From Psychrobacter arenosus (GTDB lineage Bacteria > Pseudomonadota > Gammaproteobacteria > Pseudomonadales > Moraxellaceae): 64,000 bases of DNA. The number at the start of each line of letters is the position of its first letter. The stretch's first letter is position 1. Positions 1-64,000 of this stretch are shown here, piece by piece. Location: assembly GCF_904848165.1 (NCBI RefSeq), contig NZ_LR884459.1, positions 2,046,001 to 2,110,000 of the forward strand, in the 5' to 3' direction. The notes under the pieces are model-generated. The model saw only the letters and a list, made by a program, of their open reading frames with translations. It ran no database searches and was not told where the DNA came from. The translations under genes were made by a program, and so were the position numbers.

Positions 1-1
1 G

Positions 2-469
2 GGCAATTGGGCACGCCTACCTTGGTATCAAGCTATTTTTGGCGGTGGTCTATTTTCTATCGCCATTCAATGGTTTGGCCTAACGCATGGCAGTCGGCGC
101 CACCGTATATTGGTCATAGTAGATATGCTCTTAATTGGCTCGGTAATCGCAGCTGCAATCATTACTATGCATCCTATTTTGGTCTATCAAGTATTGGTGA
201 TGCTCTTAGCTAATATGTTGGTGGGATTCTTTGCGGTTTGGAGTGTGCATCATGGCTGCGATGAAACCGTTTATGCTCGCAGCGAGCGGCAACCTTTGGT
301 GAATTTATTGACCTTCAACTTGCTCTATCATATTGAACATCATCTGTTTCCCGCCGTTCCTACCCATCATTTGCCACAACTGGCCGAGCGCTTAGACCGC
401 GCTACGCCGCAATGGACGGGACAGCCTGTCATTCCTAAGGTAAGTCGGCATAAAGTTACCATAAACTAG
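2..469 (+). CDS. Fatty acid desaturase, C-terminal part (truncated by window start)
   Basis: The reading frame is open from base 2 and lacks its start, so this is the last 155 residues of a membrane fatty acid desaturase, which introduces double bonds into acyl chains at the inner membrane. Two hydrophobic stretches precede the segment VWSVHHGCDE, and the last histidine box YHIEHHLFP is intact; these histidines bind the di-iron centre. The family is usually 300-400 residues long, so more than half lies outside the window. The next gene starts 20 bases downstream. The exact positional specificity cannot be read from this fragment. Confidence 0.85.
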   Translation, partial: GNWARLPWYQAIFGGGLFSIAIQWFGLTHGSRRHRILVIVDMLLIGSVIAAAIITMHPILVYQVLVMLLANMLVGFFAVWSVHHGCDETVYARSERQPLVNLLTFNLLYHIEHHLFPAVPTHHLPQLAERLDRATPQWTGQPVIPKVSRHKVTIN

Positions 470-489
470 TAAGAAATAAGGCATTACCA

Positions 490-1011
490 ATGAAACAGAA
501 CGCCGATAAATCAGTAGAACAGGAATTCGTAGTCCCAGAACCGTTCAACGAGGCGCTACTACCGCAAAAGCCGTTAGCTCAAGAAAATGACTGGGGTATG
601 CTATTGGTCAAATTTAGCGCAATATCCGCCATAATCAGTGGCGGTCTATTCGTGATTATAACTATGCTATACACCGGTATTACAGGAGGTGTGGCGTCTT
701 TTAATCCATTTTTAGGCGTGATGGTGGCAGTATTTAGTGGGCCAATGTATGGCTTTATCCCAGCCTTCCTAACCGTTGGATGGCTCATCATTCGTAGATT
801 GAAAGTGGCAAATGCTCGCACTTTATTAGAGATGTTCATTGCGGCTGGTTTGCTAACCACTGGCTATAGCTACCTTATTCTACAAGGATCGATGGAGACG
901 GCTATCCAGTTTTTAGGATTTGGTTTTATAGGGGGGCTGAGTACGGTCATAACGACTGGGTACATACTAAAAAAGCCTCAGAAAAAGGTAACTGTGCCAC
1001 CTTTACAATAA
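490..1011 (+). CDS. Hypothetical inner-membrane protein, about four TM segments
   Basis: A 173-residue protein with a charged N-terminal 35 residues followed by about four hydrophobic helices (roughly residues 38-60, 70-100, 108-130 and 138-160) and a lysine-rich tail, which predicts a cytoplasmic C-terminus. I recognise no family motif. It starts 20 bases after the desaturase and may be co-transcribed with it, but nothing in the sequence ties it to lipid metabolism. The antisense open frame over it is a shadow. Confidence 0.65.
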   Translation: MKQNADKSVEQEFVVPEPFNEALLPQKPLAQENDWGMLLVKFSAISAIISGGLFVIITMLYTGITGGVASFNPFLGVMVAVFSGPMYGFIPAFLTVGWLIIRRLKVANARTLLEMFIAAGLLTTGYSYLILQGSMETAIQFLGFGFIGGLSTVITTGYILKKPQKKVTVPPLQ

Positions 1012-1171
1012 TAAATTTTATTAAAAAAGACCTAAGCATTAACGCTTAAAAAGTATCGTTTTATCATTAAGCATTTATTATGAAAGTTCAGTGAAACTAG
1101 CGGTGCTGTGTGGTGGTCAGCGTAAAGCTGCTTTAAGATGATGACTTTCTGTCATTAAAGATTACGCCTCC

Positions 1172-2245
1172 ATGTGGCTTTTCATCCTCCTTACCCAAGC
1201 TTTAGCCCTAGCAACGACGCTAATTTTAGGCTGGTTTTTTCGACCTAAAAAAATCTTTAGCAAAGTCATTTTAACCCTAGTTATCTTTGCCCTGAGTAAC
1301 GTCATTTTATTTTATGGGCTTAGTGAGATTTGGCGTGAGCGTTTCCGCATTTATTTAATTTTCAGTATCTTACAAGGGTTTATGGTCTATGCTGCCTTGA
1401 TCACAGTCGGTTTAGGAGGGCTGTATTGTCGAGTACTCAAGCGTAAACCACGACCTAAGCTCGCACGCTTACTAGCAATAGCGACTTATATAGGTATTGT
1501 CGGGTTGGCAGTCTTTAATAGCTATTCTCCGGTAGTAAAACGCCTTACGGTGACCATTGATAAACCCTTAGAAACTCCTATGACCTTAGCTTTAGTGTCC
1601 GATACCCATTGGGGCAAATGGTTTGGCAATCGGCAGATTGATAAGTTGGTCAGTATGATTGATGGCGAACAGGTCGATGCGGTGGTCTTGGCGGGCGATA
1701 TCATGGACGATACTACAATCTATTACGATAAAACCAACATGGCGGCGCACTTTAGCCAACTGCATGCGCCGCTTGGCGTATATGCTGTATTGGGCAATCA
1801 TGATTATCTCGGCTATGAAGAGCGCATAGCGCAAGCGGTGACTAATGCCGGTATTACGGTATTGGATAATGAGTCGGTATTATTAGACGACAAGGTATGG
1901 CTAGTCGGTCGTTCGGATGATTTAGACCGCACCCGCTTAACGGCTGCAGACCTTTTAAAGCCTTTGGACACTGTTAAACCCACGCTATTTTTAGAGCATC
2001 GTCCTTCGGCTATAGCAGAGATTAGCGCACTGCCTATCGATTTGCATTTATCAGGGCATACTCATGGTGGACAAATCTTTCCTTTAACCACTTTGATGCA
2101 CTGGTTTTCACCGTTAGCCTATGGCACTAAGACGGTGAATGATACGCAGTTTTTAGTATCGTCTGGCTTTGGGATCGGCAGTGTGCCGTTTAGGTTGGGC
2201 ACTCGCTCAGAGATTTGGATAATTACGCTAAAGTCTAGCCATTAA
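1172..2245 (+). CDS. Membrane-anchored metallophosphoesterase (YaeI/YkuE-like)
   Basis: A 357-residue calcineurin-like phosphoesterase. The first 120 residues carry about four hydrophobic segments. The catalytic domain then shows the ordered metal-binding blocks: SDTHWGKW (D-x-H), GDIMDD, GNHDYLG, and the C-terminal GHTHGGQIFP. This order matches the YaeI/YkuE subgroup, which acts on phosphodiester-containing lipid precursors at the membrane; the actual substrate here is not known. A hairpin lies about 100 bases after the stop. Confidence 0.85.
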   Translation: MWLFILLTQALALATTLILGWFFRPKKIFSKVILTLVIFALSNVILFYGLSEIWRERFRIYLIFSILQGFMVYAALITVGLGGLYCRVLKRKPRPKLARLLAIATYIGIVGLAVFNSYSPVVKRLTVTIDKPLETPMTLALVSDTHWGKWFGNRQIDKLVSMIDGEQVDAVVLAGDIMDDTTIYYDKTNMAAHFSQLHAPLGVYAVLGNHDYLGYEERIAQAVTNAGITVLDNESVLLDDKVWLVGRSDDLDRTRLTAADLLKPLDTVKPTLFLEHRPSAIAEISALPIDLHLSGHTHGGQIFPLTTLMHWFSPLAYGTKTVNDTQFLVSSGFGIGSVPFRLGTRSEIWIITLKSSH

Positions 2246-2340
2246 TTTTTGTTTTCATAGCTAATAACTCTTTTATAAGTAGTAATTCTTTCATAGGTAG
2301 TAGCTCTTTTATAGATAGAAGCTTGCGCTAACCATGCCAT

Positions 2341-2372
2341 AAAAAAAGCCACCGCAATAGGGTGACTTCTCT
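2341..2372. terminator. Hairpin between convergent genes
   Basis: AAGCCACC and GGGTGACTT-type arms form a stem with a short loop, with an A-run on the left and a T-rich stretch on the right. It could end the metallophosphoesterase transcript and, on the other strand, the esterase transcript. Confidence 0.55.
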
Positions 2373-2469
2373 TTTCTAGGATAATTTTTAGGCAATTGGG
2401 ATGTTTACAGTTAGCTTATGACAGCCAAGTTACAGCAGCTAGGTTGTAATCGGTAAGACAGCCAGTCTA

Positions 2470-3684
2470 TTAAACTAACGCTGTCACAAAGCTACGCATC
2501 TTATCGATCATCTGCGTAGTCTCCTGCTGCATCCCTTTATGGACGCTCATAAAATGTAGGAATCCGTGCGGGGCCTTTTTCACTCGATAGGTTTCTACCG
2601 TAATGCCACAGTCTTGTAGCTTTTTAGCGTAGGCTAAGCCCTCATCTTTTAGCAAATCCAACTCGGCAATGACAATCAACGCAGGACATAAATCCTCACA
2701 AGACCCGTGCATCGGTGACACTAGTGGATCGGTTGAAGTCCCATCTTGATTATTGAGATAGGCTTGGCTAAACACATCCATATCCGTGGCATTTAGCAGC
2801 ATATCGCTACCGTACTGCTGACGGCTGGGATAAATATTATCAAAGTCTGTAATGGGGTAGAGTGGCAATTGCGCTACTGGTGCTTTGGGAATAGTGGTGT
2901 TGGCTGCAGAATTGCTCGCTTTATCAGCGCTTAACTGGGCAATCAAGGTAGTCAAACACCCGCCAGCACTATCGCCTGAGACCACGAGACGCTCAGGTAA
3001 CGCGCCTAGTGTATTGGCATTAGCGCAGAGCCATTGGTAAGCGGTGACTGAATCATAAAGGGCAGTTGGAGCCGTATGTTTCGGCGCTAAACGATACTCT
3101 ACACTGACTACCGACCAGCCTGTTTGCTCGCAGACTTGATGACAAAATTCATGGTGAGTGGCGATGCTGCCAATACAGAAGCCACCCCCATGCATAAATA
3201 GCATGGCGACTTGGTCAGGGTTACCGGCGGTAGCTTGATAAGTGCGGATACGAATGGCTGCCTTGTCACTACCGGTAATATCTTGGTCTTTATAGTAAAC
3301 CGGCGGATTTTGTGGAGCCGCGCTGTTATTCATATCAGTATCAGTAGCTGACTTAACCGCCGCTTTAGTCGCGTTTTGCACTCGTTTAGGGTCTTGTAGC
3401 GATACGCCAATAGCCGCAAATAAAGTCCGCAATTGCGGTAAAGTCTCTAACGTTAACGGCTGGCGCGCTTTATTACTTAGGGCTAATACCAGGCGCATAT
3501 GCGCATCGGCTTCAGGTAACTCAGTGGCACTTTGGCCCCCAACGATGGTATTTAGACGTTCTAAAACGCTGTCCGGTAAATGACCGATAGCTTTGGTGGC
3601 ATGATGCAATCCATGCAGGCCGTGATGCACCACGTTTTTGAGACGCTGCGGCTCGGCAAGCGCCATAAAATGGGGTAAAGGCAT
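2470..3684 (-). CDS. Alpha/beta hydrolase, hormone-sensitive-lipase type esterase
   Basis: A 404-residue esterase/lipase of the HSL family. The oxyanion-hole motif HGGGFCIGS and the nucleophile elbow GDSAGG are visible, and a late aspartate (IAELDLLKDEG) and histidine (APHGFLHF) complete the triad. The first 150 residues form a helical cap-like extension longer than usual for the family. I placed the start at the ATG at 3684 because GGAGGGA lies just upstream; the open frame continues 19 codons further without a better site. No signal peptide is seen, so it is probably cytoplasmic. Substrate unknown. Confidence 0.85.
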   Translation of the reverse strand: MPLPHFMALAEPQRLKNVVHHGLHGLHHATKAIGHLPDSVLERLNTIVGGQSATELPEADAHMRLVLALSNKARQPLTLETLPQLRTLFAAIGVSLQDPKRVQNATKAAVKSATDTDMNNSAAPQNPPVYYKDQDITGSDKAAIRIRTYQATAGNPDQVAMLFMHGGGFCIGSIATHHEFCHQVCEQTGWSVVSVEYRLAPKHTAPTALYDSVTAYQWLCANANTLGALPERLVVSGDSAGGCLTTLIAQLSADKASNSAANTTIPKAPVAQLPLYPITDFDNIYPSRQQYGSDMLLNATDMDVFSQAYLNNQDGTSTDPLVSPMHGSCEDLCPALIVIAELDLLKDEGLAYAKKLQDCGITVETYRVKKAPHGFLHFMSVHKGMQQETTQMIDKMRSFVTALV

Positions 3685-3898
3685 AAGAGTCCCTCCTATA
3701 AATGTTATAAGTAACTTATAGCAGTTCCCACGGCTTAGCAATTAAAAACTAAGTACTGCCTCCTCAGACTTTGTCTAAAAAATAACTGTGGTGTTATGCC
3801 ACTGCCTGTTTTTATCCTGTAAAACCTTACTAACAGGCTTGAATAAGAACGAAAGGCACAGATATTACTAAATTGCTAACAAATACTCTGGGTTAAGG

Positions 3899-3927
3899 CT
3901 TGAAATATGGGGTGACGACCTTTATCA
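3899..3927 (+). promoter_or_regulatory. Weak candidate heat-shock promoter upstream of grpE
   Basis: The 425 bases between the esterase and grpE contain CTTGAAA at 3899-3905, matching a sigma-32 -35 element, but the -10 side (CTTTATCA at 3920) matches poorly. The rest of this gap is AT-rich and shows no gene. Offered only as a candidate because grpE is normally a sigma-32 gene. Confidence 0.25.
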
Positions 3928-4166
3928 ATCACCTAACGATAATAGACTATCGCATGACCTGTTTTACCCGCTATTGCCCTGGTTTGTCTGCTATTGGCTT
4001 ATAGTTCCTTTAGCTAGCTACTTTAGTTTTTCCTAAGGTCAGATAAACAAGGGTATTAGTGACAAACTACAATGATGCGTTAGCTATTTGCTTTTTAGCC
4101 ACTGTGCTCTCAAAGTAGAGCTAACCCCTAAAAAATATTATTGGAATAAACTTACTAGGAGTTGTC

Positions 4167-4796
4167 ATGAGCGAACGTCCTGAGCAAAACGCCCCGAATC
4201 ATCAGTTTGAGACTGAAAATCCGCAAGCTGCACAAAGTAATATCGAGCAAGAAGGCACGGTATTAGAGCAGACTATGGAAGAGTTTGACCCTACCGCTAA
4301 TGCTGGCGATAAAGCCACTATCGATAGTGAAATCAATAGCGATGCTTTTGCTGCTCGTATCAAAGAGCTAGAAGATGAAGTAAAAGTGGCTAAAGAAGGT
4401 CAAGCCCGTGCCAATGCTGATGCTTATAATGCGCAAAAGCGTATGGAGCAAGAAACGGAAAAGAGCCGTAAATTTGCGCTGCAGAAATTTGCCAAAGAGT
4501 TGCTTGAAGTCGTTGATAACTTAGAGCGCGCTATTGTGAGCGTACACCAAGATACTGATGCTGACGATGCGATTATGGAAGGCGTAAAACTCACGCATAA
4601 ATCGTTATTAAGCGTGCTGAATAAGCATGGTGTTGAGCTAGTAGATCCACAAGGCGAAAAGTTTAACGCTGATCTCCATGAAGCGGTAGGTATCGATCCA
4701 GAAGCGCCAGCCGATATGGTAGGTGAGGTTCTACAAAAAGGCTATACCTTAAATGGTCGTTTATTGCGTCCAGCTATCGTGCGCGTCGGTCAGTAA
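4167..4796 (+). CDS. grpE: GrpE nucleotide exchange factor
   Basis: A 209-residue GrpE, the ADP-release factor for DnaK. An acidic, low-complexity N-terminus of about 60 residues is followed by the long coiled-coil helix (ELEDEVKVAKEGQARANADA), the four-helix dimer region with LEVVDNLERAI, and the C-terminal beta domain with GYTLNGRLLRPAIVRVG, the family signature. AGGAG precedes the ATG. dnaK follows 266 bases downstream and on the same strand. Confidence 0.97.
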   Translation: MSERPEQNAPNHQFETENPQAAQSNIEQEGTVLEQTMEEFDPTANAGDKATIDSEINSDAFAARIKELEDEVKVAKEGQARANADAYNAQKRMEQETEKSRKFALQKFAKELLEVVDNLERAIVSVHQDTDADDAIMEGVKLTHKSLLSVLNKHGVELVDPQGEKFNADLHEAVGIDPEAPADMVGEVLQKGYTLNGRLLRPAIVRVGQ

Positions 4797-4879
4797 CCTT
4801 TGGTTTAAAGTAATAAGCTTGTTAAAGCGGCTTAAATAACAAAAAATCACATAAAAGGTGATATTTCTAAGATTAACAG

Positions 4880-4909
4880 CTTGAAAAACCCACCTTTTAA
4901 ACCGATATA
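4880..4909 (+). promoter_or_regulatory. Candidate sigma-32 promoter of dnaK
   Basis: CTTGAAA at 4880-4886 and CCGATATA at 4902-4909 are separated by 15 bases, close to the heat-shock sigma-factor pattern (CTTGAAA, 13-17 bases, CCCCATNTA). It lies between grpE and dnaK, so dnaK could be transcribed alone on heat shock with a leader of about 145 bases that contains the hairpin RNA described next. Confidence 0.5.
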
Positions 4910-4921
4910 AATACACAGCAA

Positions 4922-4989
4922 ACGAGGACGGATTCTCTCCCACTAAGATGTAAGTCCACGCGGTGGAAGAAGAGAATTGATGTCCTCGT
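4922..4989 (+). ncRNA. Structured RNA in the dnaK 5' leader
   Basis: An outer stem ACGAGGAC (4922-4929) with GTCCTCGT (4982-4989), a middle stem ATTCTCT (4932-4938) with AGAGAAT (4971-4977), and an inner hairpin TCCAC-GCG-GTGGA (4955-4967) stack into one long arm. A second CCAC at 4940-4943 could compete for the same GTGG, giving an alternative fold. It ends 73 bases before the dnaK ATG. A cis-regulatory leader is the likely role; I do not recognise a named RNA family. Confidence 0.55.
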
Positions 4990-5062
4990 CTATTTAGATA
5001 GATTATGCATTTTAAGTGCATCCCATAATTGAAATATTAATTAGAAATTGGAGTAATAGTTT

Positions 5063-7009
5063 ATGGCTAAGACAATTGGTATTGACCTAGGTACTACTAA
5101 CTCTTGCGTAGCAGTAATGGAAGGTGACAAAGTTAAAGTCATCGAAAATGCTGAAGGTACGCGTACTACCCCGTCGATCATTGCGTATAAAGACGGCGAA
5201 ACTCTAGTTGGTCAGTCAGCAAAGCGTCAGGCAGTAACCAACCCACACAACACTTTATTTGCGATTAAGCGCCTTATTGGCCGTCGTTTTGAAGATAAAG
5301 TGGTGCAAAAAGACGTGGGCATGGTCCCATATAAAATCGTCAAAGCAGACAACGGCGATGCTTGGGTAGAAGTTAACGGTAAAAAAATGGCACCACCGCA
5401 GATTTCTGCTGAAGTGCTAATGAAAATGAAAAAGACTGCTGAAGACTATCTAGGTGAGACGGTAACGGATGCCGTAGTGACTGTACCGGCTTACTTTAAC
5501 GACTCACAGCGTCAAGCCACTAAAGATGCGGGTAAAATCGCTGGTCTAAACGTTAAGCGTATCATCAACGAGCCAACCGCCGCTGCCCTTGCTTATGGCA
5601 TGGACAAAAAAGAAGGCGATCGCACGATTGCTGTCTATGACTTAGGTGGTGGTACTTTTGACGTATCAATTATCGAAATCGCTGACGTTGATGGCGAGCA
5701 GCAGTTTGAAGTACTGTCTACCAACGGTGATACTTTCCTTGGTGGTGAAGACTTTGACTCAGCTTTGATCGAATTCTTAGTAGAAGAGTTCAAAAAAGAG
5801 CAAGACTTCAACCTTAAAGGTGATGCGCTGGCAATGCAGCGTCTAAAAGAAGCTGCTGAAAAAGCAAAAATCGAGCTATCTAGCGCGCAAAGCACTGAAG
5901 TGAACTTGCCTTATATCACTGCAGACAGCACTGGTCCTAAGCATTTAGTCGTCACTATCAGCCGCTCTAAGCTAGAAGCTTTGACAGAAGAGTTGGTACA
6001 GCGCACGCTAACGCCTTGTAAAACTGCGCTTGAAGATGCCGGCTTGAAAACTTCTGAAATCGACGACGTAATCTTAGTCGGTGGTCAGACTCGTATGCCA
6101 TTGGTTCAGCAAAAAGTACAAGAATTCTTCGGTCAAGAGCCTCGTAAAGATGTTAACCCTGATGAAGCCGTAGCCGTTGGTGCAGCGATTCAAGGTGCCG
6201 TATTATCAGGCGATAAAACGGACGTCTTGCTACTTGACGTAACGCCACTAACCCTAGGTATCGAAACTATGGGCGGCGTGATGACCGGTATTATCGAGAA
6301 AAACACGATGATTCCTACTAAGAAATCACAAGTGTTCTCAACCGCTGAAGACAACCAGCCTGCAGTAACGATTCAGGTGTATCAAGGTGAGCGTAAGATA
6401 GCGGCACAGAACAAAATGCTAGGCCGTTTTGATCTAACCGATATCCCACCAGCACCACGAGGTATCCCACAAATCGAAGTGACCTTTGATATCAACGCTG
6501 ACGGTATCATGAACATTTCAGCGAAAGACAAAGGTACGGGCAAAGCACAAAGCATCCAGATCAAAGCTGACTCTGGTTTGTCGGACGAAGAAGTCGAACA
6601 AATGGTGCGTGACGCTGAAGCTAATGCGGCAGAAGACGAGAAATTTGCCAACCTAGCCCAAGTGCGTAACGAAGCTGACGGCCGTATCCACGCTATCCAA
6701 AAAGCTATGAAAGATGCTGCGGATAAAGTGACTGACGAAGAGAAAACTACGGTCGAAACGGCTATCTCTGAGCTAGAAGTAGCGGCTAAAGAAGACGACC
6801 ATGACGACATCAAAGCGAAACTAGAAGCGCTAGACAATGCTTTCTTACCTATCAGCCAAAAGATTTATGCTGATTCAGGTGCCGGCGCTGGTGCTGAAGG
6901 CGTTGACCCAAGCCAGTTCCAAGAAGGCGGTGAGCAAGCTTCTACTAACAATGCTGATGACGACGTAGTTGATGCTGAGTTCACTGAAGTTAAAGACGAA
7001 GACAAATAA
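5063..7009 (+). CDS. dnaK: Chaperone DnaK (Hsp70)
   Basis: A full-length 648-residue Hsp70. The nucleotide-binding domain begins [17 protein letters not shown] and contains the phosphate motif [11 protein letters not shown] and the adenosine motif VGGQTRMP; the linker region reads [15 protein letters not shown]; the C-terminus ends in the EEVD-like acidic tail of bacterial DnaK (FTEVKDEDK). GGAG precedes the ATG. It works with GrpE upstream; dnaJ is not downstream here, since the next genes are convergent biotin genes. Confidence 0.98.
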
Positions 7010-7050
7010 GGTCGTTTAACTTATAGTGTAGCTATAGCCTTAAAAATAAA

Positions 7051-7081
7051 AAACGCATCTCTTAGGAGGTGCGTTTTTTTT
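7051..7081 (+). terminator. Rho-independent terminator of dnaK
   Basis: ACGCATCTC (7053-7061) and GAGGTGCGT (7066-7074) form a 9-bp stem with one G-U pair, followed by a run of eight Ts. An A-run on the left would let it act for bioC on the other strand as well. Confidence 0.85.
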
Positions 7082-7128
7082 GCTCTAAATTTTTATATAG
7101 CTGTATCTATAGTGCTGCTGTAGCAAGA

Positions 7129-8010
7129 CTAGGGCAGCTGCGCGCTAATAAGCAGGGCTTCATAGGTCAGCGTCACTTGCCCATCACTAGTGGCAAACTG
7201 CTCACGATAGCGCTGCTCAAACTCGGCTAAGCGCTGTTTATTCCAAAAGGGTGCTTGTGCCATCTTGTCTTGATCAGGGTGGGACGTAGGAGCTATAGCC
7301 GTTACGCCCGTAGCCTTTAAATGGCGTAAGACCTCATAAGGAGTAGCAAAGGTTAAGCTACGGCGATAGGGGGCGCAGTAGTGTGTCGTAAAGCCAAATT
7401 TATCAAGCTCGGCACGCCAGTCGTGCTCACTAGGATAGTGCAGTCCTTGACCGGTTAGTGTTTTCAGCTCATGAAAGTGGGTAGGGGTAAAGGTGCTAAA
7501 GAGCAATTGGCCCTCACTGCGCAACTGACCAGCCGCTTGGGCAATCAACCCTAATGGTGAGTCAAACCACTGAATAGCGTTGGCACTAATTATAAGGCTA
7601 TGATTTTTACCTAAGCCTTTACCTAAACCATTACCCAAACCATTACCCAAACCATAATCTAGGCCAGCATCTAACCTACTGATATCGCTATAAGGTGAGC
7701 ACTCAGCATCGCCAATGTGCAAGGTTGCGTTTGGGATAATCTGTTGTAGGGTTTGCGCATGGGTTTGGCATAACTCATTGATAAGCCAATGTTCGGACTG
7801 TAGCGTCTGCGCCAGTAGGCGGGTTAATTGACCACTGCCTGCCCCAATTTCCAAAACACTGGCTTGGTGCGGATTTAACACCAATGCTACTAGCTGCTCG
7901 CACACTTCTTGTTGAATAAAAGCATGCTCATCATAGCTTTGGGCTAAAGAGAAGCGCTGAGCGATGAGTTGCTTGCGCGCAGTTAGGGCAGGCGTGAGAG
8001 GATGCGTCAT
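7129..8010 (-). CDS. bioC: BioC malonyl-ACP O-methyltransferase
   Basis: A 293-residue SAM-dependent methyltransferase. The SAM loop VLEIGAGSGQLTRLLA and a later SANAIQWF motif are as expected for BioC, which methylates malonyl-ACP to begin pimelate synthesis for biotin. It lies 49 bases downstream of bioF on the same strand, supporting the assignment. Around residue 120 there is an insertion of four glycine-rich tetrapeptide repeats (GLGN/GLGK) from a 12-bp tandem repeat in the DNA, sitting between the acidic SAM-binding region and the next core strand. Confidence 0.85.
   Translation of the reverse strand: MTHPLTPALTARKQLIAQRFSLAQSYDEHAFIQQEVCEQLVALVLNPHQASVLEIGAGSGQLTRLLAQTLQSEHWLINELCQTHAQTLQQIIPNATLHIGDAECSPYSDISRLDAGLDYGLGNGLGNGLGKGLGKNHSLIISANAIQWFDSPLGLIAQAAGQLRSEGQLLFSTFTPTHFHELKTLTGQGLHYPSEHDWRAELDKFGFTTHYCAPYRRSLTFATPYEVLRHLKATGVTAIAPTSHPDQDKMAQAPFWNKQRLAEFEQRYREQFATSDGQVTLTYEALLISAQLP
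7609..7656. repeat. 12-bp tandem repeat inside bioC
   Basis: Four 12-bp units beginning at 7609, 7621, 7633 and 7645 (consensus ACCYAAACCATT on the plus strand) encode the GLGN/GLGK repeats of BioC. Because the unit is a multiple of three, copy-number change would keep the frame. Confidence 0.85.
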
Positions 8011-8059
8011 ACGGGTACTTATTGGCTAATAGGAGTGAAAGTGAGCGCTAATAGGGTCG

Positions 8060-9319
8060 TTATAGAGCCTTAATGAGCGCTTGTAACTCTTCGTCTTGCA
8101 AGGTCGCATTGATGACTAGACGTATACGAGCACTGCCCTTAGCGACAGTGGGGGGACGAATGGGTAAGGCATAAAACCCTGCTACCCGCAGCTCATTAGC
8201 TTTGGCCATCGCGGCAGCATTACTGCCTAAAATATAAGGCACAATGTGAGAGTCTGACTGCATGGGTTGGGTACTAACAGCTGCTACAGCCTCTCTTAGA
8301 GTATGCGCAAGCTCAGCCAGTCGCTGCCGCTCTGCAAAGTAATACGGTAACTTGGCTAAGATAAAGCGCGTCCAAGCATGATTCACCGCAGGTAGGGCAG
8401 TACTAAAAATTAGCGAGCGCATAGTATTGATTAACCAAGCCTTAACTGTAGGATGGCACAGGACATACGCTCCCATAGAAGCCATAGCCTTACCAAAAGT
8501 ACCGACTAAATAATCAATATCTGCCAGTGTGCCGGTCTGTTCAGCCAACCCTACGCCATAGTGGCCAAAAACACCCACCGCATGAGCCTCATCCACATAC
8601 AATTCTATACGAGGGTCTGATTGCTTTAAAGCGACCAAGTCCTTTAAGTCAGCAAAGTCTCCATCCATACTAAATAGACTTTCAGTGACAATGATAATGC
8701 GCTCGTAACGCTCATCTGCTTTGGCCAGTAATTGTCGCAGGTGGGTATGGTCATTATGACGGTAGCGTTGATAGTCGCAACGGCTTAATTGGATGCCATC
8801 GATTAGGCTGGCATGCACCAGCTTATCGGCCAAAATTAATGTCGCAAGCGGCACTTTGGTGAGTGCCGGTAATAGACCAATATTGGCATGATAGCCACTA
8901 TTCACTACTAGGGCTGCCCGCATAAATGGTGGAGTTGCAGATGCAGTATCTGATTTCTCCTCTATGTCGTTCTTTATGGCTGTCCCTGTATGCGCCGCTA
9001 AATGGTCAGCGTTTAGAGCCAAGTACCACCATTCGCTAAGTTCGTGCTCTAGCTGATCTATTTCGGCATTATTCCCGGTTAATAGTCGTGAAGATGACGA
9101 ACCAAACCTTAAAGTTTCAGCGTTGTTAAGCGCTAAAAACTCTGCGGCTAAGCTTGTATCGGCAGCCAACCCCAAATAATCGTTAGAAGAGACATTTACT
9201 AGGCGTTGATTGTCCCTATAGAGGTAACGACCAGTATGACTTAAGCTAGGGATTGCCCGCTGTTGCTCGGCTTTATTTAAATAATCTAGCTGTTGCTGGT
9301 AATGCGATAAAGAAATCAT
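8060..9319 (-). CDS. bioF: 8-amino-7-oxononanoate synthase
   Basis: A PLP enzyme of the alpha-oxoamine synthase family that condenses pimeloyl-ACP with alanine in biotin synthesis. Visible are SNDYLGLAAD near the N-terminus, the RFGSSSSRLLTGN block, DEAHAVGVFG, and GTFGKAMASMGAYV with the PLP-binding lysine. I chose the ATG at 9319 (MISLSHYQQQ), giving 419 residues; the open frame runs 38 codons further upstream but that extension is unlike the family. It heads a bioF-bioC pair. Between the pair and the first barrel gene downstream in coordinates lies a divergent intergenic region. Confidence 0.92.
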   Translation of the reverse strand: MISLSHYQQQLDYLNKAEQQRAIPSLSHTGRYLYRDNQRLVNVSSNDYLGLAADTSLAAEFLALNNAETLRFGSSSSRLLTGNNAEIDQLEHELSEWWYLALNADHLAAHTGTAIKNDIEEKSDTASATPPFMRAALVVNSGYHANIGLLPALTKVPLATLILADKLVHASLIDGIQLSRCDYQRYRHNDHTHLRQLLAKADERYERIIIVTESLFSMDGDFADLKDLVALKQSDPRIELYVDEAHAVGVFGHYGVGLAEQTGTLADIDYLVGTFGKAMASMGAYVLCHPTVKAWLINTMRSLIFSTALPAVNHAWTRFILAKLPYYFAERQRLAELAHTLREAVAAVSTQPMQSDSHIVPYILGSNAAAMAKANELRVAGFYALPIRPPTVAKGSARIRLVINATLQDEELQALIKAL

Positions 9320-9472
9320 AGTGTGCGGATACTTATAAAATAATAGAGAAAATAGCCTTTTTGATGCGAGGAACTTTAACGTAAAAAGGGGTAAACAGAT
9401 ACTAATAGCGTTACTTGTAACAAATAATTTCACAAAGGCATTATAGTAACCTTCTTATACATAAAGCATTGT

Positions 9473-9533
9473 AAAAGTTAACGTCTTCGCTATTAAACCA
9501 AGACAGAACTTCGAAAATATTTAGTTACTATAG
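9473..9533 (+). promoter_or_regulatory. Conserved upstream block of barrel gene 1
   Basis: A block of about 60 bases (AGTTAACGTCTTCGCTATTA and onward to TTAGTTACTATAG) recurs with small changes before each of the three barrel genes (also at 10351 and 11463). It ends about 100-110 bases before each start. TACTAT looks like a -10 element, but I see no good -35 at the normal distance, so an activator may be needed. Confidence 0.5.
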
Positions 9534-9635
9534 GTTTCATGAACAGAGGACGGGCATAACTAATTTTTACGCTTAGCTAATAACCTGAATCTACATTTAA
9601 TAAATTAATATAACTATTCATTTTTGGAGAAGACC

Positions 9636-10211
9636 ATGAAAACATTACAGAAAACTATACTTGCCTTAGCGACAGGTTCACTATTAAGCATGGGCGCACA
9701 AGCTGCTGTTAGCTATGCTGGTCAACCATACGCTGGTGTCAAAGTGGGTCAGTATAGCCCTGATTTAGACGATAATGACGATGCTACCTCTTATGGGGTG
9801 TATGGCGGTTATAAAATGGCTAATAACTTCGGTGTGGAAGCTGAGTATTTAGGTACTGATGATGCTGACTCTTATGAGGATGCGCTTTATAAAGAAGAAT
9901 ATTCTGGTAAGGTTTATGGCTTATATGGTACTTACGATTACACCTTCCCTAACACTAACTTATATGCAAAAGGTCGTTTAGGGGTAGCTAAAAACGAAGT
10001 TAAAGCCACTAATACTTTCAAACCAACAGGCAGTACTGAAAGTGATAAATACTCAGATACTGGTCTGGCTGGCGGTTTAGGTCTTGGCTATAATGTAACG
10101 CCTATGGCATCGGTAGAAGCGATGTACAATATGTATCCTACCATTGAAGCCTCTAATAATGACGATGTCGATGTTAGTGGTATCACGCTAGGCGCCCATC
10201 TTAAATTCTAA
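9636..10211 (+). CDS. Outer-membrane beta-barrel protein, paralogue 1
   Basis: A 191-residue secreted protein with a signal peptide (MKTLQKTILALATGSLLSMGAQA) and alternating beta strands typical of the small 8-stranded Opa/OmpA-like barrel family, ending in phenylalanine (HLKF), the usual BAM recognition signal. GGAGA lies 5 bases before the ATG at 9636. It is the first of three tandem paralogues with nearly identical signal peptides. Exact role (adhesion, stability or transport) cannot be told; the loops differ most between copies. Confidence 0.85.
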   Translation: MKTLQKTILALATGSLLSMGAQAAVSYAGQPYAGVKVGQYSPDLDDNDDATSYGVYGGYKMANNFGVEAEYLGTDDADSYEDALYKEEYSGKVYGLYGTYDYTFPNTNLYAKGRLGVAKNEVKATNTFKPTGSTESDKYSDTGLAGGLGLGYNVTPMASVEAMYNMYPTIEASNNDDVDVSGITLGAHLKF

Positions 10212-10294
10212 TTAAACGACGCTGTATGACCGTGGTATAGTATAGCCACAGTCATAGTTTAAAATTAGTAAAAGACAGCGCAAAGATATACAAG

Positions 10295-10322
10295 CACGGC
10301 TACTTCGGTAGTCGTGTTTTTT
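10295..10322 (+). terminator. Terminator of barrel gene 1
   Basis: CACGGCTAC-TTCG-GTAGTCGTG followed by six Ts, a UUCG tetraloop hairpin. The same hairpin is repeated after barrel gene 2 at 11140, showing that the terminator was duplicated with the gene. Confidence 0.9.
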
Positions 10323-10350
10323 ATTGTGTAACCCAACCAACCATAAATCA

Positions 10351-10413
10351 TTGCAAATCTTAACGTCTCCTCTATCAAACAGTGACACAGTCTTTGAAAT
10401 ATCTTGTTACTAT
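10351..10413 (+). promoter_or_regulatory. Conserved upstream block of barrel gene 2
   Basis: Second copy of the block described at 9473 (CTTAACGTCTCCTCTATCAA onward to CTTGTTACTATTA). Confidence 0.5.
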
Positions 10414-10523
10414 TAACTCATCGGTAGCAAACATATAAAGTTAATAGATTTCTACTATCGGTATGAAGGATTAACTTAAGTTTCTACCTCACAGTCTGTA
10501 CCCCATAGTTTTAGGAGAAGATC

Positions 10524-11072
10524 ATGACTACATTACAAAAAACCTTACTTGCCCTAGCTACTGGCTCATTATTAAGCGTGAGCGCTCAAGCCGCTGTCAA
10601 TTATACGGGCACGTCTTACGTTGGTGTCAAAGCGGGTCAGTTCATGATAGATGATGACGGCACGCAAAAGCTTGATAAAGCTACGGCTTATGGGGTCTAC
10701 GGCGGGTACAATTTTGATCCTAACTTCGGTGTCGAAGTAGAGTTTGTGGGATCAGATGACGCTGACGTTAGAGTCGGTGGGGTAGATGGCGAGTATGATG
10801 TCAAAACTTATGGCGCTTACGGGACTTATCGTTACTACTTACCTAATGCCAGTGGCCTATATGCCAAAGGTAAACTGGGTATTGCTAAAACTGAAGCCGA
10901 TGTAAATTATAGTAATGGTACTAGCAGCTCTTCAGATGATACCGGTATTGCAGGTGGTGTTGGTCTTGGCTTAGCCGTCAATAACAATATGAGCATCGAA
11001 GGTGAATATGCTATGGCAGATAGTGACATCGATTCAAAACTATGGACCATTGGTGCTCATCTTAAGTTCTAG
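10524..11072 (+). CDS. Outer-membrane beta-barrel protein, paralogue 2
   Basis: A 182-residue barrel protein with signal peptide ending in SAQA and C-terminal HLKF. It is closer to paralogue 3 than to paralogue 1: both share YNFDPNFGVEVE, YGAYGTYRYY, GLYAKGKLGIAKTE and GLGLAVNNNMSIEGEYAM. The surface-loop segments (around residues 40-50, 75-90 and 125-140) are the variable parts. AGGAGAAG precedes the ATG. Confidence 0.85.
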   Translation: MTTLQKTLLALATGSLLSVSAQAAVNYTGTSYVGVKAGQFMIDDDGTQKLDKATAYGVYGGYNFDPNFGVEVEFVGSDDADVRVGGVDGEYDVKTYGAYGTYRYYLPNASGLYAKGKLGIAKTEADVNYSNGTSSSSDDTGIAGGVGLGLAVNNNMSIEGEYAMADSDIDSKLWTIGAHLKF

Positions 11073-11139
11073 CAGCGCTCATTAAGCCAAGCTGTTGCAG
11101 TCCAAAGTGGGCACAAGAAAGCTTAAGAATATCAGATTG

Positions 11140-11167
11140 CACGGCTACTTCGGTAGTCGTGTTTTTT
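11140..11167 (+). terminator. Terminator of barrel gene 2
   Basis: A copy of the UUCG hairpin at 10295 with identical stem and T-run. Confidence 0.9.
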
Positions 11168-11462
11168 ATGGCATTAAAACTATTTAATTTGAGTATCATT
11201 AGTTATTTATTTAATAAATTGTCTAGTGTTTTATATTTATAATGAAGCGATCATTATTAAAATAGCTATTCCCGTTATTAATACAGCTATTTTCTAAATC
11301 GGCAAAGGTAATTGCTGACCTATGTTGATAAAGATTAATTATTTAAATTAAGGGTAAAAGGGTTGCAAAGATATATATTTATTTAAGTTTATGATTTTTA
11401 TATAAATAATTAATATTTTAATAGCCATTTCAATAGATTGTAACTGCTATAAATATAAATAA
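11168..11462. other. AT-rich gap without a gene
   Basis: About 295 bases of very AT-rich sequence (many TATTTA and ATAATTA runs) between paralogues 2 and 3. I see no gene or convincing hairpin here. Confidence 0.5.
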
Positions 11463-11527
11463 TTGCAAAACTTAACGCCCCACCTATCAAACTAAGACAC
11501 AGTTTTCGAAATATCTTGTTACTATAG
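11463..11527 (+). promoter_or_regulatory. Conserved upstream block of barrel gene 3
   Basis: Third copy of the block described at 9473 (CTTAACGCCCCACCTATCAA onward to CTTGTTACTATAG). Copies 2 and 3 share ACACAG and TCGAAATATCTTGTTACTAT-type sequence most closely. Confidence 0.5.
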
Positions 11528-11622
11528 TTCCATCGTTAGTTGATAAACAAATTTATAAACCTAATCGAGACTATGATTAACTGAATTTGCTTATCAATAC
11601 TATTTATTAAAAGGAGACAACG

Positions 11623-12150
11623 ATGAATACTCTACAAAAAACATTAATTGCTCTAGCTACAGGTTCACTATTAAGCATGGGTGCACAAGCCGCTGTTAAC
11701 TATGCAGGCCAGCCCTACGTTGGTGTTAAAGCAGGTCAATTTAACCTAGATGTAGACGGTGCTGATAAGCCGACTGCTTATGGTGTCTATGGTGGGTATA
11801 ACTTTGATCCTAACTTCGGTGTCGAAGTAGAATATATGGGTTCAGATGACGCTGATTATAGAACCAATGGCGAAATCGATGCCAAGACTTACGGCGCTTA
11901 TGGTACTTATCGTTACTACGTACCAAATGCTAGCGGCCTATATGCCAAAGGTAAATTAGGGATTGCAAAAACAGAAGTAGAAGCCACAGCGCCAGGCGTT
12001 AACCTTTCTTCTAGTGATACAGGTCTAGCCGGTGGGGTTGGTCTTGGTCTAGCAGTCAATAATAACATGAGCATCGAAGGCGAATACGCTATGACAGATA
12101 GCGATGCTGATGCCAAACTTTGGACTATTGGTGCCCATCTGAAGTTCTAA
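11623..12150 (+). CDS. Outer-membrane beta-barrel protein, paralogue 3
   Basis: A 175-residue member of the same family, with signal peptide (ending GAQA) and C-terminal HLKF. It shares the mature N-terminus VNYAGQPYVGVKAGQF with the others and is nearly identical to paralogue 2 through the strands. AAGGAGA precedes the ATG. The three genes form a tandem array, each with its own upstream block and terminator, so they are probably expressed separately. Confidence 0.85.
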   Translation: MNTLQKTLIALATGSLLSMGAQAAVNYAGQPYVGVKAGQFNLDVDGADKPTAYGVYGGYNFDPNFGVEVEYMGSDDADYRTNGEIDAKTYGAYGTYRYYVPNASGLYAKGKLGIAKTEVEATAPGVNLSSSDTGLAGGVGLGLAVNNNMSIEGEYAMTDSDADAKLWTIGAHLKF

Positions 12151-12236
12151 TATCTGGCTGAATAGGACTATGAGTAGGGTGCTAGATTAGTAAAACGTGC
12201 AAAATTCTTATAGGCTAAACAGTGATATAGATCAAT

Positions 12237-12268
12237 AAAAAACGACTGCAATTGCGGTCGTTTTTTTT
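12237..12268 (+). terminator. Terminator of barrel gene 3
   Basis: ACGACTGC-AATT-GCGGTCGT followed by eight Ts. It differs from the UUCG hairpin of the first two copies. Confidence 0.85.
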
Positions 12269-12372
12269 GTGGGCGGTTAATTAGCCTGGAAGTGTGCTAC
12301 ATTAAAACCTAGTTATAAATAAATTGATTATGTCAGATAGATAGCGGCGCTTATCAAGCAAAGGAGACCGTC

Positions 12373-12861
12373 ATGATTATCGAGCCGTGGCATTGGTTAG
12401 TACTAGGAATGGTGCTGGTCATTCTAGAAATGTTTATCACCACTTTTGCGAGTCTTGGCTTTGGTGTGGCTGCTATTATTGTGGCGGGACTAGCTTGGTT
12501 ATTGCCTATTTCTATCTTAGCGCAAGTGGTTATCTGGCTAGTCTTATCTGGCATATTTGTTTTAGCTTGGTTTAAGTATATTAAACCCCTGTCTGTGACT
12601 AGGACGAAAGCGGGCTTGGGTGGAGCGGTAATTATTGGCGAGACCGGGATGATTATTGTCAAACCGACGCCAGACCGTGCGGGCGCAGTACGTTTTAGCG
12701 TACCCATTGTCGGAGCAGCAGAATGGATGTGTCGTACCTCCGGTGAGGAAGTTGAGATAGGCGACCGCGTGGTCGTCACAGATATCATTGGTAACGAGTT
12801 GATTGTTAGTAGCGCTAAGACACTAGCTGAGCTCAATATGGCTAATAGTAGTCATAAATAG
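12373..12861 (+). CDS. NfeD family membrane protein
   Basis: A 162-residue NfeD-like protein: two to three N-terminal TM helices (residues 5-75) and a C-terminal OB-fold domain (residues 85-150, GETGMIIVKPTPDRAGAVRF). It lies 45 bases upstream of an SPFH gene; NfeD and SPFH/stomatin proteins are a known functional pair at the membrane. AAGGAGA precedes the ATG. A 160-codon antisense frame over this gene is a shadow. Confidence 0.88.
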   Translation: MIIEPWHWLVLGMVLVILEMFITTFASLGFGVAAIIVAGLAWLLPISILAQVVIWLVLSGIFVLAWFKYIKPLSVTRTKAGLGGAVIIGETGMIIVKPTPDRAGAVRFSVPIVGAAEWMCRTSGEEVEIGDRVVVTDIIGNELIVSSAKTLAELNMANSSHK

Positions 12862-12906
12862 TGACCATATAAATAAAGCTTATAAGCATAAGTGAAGGGG
12901 AAGGTT

Positions 12907-13767
12907 ATGGGTAATTTTAGTATTGTGTTATTGGTACTGATAGCACTGGTGGTGTTCACTATATTCAAAGGGGTGCGCATTGTGCCACAAGGGTATAAAT
13001 GGATCGTACAGCGTCTGGGTAAGTACCAACAAACGCTAGAGCCTGGTCTTAACCTAATTATTCCCTATGTGGATGATGTGGCTTATAAAGTCACGACCAA
13101 AGATATCGTATTGGACATCCCGTCACAAGAAGTGATTACCCGCGATAACGTGGTTATTATTGCCAACGCAGTGGCTTATATTAATATCGTGCGTCCTGAT
13201 AAAGCAGTCTATGGTATTGAAGACTATGAATACGGTATTCGTAACTTGGTGCAGACCTCGTTGCGCTCAATCATTGGTGAAATGGATTTGGACAGCGCGC
13301 TATCGAGCCGTGACCAAATCAAAGCCCAGCTCAAACATGCGATTTCTGAAGATATCGCGGATTGGGGCATCACGCTAAAGACCGTTGAAATTCAGGATAT
13401 TAACCCGTCGCAGACCATGCAGATGTCAATGGAAGAGCAGGCTGCAGCTGAGCGTTTGCGCCGAGCAACAGTGACTCGCGCCGATGGTCAAAAACAGGCG
13501 GCTATCCTAGAAGCGGATGGTCGTTTGGAGGCATCGCGTCGTGATGCAGAAGCGCAAGTGGTATTGGCGCGAGGGTCAGAAGAGTCGATTCGCCTGATCA
13601 GCAGTGCGATGGGAACGGAAGAGATGCCTATCGTTTATTTGTTGGGTGAACAGTATATTAAAGCTATGCGCGATTTGGCTGAGTCTGACAACGCTAAGAT
13701 GGTGGTATTGCCCGCGGATATCTTGAGTACGGTTAAAGGTATGGTTGGCGATAAGCTTAAAGTATAG
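12907..13767 (+). CDS. SPFH/stomatin-like protein (QmcA type)
   Basis: A 286-residue band-7 protein: one N-terminal membrane helix, then the SPFH domain (IVPQGYKWIVQRLGKYQQTL, ITRDNVVIIANAVAYINI) and a charged coiled-coil region (AEGRLEASRRDAEAQVVL-like). Such proteins form large membrane-bound oligomers linked to protease control and membrane order. I chose the ATG at 12907, preceded by AAGGGGAAGG. It forms an operon with nfeD upstream. Confidence 0.9.
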   Translation: MGNFSIVLLVLIALVVFTIFKGVRIVPQGYKWIVQRLGKYQQTLEPGLNLIIPYVDDVAYKVTTKDIVLDIPSQEVITRDNVVIIANAVAYINIVRPDKAVYGIEDYEYGIRNLVQTSLRSIIGEMDLDSALSSRDQIKAQLKHAISEDIADWGITLKTVEIQDINPSQTMQMSMEEQAAAERLRRATVTRADGQKQAAILEADGRLEASRRDAEAQVVLARGSEESIRLISSAMGTEEMPIVYLLGEQYIKAMRDLAESDNAKMVVLPADILSTVKGMVGDKLKV

Positions 13768-13800
13768 TCCAGGACTTACACTTTATTAGCCCTCATAGAA

Positions 13801-13825
13801 AAGGCCTCGTACGAGGTCTTTTTTG
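13801..13825 (+). terminator. Terminator of the nfeD-SPFH operon
   Basis: GGCCTCGT and ACGAGGTC form a compact hairpin followed by six Ts. Confidence 0.85.
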
Positions 13826-14017
13826 CGTTATGTAATAAAAAATGCTGTTAAATCATTGTCGTCCACGGTTAATAAGATACGCTTAGGGAATAAAAGCGGT
13901 ACATAAGAGCCCTGTATCACTAACAGTAGTCGGGGCTATACTAAAGGATTGTTTTATATTTAAATAATTTATCAAATTGTATAAAAATAAACACGATTGC
14001 ATAAGGATTTTATCAGC

Positions 14018-15376
14018 ATGACTCAAGCCAATGATAATACTAACAAGACCAATCTAGTTCAGGGCAATCCACTGCCCTACAGTATCTTAGACAATACCCA
14101 TCCCAATGCTGTCTATCCTGAGCAAAAGCTTGAGATACGCGGTGGCGGTTTTGGCTCAGATGCCGCTGCGCATCCGAGTAATCCTAAACAGTTTTATACC
14201 CTCGCAGACCGTGGTCCCAACTCAGACTTCGAAGGAATAGCGGGGGCGGGCAAGCAGTTTTTAGTTCCTGATTATACGCCGCGTATTGGCTTGTTTGAAG
14301 TGCAAGAAGACGGCCAGATTATTAAGATTAAAGAGATTTTATTAAAAGACCCAGAAGGCAATCCGATTACTGGTATACCCAATCCTAAAGCCTTTGGCGG
14401 GACCAATGAAGTGCCTTACGACGTCGCAGGCCAACCGATGACGGTAAACCCAGCGCTGCCCTATGATGAAGTCACTAACCCTATCCTTGCCGACCGTTAT
14501 GGTCTCGATCCTGAAGGCTTAGCTGCGTTAAACGATGGCACTTTTTGGGTGAGCGATGAATACGGCCCGCATTTAGTACATTACGATGCTGAAGGGATAG
14601 AGATTGAGCGTATCAATCCTTTTGCTCATGACGAGCGCAACAATGTCATGGTGACTGGCAAGCCTATCTTATTGCCTAGCGAACTGGCGAAACGTCGAGC
14701 CAATAAGAGCATGGAAGGGTTAACGATTACGCCAGACCAAACGACATTAGTGGGTATCATGGAATCCGCGCTAGACAATCCCGATAAGTCGGTTCGCCAA
14801 TCAGCACTCACCCGTATCGTGACCGTGAATCTTAAGACCGGCCAGATTGGTCAGTACCTCTATCGCCGCAATCATGCAAAGTACGTGAACTCAGGCATTA
14901 CTGCTATCAATGCCCATGAATTCTACGTGATTGAGCACGATCGTAAGTTTCCGCTAAGCGATGCGAAGGTAGAAAAACACGTGTATAAAATTGATATTAC
15001 GGATGCCACCGATATTGAAACTTTAGCGGATAGCGAAACCCTTAAGCAGTCTGCTGATTTGGGTTTAATGGTCGCTGGCCAGACGCTTGAGCAGTTTACT
15101 GCTGAAGATGAGCATGCTGGTTGGGAGGCGTTAAGCAAGCTCGGTATTGACCCTGTTAAAAAGACCTTAGCGGTCGATGTGTTGGTGGCGGTAAAAGGCT
15201 ATCCGCATAATAAACTTGAGGGCATGTGGTTACGTCAAGATGGCACGTTAGGGCTATTAAATGATGATGACTTCGCTATGACCGACTCGGATGCCGGTGT
15301 CGAGCATAAATATCTTGATAGCGATAAAACTATTATAGATACCACGCATCTCTATATCGTTAAGCCTAGTGTATAG
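14018..15376 (+). CDS. Esterase-like activity of phytase family protein
   Basis: A 452-residue protein matching the phytase-like esterase family (beta-propeller-like): FYTLADRGPNSDFEG, FWVSDEYGPHLVHYD, KSMEGLTITPD, HEFYVIEHDRKF and KLEGMWL are the typical spaced acidic/aromatic motifs. The ATG at 14018 follows AAGGA; no signal peptide is present with this start or with the earlier TTG at 13997, which is unusual because relatives are often exported. Substrate unknown. Confidence 0.8.
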   Translation: MTQANDNTNKTNLVQGNPLPYSILDNTHPNAVYPEQKLEIRGGGFGSDAAAHPSNPKQFYTLADRGPNSDFEGIAGAGKQFLVPDYTPRIGLFEVQEDGQIIKIKEILLKDPEGNPITGIPNPKAFGGTNEVPYDVAGQPMTVNPALPYDEVTNPILADRYGLDPEGLAALNDGTFWVSDEYGPHLVHYDAEGIEIERINPFAHDERNNVMVTGKPILLPSELAKRRANKSMEGLTITPDQTTLVGIMESALDNPDKSVRQSALTRIVTVNLKTGQIGQYLYRRNHAKYVNSGITAINAHEFYVIEHDRKFPLSDAKVEKHVYKIDITDATDIETLADSETLKQSADLGLMVAGQTLEQFTAEDEHAGWEALSKLGIDPVKKTLAVDVLVAVKGYPHNKLEGMWLRQDGTLGLLNDDDFAMTDSDAGVEHKYLDSDKTIIDTTHLYIVKPSV

Positions 15377-15419
15377 TCAATGCGCTAAAATTAACCTATA
15401 AGCCGTTGTATGCGCCATA

Positions 15420-15449
15420 AAAAAGACCTCAATCTAGGTCTTTTTTTTG
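15420..15449. terminator. Bidirectional terminator
   Basis: AGACCT-CAATCT-AGGTCT with an A-run on the left and eight Ts on the right, placed between the convergent phytase-like gene and hemN. It can serve both. Confidence 0.85.
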
Positions 15450-15474
15450 TCCTTTGAGGGTCAAGTAAACGGGT

Positions 15475-17022
15475 CTAAATAACTTTCGAGAATCTATCTT
15501 TCGATTTATCCGCCATATAGGTATCAAACACCATCGCGACGTTGCGAGCCAGTAAGCGACCTTTGGGTAAGATGCGAATGCCTGCTGCATCCATATCGAT
15601 GAGCTTGTCTTTTTGCATCTCGCCCAACTGTTGAATGTCATCGATAAAGTAAGTAATCGCATCGATGCCAAACTTCTGATTCACATCTTTAAAATCGATA
15701 TAGTCATGGCACAGTAAGTTCATGATGACGTAGGCACGCAGGCGATCTTTAATGGTCGTCTGGATATGTTTCACGCCAGGAAGACGACCGCTATTTACCG
15801 CGGCTTTATAGCTGTCTAAATCAGGGTCATTTTGCAAAATATGACTGGCTGTACGGCCTTTGTTTGAGTACAGCGTACTATTAATTTGGCTGATGGCAGA
15901 GACGCCAAAACCTAATAGGTCACAGTCGCCCAAGATAGTATAACCCTGGAAGTTACGGTGTAGCTTGCCTTCACGTTGGGCGATAGCCAATTCGTCATCG
16001 GGAAGGGCAAAGTGATCAATCCCGATATATTGATAGCCTGCCTCAGTCAGAGCCGCAATAGTCTCGCTAAACATCGTGAGTTTTTCGGCGGCGCTAGGCA
16101 AATCTTCATCTTTAATTTGACGCTGCGACTTAAAACGGGTCGGCATGTGCGCATAGTTAAAGATAGACAGGCGATCCGGTTTCATCTCGATAATACGAGC
16201 GACGGTATGAGCAAAGGTCTCTGGCGTTTGATGCGGCAGGCCGTAGATTAAATCGATATTAATGGAGTTAAACTCAAGCCGGCGTGCCTCATCCATAACC
16301 CCTTGAATAAGCTCTTCAGACTGCACGCGATTGACGGCAATCTGCACTTTATGGTCTAAGTCCTGCACGCCGAAGCTGACGCGATTAAAGCCCAATTGGC
16401 GTAACGTCGCTAAAGTAGTTTCGCGAATCTCTCTAGGGTCGATTTCAACTGAATAATCACCATGACCGCCTTGCTCTGAAGGCAAGTCAAACTCAAATTG
16501 GGTTTGCAAAAAATTCCAAAGCGCGACCAACTCTTCATCGGTAAAGAACGTCGGCGTTCCTCCGCCTAAATGCAGCTGCTCAACAAAAGGCTTTTTACCG
16601 TTTGTAGGCACAGACAATAGGGCGCGTTTCTGTTTAATCTCAGCAAAAAGATAGTCTAAGTAATCGCCGGCATCGCTATTCTTTTTCGTGATGATTTTAT
16701 TGCAGGCACAGTAGTAACAAAGGTGACGACAAAAAGGAATATGAAAATAAAGCGATAGTGGGGTTAAGGCATCGCGATTCTTTAAAACATCCACTTCCAT
16801 ACCGGCTTCTATCGGCTGAAACTCTAATGCTGTCGGATAAGAAGTATAGCGCGGCCCCGAGCGATTATATTTATGAATAATTGCTTCATCAAATACAAGG
16901 TCTTTGACCGTATTGGTATGCTCTGACTGGCGACGGGCATAAGGGTTGGGCATAGTCGCCACAGGGCGCTCAGTGGTAGGCGGCAAATCAGCTTGGTCAG
17001 AAAAAATAGGAGATTGAGTCAT
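15475..17022 (-). CDS. hemN: Oxygen-independent coproporphyrinogen III oxidase
   Basis: A radical-SAM enzyme of haem synthesis that decarboxylates coproporphyrinogen III without oxygen. YFHIPFCRHLCYYCACNK holds the C-x3-C-x2-C cluster motif and the extra cysteine of HemN; LHLGGGTPTF, SVEIDPRE and RVSFGVQD follow in the usual order, and the C-terminal HemN domain is complete. The ATG at 17022 gives 515 residues, longer than the roughly 460 of E. coli because of an N-terminal extension of about 50; a start further in is possible. Confidence 0.93.
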   Translation of the reverse strand: MTQSPIFSDQADLPPTTERPVATMPNPYARRQSEHTNTVKDLVFDEAIIHKYNRSGPRYTSYPTALEFQPIEAGMEVDVLKNRDALTPLSLYFHIPFCRHLCYYCACNKIITKKNSDAGDYLDYLFAEIKQKRALLSVPTNGKKPFVEQLHLGGGTPTFFTDEELVALWNFLQTQFEFDLPSEQGGHGDYSVEIDPREIRETTLATLRQLGFNRVSFGVQDLDHKVQIAVNRVQSEELIQGVMDEARRLEFNSINIDLIYGLPHQTPETFAHTVARIIEMKPDRLSIFNYAHMPTRFKSQRQIKDEDLPSAAEKLTMFSETIAALTEAGYQYIGIDHFALPDDELAIAQREGKLHRNFQGYTILGDCDLLGFGVSAISQINSTLYSNKGRTASHILQNDPDLDSYKAAVNSGRLPGVKHIQTTIKDRLRAYVIMNLLCHDYIDFKDVNQKFGIDAITYFIDDIQQLGEMQKDKLIDMDAAGIRILPKGRLLARNVAMVFDTYMADKSKDRFSKVI

Positions 17023-17290
17023 AGCGGCGGTCTTATTAGAGGGCAAGAAAAGCTTATCGCAACGCAGTTTGCCAGAAGAAGAAATCAATGGTGGCTATTA
17101 TAGCAAATTAAGTGAATCCCATAAATATCTTATGGGTTTACGACTTTGGAGGTAGGAGATGGTCTTAAAGAGTAGGTTATCTATTAAGGGTTTAGAGTAT
17201 TCGGAGCTGTCTATAGTTGGCAGCGCAACTTATAAAATAGCTAATTTATAAAATAGTGGAAAAAAAATAACTGATGAAAAATAGCGAGCA

Positions 17291-17323
17291 AAAAAAAGGT
17301 GCCTTAACTGAGTTAAGACACCT
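17291..17323 (-). terminator. Terminator downstream of hchA
   Basis: AGGTGCCTTAAC and GTTAAGACACCT arms around TGA, with an A-run to the left, so on the minus strand the hairpin is followed by Ts. It lies 52 bases after the hchA stop. Confidence 0.8.
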
Positions 17324-17374
17324 GGTTTACAGGTCTATATTTTCTAAAAATTTGTCAAAATATACTGACAACTA

Positions 17375-18232
17375 TTAGCAATTCTTCAGCAGCGTATTGG
17401 TAATCAATTTACCAAAGTCATTGGCGGCTTTAGGACTGGCAGCAGTAATCAGTTTGCGGTCTACTTGGCAGGTATCATCGGCATTTTTATTCACCAAAGT
17501 TACCCCCAAGCTTTTCAAACGTTTGTTAAATTTCCAAGGAACTTTACCGGGCATATAGCCAATCATGGGCGTTTTGCTGTCCACAGAATCTGGGAAGGTG
17601 GCCATCTTATAGCCTCTATAGATAAAGTCTTTTTTGCGACCCGTTTTGTCAGCAGCCAATAATACCGCTGGACCATGGCAAATAGACAGCATAAACAAAT
17701 CATTTTTATTGACCCATTCGATAATCTGCTGCACATCTTCATTGGTCGGTAGACCTAACATCGCGCCATGGCCGCCAGGAATAAAGACGGCTAAATAATC
17801 CTCGGAGCTGTCCATATCATTTTGCACAAACTCGTGCAGGCTCATGGGGTTTTCAAACTGATATTGATAGTCGCTGAAGATGGCTTTAACTGCTGGGTCT
17901 TTTTCTGGCATTGCCCAAGTTTCGATTTGTACAGGTTTGCCAGTAGGCGTGGCAATATCGACGTCGAAGCCCGCTTGCTGCAAATGTAGCATCGGTACCA
18001 GCATCTCGACAGGGTGGTTACCGGTAGAGAATTTCTTACCATTTTTCATTGTCATATACTGCTCTTCGGTACAGAGCATCAAGACTCGTTTATCGCCCTG
18101 ATAGAAAGTGGTGAACTGAGTATGGTCATAGTCGGTCTTCGCTTGTGTAGCCAACTTCAAAGCCACACGAGACGGTTGATAGCCGCCTTCGCTAGTGGGT
18201 TTAGGAGCAATACCTAATATTTTTTTTAACAT
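17375..18232 (-). CDS. hchA: Protein deglycase / glyoxalase III Hsp31
   Basis: A 285-residue DJ-1/PfpI superfamily protein very close in length to E. coli HchA (Hsp31). The nucleophile elbow FMLSICHGPAVLL holds the catalytic Cys and His, and FIPGGHGAMLGLP precedes it as expected. Such enzymes detoxify methylglyoxal and repair glycated proteins, and act as holding chaperones under stress. It appears monocistronic: the neighbour hemN lies beyond a terminator. The upstream gap to comM (about 280 bases) holds both promoters but no clear motif. Confidence 0.9.
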   Translation of the reverse strand: MLKKILGIAPKPTSEGGYQPSRVALKLATQAKTDYDHTQFTTFYQGDKRVLMLCTEEQYMTMKNGKKFSTGNHPVEMLVPMLHLQQAGFDVDIATPTGKPVQIETWAMPEKDPAVKAIFSDYQYQFENPMSLHEFVQNDMDSSEDYLAVFIPGGHGAMLGLPTNEDVQQIIEWVNKNDLFMLSICHGPAVLLAADKTGRKKDFIYRGYKMATFPDSVDSKTPMIGYMPGKVPWKFNKRLKSLGVTLVNKNADDTCQVDRKLITAASPKAANDFGKLITNTLLKNC

Positions 18233-18514
18233 AAAAATTATCCTTTATTCAATCAGTTAAATTAAAAGCAGCCAGTAGCACTGATTTAAATAAGGGCTTT
18301 TTATTAGACAAGCCGCTTTTATTAACCTAGTAAGTTTTTATTATCACACCCTTAGCGTAATAATAAATGGGTCTTAGGTACAGGCTAGTTTTGTACCCTG
18401 TCTAACTTATCCTTACGCTTTTGTATCCTGAAGAATAGTTAAAATATATTTTGCCAATAACTGAACAATATTTTATTATCAAAGGATTATTAGGAATTAA
18501 CTATAAGGGTTGCC

Positions 18515-19465
18515 ATGTCATTTGCCCAAGTCCATACCCGCTCCGTTGTGGGACTGCACGCTCCTGAGGTTATGGTAGAGGTGCATTTATCAAACGGTTT
18601 GCCAGCTCTAACAGTAGTCGGTTTGCCTGAAGCCGCAGTACGGGAAAGTAAAGATCGGGTACGCTCTGCAATTATTAATTCGGATTTTCAATTTCCTAAC
18701 CGTAGGCTGACCATTAATTTAGCCCCTGCCGATCTGCCTAAAGATGGGGCTCGCCTCGATTTACCGATTGCGATGGGTATCCTAGCCGCTAGTGGGCAAA
18801 TTGAGCCCGAGTGGTTAGATGAGTATGAGTTTATTGGGGAGTTGGCTTTAAATGGCGATTTGCGCACGGTGGCAGGGAGTCTGGCCGTAGCTCGCGCTAT
18901 TAAATCGCACAGCAATCAACAGAATAGCGCAGCAAAGCATAAAGCCGATGAGCAGAAGCAGACGGATGAAAATACTAGAGCATCTATAACAGAACCCCGT
19001 AAGCTCATTGTGCCCGCTAATAATGGCGTAGAGGCCAGTCGTGTTGCTGGGGTCACCGTTTATGCTGCTCCGACGTTAAAAGCCGTGTGTGAGCATTTAC
19101 GGGCAGCGCATGACCCTAATAAGCCCTCGACAGAGCATTTGCTAGCCACTGTAAAAGCCAAAGTGAAATCGCTGACAGCCAATTACAAAGTGGATTTAGC
19201 CGATGTGAAGGGGCAGCACCATGCGCGGCGTGCGCTAGAGATTGCGGCGGCAGGCGGACATTCTTTACTGTTTACAGGGCCACCGGGCTCGGGCAAAACG
19301 CTGATGGCGTCACGGTTGCCGACCATCTTGCCGGATTTAACGGATGAAGAGGCGTTAGAAGTGGCCAGCACTTATTCCGTAGCCGATACCGAATATCACT
19401 ATGGCACGCGTCCCTTTAGAGAAATTCATCACACTATTTCGGCGGTTGCGTTGGTGGGTGGAGGG
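18515..19465 (+). pseudogene. comM: comM, 5' part, interrupted by a Tn7-like element
   Basis: The first 317 codons of the YifB/ComM Mg-chelatase-like AAA+ helicase, which drives branch migration during natural transformation. The Lon-like N-terminal domain (AQVHTRSVVGL, GLPEAAVRESKDRVRSA) and the Walker A motif TGPPGSGKT are present; the frame breaks after VALVGGG. Reading continues 47 codons into the transposon to a stop at 19609, giving a chimeric tail. The rest (Walker B onward) is at 36455-37096. Without the element the two parts join in frame to a 530-residue protein. Residues 130-170 form a low-complexity linker absent from most relatives. Confidence 0.95.
19461..19465. repeat. Target-site duplication, left copy (GAGGG)
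   Basis: GAGGG directly before the left terminus and again directly after the right terminus (36450-36454). Five bases is the standard duplication length for Tn7-like elements. Confidence 0.95.
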
Positions 19466-19509
19466 TGTCAATTCCAACAATTGATGTCATATTCCAAGAA
19501 TAGATGTCA
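19466..19509 (+). repeat. Left end: terminal repeat and two TnsB-type sites
   Basis: After the terminal TGTCA come two direct copies of ATTCCAACAATTGATGTCA (19471-19489) and ATTCCAAGAATAGATGTCA (19491-19509). They are the inverse of the right-end repeats and are probably TnsB-binding sites. I see no clear third copy further in. Confidence 0.85.
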
Positions 19510-19601
19510 TAAACCTATCCTTGATACTCTCTATTCTCTTAAAGTAATTCTCACTAAAATAGCTAACTCGCTACCTAACACAAATGGATTGAGAGTGAGC
19601 T

Positions 19602-21290
19602 ATGTTTGATACGTTATTCAAGAGTAATGGTAAAAAAGTTAAGTATATGGGTATGGTAAATATCCGAAAATATTTTGAGGTATGTCTAGGGAGTTATTAT
19701 AATCCAAAGACTGAGTATGTCGTACTGTGGTATGGGAAAATATACTATTATCGTAGACGTAAAACGGTTCAAGTGTACTTTCTAAATTCTACTACCAAAA
19801 AACAAGTTGTAGTCGGAGTATCAATCAAATCAATATTAAAGTTACCTATAGGGTCTATTTGGGTTGATGGTATCTGTGAGGAGAAGTACGATTTTGAAAC
19901 ATTATATACCACGTTAGATGCATATAACGATAAGCAACAAGAACGCCCAAACCTTACATATACTAACCATTTTGGTATTTCAGCGAATAAAGGCGATTAT
20001 ATTCTTGAGCCTGATAACTATCCAGTTGATGACATTAAAACAGACTCTAATACAAACCTCGTTGTACAGACTGGTAATACTAAAATAGTTATCCCATCGG
20101 TTTTATTTTTTGTTGCACACTATGGGGTATCGAAAGAAATCAATAAAGTTCTAATTAGTTATCACAAAGAGGAAGCCGAAGAAAGGTTGAATATAAATGA
20201 TAACTACGGTGATCTGATTACCATACCTGATCGATGTGTAATTGCCGACGCTGTATTCTTATTCTATTTGAAAACAAATAGTTATACCAAAAAATTAGTT
20301 TGGAATCTCAATTCAAGAATGCTTAGAAATGATAGGCAGTACCTTTCTCTAATGGCTCAGCCTTATCATAAGCAAGAAATTCAACTTAAGATATTAGGTT
20401 TGAAAATTGATGATCAGACCATACTTTGTACCGAAATTTTAGGTATGTCTATGCCACAGGGATCTGAAATAGAGTACAGGATAGATAAGCCTAATTCTGC
20501 CACATACGGTGAAGGTGTTGAACCTCAAACATTAAAGTTTCAACCAATCTACAACACTATTGAATCTGATGAAATAATATTAGAGGCTCAAAGAGATGCT
20601 AATAATATAACCACTGCTGTAGTAAGGCATAGAATAGAGCAGATAGGTAAGATAAGGGCGCTTGTGAAGAGCGAGGATTTAACTTTAGATGAAGTTATAG
20701 ATACTTGTAACTCAAAGGTTGTAAGGTTACCTCAACATGAGCCCAACACCTTTTCAGATGGAGAGGACGGCAATGCTAATGGTGATATTGGCAGGATCCA
20801 AGTTCTAGTAGAGAGTGGTGCGATTCATCCAATAAAGAACAACTTTGAGCGTCTATTACGTTATGCTCAAGATCTTAAAGTCACTTCGGGCTACTCACCT
20901 GTAGTCATAGATTGCGTAAATTTGGCTAACGATAATATATTTATTGGTGAGACGGTGCATGGCATGCATATAGCGCAGTATGACTCTAGTGTGGAAGTAG
21001 TTTTCGTTATGCGTCTGAGTTTTGAAAAACATGGGCTTTTTTATATATTTGATTGTCAGAAAAAAGGCAGCCAAACTAGCGGTATTGTTATAAAAGTAGC
21101 AAATGAAGATATCTTTATAAGAGATGCGATACGACGAATTTTAAGTCAGTTATTTAGAAATAACGGTCGGTTGGCCGATGTAAGTGAAATATCTGGATTT
21201 AGTACCATCAAATATTTTAAACACACGAACGGCGAGAGTTCCAATTGGGTTAAAACTGCAATAGATAATTGGTTGCAAGTAGTGAACTAA
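19602..21290 (+). CDS. tnsE: TnsE-like transposition target selector
   Basis: A 562-residue protein resembling Tn7 TnsE (538 residues), judged from memory of that sequence. Shared landmarks: VKYMG then YNPKTE and LNSTTKKQ in the first 85 residues; EILGMSMPQ in the middle; and a C-terminal domain with LFYIFDC, IVIKVAN, a short basic helix, and a final HTN...W...I..WL pattern. In Tn7, TnsE directs insertion to replicating, often conjugal, DNA via the sliding clamp. Here it lies 92 bases inside the left end, opposite the tnsABC operon rather than next to it. Confidence 0.75.
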   Translation: MFDTLFKSNGKKVKYMGMVNIRKYFEVCLGSYYNPKTEYVVLWYGKIYYYRRRKTVQVYFLNSTTKKQVVVGVSIKSILKLPIGSIWVDGICEEKYDFETLYTTLDAYNDKQQERPNLTYTNHFGISANKGDYILEPDNYPVDDIKTDSNTNLVVQTGNTKIVIPSVLFFVAHYGVSKEINKVLISYHKEEAEERLNINDNYGDLITIPDRCVIADAVFLFYLKTNSYTKKLVWNLNSRMLRNDRQYLSLMAQPYHKQEIQLKILGLKIDDQTILCTEILGMSMPQGSEIEYRIDKPNSATYGEGVEPQTLKFQPIYNTIESDEIILEAQRDANNITTAVVRHRIEQIGKIRALVKSEDLTLDEVIDTCNSKVVRLPQHEPNTFSDGEDGNANGDIGRIQVLVESGAIHPIKNNFERLLRYAQDLKVTSGYSPVVIDCVNLANDNIFIGETVHGMHIAQYDSSVEVVFVMRLSFEKHGLFYIFDCQKKGSQTSGIVIKVANEDIFIRDAIRRILSQLFRNNGRLADVSEISGFSTIKYFKHTNGESSNWVKTAIDNWLQVVN

Positions 21291-21380
21291 TTGTTTTCTG
21301 TATTTGTGTAATTCTCTATTGAGCATTAAAATATTCCAAATTATTTGAGTAGGGGTGTGTAGAAGCATCGGGCTTAGAAA

Positions 21381-21854
21381 TTGTTCGAAGTGCAGCATTT
21401 TGTTGATAATATAACCATAAAATATCACGAGCTTCCTAAGGTGAAATACTGTCGTAGATACAGGACAAAAAGTGGACTTCCACGCACCATGATGGAAGCT
21501 AGATTTCAGTATGCTAATCAAGGATTTTCACTCTTTGAGGTGTATGCTGCAGATATTGATACACGCCTATCGACGCTTATCGTTAAGGTTGACAGCTACG
21601 ACCAACTTGAACGCAAAATACCAGAGTTTATGACAAAGGTAGTCAAAGGGTCCCCATCTTGGACAGATGTGGCGGCGCTGTTTGATAATTCCAATATACT
21701 CCATCATCCTATTGGCTTTTATGAAAAAGAGTTCAATGAAAGGGTGATACAAAAATGGTTGAGTGGACTGCAAAAAAATTGCTCTTATTCTCTGAAAACG
21801 AGAGTAACACCTAAACAAGTATCTTATGGTTGGGGTGATTGCCACATATCTTGA
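21381..21854 (+). pseudogene. Second TnsE, C-terminal domain only
   Basis: The 157 codons align with the last third of Tn7 TnsE: LPKVKYCRRYRTKSGLPR against its LPKVGRSRLHLCKDGSPR, then FSLFEVYAAD, RLSTLIVKV, KVVKGSPSWTD, LHHP and a final W. The TTG at 21381 is two codons after an in-frame TAG and has no good ribosome site, so the first two thirds of the gene appear lost. It follows the intact tnsE by 90 bases. It could still be made as a short protein, but a truncated remnant is likelier. Confidence 0.7.
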
Positions 21855-21888
21855 TATTTTATAAACATTAATTTTACAGGTCTTTTTT

Positions 21889-22115
21889 ATGACAACAAGC
21901 AATCAACAACGTGCCGAACTACACCGCCAAATTTGGCAAATTGCAAACGAGGTTCGGGGCTCAGTCGATGGCTAGGACTTTAAGCAGTATGTATTGGGTA
22001 CGCTGTTCTATCGTATTATAGAACAAATAATCGCTTCTTTTGATTACTTCTATTTATTGGAGACGCTTACCATGTTAGTAGATAATAATGATAGTCTGAT
22101 AGGTATAAAGGGGTG
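21889..22115 (+). pseudogene. hsdM remnant (type I restriction methyltransferase N-terminus)
   Basis: ATG at 21889 begins MTTSNQQRAELHRQIWQIAN and continues through VRGSVDG, then a TAG where HsdM proteins have W, then DFKQYVLGTLFYRI, matching the conserved HsdM N-terminus. Homology ends about 42 codons in. This is a fossil of an earlier restriction-modification cargo, cut short and carrying a nonsense codon. The frame closes at 22115, six bases before the next gene's TTG. Confidence 0.8.
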
Positions 22116-22120
22116 AGGCA

Positions 22121-22759
22121 TTGCTACATCAACTAAAAGAAAATGGGTATGTTTTCATATCAAGTGATGCTAATAGCTCAATACTTGATGTAGCAAAAAG
22201 CATTGGTGATGTATTCAAGATTCCAACAATGCCTTTGGTTCAGACTCTCACACCAAGACTTAAAAAAGATGAACATGAAAGTACGTACAGTGGTAACTTT
22301 GGGATCGATGAGTTCCCGTTTCATACCGATTTAGCTCACTGGCATACTCCACCAAGGTTTTTTCTTCTAAGGTGTGTTACTCCTGCACCAAATGTTTATA
22401 CAAAACTCATCGATAGCAGATATTTATGTGACTCTCTTGACTCTGTACTTGTTAGTAGGTCTCACTTCAAACCAAGAAAAACTTTAGATAGAACTGCCAA
22501 TATATTAAAAATCAAGGAAGGCGAAATATTTAGATGGGATTCCATTTTCATTAAGCCTATCAATAATAGTGCCAAAAAATTAAGCTTACTTATTCAAGAT
22601 AAGTTAAATATAACGGAAGCAGTCAACCTGAGTCTTGCTAAAGAAGGTGACTGTCTACTGATCGATAATTGGCGAATGGTTCATGCAAGAGATCCTATAT
22701 CTGAGAAAGAAATGAATAGGAAAATAGAAAGAATTTATTTTGAAAAGGTGATAATTTGA
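22121..22759 (+). CDS. TauD/TfdA-like Fe(II)/2-oxoglutarate dioxygenase
   Basis: A 212-residue protein with the iron-binding pair H68-x-D70 (EFPFHTDLAHW) and distal H188 (NWRMVHARD), followed by arginines at 200-204 that could bind 2-oxoglutarate. This is the TauD/CAS-like double-stranded beta-helix layout, but shorter than TauD (about 280). The TTG start at 22121 has a strong GGGGTGAGG before it. Its last four bases overlap the ATG-equivalent start of the next gene, so the two are translationally coupled. Substrate unknown; a small molecule, a nucleic acid or the partner protein are all possible. Confidence 0.7.
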   Translation: MLHQLKENGYVFISSDANSSILDVAKSIGDVFKIPTMPLVQTLTPRLKKDEHESTYSGNFGIDEFPFHTDLAHWHTPPRFFLLRCVTPAPNVYTKLIDSRYLCDSLDSVLVSRSHFKPRKTLDRTANILKIKEGEIFRWDSIFIKPINNSAKKLSLLIQDKLNITEAVNLSLAKEGDCLLIDNWRMVHARDPISEKEMNRKIERIYFEKVII

Positions 22760-23706
22760 ATATTACAAGAACAGCTCATGAATGGTCTAAACATTCCTTT
22801 TTTTCTAAAGCTCAACGCTATGCTGAAAAAATGCTAGAGAAAAACCATTCTGATTGGGAGTTTGGATTTTGGTCTGCTTTAACGTTAGAGATACTAGTTC
22901 GTGCGTCTATCTCAAATATATCACCAACGTTGGTTGCTGATGGAAAGGACTGGAATAATATTTTATACGCTTTGGACAAGACCCCCAATCAGAAAAAATT
23001 TATTGCCAAATCTGCAGATATATCTGATTTATTAAGAAGAGCAGAGAGTCTTTTTCCTGATTTCACAACTGAAATGTTGAGCTTTAGTCTTATACATATA
23101 AACAAAAGGAATAGTGAGCTACATTCAGGTTCATTACCTTTTGACGATGTTAGTTCTTCCTCATGGATGCCAATGTTTTATTGGGTTTGTAAGGTGTTAT
23201 CGGAATCGTCAGGAGAAACCTTATCTACATTATTTGGAACGGAAACTGCTGCCGAAGCGGAAATTCATATAGAAGCTTTACGCGATGCAAGTGCCAAATC
23301 TGTTAAAGGAACTATTCACGCACATACCGTCATCTGGAATGAAAAGACGGAAGAGGAAAAAGAGCAACTAATAGCACAAGCTGAATTACTCTCAAATAAG
23401 CATAGAGGGCACAGAGTACAATGCCCTGCTTGTAATAGCGTTGCTTTATTACAAGGAAGCTCAATTGGTGTGCCTAGAAACGAAATTGTCGATGACGGAA
23501 TTGTTGAGAAACAATCTATGCTCCCATCCAGTTTTGAATGTACAGCTTGTGGTTTGAAAATACTGGGTTACTCCAAACTTGTAGCGTGTGAGTTAGGAAA
23601 TACCTATACAGCTACTAACCACTATTTACCTATGGATTACTTTGGAATAGATATTGAAGAAGAAATGCGGGCTGCTATGTTTGAAGACAACAACGAACCA
23701 TTCTAA
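22756..23706 (+). CDS. HEPN-like protein with C-terminal zinc ribbon
   Basis: A 316-residue protein. Residues 15-130 form a helical region ending in R118-N-S-E-L-H123, the RNxxxH active-site motif of HEPN RNases, with the family-typical helix LTLEILVRA upstream. A zinc ribbon follows: C223-P-A-C226 and C262-T-A-C265. HEPN domains act as RNases in toxin-antitoxin, Abi and CRISPR systems. Start overlaps the oxygenase gene by four bases, and its stop overlaps the next possible start (TAATG). I do not recognise a named family for the full architecture. Confidence 0.6.
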   Translation: MNITRTAHEWSKHSFFSKAQRYAEKMLEKNHSDWEFGFWSALTLEILVRASISNISPTLVADGKDWNNILYALDKTPNQKKFIAKSADISDLLRRAESLFPDFTTEMLSFSLIHINKRNSELHSGSLPFDDVSSSSWMPMFYWVCKVLSESSGETLSTLFGTETAAEAEIHIEALRDASAKSVKGTIHAHTVIWNEKTEEEKEQLIAQAELLSNKHRGHRVQCPACNSVALLQGSSIGVPRNEIVDDGIVEKQSMLPSSFECTACGLKILGYSKLVACELGNTYTATNHYLPMDYFGIDIEEEMRAAMFEDNNEPF

Positions 23707-24197
23707 TGATAGCAGCAAAAGTTAATAATTATATAAAAATGGATTCTATAATGGCTAAAAACGAATATATTGATGCTGTACCTGAGGATATTGATAATCT
23801 AAAAACACTTGCTAATAATAAAATTAGTTATAAATCAAGAAATGAGGCAATTGATATACTTGAGAAGTACAAGTGTCGTCAAAGTATTGATATACTGTGG
23901 CGCTTAATGATGAACGATAGAGTTTACTCTGTTCAACATAAGGCATTTCTTGCATTACAAAATTTTGGCGAGCAAGTTCACCTACCTAGAAAGAGAAAAG
24001 GTCACTTAGTCAAAGATATTAATAAGAAGTTAGGGGTTGTTCAAAGAGCCTTCAATGACAGCGAATACTCACCTAATGAATTCCTTGAAAAATTTAAATC
24101 AATGTACCCTGAAGCTTACGACATATATTCGTATGAAAAAGGGACTAAAATGCAAAGCTGGGTAATAAATACTCTTAATAGTCTACCTAAAAAATAG
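23706..24197 (+). CDS. Small helical protein, HEAT-repeat-like
   Basis: Up to 163 residues. The ATG at 23706 overlaps the upstream stop; the ATG at 23751 (MAKNEYIDAVPEDIDNL) is an alternative start. Residues 25-90 contain paired helices (NEAIDILEKYKCRQSIDILW, VQHKAFLALQNFG) like one or two HEAT repeats, then a basic stretch. It is the third gene of the coupled oxygenase-HEPN set, so it may be a partner or antidote, but this is inference only. Confidence 0.55.
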   Translation: MIAAKVNNYIKMDSIMAKNEYIDAVPEDIDNLKTLANNKISYKSRNEAIDILEKYKCRQSIDILWRLMMNDRVYSVQHKAFLALQNFGEQVHLPRKRKGHLVKDINKKLGVVQRAFNDSEYSPNEFLEKFKSMYPEAYDIYSYEKGTKMQSWVINTLNSLPKK

Positions 24198-24338
24198 CAT
24201 ACTTTTACGGAGTCAGGCACAGCTACATTGACTACTGGGAAAAATGATAAAATCAATAGCAATTATTCCTTCATGTTTATCTTGATCACCATCTTTCAAT
24301 AACTGATATAACTTATTAATATGAATTTAGAGTAAATA

Positions 24339-25376
24339 ATGAATACTTACCAAGACATATTTAACAAAATGTTGTATAAGACTGTTGAAAGCGCCGATTG
24401 TCGTTTATCAAAAGCTGAGCTAGAGTCTTGTATAAACTCTTCTGCTTCAGATTTCATAAATGAAACTATCCCAGAGATAGCCGATACAATTGTCTTATCA
24501 TTAAATAAAGAATCCAAAAATCATCTGAAATTAATTAGAGACTATGCAGATGGGTTCGTAGATAGAAATATTGAGAGATGGAAAAGCGGCTTTGATGCTT
24601 TAGAGATTTTTATTATTACATGTTCTGAAATAGGGGAAGATTTTAATAATACCAATAGAGACCGGGCAGCTCGAGAGAATAATGTAAAATTTGACACTTT
24701 AGTTCGCTTACATGCTAGAGCCTGTCATATTTCTTCAGAGATACTTTGGTTACTTAAAGGCGGTTTTGCTGATGGTGCTCACGCACGATGGCGCGCATTA
24801 CATGAGGTAGTAGTTACAGCTCTTTTTCTAAGTACTCATGAGAACGAGCTTTCTATTCGTTATCGTCAACATGAAGTAGTAGAGTCTTATAAAGGTATGA
24901 CGCAATACAATCACTACGAGCCAAGACTAAATATCGTTAAATTCTCTGAAGAAGAATTAATGGAATGTAAGTTAGCTTATGAAGAATTACTTAGTAAGTA
25001 TGGGCAAGAATTCAAGACTAGTTACGGTTGGGCAGCAAACGTATTAAACAATAAAAAACCTAACTTTTTCAATATTGAAGAAGCTGTAGAACTTGATCAC
25101 TTTCGACCATATTATAAATGGGCAAGCCAAAACATACATGCAAATGCACATGGTATTAATAGCAAGCTTGGCCTAGCTGAGGCAAAAGAAGACGTTCTGC
25201 TAGTAGGAGCAAGCAACTCAGGTATGACTGATCCTGCTCAATTGACAGCTTTATCTCTTTCGCAGATCTCAGTCGGATTACTTAATATATATTCGAATAT
25301 TGATACTTTGATTACGCAACACGTAATTGAGAAATTAAAAGAAGATATTGGCGATTTGTTTTTCAAGTCTGAGTAA
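24339..25376 (+). CDS. DUF5677-like hypothetical protein
   Basis: A 345-residue, mostly helical protein. The segment LLKGGFADGAHARWRALHEV followed by a hydrophobic helix and a YRQHEVVESYK stretch resembles the DUF5677 family, which is common in defence islands and on mobile elements, function unknown. No signal peptide or membrane helix. It lies 141 bases after the HEAT-like gene, same strand, similarly AT-rich, so it may belong to the same cassette or be a separate unit. Confidence 0.55.
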   Translation: MNTYQDIFNKMLYKTVESADCRLSKAELESCINSSASDFINETIPEIADTIVLSLNKESKNHLKLIRDYADGFVDRNIERWKSGFDALEIFIITCSEIGEDFNNTNRDRAARENNVKFDTLVRLHARACHISSEILWLLKGGFADGAHARWRALHEVVVTALFLSTHENELSIRYRQHEVVESYKGMTQYNHYEPRLNIVKFSEEELMECKLAYEELLSKYGQEFKTSYGWAANVLNNKKPNFFNIEEAVELDHFRPYYKWASQNIHANAHGINSKLGLAEAKEDVLLVGASNSGMTDPAQLTALSLSQISVGLLNIYSNIDTLITQHVIEKLKEDIGDLFFKSE

Positions 25377-25611
25377 ACGGAACGATTTGACTACAGCATA
25401 GTATAACTACGGCGAACCTATCAGGCTCCTTCCTTAGTTCGGTTCCCTAGTGGGGACTTGAATCTAAGGCTGTAGGCTACTGATATCAACCACCTTCATA
25501 GGTTGTGGAGTTTCGGTGGGATTACCGGTGTAATTTCAATGTACATTAAGCAAGCTTTTCGAGAGTAAGTTCAGTTATTCTCGTTTATATCTTATTTATC
25601 TCTATATAGAG
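25377..25611. other. Non-coding gap inside the transposon
   Basis: About 235 bases without a gene. It has a higher GC stretch (25400-25530) with a possible hairpin (ACCT-TCAT-AGGT near 25491-25502). It does not resemble its AT-rich neighbours and may be a fragment of another element; no T-run marks a terminator. Confidence 0.4.
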
Positions 25612-26130
25612 TTAAGTTTTGGGAAGCTGATTTTCAACTTTCTTTAATAGCAAATTGATGATAAGCAGCTCTTCTTTACTAATATTCTTCATCAAGTCAT
25701 TCTCTAGTTGCACATGTGATGCGATTGCTCTATCGATCAAGTCAAGGCCTTTGGAAGTTAGTTTGACTAATAAGCTTCGTTTGTCCTCTGGGTTATCAAT
25801 GCGCTCAATAAGTTCCTTCTTTTCTAAATGTTGTAAGCGATTGGTCATCGTACCAGAACTCACCATCATGCTATCAAACAAAACGGTTGGGCTCATTAAA
25901 TATGGGGTGCCTGTGCGTCGTAATGTCGCTAACACATCAAATTCCCAATGTGATATTTGATAATTTATCTTATAGTTAGCAGATAGCTTTCGCATTAATA
26001 TAACTTCTAACCGCTTTATACGGCCTATAGTCTCCATTGCTAACAAACTATCAGTAGCAAATCCTTGGTTTTGCCACTGGCTAATAATCTTCTGTACTGC
26101 ATCTTCTTGTGTACACCCTTCAGTTTGCAT
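25612..26130 (-). CDS. MarR family transcriptional regulator
   Basis: A 172-residue winged-helix regulator. The helix-turn-helix region reads FDVLATLRRTG then SPTVLFDSMMVSSGTMTNRL, and the wing has ERIDNPEDKRSLLVKLTSKG, the MarR signature. It is divergent from the EamA exporter, with a perfect 8-bp palindrome between them, so it very likely represses the exporter and nitroreductase genes and itself. The operator resembles those of quinone-sensing MhqR-type MarR proteins. Confidence 0.88.
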   Translation of the reverse strand: MQTEGCTQEDAVQKIISQWQNQGFATDSLLAMETIGRIKRLEVILMRKLSANYKINYQISHWEFDVLATLRRTGTPYLMSPTVLFDSMMVSSGTMTNRLQHLEKKELIERIDNPEDKRSLLVKLTSKGLDLIDRAIASHVQLENDLMKNISKEELLIINLLLKKVENQLPKT

Positions 26131-26233
26131 TGATTTACTCCTCGTTATGATTAGAATATTTATGATTTTGGAGATATTAAAATGTCTATTTCTACTGAAA
26201 ATTCCTCATAGGCAGTAATAGTAGCAATATTAT

Positions 26234-26251
26234 TATCTTGACATCAAGATA
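26234..26251. promoter_or_regulatory. MarR operator palindrome
   Basis: TATCTTGA-CA-TCAAGATA: a perfect inverted repeat in the 170-bp divergent region between marR and the EamA gene, 49 bases before the EamA ATG. TTGACA inside it could be the -35 of the rightward promoter, so repressor binding would block RNA polymerase. Confidence 0.75.
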
Positions 26252-26300
26252 TATAATGATATTCTGACATTAAGGTCATTTTCGGCCGTTAGGATATTAT

Positions 26301-27263
26301 ATGACTAAATTTACAGAGCGAAATAGCTCTCCTTGTAGAAGTGTATGGTTAGTTCCTTTAATGTGTCTTCTAGTTGGAGGCGCGTTACTTGGTATCTCTA
26401 CCAACGTTGCAAAATATGCGGGTGAAATAGGTTTGTCTCCGCTTGCCTTTTTATTTTGGTCAATTGCTGGTGCTGCCACAATCTTGTTAGTTATTGCGTT
26501 ACTACGCCATGAGCTTCCACCTCTCAACAAACGCAGCTTTGAATATTACTTTATCTCTGCTTTGGTCAGCGTTGCAGGCTCTAACTTACTTTTCTTTTCC
26601 GCTATTCCCCATGTCGGTGCCGGTTTTGTAGCCCTAATCATTTCCTTACCACCACTTCTCACCTATCTTGGGGCACTAGCGTTAGGGATGGAGCGATTTC
26701 AGACGGTTCGAGCTCTTGGGGTTGCAGCTGCACTTGCCGGTGCAGGTGTCCTAGCTGCCCGTAAATTTTCTGCACCAGATGCCAGTGTGTTTTGGATTTT
26801 GATAGCACTCTGTGGCCCTGTTTTGCTCGCTATTGGTAACCTCTATCGTACATTGCGTTGGCCGGAAGGAGCGTCTCCCAATGCGCTTGCTCCAGGCATG
26901 CTTATTGCGGCTGTAGTCTTACTTGGCGCAACAAGCCTCCTACCTGACTTCTCACTTACTGTTCCATTGGGAGGTTTCCTGCCACTTGGTTTAATTACCT
27001 TACAGGCCTTCATATTCGCCGGTCAGTTTCAGTTATTATTTCTACTTCAAAAAACGGGTGGCCCGGTTTTATTAAGCTTATTAGGATCTGTTGGAGCAAT
27101 TGTAGGTGTACCTGTCGCTGTTTTTTTACAAGGTGAATCTCCACCGGACGGACTCATTCTAGGCGCCTCTTTGATTGCACTCGGTGTAGCACTTGTTACA
27201 TGGGGTGGTATGAAAATGATGACACTATCGAAACAAAAACTTGAAGTGCCTGATAAGACCTGA
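26301..27263 (+). CDS. EamA/DMT family exporter
   Basis: A 320-residue inner-membrane protein with about ten TM helices in two EamA halves (first half to about residue 150, second from residue 165). GGALLGISTNVAKYAGEIG at the start and the FWSIAGAATILL and FSAIPHVGAGFVAL segments fit the drug/metabolite exporter superfamily. Divergent from marR and followed by a nitroreductase, so it probably exports an electrophile or drug; the substrate cannot be read. GC content is higher than in the genes to its left. Confidence 0.8.
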   Translation: MTKFTERNSSPCRSVWLVPLMCLLVGGALLGISTNVAKYAGEIGLSPLAFLFWSIAGAATILLVIALLRHELPPLNKRSFEYYFISALVSVAGSNLLFFSAIPHVGAGFVALIISLPPLLTYLGALALGMERFQTVRALGVAAALAGAGVLAARKFSAPDASVFWILIALCGPVLLAIGNLYRTLRWPEGASPNALAPGMLIAAVVLLGATSLLPDFSLTVPLGGFLPLGLITLQAFIFAGQFQLLFLLQKTGGPVLLSLLGSVGAIVGVPVAVFLQGESPPDGLILGASLIALGVALVTWGGMKMMTLSKQKLEVPDKT

Positions 27264-27370
27264 ATTTAAAAAGTTTGATTTCCTTTGTAAGTTTATTCAA
27301 TAAGCCTGACCAACCTTAATCACACGATATAAATAACATTCTATTTAACAAAATTTAAAAGGATAAAAAT

Positions 27371-27985
27371 ATGCCGCAATCCAATTCAGCCAACCTACAA
27401 CAAGCCTTCACTAAACGTCGGTCCATTTATGCTTTAGGTGGCAACTTAACGGTAAAACCACAAGCAATTATTGATATTGCTGAGCGCACAATACTAAATA
27501 CCCCTTCAGCCTTCAACTCACAGACGACACGTCTGGTAGTGTTGTTTGGTAAGCAGCATAAGCAGCTATGGGATATCACCGAAACCCATTTACGTAAGGC
27601 GGTTGGCAGTAACGACTTTTCAGGTAGTAAACAAAAAATGGATGGTTTTCGTGCGGCTGTGGGTACAGTTATGTTTTACGAAGATAAGGAGGTTATACAA
27701 TCGTTACAAGATAAGTTTGAGCTATATGCTGATAGATTTCCTATTTGGGCGCAGCAAACCTCAGCAATGCATCAATATGCTATGTGGTTAGAATTGAGTG
27801 CTTTAAATATTGGTGCAAATCTTCAGCATTATAATCCACTAATCAATAATGATATTGCATCAGCTTTTTCAATTCCTAAGCAGTGGGAACTGGTTGCTCA
27901 AATGCCATTTGGTAACATCGTTGAGCCAGCTGGCGAAAAAACCTATCAGTCAGCCAGTGAACGTATCAAAGTGTTTGGGCTGTAG
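27371..27985 (+). CDS. Nitroreductase family protein, Frm2/Hbn type
   Basis: A 204-residue FMN-binding nitroreductase. TKRRSIYALGG near the N-terminus, NTPSAFNSQTTRLVVLFG, and the C-terminal MPFGNIVEPAGEKTY...SERIKVFG match the Frm2/Hbn subgroup, which reduces nitro-compounds and quinone-like electrophiles with NAD(P)H. AAAGGAT precedes the ATG. It lies 107 bases after the exporter and is probably in the same MarR-controlled unit. Confidence 0.85.
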   Translation: MPQSNSANLQQAFTKRRSIYALGGNLTVKPQAIIDIAERTILNTPSAFNSQTTRLVVLFGKQHKQLWDITETHLRKAVGSNDFSGSKQKMDGFRAAVGTVMFYEDKEVIQSLQDKFELYADRFPIWAQQTSAMHQYAMWLELSALNIGANLQHYNPLINNDIASAFSIPKQWELVAQMPFGNIVEPAGEKTYQSASERIKVFGL

Positions 27986-28214
27986 TAATAATGCCTTGAT
28001 GCTAATGTCAGTATGTTTGGACATCCTACAGTCAGGTTTTCTCGAATATATACAGTAGGCAGAGCCATTAAGTTTTACGACTTTTTAGATTTAAAATGCT
28101 AGCGTATATTTGATTATTGCTTGGTACTACTGCAAAAGATAACCAATTAAAATCGTGATAATGCATCGACTCATAACTCAAAAAAGACACATAGCCGATA
28201 GTGCGAGGTAGGAA

Positions 28215-29378
28215 ATGAGTAAGTTTAGTTATAGCCAATGGATACTAGCCACCATAACAATAATCGTAGGTCTTAATCTTAGGCCTATTATGGCCTCGAT
28301 ATCTCCAATCGTACCTGTGTTAGCAAACGATATAGGAATAAATAATCAAACTGCTGGACTATTGACTACTTTGCCAGTTGCAATGATGGGCTGCTTTGCG
28401 CTTTTAGGTCCCAGAATTCAATCTAGAGTAAGCGAGTATATAGGTATATTAGCTGGATTGTTGGCGATAGCGCTTTCTTGTGGCTACCGATTTTTTACTG
28501 ACTCTACATTACTTCTACTGATAACGTCTCTCATTGGAGGCATTGGTATAGCAATCATCCAAACTCTGATGCCCGCCTATTTAAAAAGAATTGCGCCAGA
28601 TAATGCTAGCGTTTTTATGGGGTTATTTACAACAGGTATTATGGCTGGGGCTGCGATCTCAGCTGCTACAACCTCTCCTTTAGAAGGAGCATTTGGATGG
28701 AATATCGCTTTATCGATTATGGCTATCCCTGCCATATTGGCAATTATACTGTTTTTCTATTATATGCCACATATCAAGAGCAGTAGAAACGGCTATTTGC
28801 CTCTACCTATAAAATCTAAAAATGCATGGCTGTTAATGCTTTTCTTTGGCATAGGAACAGGCGCATACACATTGGTTCTAGCTTGGTTGCCATTAAATTA
28901 CACCCAGCTTGGGTGGAGTAGAGATGCTTCTGGCGCTTTACTAAGTATTTTAACGGTGGCAGAAGTAGTTTCTGGCATCTTAATTTCTATATTTATCAAA
29001 AAATTCAACGATCGCCGAAAGCCATTATTTGTCACTCTATCGCTCATATTAGTTGGTTTAATATTGCTTATCTATATCCCCTCAAAGCTTGCATTTTTAA
29101 CCGTTATAATTTTAGGTTTAGGGATTGGTGCTTTATTTCCTTTATCTTTAATCGTAGCGCTTGATTACGCCTCTAACGCCAAGCAAGCAGTGACTTTATT
29201 AGCTTTTGTGCAAGGTGGGGGATACTTAATCGCTTCAGCATTCCCGTTCATGGCAGGTGTTTTGATTGATGTTTCAAGTGATTTAACGGGAGCGTGGATT
29301 GGAATGATTGTTGGGGTTTTACTGCTACTCACTATTTGTAATAAATTCTCTCCACGAGATTTTGTGGTTCGTTATTAG
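28215..29378 (+). CDS. MFS transporter, CynX/NimT family
   Basis: A 387-residue transporter with about 12 TM helices. LRPIMASISPIVPVLANDIG at the first helix is the CynX/NimT-type signature (LRP...ISP). Family members move cyanate or 2-nitroimidazole, the latter fitting the nearby nitroreductase. GAGGTAGGAA precedes the ATG. It lies 230 bases after the nitroreductase, so a separate promoter is possible. A second, unrelated member of the family is at 57429-58682. Confidence 0.82.
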   Translation: MSKFSYSQWILATITIIVGLNLRPIMASISPIVPVLANDIGINNQTAGLLTTLPVAMMGCFALLGPRIQSRVSEYIGILAGLLAIALSCGYRFFTDSTLLLLITSLIGGIGIAIIQTLMPAYLKRIAPDNASVFMGLFTTGIMAGAAISAATTSPLEGAFGWNIALSIMAIPAILAIILFFYYMPHIKSSRNGYLPLPIKSKNAWLLMLFFGIGTGAYTLVLAWLPLNYTQLGWSRDASGALLSILTVAEVVSGILISIFIKKFNDRRKPLFVTLSLILVGLILLIYIPSKLAFLTVIILGLGIGALFPLSLIVALDYASNAKQAVTLLAFVQGGGYLIASAFPFMAGVLIDVSSDLTGAWIGMIVGVLLLLTICNKFSPRDFVVRY

Positions 29379-30026
29379 CATAGCTCAAGGGAAGAGGTTG
29401 ATTACAATCAGGTCATTTTTGACTTTGCTTACAACATTGATGATCTCACAAAAATAAGGGTCGGTGCTCGAACGATAAAAAATATAAATTATTTAGTCGC
29501 CAATACTCAGTACGAAACGTGGTGTCAGCAGATACAGTTATACGAATGTCTAAGCTATCTGCTCACCAGGGCAAAATTAAACAACTTGGCACCACCTATT
29601 GGTGAGAAGTTAATAAGCTTACTTAGAAAATGTTTGACTGAGTGCTCTGTATCAGTCATGTATTACATAATATGGAAAGCAGTTGAAAGTGCAGCAGCCT
29701 TCGCACAAAAACCAGATATCACTCGAAAACATGCATCAAACGCTATTTCTGGTAACATTGAACGAGTTTTCGGTAAGATATCTAGTGGCAGTTGGCACTA
29801 CCCTAACAAATCTTATCGCGATGCCAGTCACCCTCAGTCTGCGATGGCCAAAATATTTTTTGATTACGTGTTTGGCTTAGATGATTGTGGTTTTCACAAT
29901 ACCTTGGATGAGCTATTCAATCCATATAAGATGCAGCAAACTATTGAGAAAACAAGCTATTCAACTTTGGGAAGTGCGCAAATCACCAGTTATTCAGTGG
30001 CTATTGGTGATTTGAAAATAGTATAG
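29379..30026 (+). pseudogene. 5'-truncated gene of unknown function
   Basis: An open frame starts right after the MFS stop, in the same frame, and runs 215 codons to 30024, but has no ATG; the only start codon is a TTG at 29586 in mid-domain. Residues encoded before that TTG (for example VIFDFAYNIDDLTKIRVGAR) look protein-like, so this is probably the C-terminal part of a larger gene whose start was lost when the MFS cassette arrived. I do not recognise the family. Confidence 0.5.
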
Positions 30027-30071
30027 ATAGGTTTTTTTTTTCAGTATGACTGGTAATTATCCAATGAAAAC

Positions 30072-30129
30072 TGAACTGCCCCTGTACTCTCTCAGGATGC
30101 TGAGCCTCCAACGATCGCCGGGCAGTTCA
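30072..30129. repeat. Perfect 10-bp inverted repeat around a 38-bp centre
   Basis: TGAACTGCCC (30072-30081) and GGGCAGTTCA (30120-30129), with a second small palindrome CTCAG-GATG-CTGAG inside. It lies 115 bases after the end of the tns operon. It may be the operon's terminator, or the paired ends of a tiny insertion-sequence remnant. Confidence 0.5.
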
Positions 30130-30243
30130 AATAAGATTCATATTGTCCTCTGTGTCTTTATAACCCAATTCAACCAACATATCTCTATTTAATTACAATA
30201 TTCTAAAAGTTAGTCAGCTAGATGCTAAGTGGTGTGGTGTTTA

Positions 30244-31668
30244 TTATATTTTTGGTAGCCAATACTCTTTTTGATTAAATACTATTTTAAACATATCTTC
30301 ATCGCATGGCTCGGTAGGTAATGTCCTAAGCGTCTTCACTTGAATATCCACCTGATGAAAATAACTCATACTCATCTGTATCCACATCAGTTCATCCTTG
30401 TCCGATAACGGTTTAGGTTGGTCATAAAGCACCATCATTTTCTGTTCAATCTCTTTCTTCTTGAGCTTTTGAACATCATCCTTACTAGGTTTGTTGCAAG
30501 CCAAGTTCAAACCGTAACTTTTGTTCAAAAAAGCGATGAAACCATATAATGCGCTGTACTGACCTTGCTTAACTAGCAAATACCCATCCAATTGTTCCTG
30601 ACTTGGCGTATGCGAGCCTTCGATGTCGTATTTAGTACATAGGTCTATTGCAGGCTGCAAGGCTAATCTGACGGATTTAAGCGAGGTTTTACCCATAAGC
30701 AGTTTTTGCTCTAAATATTGATGATATTCAATGATGCAACGAGGCACTTTACCGTCAAGTTTAGCCAGCAAGTTAACAATGCGCTCGTCCTCTGCAATCT
30801 GATCTTTAATCTTGGGATCTACCACAACTTGCTTAGTTTTAATCAGCCACCGCAGTACCGTGAGGTACTCACGTAGTCCATTTGGCTTGAACTCATGTAC
30901 CAGTGATTCATAACAGGGTATCTTGCCCCATAGCTCATCACAGTGAACAAAGAAATTGATGAAATGGGTATGTTTAAGAGTGGCGGTCTTGCTGCCAAGC
31001 TCGGCCTTAAACCATATTGTAAAAGCAGTATAAGCTTGTCTCATCAGATCGGACGATAAAAGGTAGGAGTTAGTCCTTGTCTCAAGCTCTAATCTTTGTG
31101 ACCAGTAACAGTCATCACATCTTTTACCCATACCCGCAGGCATAAGCTTATCGCAACTCTCGCAGGGGATCTCACCTAAGTCATGGCATTTTTGACACGC
31201 CATACCTTCCTCAGTATCAACAAGCTCTCTATACTTGTGACATCGAGGGCATGTCGCTCTAAAGTGCCCTTGATAGCAGGTGACACACACCGCCTGATCA
31301 TGAGATAGTTTAGAGTAGCGACTAACACCTCTTTTAAACTTACCGCACTCAAGGCATTCCTTTTCAGCCTTAAAGTAGCCCTGATAGCATATCTGACAGA
31401 CTCGTCCATACTCCGTATTAGCTCCATTTTTAACCGTCGCGCCGCCACAACGAATGCAGGGCTGACTCATACGACAAGATCTACAGACGGCAAAGTCCTC
31501 TTTTTTATGCAGACGATTTATCTTACCGCACTGACTACAAGGCTTTTTAACAAACCATATGCGATAACAATTGGCGCAATAGGTATCATCTTTATAGCGT
31601 CTTTTTATCTCAACGTTTTTATTACCGCAGGAGTTGCATCGATGTTTAGTCTTCTCTATGCTTGTCAT
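30244..31668 (-). CDS. Zinc-finger-rich transposition protein (TniE/TnsF-like)
   Basis: A 474-residue protein. Residues 10-190 hold about ten CxxC knuckles (CNSCGNK, CANCYRIW, CSQCGK, CRSCRMS, CIRCGG, CQICYQGYF, CLECGK, CVTCYQGHF, CPRCHK, CESCDK). The rest is helical; residues 330-400 (LKSVRLALQPAIDLC, YSALYGFIAFLNKSYG) resemble the SAM-like DNA-binding domain of tyrosine recombinases, without catalytic residues. It starts 23 bases inside the tniQ gene. Such a gene follows tniQ in comM-inserted islands; a target-recognition role is likely but inferred. Confidence 0.65.
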   Translation of the reverse strand: MTSIEKTKHRCNSCGNKNVEIKRRYKDDTYCANCYRIWFVKKPCSQCGKINRLHKKEDFAVCRSCRMSQPCIRCGGATVKNGANTEYGRVCQICYQGYFKAEKECLECGKFKRGVSRYSKLSHDQAVCVTCYQGHFRATCPRCHKYRELVDTEEGMACQKCHDLGEIPCESCDKLMPAGMGKRCDDCYWSQRLELETRTNSYLLSSDLMRQAYTAFTIWFKAELGSKTATLKHTHFINFFVHCDELWGKIPCYESLVHEFKPNGLREYLTVLRWLIKTKQVVVDPKIKDQIAEDERIVNLLAKLDGKVPRCIIEYHQYLEQKLLMGKTSLKSVRLALQPAIDLCTKYDIEGSHTPSQEQLDGYLLVKQGQYSALYGFIAFLNKSYGLNLACNKPSKDDVQKLKKKEIEQKMMVLYDQPKPLSDKDELMWIQMSMSYFHQVDIQVKTLRTLPTEPCDEDMFKIVFNQKEYWLPKI

Positions 31669-32803
31669 AACTTTCTCTCATCTGCATCTTGCGCTTAAGT
31701 CTATTCCATGCCGTCATTACCGCTTTGGGTGAGGCGGGTTGTATATCCTCTGATTGTGCTTTGTGTTGCCGCGTAGGTACTCTATGGAGCTGATCGCATA
31801 CCTCGCTAAAGGCTTTAGGTATAACCGTGTACTTTGACCACTGGAAGCTGTTTTGGGTAATATTAAGAGCTAAGCAAGCCTTGATCCACTCATCACCGTC
31901 AACTTGCAATAGGTAGTAGGCGCACTCAAGCAATACCGCTCGTTCTTCTATCGGCAAATAATCAAATCTGAGTGCCGTCTTGGGTAGTGATAAAGCGCTA
32001 GTATCAATCTCTAGTACAGTCAGTAGCTTGCCGAACATATAGTTGGGATTGTGCAGACCTCGCCTGACTAGATTTATTAAAAATAGCAGGTACTCAAACC
32101 ACTGAGCCATACTGACCAATTGCCCCAAAACAATGCCTTGCTTACTGAAAAAAGCCTGATCAGCAAGCAATTGAAACTTATCAAGCGCAGCGCTTGGCTT
32201 TATATCTGATATAGCTTTATCTATCTTATAAAGACAGGAGTGACAGCGATTGATGAACTGCTGCTCTGCACTTAAAAGCTGGGGCTGATAAGGCTGATTG
32301 CAGTACCCACAATCTACCTGCAAGAATGTCTTATGCTTAGAGCAGCAGACAGACCATGTAAAGCGCCATTGCAACTTAAGGTAAGCCTCTTTATCATCGC
32401 TCATGCAGTCAGGACAAAAGGGATAACCTAGCCTTGAATAGCGGTTGCGTTTTGATAAAGGTGCTGTCCAAAGTAGAGGTTTTTTGTTGTCTGATTTAAC
32501 TGACGTATCATCCAAGAAGTCGATCAATATTTGATTATCGAAAGTATCGATGTTGTGACCTGCTAGAGTTGCAATATCAGATCTGATTTGTCCATCGATA
32601 TGATCAAAACCTTTATCAACGTCATATGTCCAAATACGATACTTAGGCCAGTAGTAGTAGGTAAAGGTCAAAGGACTACATCCGTGTCTAAGCGCGGCGC
32701 GTACTAGCCAAGATGTTAAGCTCTCACCGTATAGAAAAGGTGTGGCAAAAGTCAGTGGTTTTACCCAATAATTCTGCGTAGCCCTTTGGTCGGTTTTAGA
32801 CAT
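31646..32803 (-). CDS. tniQ: TniQ/TnsD-like target-site selector
   Basis: A 385-residue TniQ-family protein. FLYGESLTSWLVRAALRHG is the TniQ N-terminal signature; zinc-binding pairs follow (FCPDC, WRFTWSVCCSKH, CGYCNQ, CHSC). TniQ/TnsD proteins bind a specific chromosomal site and recruit TnsC; here the site is presumably within comM. The start overlaps the end of tnsC by 43 bases and its end overlaps the zinc-finger gene by 23. Confidence 0.9.
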   Translation of the reverse strand: MSKTDQRATQNYWVKPLTFATPFLYGESLTSWLVRAALRHGCSPLTFTYYYWPKYRIWTYDVDKGFDHIDGQIRSDIATLAGHNIDTFDNQILIDFLDDTSVKSDNKKPLLWTAPLSKRNRYSRLGYPFCPDCMSDDKEAYLKLQWRFTWSVCCSKHKTFLQVDCGYCNQPYQPQLLSAEQQFINRCHSCLYKIDKAISDIKPSAALDKFQLLADQAFFSKQGIVLGQLVSMAQWFEYLLFLINLVRRGLHNPNYMFGKLLTVLEIDTSALSLPKTALRFDYLPIEERAVLLECAYYLLQVDGDEWIKACLALNITQNSFQWSKYTVIPKAFSEVCDQLHRVPTRQHKAQSEDIQPASPKAVMTAWNRLKRKMQMRESYDKHRED

Positions 32804-33654
32804 GACTTGCCCCTGATACTCTCAACAGTGATTTCTTCTTCACCTGACTCAATGGCGTTAATAGCGCAATCGTTAATTAAACGCTTAACATCGCCAAGGT
32901 TGCCTGTGCTAATGCTATAGATTAAATTGACCTTTTCAGTCTCAATGAGTTTAGACGGCTTTTTAAGTGGTAAAATCTTCTCAAAACTACCAACCAGACG
33001 CTTAAACTCTTTATCATTTGACCATAAAGAAAGCTCAGCGACATCAAAGCGACTAGCGTGTTGTGGGTCAGTGTGTAGAATACGAACAGCGTCTTTAGTG
33101 CCACAAAGCACGATAGGCATAAGCAATTCGTTACATAAGAATTTGATAACATTCATAATGGCTCGTTGCTGTCTGGCTGTACCCGTAAGCATTGAATGAA
33201 CTTCGTCAATAATTAGTATCTTGACGTTGGTGTGTCTAAAGGCGTTAACGACTTGGTATCTCAATTTATTGGCAGCATCGGTTGGTCTGTATGGCAGCTT
33301 AAACGCTTCAATAATAGAGATGTACAAATCCTTTTCACTGGCAGTTGGAGGCGCTTGGATTTTGACTATAGGTATAACTAATGTCTCATCAACCGTATGA
33401 TTTTCTCCGAACTTATCATAAAAACGATTTATGATTGTGGTTTTGCCATTATTGGAATCTCCAATAAGCAGCAAGTTTGGCATACGATGTTGCTTTACAT
33501 GGTTCATCAATCCCTGCATAACATCAATAACCTGATTTGCTGTGTTGTAGCCTACCCACCTTGGAGAGTGGATAAATTCAATCCTTTCTTTATCGGGTAG
33601 ATGAGCGATATGCCTAAATTTTTCATGAATGTGGGTGTATAAAGATTCGCTCAT
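32761..33654 (-). CDS. tnsC: TnsC-like AAA+ transposition regulator
   Basis: A 297-residue AAA+ ATPase (TniB/TnsC type). Walker A is LLIGDSNNGKTTIINRF, Walker B is VKILIIDEVHSML, and a sensor-like LCGTKDA follows. It forms filaments on target DNA and links the target selector to TnsAB. It starts at an ATG that shares one base with the tnsB stop (TGATG), which implies coupling. Shorter than Tn7 TnsC (555), as is typical for the TniB type. Confidence 0.92.
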   Translation of the reverse strand: MSESLYTHIHEKFRHIAHLPDKERIEFIHSPRWVGYNTANQVIDVMQGLMNHVKQHRMPNLLLIGDSNNGKTTIINRFYDKFGENHTVDETLVIPIVKIQAPPTASEKDLYISIIEAFKLPYRPTDAANKLRYQVVNAFRHTNVKILIIDEVHSMLTGTARQQRAIMNVIKFLCNELLMPIVLCGTKDAVRILHTDPQHASRFDVAELSLWSNDKEFKRLVGSFEKILPLKKPSKLIETEKVNLIYSISTGNLGDVKRLINDCAINAIESGEEEITVESIRGKSCLKPTKGLRRIIG

Positions 33655-35678
33655 CAGTCAATATCCTCAAAGTATAGATTGTCATCATTGTCATCAGACT
33701 CATCAAGGCTTGTCTCTACCGCCTTTTTGTTTAAAATCCTAGTCGATTCTGGCAACGTGTCTAGTATATCTACCTCTTCACTTTCATCTGATTTCAACTT
33801 ACCGTACATTGTTTGCGATTTAGTATGAGATTTTTTACGCTGCTCACTTCTAAGTACCTTTTTAGTCGTATTTTTAGACTCTTCAACTATGGTCTGCATA
33901 TCTTGTAATGCTTGATATATCAGCGCCTCGTTAACAGTTCCTGACTCCTGTTTGACTTGCTTATAAACTTTCCTATACTCCCAAAGGCTAATTGGCGGCA
34001 GAACTTGATTTGCTAGTGGTACAGGAAAGTATTGTAGTAACTCAGGATCATAAAACCATATTCTAGTAATATCCCTTGGATCTTGCCTAAAGATAAACTT
34101 AGTCTTATTACCATTGTCATCAGTATGATTAATGAAGTTGTTTAAGCAAGCATCGTAATATTGCAAGCCATCTATTGTTGTTCCATTCCTTTGAATAGTA
34201 CGCAGGGCACTCGGCATAAAATCCAGTACCAGCGTATGACGGTCTGATGGGATTGGTGGTAATCCAATACCGCTTTCAAAGCCTTCACCAAATATACCTA
34301 TGCGCCACTGCTCTTTAGGGCTACGTTCAATGCTTGAATGTATACTTTCGTGATAATCCATCGTGATGTAGGTCAAGAACCATTTTTCAAACTCATGCAA
34401 GGTTAAACTGGCATGTTTTTCAGAGTTGTATTCGTCTTTTTCTTTAATGTTAGAGAAAGTAGTGCCCGGCAATTCATGTACACGCTTCATTATAGTGCCA
34501 ATCAATCGTTCAATATGACCACCATACTCAGGTCTTGCTACTGGCCTAAATTCAAGATTGATACCATGAAAGGCGCAAGACTTCTGCAAACTCTCAGCTC
34601 TAAAATCAGAACCATTATCGACGTGGATTTTTTTAGGCATACCGAAGACATTCCATTTCACATCGGATAATCCAAACTCAAGCAACAACTCATCTTTTGG
34701 TAAAATACTTCGTGAGATGCACATACTAACCGAAGTAACAGAGGGCGCATCTAGTGAAATATAATAGCCTGTAACCATGCGACTATAGACATCAATAGCC
34801 ACTGTAATGAATGGTCTACCAATAGGTCTTCTATACTTATCATCAACCAGTATCAAATCTACTGGTGTGTGGTCTATCTGAATAACACTGAGAGGGTAGT
34901 TGGCGTCAGGAAACTGACCTGCTTTAGCGGTGAATTTTTGTTTTGCACGTTTTCTCTGACCACGACCGCGCAATAGGTCTTTCTCTTTGATTTCTTTGAT
35001 ACGGTTACGGATGGTGTTCTTACTAGGTTTCTCAATATCCTCTACATAACAACGCCTATGAATCTCTCTGATAGTGGCTTGCACATTAGGTCTTTGAACA
35101 GTAAGGTAAAAATTATTGATGACTTCGCTAATAAGGTTTTCTGTCTCACCATTTAGACGTTTAGCCCCTTTTCTCCAGCCTCTTTTTTGATCAATTAAGG
35201 ATCCAATTGAGCCTGTCGATTGATAAGCGTCAACCCATCGTCTAAGAGTACGACTAGAAACCCCAACTTCTTTAGATCTTCTCTCATAACCCTGTTCACC
35301 TCGATAGTTGTCCTCGCCATACCAGTCGTCCTCCATAATGAGTGGGGTGATAGCTAAGTACTTCTTTTGAGCTTCTTGCCATTCATCATCGCCAATATCA
35401 TTAAGATCGATGACAACAGAAGTATTTGCACCGTCTATCACGTTATCGAAGTCATGGATTGATAAAACTTGATTTCTCAGTGTTTGCAAGTTTTTAAACA
35501 CGGCTTGATTTAGATCATCAAGGTACTCGATAAGCTGGTACTCATCGTTATCAGTTTTATTACGATAAATGCCGCCAAGCACCATTTGAATATGGTCACG
35601 GCTATATTTACTGTTAGTGTCGAAATGAGAACTCATCCTTAGTCCTATTGGTTTGGTTACGATTTCAGTGTCCAACAT
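33654..35678 (-). CDS. tnsB: TnsB-like DDE transposase
   Basis: A 674-residue DDE/RNase H-fold transposase that cuts and joins the 3' ends. Helix-turn-helix regions (VSSRTLRRWVDAYQSTG) precede the catalytic core with VIQIDHTPVDLIL (first D), KKIHVDNGSDF (second D) and PEYGGHIERLIG (E). The C-terminal tail is acidic and probably contacts TnsC. The ATG at 35678 has GGAGG before it and overlaps the end of tnsA by 14 bases. Confidence 0.95.
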   Translation of the reverse strand: MLDTEIVTKPIGLRMSSHFDTNSKYSRDHIQMVLGGIYRNKTDNDEYQLIEYLDDLNQAVFKNLQTLRNQVLSIHDFDNVIDGANTSVVIDLNDIGDDEWQEAQKKYLAITPLIMEDDWYGEDNYRGEQGYERRSKEVGVSSRTLRRWVDAYQSTGSIGSLIDQKRGWRKGAKRLNGETENLISEVINNFYLTVQRPNVQATIREIHRRCYVEDIEKPSKNTIRNRIKEIKEKDLLRGRGQRKRAKQKFTAKAGQFPDANYPLSVIQIDHTPVDLILVDDKYRRPIGRPFITVAIDVYSRMVTGYYISLDAPSVTSVSMCISRSILPKDELLLEFGLSDVKWNVFGMPKKIHVDNGSDFRAESLQKSCAFHGINLEFRPVARPEYGGHIERLIGTIMKRVHELPGTTFSNIKEKDEYNSEKHASLTLHEFEKWFLTYITMDYHESIHSSIERSPKEQWRIGIFGEGFESGIGLPPIPSDRHTLVLDFMPSALRTIQRNGTTIDGLQYYDACLNNFINHTDDNGNKTKFIFRQDPRDITRIWFYDPELLQYFPVPLANQVLPPISLWEYRKVYKQVKQESGTVNEALIYQALQDMQTIVEESKNTTKKVLRSEQRKKSHTKSQTMYGKLKSDESEEVDILDTLPESTRILNKKAVETSLDESDDNDDNLYFEDID

Positions 35679-36315
35679 GCCAGACCTCCATTTGCGGGTC
35701 TTTAACGTCATCCCAAATATCAAACCCGATTTGCTTATTTGCCATTAGGTGCCAAACCAGAGCCTGTCCATCATGTCGGTAAAGCTTAGATTTGAAGTAC
35801 CTCTCTAAGATATAGTCAACACTAGTGATGCCACGTTGCTTAATATCAGTGAGTATTACTTCAACCTCTTCGTTATTAATTCTTATGGTTTCATAAGTTC
35901 TCAGAAAGTTAATGTTATCAAGCGCCTCATGTCTAATCCTGTCTTCATCGAATATGATGAATCTGATACCTTTTTCCTTACAATACAGTTTAGCTGCCTT
36001 CCACTTGTCAGACCAATCACGCCAGTTTAGTTGCCACTCTCGTTTTGGTTTAACCTCTGCAATAAAAGACTTACCCGATTTAGCATCTAACTCCACATAA
36101 TAATCAGGCGTATAACGATAGGTTCTGCCATTTTTATTAAAAGGTATCTTCACAGGCTGAGGTGTGATGTTCTTAACATCTTCCCGAAAAGCATGATAAA
36201 TAATAAAATCTCTTTCTAAAGTCGATTCGTAAGCAAGCGGCTTTTTCTTGTAAGAAATGACACCTGAAACACTCCGTCTTGTCGGTTTTATTTTACGAGC
36301 TTGATGTTTGAACAT
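35665..36315 (-). CDS. tnsA: TnsA-like endonuclease
   Basis: A 216-residue restriction-endonuclease-fold protein that cuts the 5' ends, so the element moves by cut-and-paste. Catalytic residues are visible as YESTLERDF (E), YRYTPDYYVEL (D) and FIAEVKPK (E-x-K). I chose the ATG at 36315 (MFKHQARK); a GTG at 36354 is in frame but lies among the terminal repeats. The promoter must sit within the TnsB-site array, suggesting that TnsB represses its own operon. Confidence 0.92.
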   Translation of the reverse strand: MFKHQARKIKPTRRSVSGVISYKKKPLAYESTLERDFIIYHAFREDVKNITPQPVKIPFNKNGRTYRYTPDYYVELDAKSGKSFIAEVKPKREWQLNWRDWSDKWKAAKLYCKEKGIRFIIFDEDRIRHEALDNINFLRTYETIRINNEEVEVILTDIKQRGITSVDYILERYFKSKLYRHDGQALVWHLMANKQIGFDIWDDVKDPQMEVWHVGH

Positions 36316-36317
36316 TA

Positions 36318-36449
36318 TGACACCTATTTCTGGTAATTTGTAAGAATCTGACACTTATTACTGGTAATATTTGACATTTAATCTAGGTAATAATTGGATG
36401 TAGATAAAGAAATGATGTCTAATTATGACACTTATTGTTGGAATTGACA
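36318..36449 (-). repeat. Right end: four TnsB-type sites and terminal repeat
   Basis: Four related sites: TGACACCTATTTCTGGTAAT (36318), TGACACTTATTACTGGTAAT (36349), TGACATTTAATCTAGGTAAT (36372) and TGACACTTATTGTTGGAATT (36426), the last running into the terminus TTGGAATTGACA. Four sites here against two on the left is the asymmetric end layout known from Tn7. Confidence 0.88.
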
Positions 36450-36454
36450 GAGGG
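36450..36454. repeat. Target-site duplication, right copy (GAGGG)
   Basis: Second copy of the 5-bp duplication, directly followed by the comM codons TCA CGA CCT (SRP). Confidence 0.95.
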
Positions 36455-37096
36455 TCACGACCTAAACCTGGCGAGATAACTTTAGCTAATAAAGGCGTAT
36501 TATTTTTAGATGAGATGCCGGAGTTTGACCGCAAGGTTTTAGAGGTATTACGGCAACCGCTTGAGGCCAAGCAAATCACTATCAGCCGAGCTAATCAGCA
36601 ATCGACCTTTCCGGCAAACTTCCAACTAGTAGCCGCAATGAACCCATGCCCTTGTGGTTATCACGGTGATCCCTCCGGACGCTGCCATTGCCGACAAGAG
36701 CAGATTCAGCGCTATCAAGATAAGATATCGGGGCCACTGCTCGACCGGATTGATTTACATGTGAGCGTGCCCGCCTTACCGATTAGCGATTTGCAGAATG
36801 CTAGCGTAGGCGAGACGTCAAAGATAGTCAGAGAGCGGGTAACTGAAGCTTATGAGCGTCAGCAAGCGCGGCAAAGTAAACCCAATAGCGAGTTGGCGCC
36901 TAGTGAGTTAGACACGCTCGCGGCGTTAGGGGAAGGGGAGAAACAACTGCTACAGATGGCACAATCGCGGCTGAACCTATCGGCGCGCGGCTATCATCGT
37001 ATCTTACGGGTTGGCCGTACCATCGCTGATCTCGCGGCCAGTCCGACTATCCAAACGGTGCATCTCACTGAGGCTTTAAGCTATCGCGGTAACTAA
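36455..37096 (+). pseudogene. comM: comM, 3' part
   Basis: Codons for the rest of ComM from SRPKPGEITLANKGVLFLDE (Walker B: LFLDEMPE) through the zinc-cluster segment NPCPCGYHGDPSGRCHC and the C-terminal domain SARGYHRILRVGRTIADL. The upstream ATG-less frame reads back into the transposon end to 36425. A protein from this part alone would lack Walker A, so ComM function is presumably lost while the element is present. It ends 31 bases before the convergent fhs stop. Confidence 0.95.
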
Positions 37097-37126
37097 ATCC
37101 TTGGCAGACCTATTAAAACAGTCCAA

Positions 37127-38836
37127 TCAAAACAGGCCAATAATGTTACCTTCATCGTCTACATCAATCTTTTCAGCGGCAGGTCGTTTGGGCAGTCCAG
37201 GCATTTTCATAATGGGCCCACAGATCACGACAATGAAACCTGCCCCCGCTGAGATACTGATATCCCTAACGTGTATGGTAAAGCCCGTAGGTCGGCCAAG
37301 CAGTTTGGCGTTGTCACTCAATGAGTATTGAGTTTTGGCGATACAAATAGGCACCTTATCAAGCCCTAAAGCTTCTAACTGGCGAATTTTAGTCAAGGTT
37401 TGCGGACTGATATCGATATCGTCTGCCCCATAGATACGCTGCGCTATCGTGCGTATCTTAGTGGTGATAGTCTCGCTGCTATCGTAGGCTAGGCGGAAAG
37501 TGCTGGGCTGATTATCCTGTTGGGCTAAAAGCGTTAATAAGGCGTTTGCTAATATTTCACCGCCTACCGCCCCTTTTTCCCATACTTGCGTCAATGCAAC
37601 TTCCACCCCGTAGTCTTTACACGCCTGCCGCACCAACTCAATCTCGGCATCCGTATCACTAACGAATTGATTAATCGCGACCACTACGGGGAGACCATAG
37701 ACTTGCTGTAAGTTCTCGATATGTTTAATGAGATTAGGCAGCCCTTGCTTAAGCGCAGCAAGGTTTTCAGTAGTGAGCTGCTCTTTAGTCACGCCGCCAT
37801 TATATTTTAGAGCACGAATAGTCGCGACGAGTACCGCTGCATCGGGGGTTAATCCTGCTAGTCGGCATTTAATATCGCAAAATTTTTGTGCACCAAGATC
37901 CGCGCCAAACCCTGCTTCAGTCAAAGTATAGTCCGCCAAGCGCATGCCCACACGCGTTGCTATGACTGAGCTACACCCGTGAGCGATATTGGCAAAAGGC
38001 CCGCCATGTAATAGGGCTGGCGTGCCGGCAATGGTCTGTACGAGGTTGGGTTTGATAGCCTCTTTGAGCAAGGCAGTCATAGCCCCTTGCGCGTGTAAAT
38101 CTTTGGCATAAACTGGGGTTTTGTCGCTACGATAGGCTACGAGGATATTACCCAGACGGTACTTTAGGTCCGCTAAGTCCGTGGCTAAACAGAAAATCGC
38201 CATCACCTCAGAGGCCACAGTAATATCAAAACCATCCTCGCGCATCACCCCATCTGTCGGCTTACCCAGGCCAGTAATGATATTGCGCAGTTGCCGGTCG
38301 TTCATGTCAACCGCGCGGCGCCAAAGCACTTGTTTGGGGTCAATATCTAAGGCATTACCTTGATAGATATGGTTATCAATGAGGGCGGCGAGTAAATTGT
38401 TGGCCGCGCCAATAGCATGAAAGTCTCCGGTGAAATGTAGATTGATATCTTCCATCGGTAAGACCTGCGCATAGCCGCCCCCTGCCGCGCCACCCTTCAT
38501 CCCAAATACAGGGCCAAGCGAGGGCTCACGTAGTGCCACAACGGTCTGCTCCCCCGTACCTTGTTGCTGATGCAAGCGATTGAGAGCATCGGCTAAACCG
38601 ATAGTGACCGTGGTTTTACCCTCGCCTGCTGGAGTAGGGTTAATAGCCGTCACCAGTATTAATTTGCTACTTTTGGCGGCAGCGGGCTGAGCGAATACAG
38701 CAGTAGGGTCTATTTTTGCCTTGTAGTGGCCATAAGGCTCTACTTGCTCAGCCGACAAGCCCAGTTTATTCGCGATATGTTGAATCGGTTGTAGGGTAGC
38801 GTTTTGCGCAATGGTGATATCGTTCGGAACGGTCAT
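37127..38836 (-). CDS. fhs: Formate-tetrahydrofolate ligase
   Basis: A 569-residue enzyme making 10-formyl-tetrahydrofolate from formate, THF and [22 protein letters not shown] is the family's P-loop, and [32 protein letters not shown] and the C-terminal [15 protein letters not shown] are all as expected. Full length and apparently single. It is convergent with comM. Confidence 0.97.
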
Positions 38837-39170
38837 AGTACGGTCTCTAAAATTATCGGCTAAGCAGAATTTTCTTATAAAAATAAAAGGTTATAAAAAT
38901 AAAATGCTATGAAAATATGGGTTTATAGAGGTTATAGGTGTAAGGCAAGCAAATATAGTCACAATTAAGCGCACGCGCAATGTTTGACCGCGCAAGATTA
39001 GGTGGCTATTTATTTTAGAGTAAGGAGAGTGGTGTTTTAGCAGTTTGCTGACTGTGTCAATGGGTTAGCGTTGCTAACTTTAGTAGCTTTTAACTCAGGC
39101 TAATGGGTAAAAGATAAGCTTAATTCGACGTATTTTTTATATTATATAAAGGCAAATTTTTGCTCTTGCC

Positions 39171-39422
39171 TCGAATGAGAACGAAAACCATAAAACACTA
39201 TTTTACCCATTTGCAAGATAAAGGCTGTGTTTGGGTAGTTACCACAGTTTATTTGCTTTGCCTCGAATGAGAACGAAAACCGTAAAACACTATTTTACCC
39301 ATTTGCAAGATAAAGGCTGTGTTTGGGTAGTTACCACAGTTTATTTGCTTTGTCTCGGGTGAGAACGAAATCCGTAAAACCCTGTTTTACCCGTTTGCAA
39401 GATAAAGGCTATGCCTGCGTAG
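39171..39422. repeat. 92-bp tandem repeat, about 2.7 copies
   Basis: Units begin at 39171, 39263 and 39355 (TCGAATGAGA, TCGAATGAGA, TCGGGTGAGA). The first two are almost identical, the third diverges and is incomplete. Each holds two small stem-loops: GTAAAA/TTTTAC and CTGTG/CACAG. They lie between fhs and gph, with about 330 bases of AT-rich sequence before them that shows no gene. Confidence 0.9.
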
Positions 39423-39598
39423 GCGGCCATAGTCTAGTAGGGTCGCCTACCTATAAGCCGCATATTTCCAAATTTCTAAAGAACCCCGATATCAAGGCCA
39501 TTCTTTTGCTTGTGGTTCTAGTTATTATTTTGAGTCAGTTTACTACCCAAGTGATGAGCGCTACTTGGCAGAATGATATGAATAATTTGCTAAGATAA
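39323..39598 (+). CDS. Possible small membrane protein overlapping the repeats
   Basis: The last 45 residues read like a real protein end: a charged KFLKNPDIK, a strong TM helix (AILLLVVLVIILSQF) and a polar tail. The first part comes from the third 92-bp unit, there is no good ribosome site, and the end overlaps gph by 38 bases on the other strand. Weakly supported; the true start may be further downstream. Confidence 0.2.
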   Translation: MGSYHSLFALSRVRTKSVKPCFTRLQDKGYACVGGHSLVGSPTYKPHISKFLKNPDIKAILLLVVLVIILSQFTTQVMSATWQNDMNNLLR

Positions 39599-40292
39599 AA
39601 TCCACTAAATCCTGAAAGTTATCAAAGGCGGCTGTTGGATTATAGTCACGAATATCTTGACCATAGTTATAGCCATACGATAAGCCTAGTGTGTCCATAG
39701 CCGCATTTTGCCCGGCTAAGATATCGTTCTTCGAGTCGCCAATCATCACGGCTTGCGCAGGGGATACGCCGATTTGCTTACACACATGTAATAGGGGCGC
39801 TGGGTCGGGTTTCTTAGTGGGCAAGCTATCCCCACCTAACACTTCAGCAAATAAGCCATCCCAACCAAACGACGCCAAAATTTTTGGTACAAAGCGAATC
39901 GGCTTATTGGTTACGAGCGCTAAGGTAAAACCCGCGTCGGCCAATTGCTTTAGACCATTATCGACATTGGGATAGGCGACCGTTTCTTTGCCACTTTGCT
40001 GCGCGTAGGCCTTAAAAAAGACTTCTTCAGCGGCATCAACTTCGGCAGCGGGTAAGCCATCACCCACCTCTACGGCTCCAACCAAAGCGCGCTCAACCAA
40101 TAAGCGCGAGCCATTGCCCACCCAATCACGAACCTTGTCTAGAGGGTAGGGGTCGCGGCCGAGTTCCGTCATCATGCCATTGATACCGGCGGCTAAATCA
40201 GGGACGCTATCAATTAAGGTGCCATCGAAGTCAAAGAGTAATAAGGATTTTTCTGTAGTAGGCAAAGTGTGATCAGTTACAGCAGCGGTCAT
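39561..40292 (-). CDS. gph: Phosphoglycolate phosphatase
   Basis: A 243-residue HAD hydrolase. LLFDFDGTLIDSVPDLA holds the nucleophile Asp; LVTNKPIRFV and MIGDSKNDILAGQNA are motifs II-IV; the cap domain with GNGSRLLVERAL fits Gph, which removes 2-phosphoglycolate formed after DNA-end repair. Ubiquinone-related UbiG often neighbours gph elsewhere, but not here. Confidence 0.9.
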   Translation of the reverse strand: MTAAVTDHTLPTTEKSLLLFDFDGTLIDSVPDLAAGINGMMTELGRDPYPLDKVRDWVGNGSRLLVERALVGAVEVGDGLPAAEVDAAEEVFFKAYAQQSGKETVAYPNVDNGLKQLADAGFTLALVTNKPIRFVPKILASFGWDGLFAEVLGGDSLPTKKPDPAPLLHVCKQIGVSPAQAVMIGDSKNDILAGQNAAMDTLGLSYGYNYGQDIRDYNPTAAFDNFQDLVDFILANYSYHSAK

Positions 40293-40419
40293 AGCAATCT
40301 CAGTTATTATTAAATTTGGTGTCTTTTATTTAATCTGTCAACAGTCAGAGTGGCCAGTATTCCCTGAAAGCTTCGTTAATTAAAAGCTTCATTAATTAAA
40401 GAGCCAGGTCATTAAACGG

Positions 40420-40920
40420 TTACTCGACGTCTTTATATTTATCACGGTGCGCTTTTTTCATAGCAAGATAAGTTTTATTCTCGCGGCATAAGTCCCATTT
40501 GGCTTTGAAAATACGGGCAGATTCGGCTTTGACAGGGTCTTCTTTTTGCCGAGGTAACTCATCACGACCATGCGCGCCGCTTTGACCTTTTTTATCATCG
40601 GGCACAGGGCCATCGTATTTTTTGCCGCCTTTATGATTAGCATAACGACGGGCTCGAGTATAGCCCATCTGGATGAACTTACGCGCCATATCCGCCCCGA
40701 CGAAATCCTCGTCATCTAAATAATCGAGAAACATCTGATAGATAATATCGCTACTCTCTTGCGCGATCTCGGGCGTAGCGAAGCGCCAGTGCGGCAGGAT
40801 TTCAGACTTATAAGGCTCAACCAGTAGTACGCCTTGCTCACCACGGCCAACGCGGTAAAGTTCAGGCTGCTTGCGTAAGTCCAGGGAGGCGTAGTCTAAA
40901 TCGTAGTCAAATTCGCGCAT
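40420..40920 (-). CDS. DUF4385 family protein
   Basis: A 166-residue soluble protein. FDYDLDYASLDLRKQPELYRVGRGEQGVL and YTRARRYANHKGGKKYDG resemble DUF4385, a family of unknown function found in bacteria and phages. Charged, no signal or membrane segment. It is preceded by about 130 bases before gph and reads in the same direction. Confidence 0.75.
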   Translation of the reverse strand: MREFDYDLDYASLDLRKQPELYRVGRGEQGVLLVEPYKSEILPHWRFATPEIAQESSDIIYQMFLDYLDDEDFVGADMARKFIQMGYTRARRYANHKGGKKYDGPVPDDKKGQSGAHGRDELPRQKEDPVKAESARIFKAKWDLCRENKTYLAMKKAHRDKYKDVE

Positions 40921-41075
40921 AATAGGGGCAATACCGTAGACAGAGTTTCTCAGTATAATGGCTGTAGCGACTAAGTAAGATATTGACTGTGTAAACTGAG
41001 CGTTAGGGTCAATATCATGGTCGATTTATCTTTGCGTAGCGCTACCTTTAAGACTCATAATTGATGGCTATCCTT

Positions 41076-41399
41076 ATGTCACACCTCAAAATTAGAGGGA
41101 TTATCCTCACTATTTTAGCTCTGCTGATTTTCTTCGGTACTCAATCCAGCTATGCCGGTTGGTTTGATCGTATCGTGCCGCAAGGGGAAACCCATACTGT
41201 CACGGCTATCGATCGCGATGTGGCGTTTTTGATTGACGGCTATATTTATGATGCGCGCAAATTTTGCTATATGGCGGTTGGCGATAGAGTCGTTTTTTTC
41301 GAAGGGCGTCACGGTGTTGATTACTATGCCACGTTGTATAACTTAGACGGTAAAGAGCGCTGTGAGGTTTTACTGCGAGGTCGTTATTATGGGGAGTAG
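41076..41399 (+). CDS. Small exported hypothetical protein
   Basis: A 107-residue protein with a signal peptide (LTILALLIFFGTQSSYAGW) and a compact, mostly beta-like mature part with two cysteines. The ATG at 41076 gives the cleanest signal peptide; an ATG at 41064 is also in frame. Family not recognised. Confidence 0.5.
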   Translation: MSHLKIRGIILTILALLIFFGTQSSYAGWFDRIVPQGETHTVTAIDRDVAFLIDGYIYDARKFCYMAVGDRVVFFEGRHGVDYYATLYNLDGKERCEVLLRGRYYGE

Positions 41400-41474
41400 G
41401 GTAAACCGTTTAGAGGTTTGAAAATTATGGGTGTAAAGACGACTATCTTTATTTTAAATAAAATATGTTATTAT

Positions 41475-41495
41475 GTACGTCATAATGGCGTACAA
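41475..41495. promoter_or_regulatory. Operator palindrome of the toxin-antitoxin pair
   Basis: TGTACG at 41475-41480 and CGTACA at 41490-41495 form a perfect 6-bp inverted repeat with a 9-base spacer, 21 bases before the antitoxin ATG. TATGTTATTATG overlaps it. Autoregulation by the antitoxin, alone or with toxin, is the expected use. Confidence 0.65.
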
Positions 41496-41515
41496 TTTAA
41501 AAGTAAGGTAGCCCT

Positions 41516-41785
41516 ATGTTAGCGAATGAACGTATTAATATACGCACTACAGCCCAAGCTAAAGCTGCCATAGAGAAAGCCAGCTCTTTAACCGGAGTCA
41601 GTGTGAGTAATTTTATGGTAGAAGTGGCTTATCAAAAAGCATTAGAGACGATAGAGAACAGCCAACGTATTGTTTTGTCTAATACTGAATGGGCAAACGC
41701 AGTCGCTCTACTGGATAATCCGCCGACAGCGAATACCAAAATGACCGCTTTATTTGAGCAGGGGTATAAGGTTGCAGATCAGTAA
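41516..41785 (+). CDS. DUF1778 antitoxin (TacA/AtaR type)
   Basis: An 89-residue ribbon-helix-helix antitoxin. RINIRTTAQAKAAIEKASSL and TGVSVSNFMVEVAYQKA are the DUF1778 DNA-binding part; the C-terminal 30 residues (DNPPTANTKMTALFEQG) would wrap the acetyltransferase toxin. Its end overlaps the toxin start by 14 bases. Confidence 0.9.
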   Translation: MLANERINIRTTAQAKAAIEKASSLTGVSVSNFMVEVAYQKALETIENSQRIVLSNTEWANAVALLDNPPTANTKMTALFEQGYKVADQ

Positions 41786-42266
41786 GCTCGACAAAAACCA
41801 TAATAGAAAGACATTTGATTGTGGTAGTGAGCCTATCAACCGCTTTATACAACAGCTCGCTAGCCAAATGCTTAAACGTCATGAGGTCATTATCTATGTG
41901 GCTCATGATGGGGATACTGTGGCAGGATTTTATACTTTATCTGCTAATCAAATTGAGCAGGCAGACGATCCCAATCAACTTAAGAAGCAATCTAAGCATA
42001 CGCCCATACCATGTGTGCTGTTAGGACGTTTAGCAGTGGATCAGCGCTATCAAGGTATAGGTCTCGGACGAGATTTACTATTACATGCTTTAAAGACTAC
42101 TAAGCAACTTTCTCAAACCCTCGGTATCGCCTTTATCGTCGTGGATGCAAAGGATGCGAGCGCCAAGTCTTTTTATAAAGCATATGGGTTTATTGAGCTG
42201 CAAAATAAACCGTTACGATTATGTTATCCCGTAGCGAGTATTCCTTCAGCAGAACAGCAGGAATAG
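41772..42266 (+). CDS. GNAT acetyltransferase toxin (TacT/AtaT type)
   Basis: About 164 residues from the TTG at 41772 (an earlier TTG at 41754 is possible). FDCGSEPINRFIQ is typical for this toxin group; RLAVDQRYQGIGLGRDLL is the acetyl-CoA loop and SFYKAYGF holds the catalytic tyrosine. Such toxins acetylate the amino group of charged tRNAs and stop translation. Paired with the DUF1778 antitoxin, one operon. It lies directly before tRNA-Phe on the opposite strand. Confidence 0.9.
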   Translation: MQISKLDKNHNRKTFDCGSEPINRFIQQLASQMLKRHEVIIYVAHDGDTVAGFYTLSANQIEQADDPNQLKKQSKHTPIPCVLLGRLAVDQRYQGIGLGRDLLLHALKTTKQLSQTLGIAFIVVDAKDASAKSFYKAYGFIELQNKPLRLCYPVASIPSAEQQE

Positions 42267-42286
42267 CTCAAAAATCCCCAGACATA

Positions 42287-42316
42287 AAAAAACCCCAAAC
42301 AAATAAGTTTGGGGTA
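42287..42316 (-). terminator. Terminator of tRNA-Phe
   Basis: CCCCAAAC (42293-42300) and GTTTGGGG (42307-42314) with seven As on the left, so a T-run follows on the minus strand, 55 bases past the tRNA end. It may also help end the toxin transcript. Confidence 0.8.
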
Positions 42317-42370
42317 ATTATTAGGTCAGTGTAATCCACTAAACCTAGTCTTACATATAGGGCAAACAAA

Positions 42371-42446
42371 TGGTGGCTCGAGGCAGGATCGAACTGCCGA
42401 CACACGGATTTTCAATCCGTTGCTCTACCTACTGAGCTATCGAGCC
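42371..42446 (-). tRNA. tRNA-Phe (GAA)
   Basis: On the minus strand the 76 bases fold as a full tRNA: acceptor GGCTCGA with TCGAGCC, D arm, anticodon loop ATTGAAAATC with anticodon GAA, T arm with GTTCGATCC, and encoded CCA. Confidence 0.97.
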
Positions 42447-42557
42447 GTCTTCGTTTGAGGTCGCTATTAAACTAAATATACGCGTTACTGTCAAGCCTTT
42501 TTTAGCGTTATTCACTGAAAGTTGAATAATAACCTTAATAACGCTATGTTTTTGATT

Positions 42558-42989
42558 TTATTTAACGCTTAGCATCTCATACTCGGCCATAATCTGATGA
42601 ATAGTCTCATCAACCGGTACAAATCTACGCACGCCTTTTTTCACTTCCGCATCATAAACTTGCTTGATAAATCTGCCTTCGATACCGCGATTATGATTCT
42701 CAGGGTGAGTGGCAAGATATTGCAAGCGTCTGGCATCGGTTTGGCCATCATCAAAGCAGCCCATCACCACGATAGGCTTGTCATTAAACATGCCTACATA
42801 GAGCACCGCCCCTTGGCGAAAAGCTGTCTCAAATAGCGCAATAGCAGATTCTGCCCCTGTTTCTTTGTTGGAGAAGTCTGCATGCTGCTCAAAGAGTTTG
42901 CCAATGCGCACGCTAAGTTCATTCTCTTGGTTCATCTGACGCATGAGTGGCGCGTCAAAAGTGTTGATAGCGACAGCTTCTAAAGGCAT
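42558..42989 (-). CDS. GNAT-fold protein, PanZ-like
   Basis: A 143-residue acetyltransferase-fold protein. LQYLATHPENHNRGIEGRFIKQV is the GNAT acetyl-CoA segment, with the loop slightly altered (NRGIEG rather than RGxGxG). The size and the GMFNDKPIVVMGCF strand resemble the acetyl-CoA sensor PanZ, which promotes maturation of aspartate decarboxylase, but an ordinary acetyltransferase is also possible. Confidence 0.6.
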   Translation of the reverse strand: MPLEAVAINTFDAPLMRQMNQENELSVRIGKLFEQHADFSNKETGAESAIALFETAFRQGAVLYVGMFNDKPIVVMGCFDDGQTDARRLQYLATHPENHNRGIEGRFIKQVYDAEVKKGVRRFVPVDETIHQIMAEYEMLSVK

Positions 42990-43159
42990 GGTGACATCCT
43001 AATTTAGTAAAATTCTGGCAGAAAGGGTCAATTATGGCAGATTAGTTGGATTAAACTCAGTATTTTAGCAAACAACGGCCGCTGCCATAGCGGAAAAATG
43101 GTGCGTTTGCTATCATCAAGCTATAACTTTCTTTATGTGTTAATTACAGCGAGTCAGCC

Positions 43160-43810
43160 ATGAGTTTACAGCCAAGTTCTAATGACAACCCAAGTATCAG
43201 CTCTAACCCAGCCGAGCGCCCAAATCGTACGGCCACCGTCGAGCGTAACACTGCCGAGACCCAAGTGACAGTCACCGTCAACCTAGACGGCACCGGTCAA
43301 GGGACTATCGATACTGGCGTCCCCTTTTTGGACCATATGATCGATCAAATCAAGCGTCACGGGTTATTTGACTTGGACATTAAGTGCAATGGCGATACCT
43401 TCATCGACGATCACCACAGCGTTGAAGACACGGGCATTACTGTCGGTCAAGCGTTTGCAAAAGCGCTAGGCGATAAAAAAGGCATCCGTCGTTATGGGCA
43501 TTTCTACGCGCCTCTAGATGAGTCTTTGACCCGCGCCGTGGTCGATATCTCGGGCCGTCCTGGTTTGCACATGGATATTCCGTTTACCCGCTCGCACGTG
43601 GGTAATTTCGATGTGGATTTATTTAGCGAATTTTTCTATGGTTTTGTGAACCACGCTTGGATGACGGTGCATTTGGACAACCTTAAAGGTAAAAACAGTC
43701 ATCACCAGATTGAGAGTACCTTTAAAGCCTTCGCGCGTGCTCTACGTATGGCTTGTGAATATGATGAGCGTGCCCTAAATACCTTGCCGTCGACTAAAGA
43801 AGCTTTATAA
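43160..43810 (+). CDS. hisB: Imidazoleglycerol-phosphate dehydratase
   Basis: A 216-residue HisB (dehydratase domain only). [29 protein letters not shown] and [15 protein letters not shown] carry the metal-binding histidines and glutamates. There is an extra N-terminal stretch of about 25 residues. hisH lies 1.7 kb downstream, separated by a SUKH-type cluster. Confidence 0.95.
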
Positions 43811-43862
43811 AGTGTAGCAAATATATAAGCTTTAGAAAGGGCTGAAAGAAGGTTGATTAATT

Positions 43863-44426
43863 ATGGTAGTGCCTGAAGCCTTAGTACTGTTTCTACAGCA
43901 TGCTATTATGATTAGTGATATTTTGGTATTACCTCAGCGTTACCCTCATTCTGACGACCTAGTTGACTATCAGTTAGGTTATAAAATAGAGGGTAATACT
44001 GGGGCTGATATAACGGGTAAAGATGAAGGTGACTTTTAGCCTAATTGTTATGTAATAAGTCAAAATTATTTTGCTGATCCTTATTTTATTAATATTGATG
44101 AAGAGTCACAAGGTTTCCCAGTTTATTTTGCTTATTGTGGTAGCGGAGATTGGCAGCCAATACTTGTGTGCCAATCATTAACCGTATTTTTTGAACAACT
44201 TAAAGCCATTCAAACGCGTGTATGCAGTCCGCAAGACTTGCAGGACTACCTTAAGGCTAATGCCGACTTAACATCTACACTATGGCAAGAGGTTTATGAG
44301 GCTGCATGTGAGCTAAATGACTGTAATCTAAGCGACTGTAATATAAAAAATAATGAGAGTGAGAAAAGTGAGAGTCTGATTAATAGTGAGAACGTGTCCG
44401 ATGCGAATATTAATACCGATACCTGA
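43863..44426 (+). pseudogene. SUKH (SMI1/KNR4-like) immunity gene with an internal amber codon
   Basis: One frame runs from the ATG at 43863 to the stop at 44426, interrupted only by TAG at 44037-44039. Before it: LVDYQLGYKIEGN; after it: NCYVISQNYFADPYFINID, GFPVYFAYCGSGDWQPI and SLTVFFEQL, the typical SUKH order (W/Y position, DPxFxD, PVY, G-W, S..F). The TAG replaces an aromatic codon (DF-stop-PNC). SUKH proteins usually give immunity to polymorphic toxins. The C-terminus is Asn/Ser-rich. Either a pseudogene or, less likely, read through. Confidence 0.7.
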
Positions 44427-44453
44427 TCAGTAGGTCAGCTAATAATCACTGAT

Positions 44454-44645
44454 TTGGGTGATGACAAGTTCAAGGTATTAGTACATTTAAAGCAGCATTT
44501 ATGCTTAACGCCTCAGCAGTTGCTAACCTTAAGCAAACAGTCTGAAATCATTTATCAAACAGGTCTACTTATACTCTTGAAGAAAAAGCAAAAGTATCTA
44601 CAGCAGTTAGGTGCCACGACACTTTTAGTAGTTAATACAGAGTAA
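44454..44645 (+). CDS. Small protein resembling the L7/L12 C-terminal domain
   Basis: A 63-residue protein starting with TTG. KFKVLVHLKQ, LTPQQLLTLSKQ and KYLQQLGATTLLV follow the beta-alpha-alpha-beta-alpha-beta layout of the ribosomal L7/L12 C-terminal domain, which is used as a stand-alone domain in some immunity clusters. The lack of an ATG and of a good ribosome site leaves the start, and whether it is complete, in doubt. Confidence 0.4.
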   Translation: MGDDKFKVLVHLKQHLCLTPQQLLTLSKQSEIIYQTGLLILLKKKQKYLQQLGATTLLVVNTE

Positions 44646-44722
44646 GATAAAATACAGTAAGCCTTGAAGGCTAAAAAATATAGAGAATATCGACATAGAT
44701 GTGAGCCAAGGTAGGCTAGAGC

Positions 44723-45433
44723 ATGAACGACACTACGTTAAATAAAATTGAGTCCATATTCGACTTTAATTACCCTACGCTTTATCACCAATTGTGCAAT
44801 GATGGCATGCTTGATGTGGGTGAATATAGTGAAAAATGGTATAAGACAGTGTTTCCGCAGCTTAAAGATAATCCAACCTTATTATTATTTTGTTTTGACT
44901 TTGAAGTATTAACTCCTAGTGCGGTTTATGAAGCGTTGGAAGAAATCACTCAACCAGACAGCTATCTAGCTATCAAACATGACTATGATTTTATTCCTTT
45001 TGCACAAAGTGGAGCGGGCGACTACTACTGCTTTTTTTTAAATGACTCTGATGAGGGTAATATTCCTATAGTCATGCTTTTTCATGATGAAAATAAGGCG
45101 GAGTTTCTAGCTAAGAATATTCAAGATTTTATTTTCATAATGTTATTGACTTATATGGCTGAAAAAGATGATTTTAATCAGGTAGCAGATACTGATTTTC
45201 TAGAAAATATAAACAATCTACTGAAAACTCATATCAACTATCTGACCCCCGCCCAGCAAATATGCTTAACCACTTTAACTAATAGACAGATTATAGACTA
45301 TACAATAACTTTTGCTAATGGGCGTAGCGAGTCCTATAGAGGGCTCCTAAATAATAGTGAGCTAGTCGACATGACTTGCCAATTTGCTCCGTATGACAAA
45401 GCTGCTCAAGCATTTGCCTATAGCGATGAGTGA
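44723..45433 (+). CDS. SUKH (SMI1/KNR4-like) family protein
   Basis: A 236-residue intracellular protein. FDFNYPTLYHQLCNDG at the start, then DYDFIPFAQSGAGDYYCFFLND and IVMLFHDENKAEFLAKN, followed by FIFIMLL, match the SUKH fold. It is intact, unlike the copy at 43863. The set sits between hisB and hisH with no toxin gene visible, so it may protect against toxins from other cells. Confidence 0.7.
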   Translation: MNDTTLNKIESIFDFNYPTLYHQLCNDGMLDVGEYSEKWYKTVFPQLKDNPTLLLFCFDFEVLTPSAVYEALEEITQPDSYLAIKHDYDFIPFAQSGAGDYYCFFLNDSDEGNIPIVMLFHDENKAEFLAKNIQDFIFIMLLTYMAEKDDFNQVADTDFLENINNLLKTHINYLTPAQQICLTTLTNRQIIDYTITFANGRSESYRGLLNNSELVDMTCQFAPYDKAAQAFAYSDE

Positions 45434-45544
45434 AAACAGTAGGTTTAACAGATAAGGTCTTTTCAAAAGGCGGTAGGTGTCAGGCTGCTAACTTCATATT
45501 AGATATTATGTTTATTTATAAGCTAACTTTTGAGTAATTATTAT

Positions 45545-46180
45545 ATGACCAAAATTGCACTATTAGACTACGGGATGGGCAACCTACACTCTGCTAGTAA
45601 AGCGCTAGCGGCTGTCGGCGCAGAAGTGTCTATCACCAACGATCCAAAAGTCATCCAAGCAGCAGACAAAATCGTCTTTCCAGGTGTCGGTGCCATGCGC
45701 GACTGTATGGCTGAGATGCGTGAGCAGGGTATCGATGAGGTGGTTCGTGATGCGGTGTTCAATAAGCCCGTCATGGCGATCTGTGTGGGTATGCAGGCGC
45801 TATTTACTGAGTCGTTAGAGAATGTTCGTACCCCTTGCTTGGATATCATCACGGGTCAAGTGAAACAGTTTGAGCCGACCTGGATCGATGAGCGCGGTGA
45901 CACCATCAAGATTCCTCATATGGGTTGGAATACCATCACTGATATGGACCGCAGTCATCCCCTCTGGCAAGGTATCGATGACCATGCGCACTTCTATTTT
46001 GTGCACAGCTATTATTGTGCGCCTGAAGATGAATCAGTTATTGCAGCCACCTGTGATTATGGGCAACCGTTTTGTGCTAGCGTGATTAAAGACAATCTTT
46101 TTGCCACGCAGTTTCACCCGGAGAAGAGCCATGATGATGGCTTAAGATTGCTCAAAAACTTCGTTGAATGGACGATTTAG
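45545..46180 (+). CDS. hisH: Imidazole glycerol phosphate synthase, glutaminase subunit
   Basis: A 211-residue class I glutamine amidotransferase. [16 protein letters not shown] at the start, nucleophile in [11 protein letters not shown] and the His-Glu pair in [10 protein letters not shown] are all present. It feeds ammonia to HisF. The ATG at 45545 fits the family; the frame opens with a TTG 15 bases earlier. hisF and hisA are not in the window. Confidence 0.96.
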
Positions 46181-46207
46181 CAAAATAGTGTGCCAGTCGT
46201 AACAAGT

Positions 46208-46243
46208 AGGGCAGGTTTGCGAAAGCAGAACCTGCCTTTTTTT
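46208..46243 (+). terminator. Terminator of hisH
   Basis: GGCAGGTT and AACCTGCC arms around TGCGAAAGCAG, followed by seven Ts. Confidence 0.9.
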
Positions 46244-46333
46244 ATGCCTCGTTAGGTTGGAAACTGTCGTTATGAACCGCTACTATTAAAGTCGATTATT
46301 ATAAAAATAGCGTCCGACACTGAGGGGTTTACT

Positions 46334-46657
46334 TTGAATTTTCAGCACCTAAAAATGGGTTTGATCTACGTCACAGGTCTCGAAAAAGATGCCTTACATA
46401 TTTATGCAGGCGTCAGTATCTATCTGTTGTCTTTGCTGATATTGCGACGCTATACCGTAAGAAGTGGCGTGCTGGCGTTATTAATAACGACTCTAATTGC
46501 ACTCATGGCTGAGGTATTAGACTTGCGTTATACCCTGATGGCAAGGGGTCAACTACATTGGGCAGCTAGTTTCCACGACCTTATCAATACCTGCCTATTG
46601 CCCTATACCCTATTTGCGTTGAGTAAATGGACGACTCTATTTCAGACGAAAAGCTAG
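46334..46657 (+). CDS. Small membrane protein, about three TM helices
   Basis: A 107-residue hydrophobic protein beginning with TTG. Helices near residues 22-40, 45-63 and 80-98. The ALHIYAGVSIYLLS and AEVLDL segments recall VanZ-like proteins, but the match is too weak to name. Confidence 0.5.
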   Translation: MNFQHLKMGLIYVTGLEKDALHIYAGVSIYLLSLLILRRYTVRSGVLALLITTLIALMAEVLDLRYTLMARGQLHWAASFHDLINTCLLPYTLFALSKWTTLFQTKS

Positions 46658-46852
46658 GGTGTTTTATTTTGGCTTACTGAATAGTTGCAGCCCGCCCCGC
46701 AAACCGAGTAGGATAACGCTACTGTCAGGGCTAAACCGCATCCCGAGGCGACGTTTTCTACTCTAATTATCTTCAGCTATAGACCCGTTAGCCTTAATAT
46801 CACAGCTAGCGTTAGGGTGTCACCTAATACAATTTAGAATAATAAAACCTAT

Positions 46853-47395
46853 CTATCTCCGTATCGGTTCAACTTTGCAAATATAGCAACAGGCTTCAGC
46901 ATGTCTTGCATGCAAAAAGGCAATATTAATGTGTTGGTTGAAAATCTCAGTGATTAAGGTGTCGATATTCTCTTTCTCTTGCTGACTTAATTGACGGGTA
47001 TAAATCATTACTTGCTCGGAGCTATATCCAATCAAGGTAATAGGAAGGTCTTGGTCCGCTATCAGCGTGGGCGGAAACCTATTAACATCGGTGTATGGTT
47101 CGACATTGGCCTTATTTATAAATATAGGACCGGGCTGGTTAAATATATTATCAATCTCAAATGGGGAGTGTTTAAACAATAACCGCCTATCTTTGCCAAT
47201 CTTAAAGGGGCGCAAGGAGACACGGCAAGGTCCTTTGCCTGTTGCTAGGGTCTCGATGACTTTATTACCAAAGTCATCTTGTCGCCGAGACCTTATGCTA
47301 TTGGCAGTGTCTAACGATAATGGCACTACTTTGAATAGCGGTAAGGCGAGAGCTGAAGGGATCTGTAAACTTGATGGCGTATTGGTTTGAGTCAT
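46853..47395 (-). CDS. DUF1203 family protein
   Basis: A 180-residue soluble protein. GKGPCRVSLRPFKIGKDRRL, FKHSPFEI and GPIFINKANVEPY match DUF1203, a family of unknown function with conserved Cys and His residues. Preceded by a region of about 200 bases after the upstream membrane gene with no gene seen. Confidence 0.8.
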   Translation of the reverse strand: MTQTNTPSSLQIPSALALPLFKVVPLSLDTANSIRSRRQDDFGNKVIETLATGKGPCRVSLRPFKIGKDRRLLFKHSPFEIDNIFNQPGPIFINKANVEPYTDVNRFPPTLIADQDLPITLIGYSSEQVMIYTRQLSQQEKENIDTLITEIFNQHINIAFLHARHAEACCYICKVEPIRR

Positions 47396-47485
47396 ATCAG
47401 TCCCTAGTATGAGTGGCTCTATGATAACCAGTGGATTTAATTTTTAATAAAAAACTAGGCCTCAATATAACTAGAACCATGAATC

Positions 47486-48412
47486 TCATACATCCGAAAC
47501 TTGCTCAATATCGTCTAAATGACAATGGCTTGCTTCCCAGCCTATCAGCCCTACTTTTCGACTTTCACCCCAACGGTAATGACCAAAAGCGCCAGATTTT
47601 TGAATGACCCGGTGGCAAGGGATTAAAAAAGCGATAGGATTTTGCCCAATAGCGGTGCCTACTGCTCTGTGTGCCGTGGGTTTGTCTATAGTTTTTGCTA
47701 CCGCCCCATAGGTTGATAAAGTTGCCATAGGAATGGACAGCAGTGCCTCCCATACTTTGAGTTGAAATTGAGTGCCTTTCAGATGGAGTTTGATGGTGGG
47801 GCAGCTTGCTGGGTTAAAGCTTGCTGGATTAGTAAAAAACGTCATAATTTGTCGATGTGATTCAGTGCCTTCAGCCAGCAATGTTGCTTGGGAAAATTTT
47901 TCTACCAAGCTCGCTAATCCCTGCTCGGTATCGTTACAGAAAGCCACCATGCAGATCCCTTTTGATGTCGATGCCACGATGAAACAACCAAATATACTGT
48001 CATAAAAGCTGTATTTGATAGTTAACCCACGACCACCCTGCTTGTATTGAGCGGGCGACATCCCTTCTATCTTGACAAACAACTCGTGCAGTCGGCTAGT
48101 ACTACTGAGACCCAGCGAGTAGGTGGTGTCTAAAACGCTTTGCCGATGCAATAGACGCTGGGCATGCTGCAAGGTAATGTATTGCAAAAACTGCTTGGGC
48201 GTCGTACCTGCCCATTCCTTAAATAGGCGCTGAAAATGAAAGCGGCTCAAATGTACGTGGTCAGCAATCTGAGTTAAGCTTGGCTGCTGGTCATGATGAG
48301 CTAAGATGAAATCGATAGCTTTTTCAATACGCTGGTAGTGACCGCTTCCTTCCTTAGTTTGATACTCAGGCATACTAATGCGAGGCGTTTGGGTTTCAGG
48401 CACATTTGACAT
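47486..48412 (-). CDS. AraC-type regulator fused to O6-alkylguanine-DNA alkyltransferase
   Basis: A 308-residue Ada-like protein. Residues 25-125 form an AraC helix-turn-helix domain (LTQIADHVHLSRFHFQRLFK); residues 140-295 the alkyltransferase with the acceptor cysteine in IPCHRVIQKSGAFGHYRWG. The Ada N-terminal phosphotriester domain with its methyl-sensing cysteine is absent, so the way it senses methylation must differ from E. coli Ada. It repairs alkylated guanine and probably regulates itself. Confidence 0.9.
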   Translation of the reverse strand: MSNVPETQTPRISMPEYQTKEGSGHYQRIEKAIDFILAHHDQQPSLTQIADHVHLSRFHFQRLFKEWAGTTPKQFLQYITLQHAQRLLHRQSVLDTTYSLGLSSTSRLHELFVKIEGMSPAQYKQGGRGLTIKYSFYDSIFGCFIVASTSKGICMVAFCNDTEQGLASLVEKFSQATLLAEGTESHRQIMTFFTNPASFNPASCPTIKLHLKGTQFQLKVWEALLSIPMATLSTYGAVAKTIDKPTAHRAVGTAIGQNPIAFLIPCHRVIQKSGAFGHYRWGESRKVGLIGWEASHCHLDDIEQVSDV

Positions 48413-48735
48413 AAAGAGCCTTAATGTCCGTGGAAGTAGCCTAATAAGTTATAACAATATCCCGCAACAGTCATTCCATATCTTGCTAACCTTAACGCAT
48501 ATTATTAAATTTAACACTCCTCACACACTCGGTCCAAGCAGTGCTTCGATACTTCCTCGATAAGGATAAACCGTATATAGGGCAAATTTGGCTATTCTTA
48601 TCTGGCATCATAAGGTAGTAAATCTCGTGTAGAGTAGTGCTGTATATAAGCAACTGCTTTTTTACTCCATAAAATACTTCTCTGCTCTTAGAGTTGGTAT
48701 TTTTTACAGCACCTTACTGAAGAAGGGAACGCCGA
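48413..48735. other. Intergenic region between divergent genes
   Basis: About 320 bases separating the divergent alkyltransferase and LprI-like genes. Both promoters must be here; I see no clear gene, hairpin or operator. Confidence 0.5.
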
Positions 48736-49503
48736 ATGAAACCAGCTACCTTTGCCATTTTAAGTATCCTAGGGTCATGCCTATTATTTAATACAGCTTT
48801 TGCCGCCAGCTTTGATTGCGCTAAAGCCAGCACTTGGATTGAAAAGAGCCTCTGTAGTAATCCTAAGCTATCACAACTTGATGAGAATATGGCGAAAAAA
48901 TATAAAGCCGAGTTAGCGAGTGCTGATAATGAGGACTATAGCCAAAATCATAGAAGTATCACCAAAAATGCTCAGCGGGAATGGTTGAAGTTTCAGCGCA
49001 ATACCTGTGCAAGCGAAGCCTGCCTCATTAGAGAATATCAAAAACATCTAGGCAAAAAGAGTCTCAATGGCTTAACTTGGGGCGATGCAGAAAGTTTAAG
49101 CGCCTCTGAGCTACCCAATAAAACAGCTTTTGGTAAATTTGCCACTACGGTAGATATATCCATGTATAACCCGGATACTCAGCGCTGGGAAGATACGGGA
49201 GAGTCGACCAATTCAGTTCCTATTCATAAAGTTTCTGAAAAACCTTATCTTGCCATCATTGAGGGCGATCTAATTTTCACTAATGCTCATTTGTGCAGCC
49301 TCGATAATGAAAAAGCCATGTGGTCAGAGAACCATTGGGTATTAAACGATTATCAAGCGGGAAAAACCGTTGAGCTGCGTTTATATCCGGCAACCTCTCA
49401 AGGCAAAACTCAGCTGTTATTCAAAGATATCAATAACGATTACCGCGATTCGCATTGCGGTATGCGTGGTTATTTTGATGGGATTGTTATGGATGCTGAG
49501 TGA
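48736..49503 (+). CDS. Exported protein with N-terminal LprI-like domain
   Basis: A 255-residue protein with a signal peptide (ending NTAFA). FDCAKASTWIEKSLCSNPKL and WLKFQRNTCASEACL carry the four cysteines of the LprI (lysozyme-inhibitor-like) domain. The C-terminal 150 residues (PYLAIIEGDLIFTNAHLCSL, HCGMRGYFDGIV) are unassigned, with two more cysteines. Periplasmic location is likely. Confidence 0.7.
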   Translation: MKPATFAILSILGSCLLFNTAFAASFDCAKASTWIEKSLCSNPKLSQLDENMAKKYKAELASADNEDYSQNHRSITKNAQREWLKFQRNTCASEACLIREYQKHLGKKSLNGLTWGDAESLSASELPNKTAFGKFATTVDISMYNPDTQRWEDTGESTNSVPIHKVSEKPYLAIIEGDLIFTNAHLCSLDNEKAMWSENHWVLNDYQAGKTVELRLYPATSQGKTQLLFKDINNDYRDSHCGMRGYFDGIVMDAE

Positions 49504-49518
49504 GGGAGAAGTGCTTTG

Positions 49519-49548
49519 TAGGGTGGGTTAGCGGTAGCGTAACCCACC
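49519..49548. repeat. REP palindrome 1
   Basis: GGGTGGGTTA-GCGGTAGCG-TAACCCACC: a 30-bp stem-loop just after the LprI-like gene. Four close copies lie within 1.05 kb around the RAYT gene. Confidence 0.85.
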
Positions 49549-49592
49549 GTCATCTATCAAAACAAAAACCTATCTTGAGCTATAATAATTTG

Positions 49593-49622
49593 TAGGGTGG
49601 GTTAGTAACAGCATAACCCACC
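49593..49622. repeat. REP palindrome 2
   Basis: GGGTGGGTTA-GTAACAGCA-TAACCCACC, 31 bases before the RAYT ATG. Confidence 0.85.
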
Positions 49623-49652
49623 AATATTCATAATAAAAATAAAACCCTATGT

Positions 49653-50189
49653 ATGCCAAATTATATTAGAAATAAAAACTCTGGAGCCACCTACTTTTTT
49701 ACTATTAATTTGCATGATCGTCAGAGCGATTTGCTCATCACACAGATTAATGAGTTGCGACAGGCGTATCAAAAGGTGCAGCAAAAAATGCCCTTTACCA
49801 CTGACGCCATCGTCATCTTACCGGACCATATCCATGCGTTATGGACGCTGCCTGATAACGATACGGACTATCCTACTCGTATCCGCCTATTCAAAACCTA
49901 TTTTACTCGCCAATTATCAGCGACTTTAAAGCACACCAATAATCGTAGCCGAAAGAGGCAAAAAGAATCAGGGGTGTGGCAAAGACGCTATTGGGAACAT
50001 ACCATTTTAGATGATATTGATTACAACCAACATATTGATTATATCCATAATAACCCTGTGAAACATGGATACGCGGTAAGCCCTGCTGATTGGGAGTATT
50101 CTACATTTCATCGTGAGGTTAAAAGCGGTCGGTATGATTTGGACTGGGCAGGAGGCGATGGTGCGGAATCTGCTTTTGGGGAGAGATGA
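49653..50189 (+). CDS. REP-associated tyrosine transposase (RAYT)
   Basis: A 178-residue Y1 HUH-family transposase. ILPDHIHALWTLP holds the HUH metal motif, and IDYIHNNPVKHGY ends with the region of the catalytic tyrosine. YFFTINLHDRQ is the N-terminal strand. The gene is bracketed by REP palindromes, the substrate of RAYTs; it probably spreads these and is itself fixed in place. ATG at 49653 without a strong ribosome site. Confidence 0.9.
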   Translation: MPNYIRNKNSGATYFFTINLHDRQSDLLITQINELRQAYQKVQQKMPFTTDAIVILPDHIHALWTLPDNDTDYPTRIRLFKTYFTRQLSATLKHTNNRSRKRQKESGVWQRRYWEHTILDDIDYNQHIDYIHNNPVKHGYAVSPADWEYSTFHREVKSGRYDLDWAGGDGAESAFGER

Positions 50190-50203
50190 CGGGTCTTTTT
50201 GTG

Positions 50204-50233
50204 GTGGGTTACGCTTCGCTAACCCACCCTACG
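50204..50233. repeat. REP palindrome 3
   Basis: GGTGGGTTA-CGCTTCG-CTAACCCACC, in reverse orientation relative to copies 1 and 4, just after the RAYT gene. Confidence 0.85.
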
Positions 50234-50295
50234 TTTTACCTAATTTAGCTTACTGATTATTTGGAGCTGTTACCTGCTTTTCGCTAATATCTTGC

Positions 50296-50409
50296 CTAAC
50301 CCTGAGAGCAACGACTAAAGCCGCGTCAGATTCCTGCTATCGCGAGACGCTGACGCATCAAGTCGCTACAATCTCATAGCTAGCGGATAGCCGCTACAAT
50401 CAGGGTTAG
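50296..50409. repeat. 10-bp inverted repeat spanning 114 bases
   Basis: CTAACCCTGA (50296-50305) and TCAGGGTTAG (50400-50409) are perfect inverse copies, with smaller palindromes (AGCGGATAGCCGCT) inside. The gap 50234-50510 has no gene. It may be a second kind of small repeat unit. Confidence 0.6.
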
Positions 50410-50510
50410 CGGTAACATCCCAATATTAGTACTATCTATCGTAATTTGAGCCTGGCTATAAATGCCGTGGGTGTTGCTTCGCGCCACCCAGGCTACAAGA
50501 ATTGCGCTTT

Positions 50511-50540
50511 GTAGGGTGGGTTAGCGGTAGCGTAACCCAC
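50511..50540. repeat. REP palindrome 4
   Basis: GTAGGGTGGGTTA-GCGGTAGCG-TAACCCACC, same as copy 1, 11 bases beyond the end of the permease gene. A divergent relative (CCGTGGGTG...CCACCCAGG) is at about 50466-50492. Confidence 0.85.
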
Positions 50541-50551
50541 CAGAGCTAAAA

Positions 50552-53266
50552 TCAAACCATCCCTCGAACCCGAGCCATAATCCCCTTGCCAATTACCAAG
50601 CGCACATAGGTAATAGCAATAATTAATAGCACCGTCATTAACATCACTGCCCCAAGCGCAAAGCTGCCCCAAGGTACCGCAAAGCGCAAATCAAACCACT
50701 TCGTTATCAGTACCCACGCGCCAGCACTAGCTCCCAATATAGCTATAAGCCCCGCACTTACCCCGAGTAAACCAATCTCTAAGATATTAATTTTATACAG
50801 GTCACTCGTCTGCATTCCGAGTAAGCGGAACGAAGCACTATCGCGCAATCGATCCTGCGAGGTTGATAGTAGCGAGGTGATTAACACCATAATGCCGGTG
50901 ATTAATGCCAATAAGGTAAATACTTCTACCAATCGGCTCATCTGCGCTACGAAACCTTGTACTTGCTTAGCAATAGCACCGCCATCAATCGTAGTAATGG
51001 CTGGGAATTTACGTGCCAGATCGGTCTGAATTTGTGGAATCTCTGCAGGCTCCACTTTAGTCGTAGCAAACTGAATTTGCGGGGCGTCCTTTAGTACACT
51101 AGGCTCAAATAAGAAGTAAAAGAACGGACTCGGACCTTGCTCATAGCGTTTGCGGATACTGGTGATTTGTCCGACTATCCCAATCCCTTGAATATCAAAA
51201 CGTACTTGATCACCCAGTCCTACGCCGAGCATATCAGCTGCCGTATCGAGTATCGACATAGGCACAGGCGCGTCGAATGGTGCAGTATCAGCAGTGGCAT
51301 TATTTTTATTGTCTGCTTTATCTGTAATTGGCGCATAGAGTTGGTCAGGCGCAACCGAGGCATCAATATACTCGGTCTCCATGACACTATCGGCATAGCT
51401 TAAGTTAAAAATACGCGTAGGGTCATCGCTACTACCGGATTCAATCTCGGCAGCAGGCGTGCCACCCACATCGCTAACCCGAGCACGAATGACGGGATAA
51501 TAAGTAATGTCGGTATTAATAACGCTATCTAATTCATCGTGTTGTTCGCTCTGCACATCCAGCAAAAATAGATTGGGTGCATCTTTAGGATAAGCATTGA
51601 CGAATTGCGTGGTTAGGCTGTGATTGAGTAGCGTAATCATGGTCAGCACAGCGACCGATAAGGCCAACGTGACGAAAAACAGCCCCGACTGATTGCCTTT
51701 GCGAGATAAGTTATGAATCGCCGTGCGACCCATCCAACCAAGCTTGCCTTTGCTCGCCAGCTTAGCCAGTAGCCATAACCAACCCCGTGCCAATAACCAA
51801 AAACTTCCTGCCAGTAGCAACATGCCACCGAGGACTTTCAGCCCGTTTAGCAGCGAGCTAAATTCAAAAGCTAATAAGGCATAGGCGGCAATGACTACTA
51901 ACGCATACCAGGTTAAGGGCGGATGCTGACGAACATTTTGTGCCGACTGTTGTAGCACGGCTGACGGCTTAGTATGGGTGACCGCATAGAGACTGTGTTG
52001 TACGATGAGCAAAGTAATCACTAAAGCGACAACACTGATTTTCAGCACACTTAATAGATTGATTGCTAAGCCAATATCGGGGGGCAGTACCGCCGTGAGA
52101 TATTGCGCACCGACTTTCAGCATAACGAAACTAAGCAGCACTGAGCCTATACAAGCGAGCAGCGCCATACCGATAAAGACTTGGTAATAGCTGCGTTTAA
52201 TCGCACTCACGGACTCCCCAAGCGCACGGCGGATGGCATTGGTACGCGCTTGCTGACTTACAAACGCTTTGACCACACTCAGTAGGGCGACAGCCGATAA
52301 AAAAAGCACGGCGATGACCAACAGTTTTAGGAACATCAGCACGTTATCAGAAACTTGCGTGACCGAAGTATCTGTATTATCAGCATCGGTAAGGGTGATT
52401 TCAGGTTGGTTTTCGAGCAGGGTAGTAAGGTTAGCTTGCTCAGTAGCAATCTTATCGGGCTCGCCTGCCAATTCAATACGGTAGCTCACGCGGCTGCGTT
52501 GCCCCAGTAGATTGGTCGCCTCTAAATCATCGCTACCCATCAAGACGCGAGCCCCAAAACCAAAAGCGGTTAACGGGCGATCTGGTTCAGCGAGCAGTTC
52601 ATCAGCAATGATGAAATTAGCATCACCAATTTTAATACTAGCGCCAATCTTAACGTCAAGACCGGTTAGTACTTGGGTCTCGACCACGACCGTATTGGGT
52701 TGAAGCTGCTGCCATAGGGGTTTACCTGAGGCGAGTTCCACTTCTCCGTACAGTGGATAGGCTGGTGAGACGGCTTTGATACGCGCCAACTGGGTCAGCT
52801 CATTAGTAGGTGCTGAGGTTGGCGTTGCTGTAGGCGCGACTAATAGTGTAGAAGACGCTGCTACAGAAGTATTAGCATCCGCTAACGTGGCATCGCTACC
52901 ATCAAAGTTCGCAATCATCGCATTAAATTGATAATCGTAAACGACTTCGTCAGGCTCAAAGCTTTTGACGGTCGCTAATACTGCGGCAGGCCACGCTTGC
53001 TGGCTGGTCAAAATCAAATCACCGCCCACTAACGCGCGTTGATTATCCGCCACATAATCACGCACCGATTGCTGGATAGAGTCTAGCGTCAGGTAAGTCG
53101 ACAGCGACAACAATAGTGCCAATAGAAACAGTAAAGGGTAAATCCATTGTTGCCACCAGCTACGGCGCACTGCTTTATTACCCAAGCTGCTGTACTGTGA
53201 CTCATTGTGCGCAGTAGCAGGAGAAGTAGGGGCGTTAGTAGTATTATTTGGAGCAGTTACGGTCAT
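50552..53266 (-). CDS. FtsX-like ABC transporter permease (YbbP type)
   Basis: A 904-residue inner-membrane protein with an N-terminal TM helix, a large periplasmic domain, an FtsX domain with three helices around residue 320-420, two more central helices, a second periplasmic domain and a last FtsX domain (LALITGIMVLITSLLS...). This is the layout of YbbP. The N-terminal 45 residues are an added Thr/Asn/Ala-rich stretch. Works with the ATPase encoded 55 bases upstream. Substrate not known; lipids or lysophospholipids are suspected for relatives. Confidence 0.85.
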   Translation of the reverse strand: MTVTAPNNTTNAPTSPATAHNESQYSSLGNKAVRRSWWQQWIYPLLFLLALLLSLSTYLTLDSIQQSVRDYVADNQRALVGGDLILTSQQAWPAAVLATVKSFEPDEVVYDYQFNAMIANFDGSDATLADANTSVAASSTLLVAPTATPTSAPTNELTQLARIKAVSPAYPLYGEVELASGKPLWQQLQPNTVVVETQVLTGLDVKIGASIKIGDANFIIADELLAEPDRPLTAFGFGARVLMGSDDLEATNLLGQRSRVSYRIELAGEPDKIATEQANLTTLLENQPEITLTDADNTDTSVTQVSDNVLMFLKLLVIAVLFLSAVALLSVVKAFVSQQARTNAIRRALGESVSAIKRSYYQVFIGMALLACIGSVLLSFVMLKVGAQYLTAVLPPDIGLAINLLSVLKISVVALVITLLIVQHSLYAVTHTKPSAVLQQSAQNVRQHPPLTWYALVVIAAYALLAFEFSSLLNGLKVLGGMLLLAGSFWLLARGWLWLLAKLASKGKLGWMGRTAIHNLSRKGNQSGLFFVTLALSVAVLTMITLLNHSLTTQFVNAYPKDAPNLFLLDVQSEQHDELDSVINTDITYYPVIRARVSDVGGTPAAEIESGSSDDPTRIFNLSYADSVMETEYIDASVAPDQLYAPITDKADNKNNATADTAPFDAPVPMSILDTAADMLGVGLGDQVRFDIQGIGIVGQITSIRKRYEQGPSPFFYFLFEPSVLKDAPQIQFATTKVEPAEIPQIQTDLARKFPAITTIDGGAIAKQVQGFVAQMSRLVEVFTLLALITGIMVLITSLLSTSQDRLRDSASFRLLGMQTSDLYKINILEIGLLGVSAGLIAILGASAGAWVLITKWFDLRFAVPWGSFALGAVMLMTVLLIIAITYVRLVIGKGIMARVRGMV

Positions 53267-53320
53267 GGCTGAGGGCACTTCATTAGTAAGAGAGTATGAA
53301 CATAAAAGACAGCTAGCAGG

Positions 53321-54058
53321 CTAAGCTAGGACAGCAGGACTGGGCTTAGCATTACGCTCTTCAACCAGGCCATCCTGAATGACCACTACCTGATCGGCAT
53401 GCTCAGTCAAAGCAGGGTCATGGGTCACTACGACTAAAGCCGTGCCCGATTGTTGCTGTAGCTCTAATAATAGCGTCATCACCTGTTGTGCGTTTTGCTC
53501 ATCCAAGTTGCCCGTTGGCTCATCAGCGAAGATAATTTTCGGTCGCGCGACTAGGGCACGGGCTAAAGCTGTACGTTGCTGCTCGCCACCCGATAGTTGA
53601 TGCGGCAAGCTATTGCGACGGTGCGTAAGGCCCACTGCGGTGAGCAACTCCTCCACCCGAGCAGCGTCTGGACGACGAGCAATATCTAAAGGAAAGGCGA
53701 TATTCTCGGCAGCGGTCAACGTGGGTAATAGATGAAAAGACTGAAAGACAAAGCCCATATCTTGCTGCCGTTTTTGCGCTAAGTCGTCCTCAGAGAGTTG
53801 AGTCAGGTTTTGCCCATTTAGCCACACCTCGCCACTATCCGGATAGTCCAGACCAGCGAGCAGTCCCAATAACGTGGACTTGCCTGAGCCAGATTTGCCC
53901 ATGATGACGGTAAACTCGCCCGCCTTAATATTAATATCGATGCCCTTAATAATATCGATACGTTGCTCGCCTAACAGGACACTTTTACTCAGGTTGCTGG
54001 CATGCAGCAAAGGTTTTACTGGGGTCGGTTCAGGAGTCAAATGGGAGGTGGCAGTCAT
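53321..54058 (-). CDS. ABC transporter ATP-binding protein (YbbA type)
   Basis: A 245-residue ATPase: Walker [19 protein letters not shown], signature [16 protein letters not shown], Walker [15 protein letters not shown]-loop VTHD. First gene of the pair with the large FtsX permease downstream. The esterase gene tesA lies just upstream on the same strand; in E. coli tesA is next to ybbA but divergent. Confidence 0.92.
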
Positions 54059-54144
54059 AGCAAAGTCTCAAAAATAGGCGGTTAAAATATTAGGGGCAGC
54101 AATTCATTTTTATAATAAGTCAGAAGCAAAAGGTTATAGGGTTG

Positions 54145-54930
54145 CTAAGCCGCTGGCTGCGCTGATTTTTTCGCCACCACATCAGTTAAGACCGGTTTTA
54201 GCACTGGCATAATATTATTCGACACGATACGCGTGTAGCCCTCTTTGGTCGGGTGAATAGCATCATCTTGGTTGAGCTCAGCATCGGCAGCTACCCCTTC
54301 TAAAAAGAACGGAATGAACGCCACACCAGTATCTTCAGCAATTCGCGGGTACATATCAGAAAAGGTTTTTACGTAATCATTGCCCAAATTCTGATAAATC
54401 TGCATCCCACCCAATATTACGATACTGCCGCTAGCTTGCAGGCGCTCAATAGTGTTGCGGATATTCGACTCGATAGTATCCACTTCGATACCGCGCATAG
54501 CGTCATTTGCACCAACGGTCAAAATGGTAATGTCTGGCTTAGTATTGAGCGCCCAATCAACGCGGTTGACCAAGCCAGTACTAGTCTCACCACTCAGCCC
54601 AGAATTGACGACCGTCACGTTGCTATAGCCGGCTTGTTTTAATGCGGCTTCTAATTGTGCGGGATAGCTTTCTTCTTTTGGTAGCCCTAAGCCTTCGGTC
54701 AATGAGTCACCCAATGCCAAGATCGTAATGGGTTGCGTAATGGTTTCTTCATTACTTAAAGGAGTAGCATCTTTAGTTGCTGTAGCAGGAGCGGTTTGTG
54801 TTTCGGTTACCGCCGTGCTATCTGGTTGGACGTCTTCTTTCACTTTAGGATCAGTAGTAGGTTGGCAACCGATTAACGCCATGCTGGCTAGCAGGGTCAT
54901 TGCTAAAGTTTTGATGATCTTCGTTGGCAT
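54145..54930 (-). CDS. tesA: Lysophospholipase/thioesterase TesA, lipoprotein form
   Basis: A 261-residue SGNH hydrolase. Signal with lipobox ASMALIGC, then a 45-residue Thr/Glu-rich linker, then GDSLTEGLGLP (Ser), SGLSGETSTG (Gly), GANDAMRG (Asn) and DAIHPTKEGY (Asp, His). E. coli TesA has no lipobox, so here it is probably membrane-anchored in the periplasm. 86 bases before ybbA, likely one operon. Confidence 0.88.
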   Translation of the reverse strand: MPTKIIKTLAMTLLASMALIGCQPTTDPKVKEDVQPDSTAVTETQTAPATATKDATPLSNEETITQPITILALGDSLTEGLGLPKEESYPAQLEAALKQAGYSNVTVVNSGLSGETSTGLVNRVDWALNTKPDITILTVGANDAMRGIEVDTIESNIRNTIERLQASGSIVILGGMQIYQNLGNDYVKTFSDMYPRIAEDTGVAFIPFFLEGVAADAELNQDDAIHPTKEGYTRIVSNNIMPVLKPVLTDVVAKKSAQPAA

Positions 54931-55308
54931 TTACCGCCCCTTCTCTAAATATGGTGTGAGTATCACAAGGTTAGGGATAATCTATTATCTCAAGTACCTT
55001 CTGATGTTCTATCAATCCATAGTAGCGGTTTTGATGGGGGTTAGCTGTCTAAGATTGGTTATAGCTCGTTATCAGAGTCAACCGCAATTTTAACGAAAAA
55101 TTCTTAGCCATTAAGTGGATTCACTAGAGCTATTATGACGGTGCCCTCAAGGCGTCAGAGATAAGAGAGCCTACTAAATGTAACGCTAATATCATCCTGT
55201 TGATAAAGGAAATATTGCTATGATAATAGGGCAAATGACAGTAGGGATAAGAGTAAGAATAATAAAGCGTAATAAGCGATAAGGGATAAGATAGAAGCGA
55301 GGGTAAAT
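54931..55308. other. Intergenic region upstream of tesA
   Basis: About 380 bases between divergent tesA and the small secreted protein. No gene or strong hairpin seen. The end (55230-55300) is rich in AATAAGA-type repeats. Confidence 0.45.
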
Positions 55309-55842
55309 ATGACTCAGTTAAAGCAGCGTTTTTTGGCAGCAGGTGTGATGCTCTCGCTATCATTAGGCGCCTTGGCGACCCCCGAAATTGGCGAATTTGC
55401 GAGTAGTAATGCAGTGGCAACCGAAGTAGTGACGTTAAGTATTTATGAAGACTGTGTACAAGCGCTCGAAACCCCAGGAGGACAGTTAGCTAGCCTTAGA
55501 GAAGAAGGCTTGATTAACTCGTCAGCAGACATTGACACTATCTGTGCTTGCGCTTCCGATACGATACTAACGTCGCTAGCCAGTGAGTCATCAACAAAAG
55601 CGGCAAAAGCGGCAACCCAAAAAGGTATGGCGCAATGCCTAGCCCCTTATGTGGGCCGCGCTGCTCAGACCATGTGCTTAACTGCGCGTGATAACGGCAG
55701 CAATACGATGTCGGTTGCACAGTGCGAATGTTTTGGCGCACAAGTTGACCTAAGGGTGAACAGCCATCCGCTGAGTTTCTTAACCCATCCTGGTAATTTT
55801 GTGAAATCTGCCGGCCTATATTGCGAAAGGACGGTACGCTAA
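55309..55842 (+). CDS. Exported cysteine-containing hypothetical protein
   Basis: A 177-residue protein with a signal peptide (MLSLSLGALATP). The mature part has seven cysteines arranged as single and paired residues (IYEDC, ICAC, QCLA, MCLT, QCEC, YCE), suggesting disulphide bonds. Helical between them. Family not recognised. Confidence 0.55.
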   Translation: MTQLKQRFLAAGVMLSLSLGALATPEIGEFASSNAVATEVVTLSIYEDCVQALETPGGQLASLREEGLINSSADIDTICACASDTILTSLASESSTKAAKAATQKGMAQCLAPYVGRAAQTMCLTARDNGSNTMSVAQCECFGAQVDLRVNSHPLSFLTHPGNFVKSAGLYCERTVR

Positions 55843-55906
55843 TAGCGATCGCCCTTTTATAGATAGCAATTATTGAATCCAGTTTAGCTAACGGCTACTG
55901 TCTGAG

Positions 55907-57229
55907 TTAGCCTTGCGCATAAAGTTCGCGTACCACTTCCCCAATCGCTTTAATCCCATTCACTAAAGTCTTTTCATCCGCGGCAATGCTCATGCGGATA
56001 CACTCGTGTGCGTGGGGGTAATCTTCGATATCAAGACCAGGGAAGAAATGCTCACTGGGCACGATGAGGGTATTTTTAGCTTTTAGGCGTTCGTATAATT
56101 CGGTCGTTGAGATGGGTAAGTCTTTAAACCACAACCACAAGAAAATCGCACCTTCGGGTTTATGAATCCGCATTGGAGTCTCACCCATAGCTTCTTTTAA
56201 CAGCGCCACCGCACGTTTGGCTTTTTTGGCATAAAAAGGTTGAATGGTCTCATCGCACAATTGCTTGAGTGTATCGTCTTCCACTAGCGGCTTGGCGATA
56301 GCGGCACCAAAACGAGTAGGCGCTAAGTTCACTACCGCATTCATAGCACTCACAGCGCTAATCACTTCTGGGCGCGCTACGATAATCCCAGTGCGCACAC
56401 CGGGTAAACCGATTTTCGATAGGCTAAAGCAAAGAATGGTATTGCTGTCCCATTTAAGATTGACGTCAGGGTAGATGATATTGGGGAAAGGTGCGCCGTA
56501 AGCGTTATCGATAATGAGCGGCACATCATACTGTTTAGCAATATCCGCTAGGGTCGCCATCTCTTCATCTGTCAGAACGTTACCGGTAGGATTAGTCGGA
56601 CGGGAGCAGCAAATAGCCCCGATACGGCCTTCTTTTAGATCCGCTAAATCACGCAACGCTTCAAAGTCGACGCTGTATTTATAAAACCCGGCCTCGCCTT
56701 CATGGGTCACTTCTTCGATATGCGGCTTGATCGCCACGAAATGCTTACCATCGATTTGCACATCGCTATAGCCAATATATTCTGGCGCTAATGGCAATAA
56801 GATGGATTTATTGATGGACTCTTGAGCGCCGTTATTGTCAGCCGTCTCGCTAGCAAACGCACCACCGAATAAATTAAACAGATAAAAGAAGGCGTTTTGC
56901 GAGCCATTGGTCAGCGCAATATTATCGCTAGTTAGATTCCAATCGTAATGACGATTAAAGAAATCGACTAAGGCTGCGATAAAGCTGCTATCCCCTTGAG
57001 GGTTCGAGTAATTCACCATGCTGTCTAAGGCGCCACTGTCGAAAGCGTCTTTACCAAGTGATTGATAAGTGGTCAAAAAGATCTCATTCACCGCATCAAT
57101 ACGCGCCGGGTTACCACCACCGAGCATATTGACCGGTTCTGGGCTTTTTAGCGCGTCGCCTAGGTCATCCATAAGCTGGGAGATGCCGGTAGTTTCAGTA
57201 AATTGCTGACCAAATTTCGAAAACTTCAT
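55907..57229 (-). CDS. avtA: Valine-pyruvate aminotransferase
   Basis: A 440-residue fold-type I PLP aminotransferase. VNMLGGGNPARI near the start is typical of AvtA; the PLP-binding lysine is in SLSKIGLPGVRTG, with DNAYGAPFPNI upstream. It interconverts valine/alanine with 2-oxoisovalerate/pyruvate. Single gene. Confidence 0.92.
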   Translation of the reverse strand: MKFSKFGQQFTETTGISQLMDDLGDALKSPEPVNMLGGGNPARIDAVNEIFLTTYQSLGKDAFDSGALDSMVNYSNPQGDSSFIAALVDFFNRHYDWNLTSDNIALTNGSQNAFFYLFNLFGGAFASETADNNGAQESINKSILLPLAPEYIGYSDVQIDGKHFVAIKPHIEEVTHEGEAGFYKYSVDFEALRDLADLKEGRIGAICCSRPTNPTGNVLTDEEMATLADIAKQYDVPLIIDNAYGAPFPNIIYPDVNLKWDSNTILCFSLSKIGLPGVRTGIIVARPEVISAVSAMNAVVNLAPTRFGAAIAKPLVEDDTLKQLCDETIQPFYAKKAKRAVALLKEAMGETPMRIHKPEGAIFLWLWFKDLPISTTELYERLKAKNTLIVPSEHFFPGLDIEDYPHAHECIRMSIAADEKTLVNGIKAIGEVVRELYAQG

Positions 57230-57428
57230 AGGGTGTCCTTTATTCTTATCGAAGCAAAAGATTTTAATGATGGCAGCAGTATAGCAAACCTAGTTTCGAT
57301 AAATGAGGGCTCAGCCATAAATCACAGGCTTTTTAGTGAAAAGTTTCTAGTGAAAAACTGCTAAAGCTATAAATTGCTAAAGCCCTAGTTTCTAGAGCTC
57401 TAGTTTTCTATAACTTTAGGTCATTACC

Positions 57429-58682
57429 TTATTGAGCCGGTTTGCCGTCGATCATAATAGGTCGGCTGGCGAGCCAAGCCACCCCCACGTTAATCACCAT
57501 CAAGACTAAGATTAACAGCAGCGGCGTATCCCAATTGCCCGCGCGCTCATGCAGCCAACCGGTCATTACTGGTCCTAAGAAGGCGATGAGATAGGCGATG
57601 GTCTGTACCATACCCGACAATTTACTGGCTTGATGCGGCGTATAAGTACGTAAGGAAAACAGCATGATCGACATAGTGAAAATACCGGCACAACCAAGCC
57701 CCATACTGCCGGACCAGAGCCAAGCTAGCGAGTTGGGCAGATAGGCAATACCCACGGCTCCGATGACGTTAAAAGAGGCAGCGACTACCGCTACTTTTTG
57801 GATAGAGACCCCACGACGGATGAGCCAGGTCATACTGATAATAGCGGCCGGTCCCATCAATTGGAAGACAGATGCCATTTGCCCAGCAGCCACTTGGTCG
57901 AGCCCTTTATCCGCCCAAATTGAGGGTAGGAAACTGGCGACAGTATAGAACATGAGCGACTGCAAGCCCATAAAGACCGCCAATTGCCAAGCTAAAGCAG
58001 AGCGCCAAATCGAAGCGTCTTCATCGACTGAAGTATCGAGCGTATTAGGTAGGCGGTGCGACGAGCCCAACTTGACCCGTAAAAGTATCCAAAAAATAAT
58101 AGCGAAGATACCCAAAATAGCCCAACCACCTAGCGCCAACTGCCAGCCAAAGGTAGTTGTTAAAGGATAAATGACCCCTGCTACCATGCCCGCGACTACG
58201 GTCATCGTTAAGCTGAATAACCCCGTAATTAACGGAATATTATTGGGAGTGCGCTGTTTGATAATCGGAGCGGCTAAGGTATTAGCAAAGCCAATAGCTA
58301 ACGATAACATCATGGTACCGATGAGAAATCCAGTCCAGGTGTCCCAGACTGAGCGCAGGATAATGCCTGAGGTCAATAGCGCAATCATAGTAATGAGCGT
58401 GTTTTCTAGCCCAAAGCGTTTGCCTATAGAGGGGGAGATAAGCGCTCCTAAAGCAAACATCAGCATAGGAATGGCACCGAGCCAGCCAATTTGCACTTCA
58501 GATATGTTTAGCGAGTCTTGGATAACCGGGGCAATGGAGCCTAGCGCCACGATAGGGGAGCGCATATTGGCAGATAACAACATGATGGCAATTAATACTA
58601 GCCAAAAGGTCGAGCGCGGCGTTTGCGTCCGCAAAGAAGGCGTGGTCGCCTTAGGAGAAGAAGTCGATGAAGATAGAGACAT
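57429..58682 (-). CDS. MFS transporter, CynX/NimT family
   Basis: A 417-residue protein with 12 predicted helices. ANMRSPIVALGSIAPVIQD at helix 1 resembles the CynX-type signature. The start ATG at 58682 (MSLSSSTSS) is preferred to a GTG at 58691. Substrate unknown. A 189-codon open frame on the other strand is a shadow. Confidence 0.82.
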   Translation of the reverse strand: MSLSSSTSSPKATTPSLRTQTPRSTFWLVLIAIMLLSANMRSPIVALGSIAPVIQDSLNISEVQIGWLGAIPMLMFALGALISPSIGKRFGLENTLITMIALLTSGIILRSVWDTWTGFLIGTMMLSLAIGFANTLAAPIIKQRTPNNIPLITGLFSLTMTVVAGMVAGVIYPLTTTFGWQLALGGWAILGIFAIIFWILLRVKLGSSHRLPNTLDTSVDEDASIWRSALAWQLAVFMGLQSLMFYTVASFLPSIWADKGLDQVAAGQMASVFQLMGPAAIISMTWLIRRGVSIQKVAVVAASFNVIGAVGIAYLPNSLAWLWSGSMGLGCAGIFTMSIMLFSLRTYTPHQASKLSGMVQTIAYLIAFLGPVMTGWLHERAGNWDTPLLLILVLMVINVGVAWLASRPIMIDGKPAQ

Positions 58683-58779
58683 AGCAATCACTATAGATAA
58701 ATATCGTGTCAGTTCAGACAGAGCAAAAGGCAGCGATTAGCCGAGAGCTCGCCGTACGGTGACACTTTTGGTTTCAGTA

Positions 58780-58808
58780 AAAAGCCACCCCTTAGACGGT
58801 GATGGCTT
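58780..58808 (-). terminator. Terminator after nqrM
   Basis: AAGCCACC and GGTGATGGCTT arms; on the minus strand the hairpin is followed by five Ts. It lies 170 bases past the nqrM stop. Confidence 0.65.
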
Positions 58809-58974
58809 AGATAGTTTTTCAAGAAAGAGGTCTTACTAAGATAACGCTTGAATTTTATTATTTGCTTCCGTGGCTTGCCGCATGGCGACTAAGGGGAGGG
58901 CGGGGGATGGATACAATTTGATTATCATAAGTAATATCTAATACTTAGTGTTTATCAATAGTTCTTTTATAGCA

Positions 58975-59229
58975 TTAAACGACCGGTTTGCCTAGCTGTT
59001 TTGCCTTTTCGGCATTGTATTCTGCCTTTTGGCTATCGGTGCTATTGTCACACTTGTTGGGGTCATCGCCACAGAACTGACAGAGCTCATCGCCCATCAA
59101 GTTGGCCACGCGCCCACAAGAGCCGCGTAAGGGTTCTTTCTTAATCATAAAGCCAATGCCCATGAATAAAAAGAACAGGACAAACACGCCAAAGGTAACA
59201 GCAAACATAGGAATAAGTTGGGTAAGCAT
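58975..59229 (-). CDS. nqrM: Na+-NQR maturation factor NqrM
   Basis: An 84-residue protein with one TM helix and the four-cysteine motif GSCGRV...CQFCGDDPNKC, which matches NqrM (DUF539). NqrM delivers iron for the NqrD/NqrE cluster. It lies 159 bases after apbE, which provides FMN to NqrB and NqrC, supporting the assignment. Confidence 0.92.
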   Translation of the reverse strand: MLTQLIPMFAVTFGVFVLFFLFMGIGFMIKKEPLRGSCGRVANLMGDELCQFCGDDPNKCDNSTDSQKAEYNAEKAKQLGKPVV

Positions 59230-59388
59230 AAGGGCACCTCATCGCTAAAATAGCGCTAGAAAATAACAGCAGAGACTAAAATGACTAGGAGAAACCTAAA
59301 GGACGCCTGTCGCTGCAATGCCCTTATTATAGCAAATCCACCCTAACATCACATGCCGCAGTGAGTAACTGGCTGACGGCAATAACCG

Positions 59389-60501
59389 CTACTTGCTGGT
59401 TTTAGTCCCTCTAAAAGCTTGCATAGCCGGTGTCTCTACCACTTCCCAATCGTCTAGAGTTTTAGCGGCTTCACCAGCGGGCAGGCGTGATACTACAAAG
59501 AGCGCTGCAATATTCTGTTGATCCGCAACCTTTAAAGCCTGCTCATAAGGCATAGCGGTTAGCGCTGTTGCCCAAGCATCAGCTAAAGCGACTGAGTTAG
59601 CCGCTACGGTCACCGAAGGCACTCCATTCACGACCGGCACCCCTTTAATAGGGTCAATAGTGTGGCTGTAGCTTACCCCATTAAATATCACGTGGTTGCG
59701 GTAATTGCCGGAAGTAGCAATATGCATGTGGTCTTGTTGTTTAGAGGTACGCGAAGGTTGGCGGACAACGGCGATAGGTTTACGGCTATTGACAGTACTG
59801 TCAGACAGCGGAGCATCGATGGCGATTTGCCAAGGCTTGCTTTGCTCATTCACGCCTGAGGTCGCCACTTCACCACCAATTTCTACCATATAATTATTAA
59901 TTTGATACTCTCTAGCGAGCACATCTGCAATGGCATCGACGCCATACCCTTTAGCGATAGCAGAGAAATCTAACTCAACGCCAGGTTTGGTTTTACTGAG
60001 GGAGTCGCCGCTTAACTGCACACTGTCAAAATCGATCAGCGCTTTGGCTTTCGCGATATCTGTTTCTGATGGCGGGCTTTGCAATTTGTCGACGCTAAGT
60101 TTGCCGCCAAATCCCCAAGTTTCGATTAAAGGCATCACCGTCGGATCAAAAGCCCCTTGCGATGCTTTATAGACCTCTTTGGACATGGTTAGTACGCTAA
60201 TAAAATCTGGGTCTAAAGGTAACGCTTGACCAGGGGGCAGTAAATTAAATTTAGTAATTAATGAGTTGTCTTGATAAGTCGACATACTGTCATTGATCTG
60301 CACTAGCCGCTCGTCCACCTTCGCCTGAATCGTTTCAGCATCGACAGCGGCACTTTGGTCATAGCGGATATGGTAGCTCGTGCCCATAGTTTCTCCCTCA
60401 ATATAGCCGTATTGCGGAGACTGCTGCTGGCAGGCACTCAGGGTAACTAAACTTAGACCACAGAAACTGGCCATAATGCCGATTTGAGACAGCGTTTTCA
60501 T
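59389..60501 (-). CDS. apbE: FAD:protein FMN transferase
   Basis: A 370-residue lipoprotein (lipobox LVTLSAC). The ApbE domain has EGETMGTSYHIRY, MSTYQDNSLITKFN, DFSAIAKGYGVD and SHTIDPIKGVPV, where flavin and metal bind. It attaches FMN to threonines of NqrB and NqrC. In line with the nqr genes and nqrM; an SDR gene lies between it and nqrF. Confidence 0.95.
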   Translation of the reverse strand: MKTLSQIGIMASFCGLSLVTLSACQQQSPQYGYIEGETMGTSYHIRYDQSAAVDAETIQAKVDERLVQINDSMSTYQDNSLITKFNLLPPGQALPLDPDFISVLTMSKEVYKASQGAFDPTVMPLIETWGFGGKLSVDKLQSPPSETDIAKAKALIDFDSVQLSGDSLSKTKPGVELDFSAIAKGYGVDAIADVLAREYQINNYMVEIGGEVATSGVNEQSKPWQIAIDAPLSDSTVNSRKPIAVVRQPSRTSKQQDHMHIATSGNYRNHVIFNGVSYSHTIDPIKGVPVVNGVPSVTVAANSVALADAWATALTAMPYEQALKVADQQNIAALFVVSRLPAGEAAKTLDDWEVVETPAMQAFRGTKTSK

Positions 60502-60610
60502 AATAATCCTATCGAGACGGTTATTAGCAGCGAAGTGCTATAAAAAAATACTCTAGATAAATAAGGGCTAGTAGCCACCAGTTCGTACTAGCTAATAAAA
60601 ACCAGCTAAT

Positions 60611-60637
60611 AAAAAAGAGCATCGTTAGCGATACTCT
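60611..60637 (-). terminator. Terminator after the SDR gene
   Basis: GAGCATCG-TTAG-CGATACTC with an A-run to the left, so Ts follow on the minus strand. Confidence 0.8.
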
Positions 60638-60731
60638 TTCTCTATTTTAACAAATTAACGCTGATAAGTTGTGACCTAGCGGCTCAATACTGAAGTAGCG
60701 TGGCGAGCTTACTATATGCCAACAGTCGCCA

Positions 60732-61532
60732 CTATTTAACAGTGGCTTGGCGAATCATAGTATAGACCTTAGCAGGCGACACTTTATTAATAGTCAGCGC
60801 CATTTTTTCTTTGGCACCGGCAGTGACGATATATTCTTCCCCTTTGCCTAAAGCTTTAGCGACTTGCTTAGCACAGGCTGTAGCTGTCATGCCTTGGTTA
60901 GTGGTATCGTCCATCGTCCCTTGAGTAGAGCCGTCACCCGTTAGCGCATTAATGGAAACATTGGTTTGAATAAAGCCGGGAAAGATAGTGGCGACTTCAA
61001 TCCCTTGATCATACAATTCCGCGCGTAAGCTGTTTGCCCATAAATGTAGAGCCGCTTTCGCCGCACTATAAGCTCCGCGATATTGCGTCCCCAATAGACC
61101 GGCGACACTCGAGACCATGACAATTTTACCACCGCCTTGTGCCAACATCGCAGGTAGGACCAAACGAGTTAGGCGGGTCTGCGCAAAATAATCGACTTCC
61201 ATCAATTGGCGTTCGACTTCTTCTGTGGTTTCCATAATGAGCGAGCGCTGGCTAATACCGGCATTATTAATTAACCAATCAATGCGACCGGCTTGCGCTC
61301 TAGCGCTTTGATAAGCCGCTTTCGCTTGCTCAGCGTCACTAATGTCAAAAGGGACGATCATATGACGTTTGGGTTTTTTGCAGCGTTTGCGCACCGCCTC
61401 CAATTTATCTTCATTGCGGCCGCTTAAGATAACGGCTGCCCCGCGTCTAGCAAACTCTATTGCTAAGGCCTCACCAATACCGCTAGAAGCGCCAGTTACC
61501 CAAATGACGAGATCTTTATATTTGGTTTTCAT
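60732..61532 (-). CDS. SDR family NAD(P)-dependent oxidoreductase
   Basis: A 266-residue classical short-chain dehydrogenase. WVTGASSGIGEALA is the nucleotide loop, NNAGIS follows, and the catalytic set is S (MVSSVAG), Y-x-x-x-K (YSAAKAAL). The ATG at 61532 has AAGGA before it; the open frame to 61616 runs over the nqr terminator and is rejected. Substrate unknown. Not part of the nqr operon, since terminators lie on both sides. Confidence 0.9.
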   Translation of the reverse strand: MKTKYKDLVIWVTGASSGIGEALAIEFARRGAAVILSGRNEDKLEAVRKRCKKPKRHMIVPFDISDAEQAKAAYQSARAQAGRIDWLINNAGISQRSLIMETTEEVERQLMEVDYFAQTRLTRLVLPAMLAQGGGKIVMVSSVAGLLGTQYRGAYSAAKAALHLWANSLRAELYDQGIEVATIFPGFIQTNVSINALTGDGSTQGTMDDTTNQGMTATACAKQVAKALGKGEEYIVTAGAKEKMALTINKVSPAKVYTMIRQATVK

Positions 61533-61576
61533 AAGAATCCTTTCTTGCCTAATTAAAATTGTGAAATCACTACCAT

Positions 61577-61607
61577 AAAAAAAGAGCACCCCTAGGATGC
61601 CCTTTTT
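61577..61607 (-). terminator. Terminator of the nqr operon
   Basis: GGGCATCC-TAGG-GGTGCTC (minus strand) followed by seven Ts, 65 bases after nqrF. Confidence 0.9.
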
Positions 61608-61671
61608 TATTATCAATGCAAATACTAATAATGTTGCTTAGCCATTAAAGACTCTTAACTGCCAAATGCTC

Positions 61672-62907
61672 TTAACCACCAAAGTCATCGAGTAAGATGT
61701 TTTCATCTTCCACACCCAACTTATGCAGCATGTCGATGACCGCGGCATTCATCACCGGTGGCCCACACATGTAGTATTCACAATCTTCTGGGTTAGGATG
61801 GTTTTTGAGGTACTCTTCCAGCAAGACGTTATGGATAAAGCCGGTGTAACCGTCCCAGTTGTCTTCATCCGACGGATCAGATAACGCCACATGCCACTCA
61901 AAGTTATCAAACTCTTCAGCCAGTTGGTCGTAATCTTCTACATAGAACATTTCACGCACAGAGCGCGCACCATACCAGAAGCTAATTTTACGTTTTGAGC
62001 TCAGACGTTTTAGCTGATCGAAAATGTGCGAACGCATCGGCGCCATACCAGCACCACCACCGATGAAGATCATCTCCGCTTCAGTGTCTTTGGCGAAGAA
62101 CTCCCCATAAGGGCCTGATACTGTGACCTTATCGCCAGGCACTAAGCTAAATACCCAAGAGGACATTTTACCCGGTGGGATACCATCTGGACCGCGGGGT
62201 GGGGGACTAGCAATACGAATGTTAAATTTAATGATGCCTTTTTCGTCAGGGTAATTGGCCATTGAGTAGGCACGAATGACGGGCTCATCCACTTTAGAAA
62301 CGTATTTAAACAGACCAAATTGTTCCCAGTCACCGAGGTACTCTTCGTCGACTTTGAAATCTTTATAATGCACTTCGTGCGGCGGCGCTTCCAACTGTAC
62401 ATAACCACCAGCGCGGAAGTTGACTTCTTCGCCATCAGGAATCTTGAGCACCAATTCTTTAATGAAAGTAGCAACGTTGTTATTGGAGACAACCTCACAT
62501 TCCCACTTTTGCACATCAAAGAATTCAGGGTCAATCTCGATTTTCATATCTTGCTTGACGGCCACCTGGCACGCCAAACGCATGTTATCTCGAATCTCAC
62601 CTTGAGTGAAATGGCCTTCTTCGGTCGGCAAAATTGAGCCGCCCCCTTCAATAACGCGGCAGCGGCACTGCGCGCACGTTCCACCGCCACCACAGGCAGA
62701 AGACAGAAATATTCCTTCATTAGCAAGCGTCTGTAGCAGTTTACCACCGGCAGGCGTCACCACATCATTATCGGCATTGTCATTGATATGAATGGTGACA
62801 TCACCTGAGCTGACCAATCGTGAGCGAGCAGCCAAAATAATGGCTACCAAGCTCATAATGATCAAGGTAAACATGGCGACGCCACCAATTGCCGTAGCAT
62901 AATCCAT
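61672..62907 (-). CDS. nqrF: Na+-NQR subunit F (NADH-oxidising)
   Basis: A 411-residue protein: N-terminal TM helix, 2Fe-2S ferredoxin domain ([14 protein letters not shown], then LACQ), FAD-binding domain ([10 protein letters not shown]) and NAD-binding domain ([25 protein letters not shown]). It takes electrons from NADH and passes them to the rest of the sodium pump. Last gene of the operon. Confidence 0.97.
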
Positions 62908-62995
62908 GAGCAGGATCCTTAATCTAGGGTCACAAGGGCGACATCATTGCCCCATGACCGTACAAATGAGTTGAATGGCTATTTAGGTCCATCCT

Positions 62996-63604
62996 TTAAA
63001 TAGACATACCACCGAATGACATAAAGCCCAGTGACATCAAGCCAACCGTAATAAAGGTAATACCTAAACCGCGGAGTGGGGCAGGGATGTCTGAGTATTT
63101 AAGCTTCTCTCTGATACCCGCCAAAGTGGCGATAGCGAGTGCCCAACCAAAACCAGCACCGACGCCATAAACGACCGATTCAGTGAAGTTATAGTCACGC
63201 TCTACCATGAACAGTACGCCACCTAAAATGGCACAGTTGACCGTAATCAAAGGTAGGAATACGCCTAGGGCGTTATAGAGGCTTGGGACAAACTTATCCA
63301 AAAACATTTCTAGGATTTGGACAGTTGCCGCGATAAGACCGATATAACTAAGCAGACCTAAGAAACTCAAATCGATGTCAGGGAAACCGGCCCAAGCCAA
63401 CGCGCCATCTTTTAGGATGAACTGGAATAGCAGGTTGTTCAGCGGTACGGTAATGCCCATAACGACGACGACGGCGACGCCTAGACCAATAGCGGTCGAG
63501 ACTTTTTTGGAGACCGCCAAAAAGGTACACATGCCCAAGAAATAGGCCAAAGCCATGTTTTCAATAAAGACAGAGGTGATGAAAAGACTAAGATAGTGAC
63601 CCAT
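62996..63604 (-). CDS. nqrE: Na+-NQR subunit E
   Basis: A 202-residue, six-helix membrane protein. [20 protein letters not shown] and [13 protein letters not shown]-like [11 protein letters not shown] are the typical cysteine-bearing segments that hold the iron centre with NqrD. Starts at the base after which nqrD ends (overlap of one base), and is 88 bases before nqrF. Confidence 0.97.
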
Positions 63605-64000
63605 TAGTGACCTCCTCCATGTGCCATGCCTTTCGACTGTGGCTTCATTACATATTCAGGAGCTTCCACTTGCTCAGGCTTCCAGATACGAATGATGGTG
63701 ACAAATAAGGCGATAATAAAGAATGCTGAAGGTGGCAATAGCAGCAGACCATTCGGCACATACCAACCCCCCTCAGTGACGGGCTGTAAGATGGTCATAC
63801 CGAACCAAGTGCCGTTGCCTAAAATCTCACGGATAGTGGCGACGAATAACAATACGGCAGAATAGCCCAAACCGTTACCGATACCATCCATAAAGCTTGG
63901 GATTGGCGGGTTGCTCATAGCAAAGGCTTCAGCGCGGCCCATAACGATACAGTTGGTGATGATCAAACCAACGAAGACCGACAAGCCCTTACTGACGTCA
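63604..64000 (-). CDS. nqrD: Na+-NQR subunit D, C-terminal part (truncated by window end)
   Basis: The open frame runs off the window end; the visible 132 residues begin [20 protein letters not shown] and end with [23 protein letters not shown] carries the conserved cysteine and arginine. NqrD pairs with NqrE to bind an iron centre inside the membrane. The rest of the operon (nqrA-C) is outside the window. Confidence 0.97.

Follow-up and report, generated by a model that had tools for sequence, protein, structure and literature searches.

An Fe(II)/2-oxoglutarate (2OG) oxygenase gene and a gene whose predicted product is a HEPN RNase bearing a zinc ribbon form a conserved, mobile pair that is, almost certainly, a real module. 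The pair probably has a defence or toxin-antitoxin-type role. We tentatively propose that the two components make up a mobile defence (toxin-antitoxin-like) module, the oxygenase of which would act on the C-terminal tail of its HEPN partner and control the RNase. At the level of sequence, we document the pairing and overlap of the genes, the conservation of the two active sites, a tail that the solo relatives examined lack, mobility, and the genomic neighborhood.

Results

The locus lies in a window of 64,000 nucleotides from Psychrobacter arenosus. The first gene (22121..22759, + strand; 212 aa, TTG start as listed) encodes a compact TauD/clavaminate-synthase-like oxygenase. It is followed by the HEPN-zinc gene (22756..23706, + strand; 316 aa), whose TTG start sits inside a TTGA overlap and whose product is a predicted HEPN RNase with a C-terminal zinc ribbon and a conserved tail, and by a gene for a HEAT-repeat-like protein (23706..24197, + strand; 163 aa). 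Within the window, the open reading frames overlap by 4 bases (oxygenase/HEPN-zinc) and 1 base (HEPN-zinc/HEAT-like). G+C content per kb is 0.34–0.36 between 22001 and 25000 versus roughly 0.38–0.50 in most other kilobases, which agrees with the original prediction of three overlapping, AT-rich genes. The accompanying idea of a three-gene translational unit held in part: the oxygenase and HEPN-zinc genes are the conserved unit, whereas the HEAT-like gene is a passenger outside it. The predicted location on a transposon was borne out by a Tn7-like element (19466..36449) in comM with inverted ends TGTCAATTCCAACA and a 5-bp target duplication, GAGGG. Pfam recognizes TnsA, TniB (TnsC-like), an integrase/Mu-transposase (TnsB-like) and TniQ among the carrier genes, plus a TnsE C-terminal domain; these TnsABC-TniQ genes, the inverted ends and the 5-bp duplication identify the carrier as Tn7-like.

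The HEAT-like protein matches HEAT_2 weakly (E 0.0066, below the Pfam cut-off). Among 97 other loci gathered, its gene adjoined the pair only in a near-identical Photobacterium copy of the same transposon and was not found in the other 96, so its proposed membership of the system does not stand. Relatives of the gene occur on small plasmids of their own (31 plasmid records), with no overlap between 15 such records and 40 pair records listed. A system of all three genes, where the HEAT-like protein would serve as a sensor or as a scaffold, could account for the 1-base overlap at 23706. This arrangement is very improbable given both its restriction to the Photobacterium element and the independent plasmid relatives, and we rejected it.

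Association of the oxygenase and HEPN-zinc genes is close to obligate. The original prediction envisaged a TauD-like neighbor of the HEPN-zinc gene in other elements; an oxygenase gene lies directly upstream in 97/97 other loci gathered, many of them related, including 78/78 loci on GTDB contigs and 5/5 from IMG/VR. In 83 of 98 loci the two reading frames overlap. Profile searches of 369 genomes in one draw and 398 in another found seven genomes besides the window's, and the oxygenase gene is directly upstream in 7/7, three being loci of the first set and four new at 38–60 percent identity. All 46 plasmid records that match a divergent oxygenase query also match a HEPN query. Within the window's phylum, whole-genome profile search placed the pair in 6 of 397 genomes other than the window's own; it is thus rare per species but broadly spread. 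No further gene was conserved beside it: TrlF, Gabija, type I restriction and other neighbors vary across loci.

Agreement between the partners was examined with 74 representatives, comprising GTDB and IMG/VR loci and the window, with both genes full-length and no more than 92 percent identity in at least one; 14 plasmid loci lie outside this set. Distance matrices of the two proteins are strongly correlated (Mantel r 0.93; 0/2000 permutations as high). The inferred trees largely agree. Some partner exchange may have occurred, because, of the 40 supported splits in the HEPN tree, 4 contradict supported splits in the oxygenase tree, and nearest neighbors agree in only 42/74. Partnered HEPN-zinc proteins fall in one clade (76/76, support 0.93).

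The window oxygenase matches Pfam TauD with E 6e-12 and 46.4 bits (cut-off 27). As predicted, it carries the H-x-D...H iron site, H68-x-D70...H188, and the triad is nearly invariant in the family alignment (H68, 97/97; D70 or E70, 97/97; H188, 97/98). R200 (97/97) and T94 (95/97) align with clavaminate synthase, and we take them to be the 2OG-binding Arg and Thr; R138, R190, R200 and R204 are invariant. Searched against the PDB, the family profile matched clavaminate synthase and lysine and arginine hydroxylases, down to E 1e-15. Asparagine oxygenase (E 3.5e-6) is also among the closest solved matches, several of which act on amino-acid side chains. Among the 38 PDB sequences listed, no name points to an oxygenase of nucleic acids. 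Homology, the Fe triad and the predicted 2OG residues together place the enzyme in the TauD/clavaminate-synthase-like family. It shares H-x-D/E...H, Thr, Arg and detectable homology with TauD/TfdA and clavaminate-synthase-like oxygenases, including L-lysine 3-hydroxylase, L-arginine beta-hydroxylase and asparagine oxygenase, but differs in having a HEPN partner and in being shorter: the 74 representatives span 209–236 aa, whereas all PDB matches except one (815 aa) span 273–403 aa. Paired oxygenases scored 198–260 bits in 35 of 36 genomes, with one truncated copy at 75.6, and other matches reached at most 37.4 bits. By these profile scores, the paired enzymes are a sharply separate subfamily.

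HEPN RNases are marked by an R-x4-6-H motif with a polar residue after the Arg. The HEPN-zinc protein satisfies this pattern with R118-N119-x-E-L-H123 (codons for residues 113–123, 23092..23124, + strand; R118-N119-S-E-L-H123 in the window) and carries a putative zinc ribbon, C223-P-x-C226...C262-x-x-C265 (23422..23550, + strand). The motif and ribbon originally predicted are therefore both present, and both are almost invariant in the 98 aligned family members: RNxELH and CPxC...CxxC persist across loci, with R118, N119 and H123 each at 96/97. Homologues thus keep the HEPN motif and occur together with the oxygenase, and the original prediction survives on both points. For the window protein, no HEPN family in Pfam scores above its cut-off. 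Across 74 members, Pfam returned mostly weak zinc-ribbon matches and a marginal HEPN_Cthe2314 match in 2/74 (best E 0.054). Relatives of PF18730 and PF13643 were gathered as described HEPN families, and the profile comparison, run with the DUF4145 (PF13643) set alone, was not significant. The HEPN label accordingly depends on the motif and on a crude propensity prediction of 70 percent helix over residues 1–200. We regard the protein as a predicted RNase with a candidate HEPN fold; nucleic acid may be bound by its zinc ribbon. Pfam recognized no sensor or receptor domain in it. Zinc ribbons are carried by some HEPN proteins in a survey of the superfamily, in the main text of which the terms oxygenase, hydroxylase, TauD, oxoglutarate and ketoglutarate occur 0 times, even as parts of longer words (PMC3710099).

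The C-terminus of partnered HEPN-zinc proteins is a conserved acidic peptide with consensus YEPDYGND or YEDDNNER, represented in the window by FEDNNEPF (residues 309–316; 23680..23703, + strand). Asn followed by Asp/Glu occurs within the last four residues of 72/74 representatives versus 6/853 neighboring ORFs. In the redundant set, 89 of 92 proteins have this ending; both counts omit truncated or split HEPN copies (L011, L013, L052, L086, L093) and window-element copies (L016, L001). The three misses differ: L008 lacks the tail Asn and its oxygenase lacks the aligned 2OG arginine, L051 has no tail Asn yet retains an intact oxygenase, and L023 is missing the conserved HEPN ending. Eight solo relatives fetched from actinomycetes, with no oxygenase, keep RNxxxH and the zinc cysteines, and none has the tail (0/8), an absence confounded with phylogeny because all eight are from Actinomycetota. 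The chance that the tail is a target or docking site of the oxygenase is, in our estimate, approaching even. Without any modification, it could still serve as a docking site or self-inhibitory segment.

Plasmids, phage-like contigs and the Tn7-like element all carry the pair. Of plasmid records with the pair, 32/44 are typed conjugative; chromosomal contigs also harbor it, with defence genes around it and phage tail genes close by. Neighbors include Gabija, a Ppl/TrlF-family ATPase and a Tmn-like protein. At E 1e-20, candidate models included, 117 neighbors from 20 loci matched 84 PADLOC models, compared to 43 for 119 control genes; the 25 matches listed for each carried 17 distinct names for pair neighbors and 5 for controls. 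Genes of known or candidate defence systems are thus more frequent around the pair than in control regions. The Ppl/TrlF-family ATPase, of an anti-phage type, adjoins the pair in at least eight loci, two confirmed by profile, so the two may cooperate, but it was not seen in most pair loci and is therefore not a required component. Neither protein matched a PADLOC (2023) family even at E 1, nor any PHROG, and assignment to a known defence system was rejected. Two HEPN queries likewise had no match in 50,697 phage records. The proposal of a candidate defence or toxin system stands for a conserved, mobile and mostly overlapping pair near known defence genes; its HEAT-like member falls away.

Discussion

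RNases of the R-x4-6-H HEPN type occur in defence and toxin-antitoxin loci, and the HEPN-zinc protein would be the RNase effector of the module. We suggest that the oxygenase binds the acidic tail (consensus YEPDYGND) of its HEPN partner, where the conserved Asn or the adjoining Asp/Glu would most likely be hydroxylated. Such a modification would restrain or, less likely, license the RNase. Restraint of the RNase by the oxygenase gains support from co-occurrence of tail and oxygenase and from the absence of the tail in the eight solo relatives; restraint specifically by hydroxylation is doubtful. The clavaminate-synthase-like enzymes among the PDB matches act mostly on free or carrier-bound small molecules, not protein tails. 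Slightly more doubtful again is a complete immune switch, whereby hydroxylation of the C-terminal Asn-Asp tail would keep the HEPN RNase silent while oxygen, iron and 2OG are normal. The trigger would be an infection that removes oxygenase activity, by loss of Fe(II), 2OG or oxygen, by host expression shut-off or by a phage inhibitor, and the freed RNase would stop growth and phage replication.

Several other explanations deserve consideration. The oxygenase might hydroxylate or demethylate self RNA, such as tRNA, with the HEPN-zinc protein cutting RNA according to the mark and the tail merely joining the proteins. Such RNA-level restriction-modification would be compatible with obligate pairing, correlated distances and zinc cysteines in the nuclease, and the invariant R138, R190, R200 and R204 could face phosphates. 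We consider it unlikely: the nearest profile relatives are named small-molecule and amino-acid hydroxylases with none named as an oxygenase of nucleic acids among the 38 PDB sequences listed, an enzyme of 209–236 aa has little room for an RNA-binding surface, and absence of the tail from solo HEPN proteins is not accounted for by this scheme itself. To the same degree unlikely is a sensor or antitoxin that works by binding, in which cofactor-bound oxygenase would sequester the HEPN protein via its tail and release it when Fe, 2OG or oxygen falls, with no hydroxylation. Co-occurrence of tail and oxygenase fits such a sensor, as do adjacent, overlapping genes with the oxygenase first. Near-complete conservation of Fe and 2OG residues argues for turnover, although cofactor binding could also conserve them.

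The homology of the oxygenase to amino-acid hydroxylases would fit an enzyme that, upon infection, hydroxylates a small molecule such as an amino acid, the product then activating the HEPN protein or itself poisoning the cell; a ligand site could lie in the zinc-ribbon region. This role for the oxygenase as signal maker or co-effector is quite improbable, as Pfam recognizes no sensor or receptor domain in the HEPN-zinc protein and the tail pattern is left without explanation. A little less improbable is a role outside defence, in plasmid maintenance (addiction) or in a stress response to oxygen, iron or 2OG status. The frequency of the pair on plasmids typed conjugative favors such a module; the chromosomal copies, with their defence-gene surroundings and nearby phage tail genes, speak against it. 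Addiction and defence roles are not mutually exclusive.

Control of the RNase through its tail, the reading we prefer, has a partial precedent in HepT-MntA, a two-gene module in which MntA, the partner enzyme, covalently modifies the HEPN RNase toxin HepT and blocks its toxicity, as reported in PMC7641770. The likeness lies in the two-gene combination of HEPN protein and enzyme. According to the same report, MNT nucleotidyltransferases carry a GSX10DXD motif (PMC7641770); here the partner is an Fe/2OG oxygenase, not a nucleotidyltransferase, modification is only proposed, and the HEPN protein, 316 aa long, combines a zinc ribbon with a conserved tail at its C-terminus. Membership of the HEPN/MNT toxin-antitoxin family was rejected, the partner being a 2OG oxygenase in every locus gathered. 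DefensePredictor work described validated HEPN defence systems, among them DS-11 with a CBS domain suggested as regulator (PMC13092281). Those systems have HEPN nuclease effectors, as predicted here, and the term oxygenase is absent from the main text of that report (PMC13092281). Among open-licence papers searched, we recognized none that describes an oxygenase-HEPN pair, and by its sequence features the pair looks like an undescribed defence module.

If the proposal is correct, an oxygenase would be an added class of enzyme partner for HEPN RNase modules and, should tail hydroxylation hold true, we know of no earlier RNase toxin under oxygenase control. Central metabolism, through 2OG, iron and oxygen, might then also gate immune or toxin nucleases. 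Animals sense oxygen by asparaginyl hydroxylation, which the proposed switch would resemble in logic only. Through the conserved tail, which the solo relatives examined do not have, the control step can be tested directly.

Conservation of the oxygenase-HEPN pair

The three plus-strand open reading frames of the original prediction were reproduced at the same coordinates: a Fe(II)/2-oxoglutarate (2OG) oxygenase gene (22121-22759), a gene encoding a predicted HEPN RNase with a zinc ribbon (HEPN-zinc; 22756-23706) and a HEAT-like gene (23706-24197). As predicted, the first two overlap by 4 bases, TTGA, comprising the oxygenase stop and the TTG start of the HEPN gene, and the last two by 1 base. 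An alignment of 13 HEPN-zinc proteins, used for a pattern scan of 84,980 species genomes, gave 78 loci, IMG/VR gave 5, and 14 annotated plasmid loci completed a set of 97 besides the window. The co-occurrence of homologues expected in the original prediction was found throughout: an oxygenase of the same subfamily lies directly upstream of the HEPN gene in 97 of 97 loci, many of which are mutually related and one of which, L016 from Photobacterium carnosum, carries the window's own element. Removal of plasmid loci and of close or short copies left 74 representatives, the window included. The peptide pattern used in the scan sits in the HEPN protein and made no selection for the oxygenase.

With script-chosen starts, overlap of the two genes is seen in 83 of 98 loci and a distance of at most 20 bases in 96, the exceptions being L090 and the broken L013. 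One or both genes are damaged in L008, L009, L011, L013 and L086, and in L052 and L093 the HEPN gene, in L071 the oxygenase gene, reaches an end of the sequence stretch. As a pattern-free control, profile searches of two genome draws (369 and 398 genomes) recovered the HEPN gene in 1 and 6 genomes, respectively, not counting that of the window, and the oxygenase adjoined it in all seven. Three of these encode HEPN proteins identical to those of L035, L075 and L082; the other four are new, sharing 38-60 percent identity with their closest family member. Among plasmid records, 44 matched the window oxygenase and 44 the window HEPN protein, and all 46 matched by the divergent L082 oxygenase were also matched by a HEPN query.

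Paired oxygenases scored 198-260 bits in 35 of 36 pair-bearing genomes (75.6 bits in one truncated copy), whereas other TauD-type matches in the same genomes reached at most 37.4 bits. Thus, the paired oxygenase is a sharply separate subfamily, present as one copy per genome in these 36 genomes. Oxygenase and HEPN distance matrices were correlated (r 0.93; 0 of 2000 permutations as high), and 16 of 40 well-supported HEPN splits were common to both trees (24 such splits for the oxygenase). Four HEPN splits conflict with an oxygenase split, and only 42 of 74 members have the same nearest neighbour for both proteins. The two genes have therefore for the most part descended and moved between hosts together. 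By record titles, hosts comprise Pseudomonadota, Acidobacteria, Verrucomicrobia, a Rhodopirellula, a member of Bdellovibrionaceae, a cyanobacterial MAG and Paenibacillus; Streptomyces carries the pair by plasmid.

The proposal of a three-gene unit did not hold. Among the gathered loci the HEAT-like gene occurs in L016 only, and the conserved unit is the pair. Plasmid relatives of the HEAT-like protein, many on small plasmids, are found in Acinetobacter, lactobacilli and staphylococci, with 36-59 percent identity among the 15 matches listed. Further downstream, a DUF5677 protein (24339-25376, E 7e-30) is likewise present among gathered loci in L016 only.

Carrier element

The three genes are cargo of a Tn7-like transposon of about 17 kb (19466-36449), in keeping with the transposon location originally claimed. 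Its inverted ends read TGTCAATTCCAACA at 19466 and the complement finishing at 36449, GAGGG is present at both flanks, and the element is inserted between Mg-chelatase-like pieces that we take to be the 5' (18515-19609) and 3' (36425-37096) parts of comM. TnsA, TnsB-like, TnsC-like and TniQ matches lie on the minus strand in the right part, and a TnsE C-terminal domain match lies in the left. A 562-aa ORF without a Pfam match (19602-21290) directly precedes the separate TnsE C-terminal-domain ORF (21381-21854), so the TnsE gene may be split across the two. Adjoining the TniQ gene is a minus-strand gene for a 474-aa protein (30244-31668) that matched nothing in Pfam at E 0.001 and may serve the element as an additional factor for target selection. 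The L016 copy of the element is 99.7-99.9 percent identical over the comparable part, which contains the pair, is broken up by additional insertions and has different flanks, placing it at a different site. This near identity in other flanking sequence suggests recent movement between hosts. Within the genus of the window, 1 of 105 genomes, the window's own, has the HEPN gene.

Active sites and family assignment

Residues were counted over 98 aligned pairs, with gaps dropped from each denominator and numbering by the window proteins. The predicted H-x-D...H iron site of the oxygenase is nearly invariant (H68 and D or E at 70, 97 of 97 each; H188, 97 of 98), as are T94 (95 of 97), R200 (97 of 97) and R204 (98 of 98). 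In PDB profile searches the oxygenase matched clavaminate synthases, L-lysine 3-hydroxylase and L-arginine beta-hydroxylases and, more weakly, asparagine oxygenase. Conservation of the HEPN motif, on which the original prediction had staked its reading, is similarly high (R118, N119 and H123, 96 of 97 each), and so is that of the zinc-ribbon cysteines (C223, C226 and C262, 95 of 95 each; C265, 94 of 95). In Bradyrhizobium septentrionale (L105, 7971-8930) the motif arginine is replaced by glutamine (QNAELH); the C-terminal tail persists there, and the oxygenase fits its family profile. Because PDB and Pfam searches gave no convincing family match for the HEPN protein, its putative assignment is based on the motif and on a crude prediction of helices; comparing its profile with that of DUF4145 proteins gave no support.

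The C-terminal tail and possible control of the RNase

Partnered HEPN proteins end in a short, conserved acidic tail. Its consensus is YEPDYGND for half of the family and YEDDNNER or YEPDFNEY for the remainder. In 72 of 74 representatives the last four residues contain Asn with Asp, Glu or (once) Cys directly after it, compared with 6 of 853 neighbouring ORFs other than HEPN and oxygenase ORFs. Actinomycete plasmids carry HEPN-zinc relatives without an oxygenase. A solo query of this Streptomyces type (P0001) matched 38 plasmid records: 4 belong to Pseudomonas and have the pair, and the 34 others, all actinomycete, do not overlap with the 46 records matched by the divergent oxygenase. Eight of the 34, taken with flanks of at least 3.5 kb, all retain RNxxxH and the zinc cysteines, with neither an oxygenase in those flanks nor the tail in any. 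Solo proteins of this kind lie in L103 (5899-6798) and L106-L112; L103 has a second relative at 1169-2290. The partnered proteins all fall in a single clade (76 of 76, support 0.93). As all solo relatives come from one phylum, descent and function are confounded in their lack of the tail. The Streptomyces anulatus HEPN protein has both an oxygenase partner and the tail (EPEYGND). L008 combines an oxygenase without the aligned 2OG arginine and a tail without Asn. Against a link between tail and oxygenase, L051 pairs an intact oxygenase with a tail without Asn, and the conserved ending is also missing in L023.

The closest precedent is HEPN/MNT (PMC7641770), in which adenylylation by MntA blocks HepT, a HEPN RNase; the partner enzyme there modifies the RNase by adenylylation, in place of the hydroxylation proposed here. 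The oxygenase-first overlapping order, conserved catalytic residues and partner-linked tail suggest, by analogy, that one logic is at work with a different chemistry, in which the oxygenase would bind the tail and probably hydroxylate its Asn or Asp, and this would restrain the RNase. A direct relation of any kind between tail and oxygenase is plausible if somewhat doubtful, and restraint through hydroxylation is on balance unlikely. Rival readings are that the oxygenase marks RNA, that it binds the HEPN protein without turnover, that it makes a signal, or that the pair is a plasmid addiction module.

Neither protein matched PADLOC or PHROGs, and our literature search yielded no recognised description of the pair; the term "oxygenase" has no occurrence in the main text of a HEPN survey (PMC3710099) or of the DefensePredictor paper (PMC13092281). 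We therefore place the pair, apparently undescribed, in a familiar class, that of HEPN nucleases matched to a cognate partner enzyme. Control by hydroxylation, if proven, would make it categorically new.

Neighbouring genes

A PADLOC scan (E 1e-20) covered 117 neighbour genes from 20 long-contig loci (18 among the 74 representatives) and, from the same 20 genomes, 119 genes of control regions (one region per genome). Neighbours matched 84 models against 43 for controls (raw counts), with at least 17 and at least 5 distinct names, respectively, among the 25 models listed per scan. Neighbour matches include PrrC, AbiE, Lamassu and DRT components, type I restriction and several unvalidated candidates; the control matches listed are mainly to one type I specificity gene. 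Gabija genes adjoin the pair in L004 (GajA, E 1.5e-286; GajB, E 1.7e-266), and a Tmn-like protein (E 2e-85) in L003, whose annotated neighbours include AbiH and AbiV, the AbiV gene having no PADLOC match. The pair of L098 is located upstream of a phage tail tape measure gene (profile match), at a distance of a few kilobases, and the neighbours of this locus recur in L096 and L097; an uncharacterised gene of about 267 aa sits just upstream of the pair in all three.

No other constant partner gene emerged among the gathered loci. In several, the pair adjoins a TrlF/Ppl-family ATPase, with which it possibly forms a cooperating system; the ATPase gene lies upstream in L007, L010, L014, L072, L073, L077 and L087 and downstream in L006. 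A recurrent protein reaching 694 aa directly follows the HEPN gene in L029, L032, L035, L036 and L041; its L041 copy weakly matches a BbrUII-type restriction enzyme and a MutL-like ATPase.
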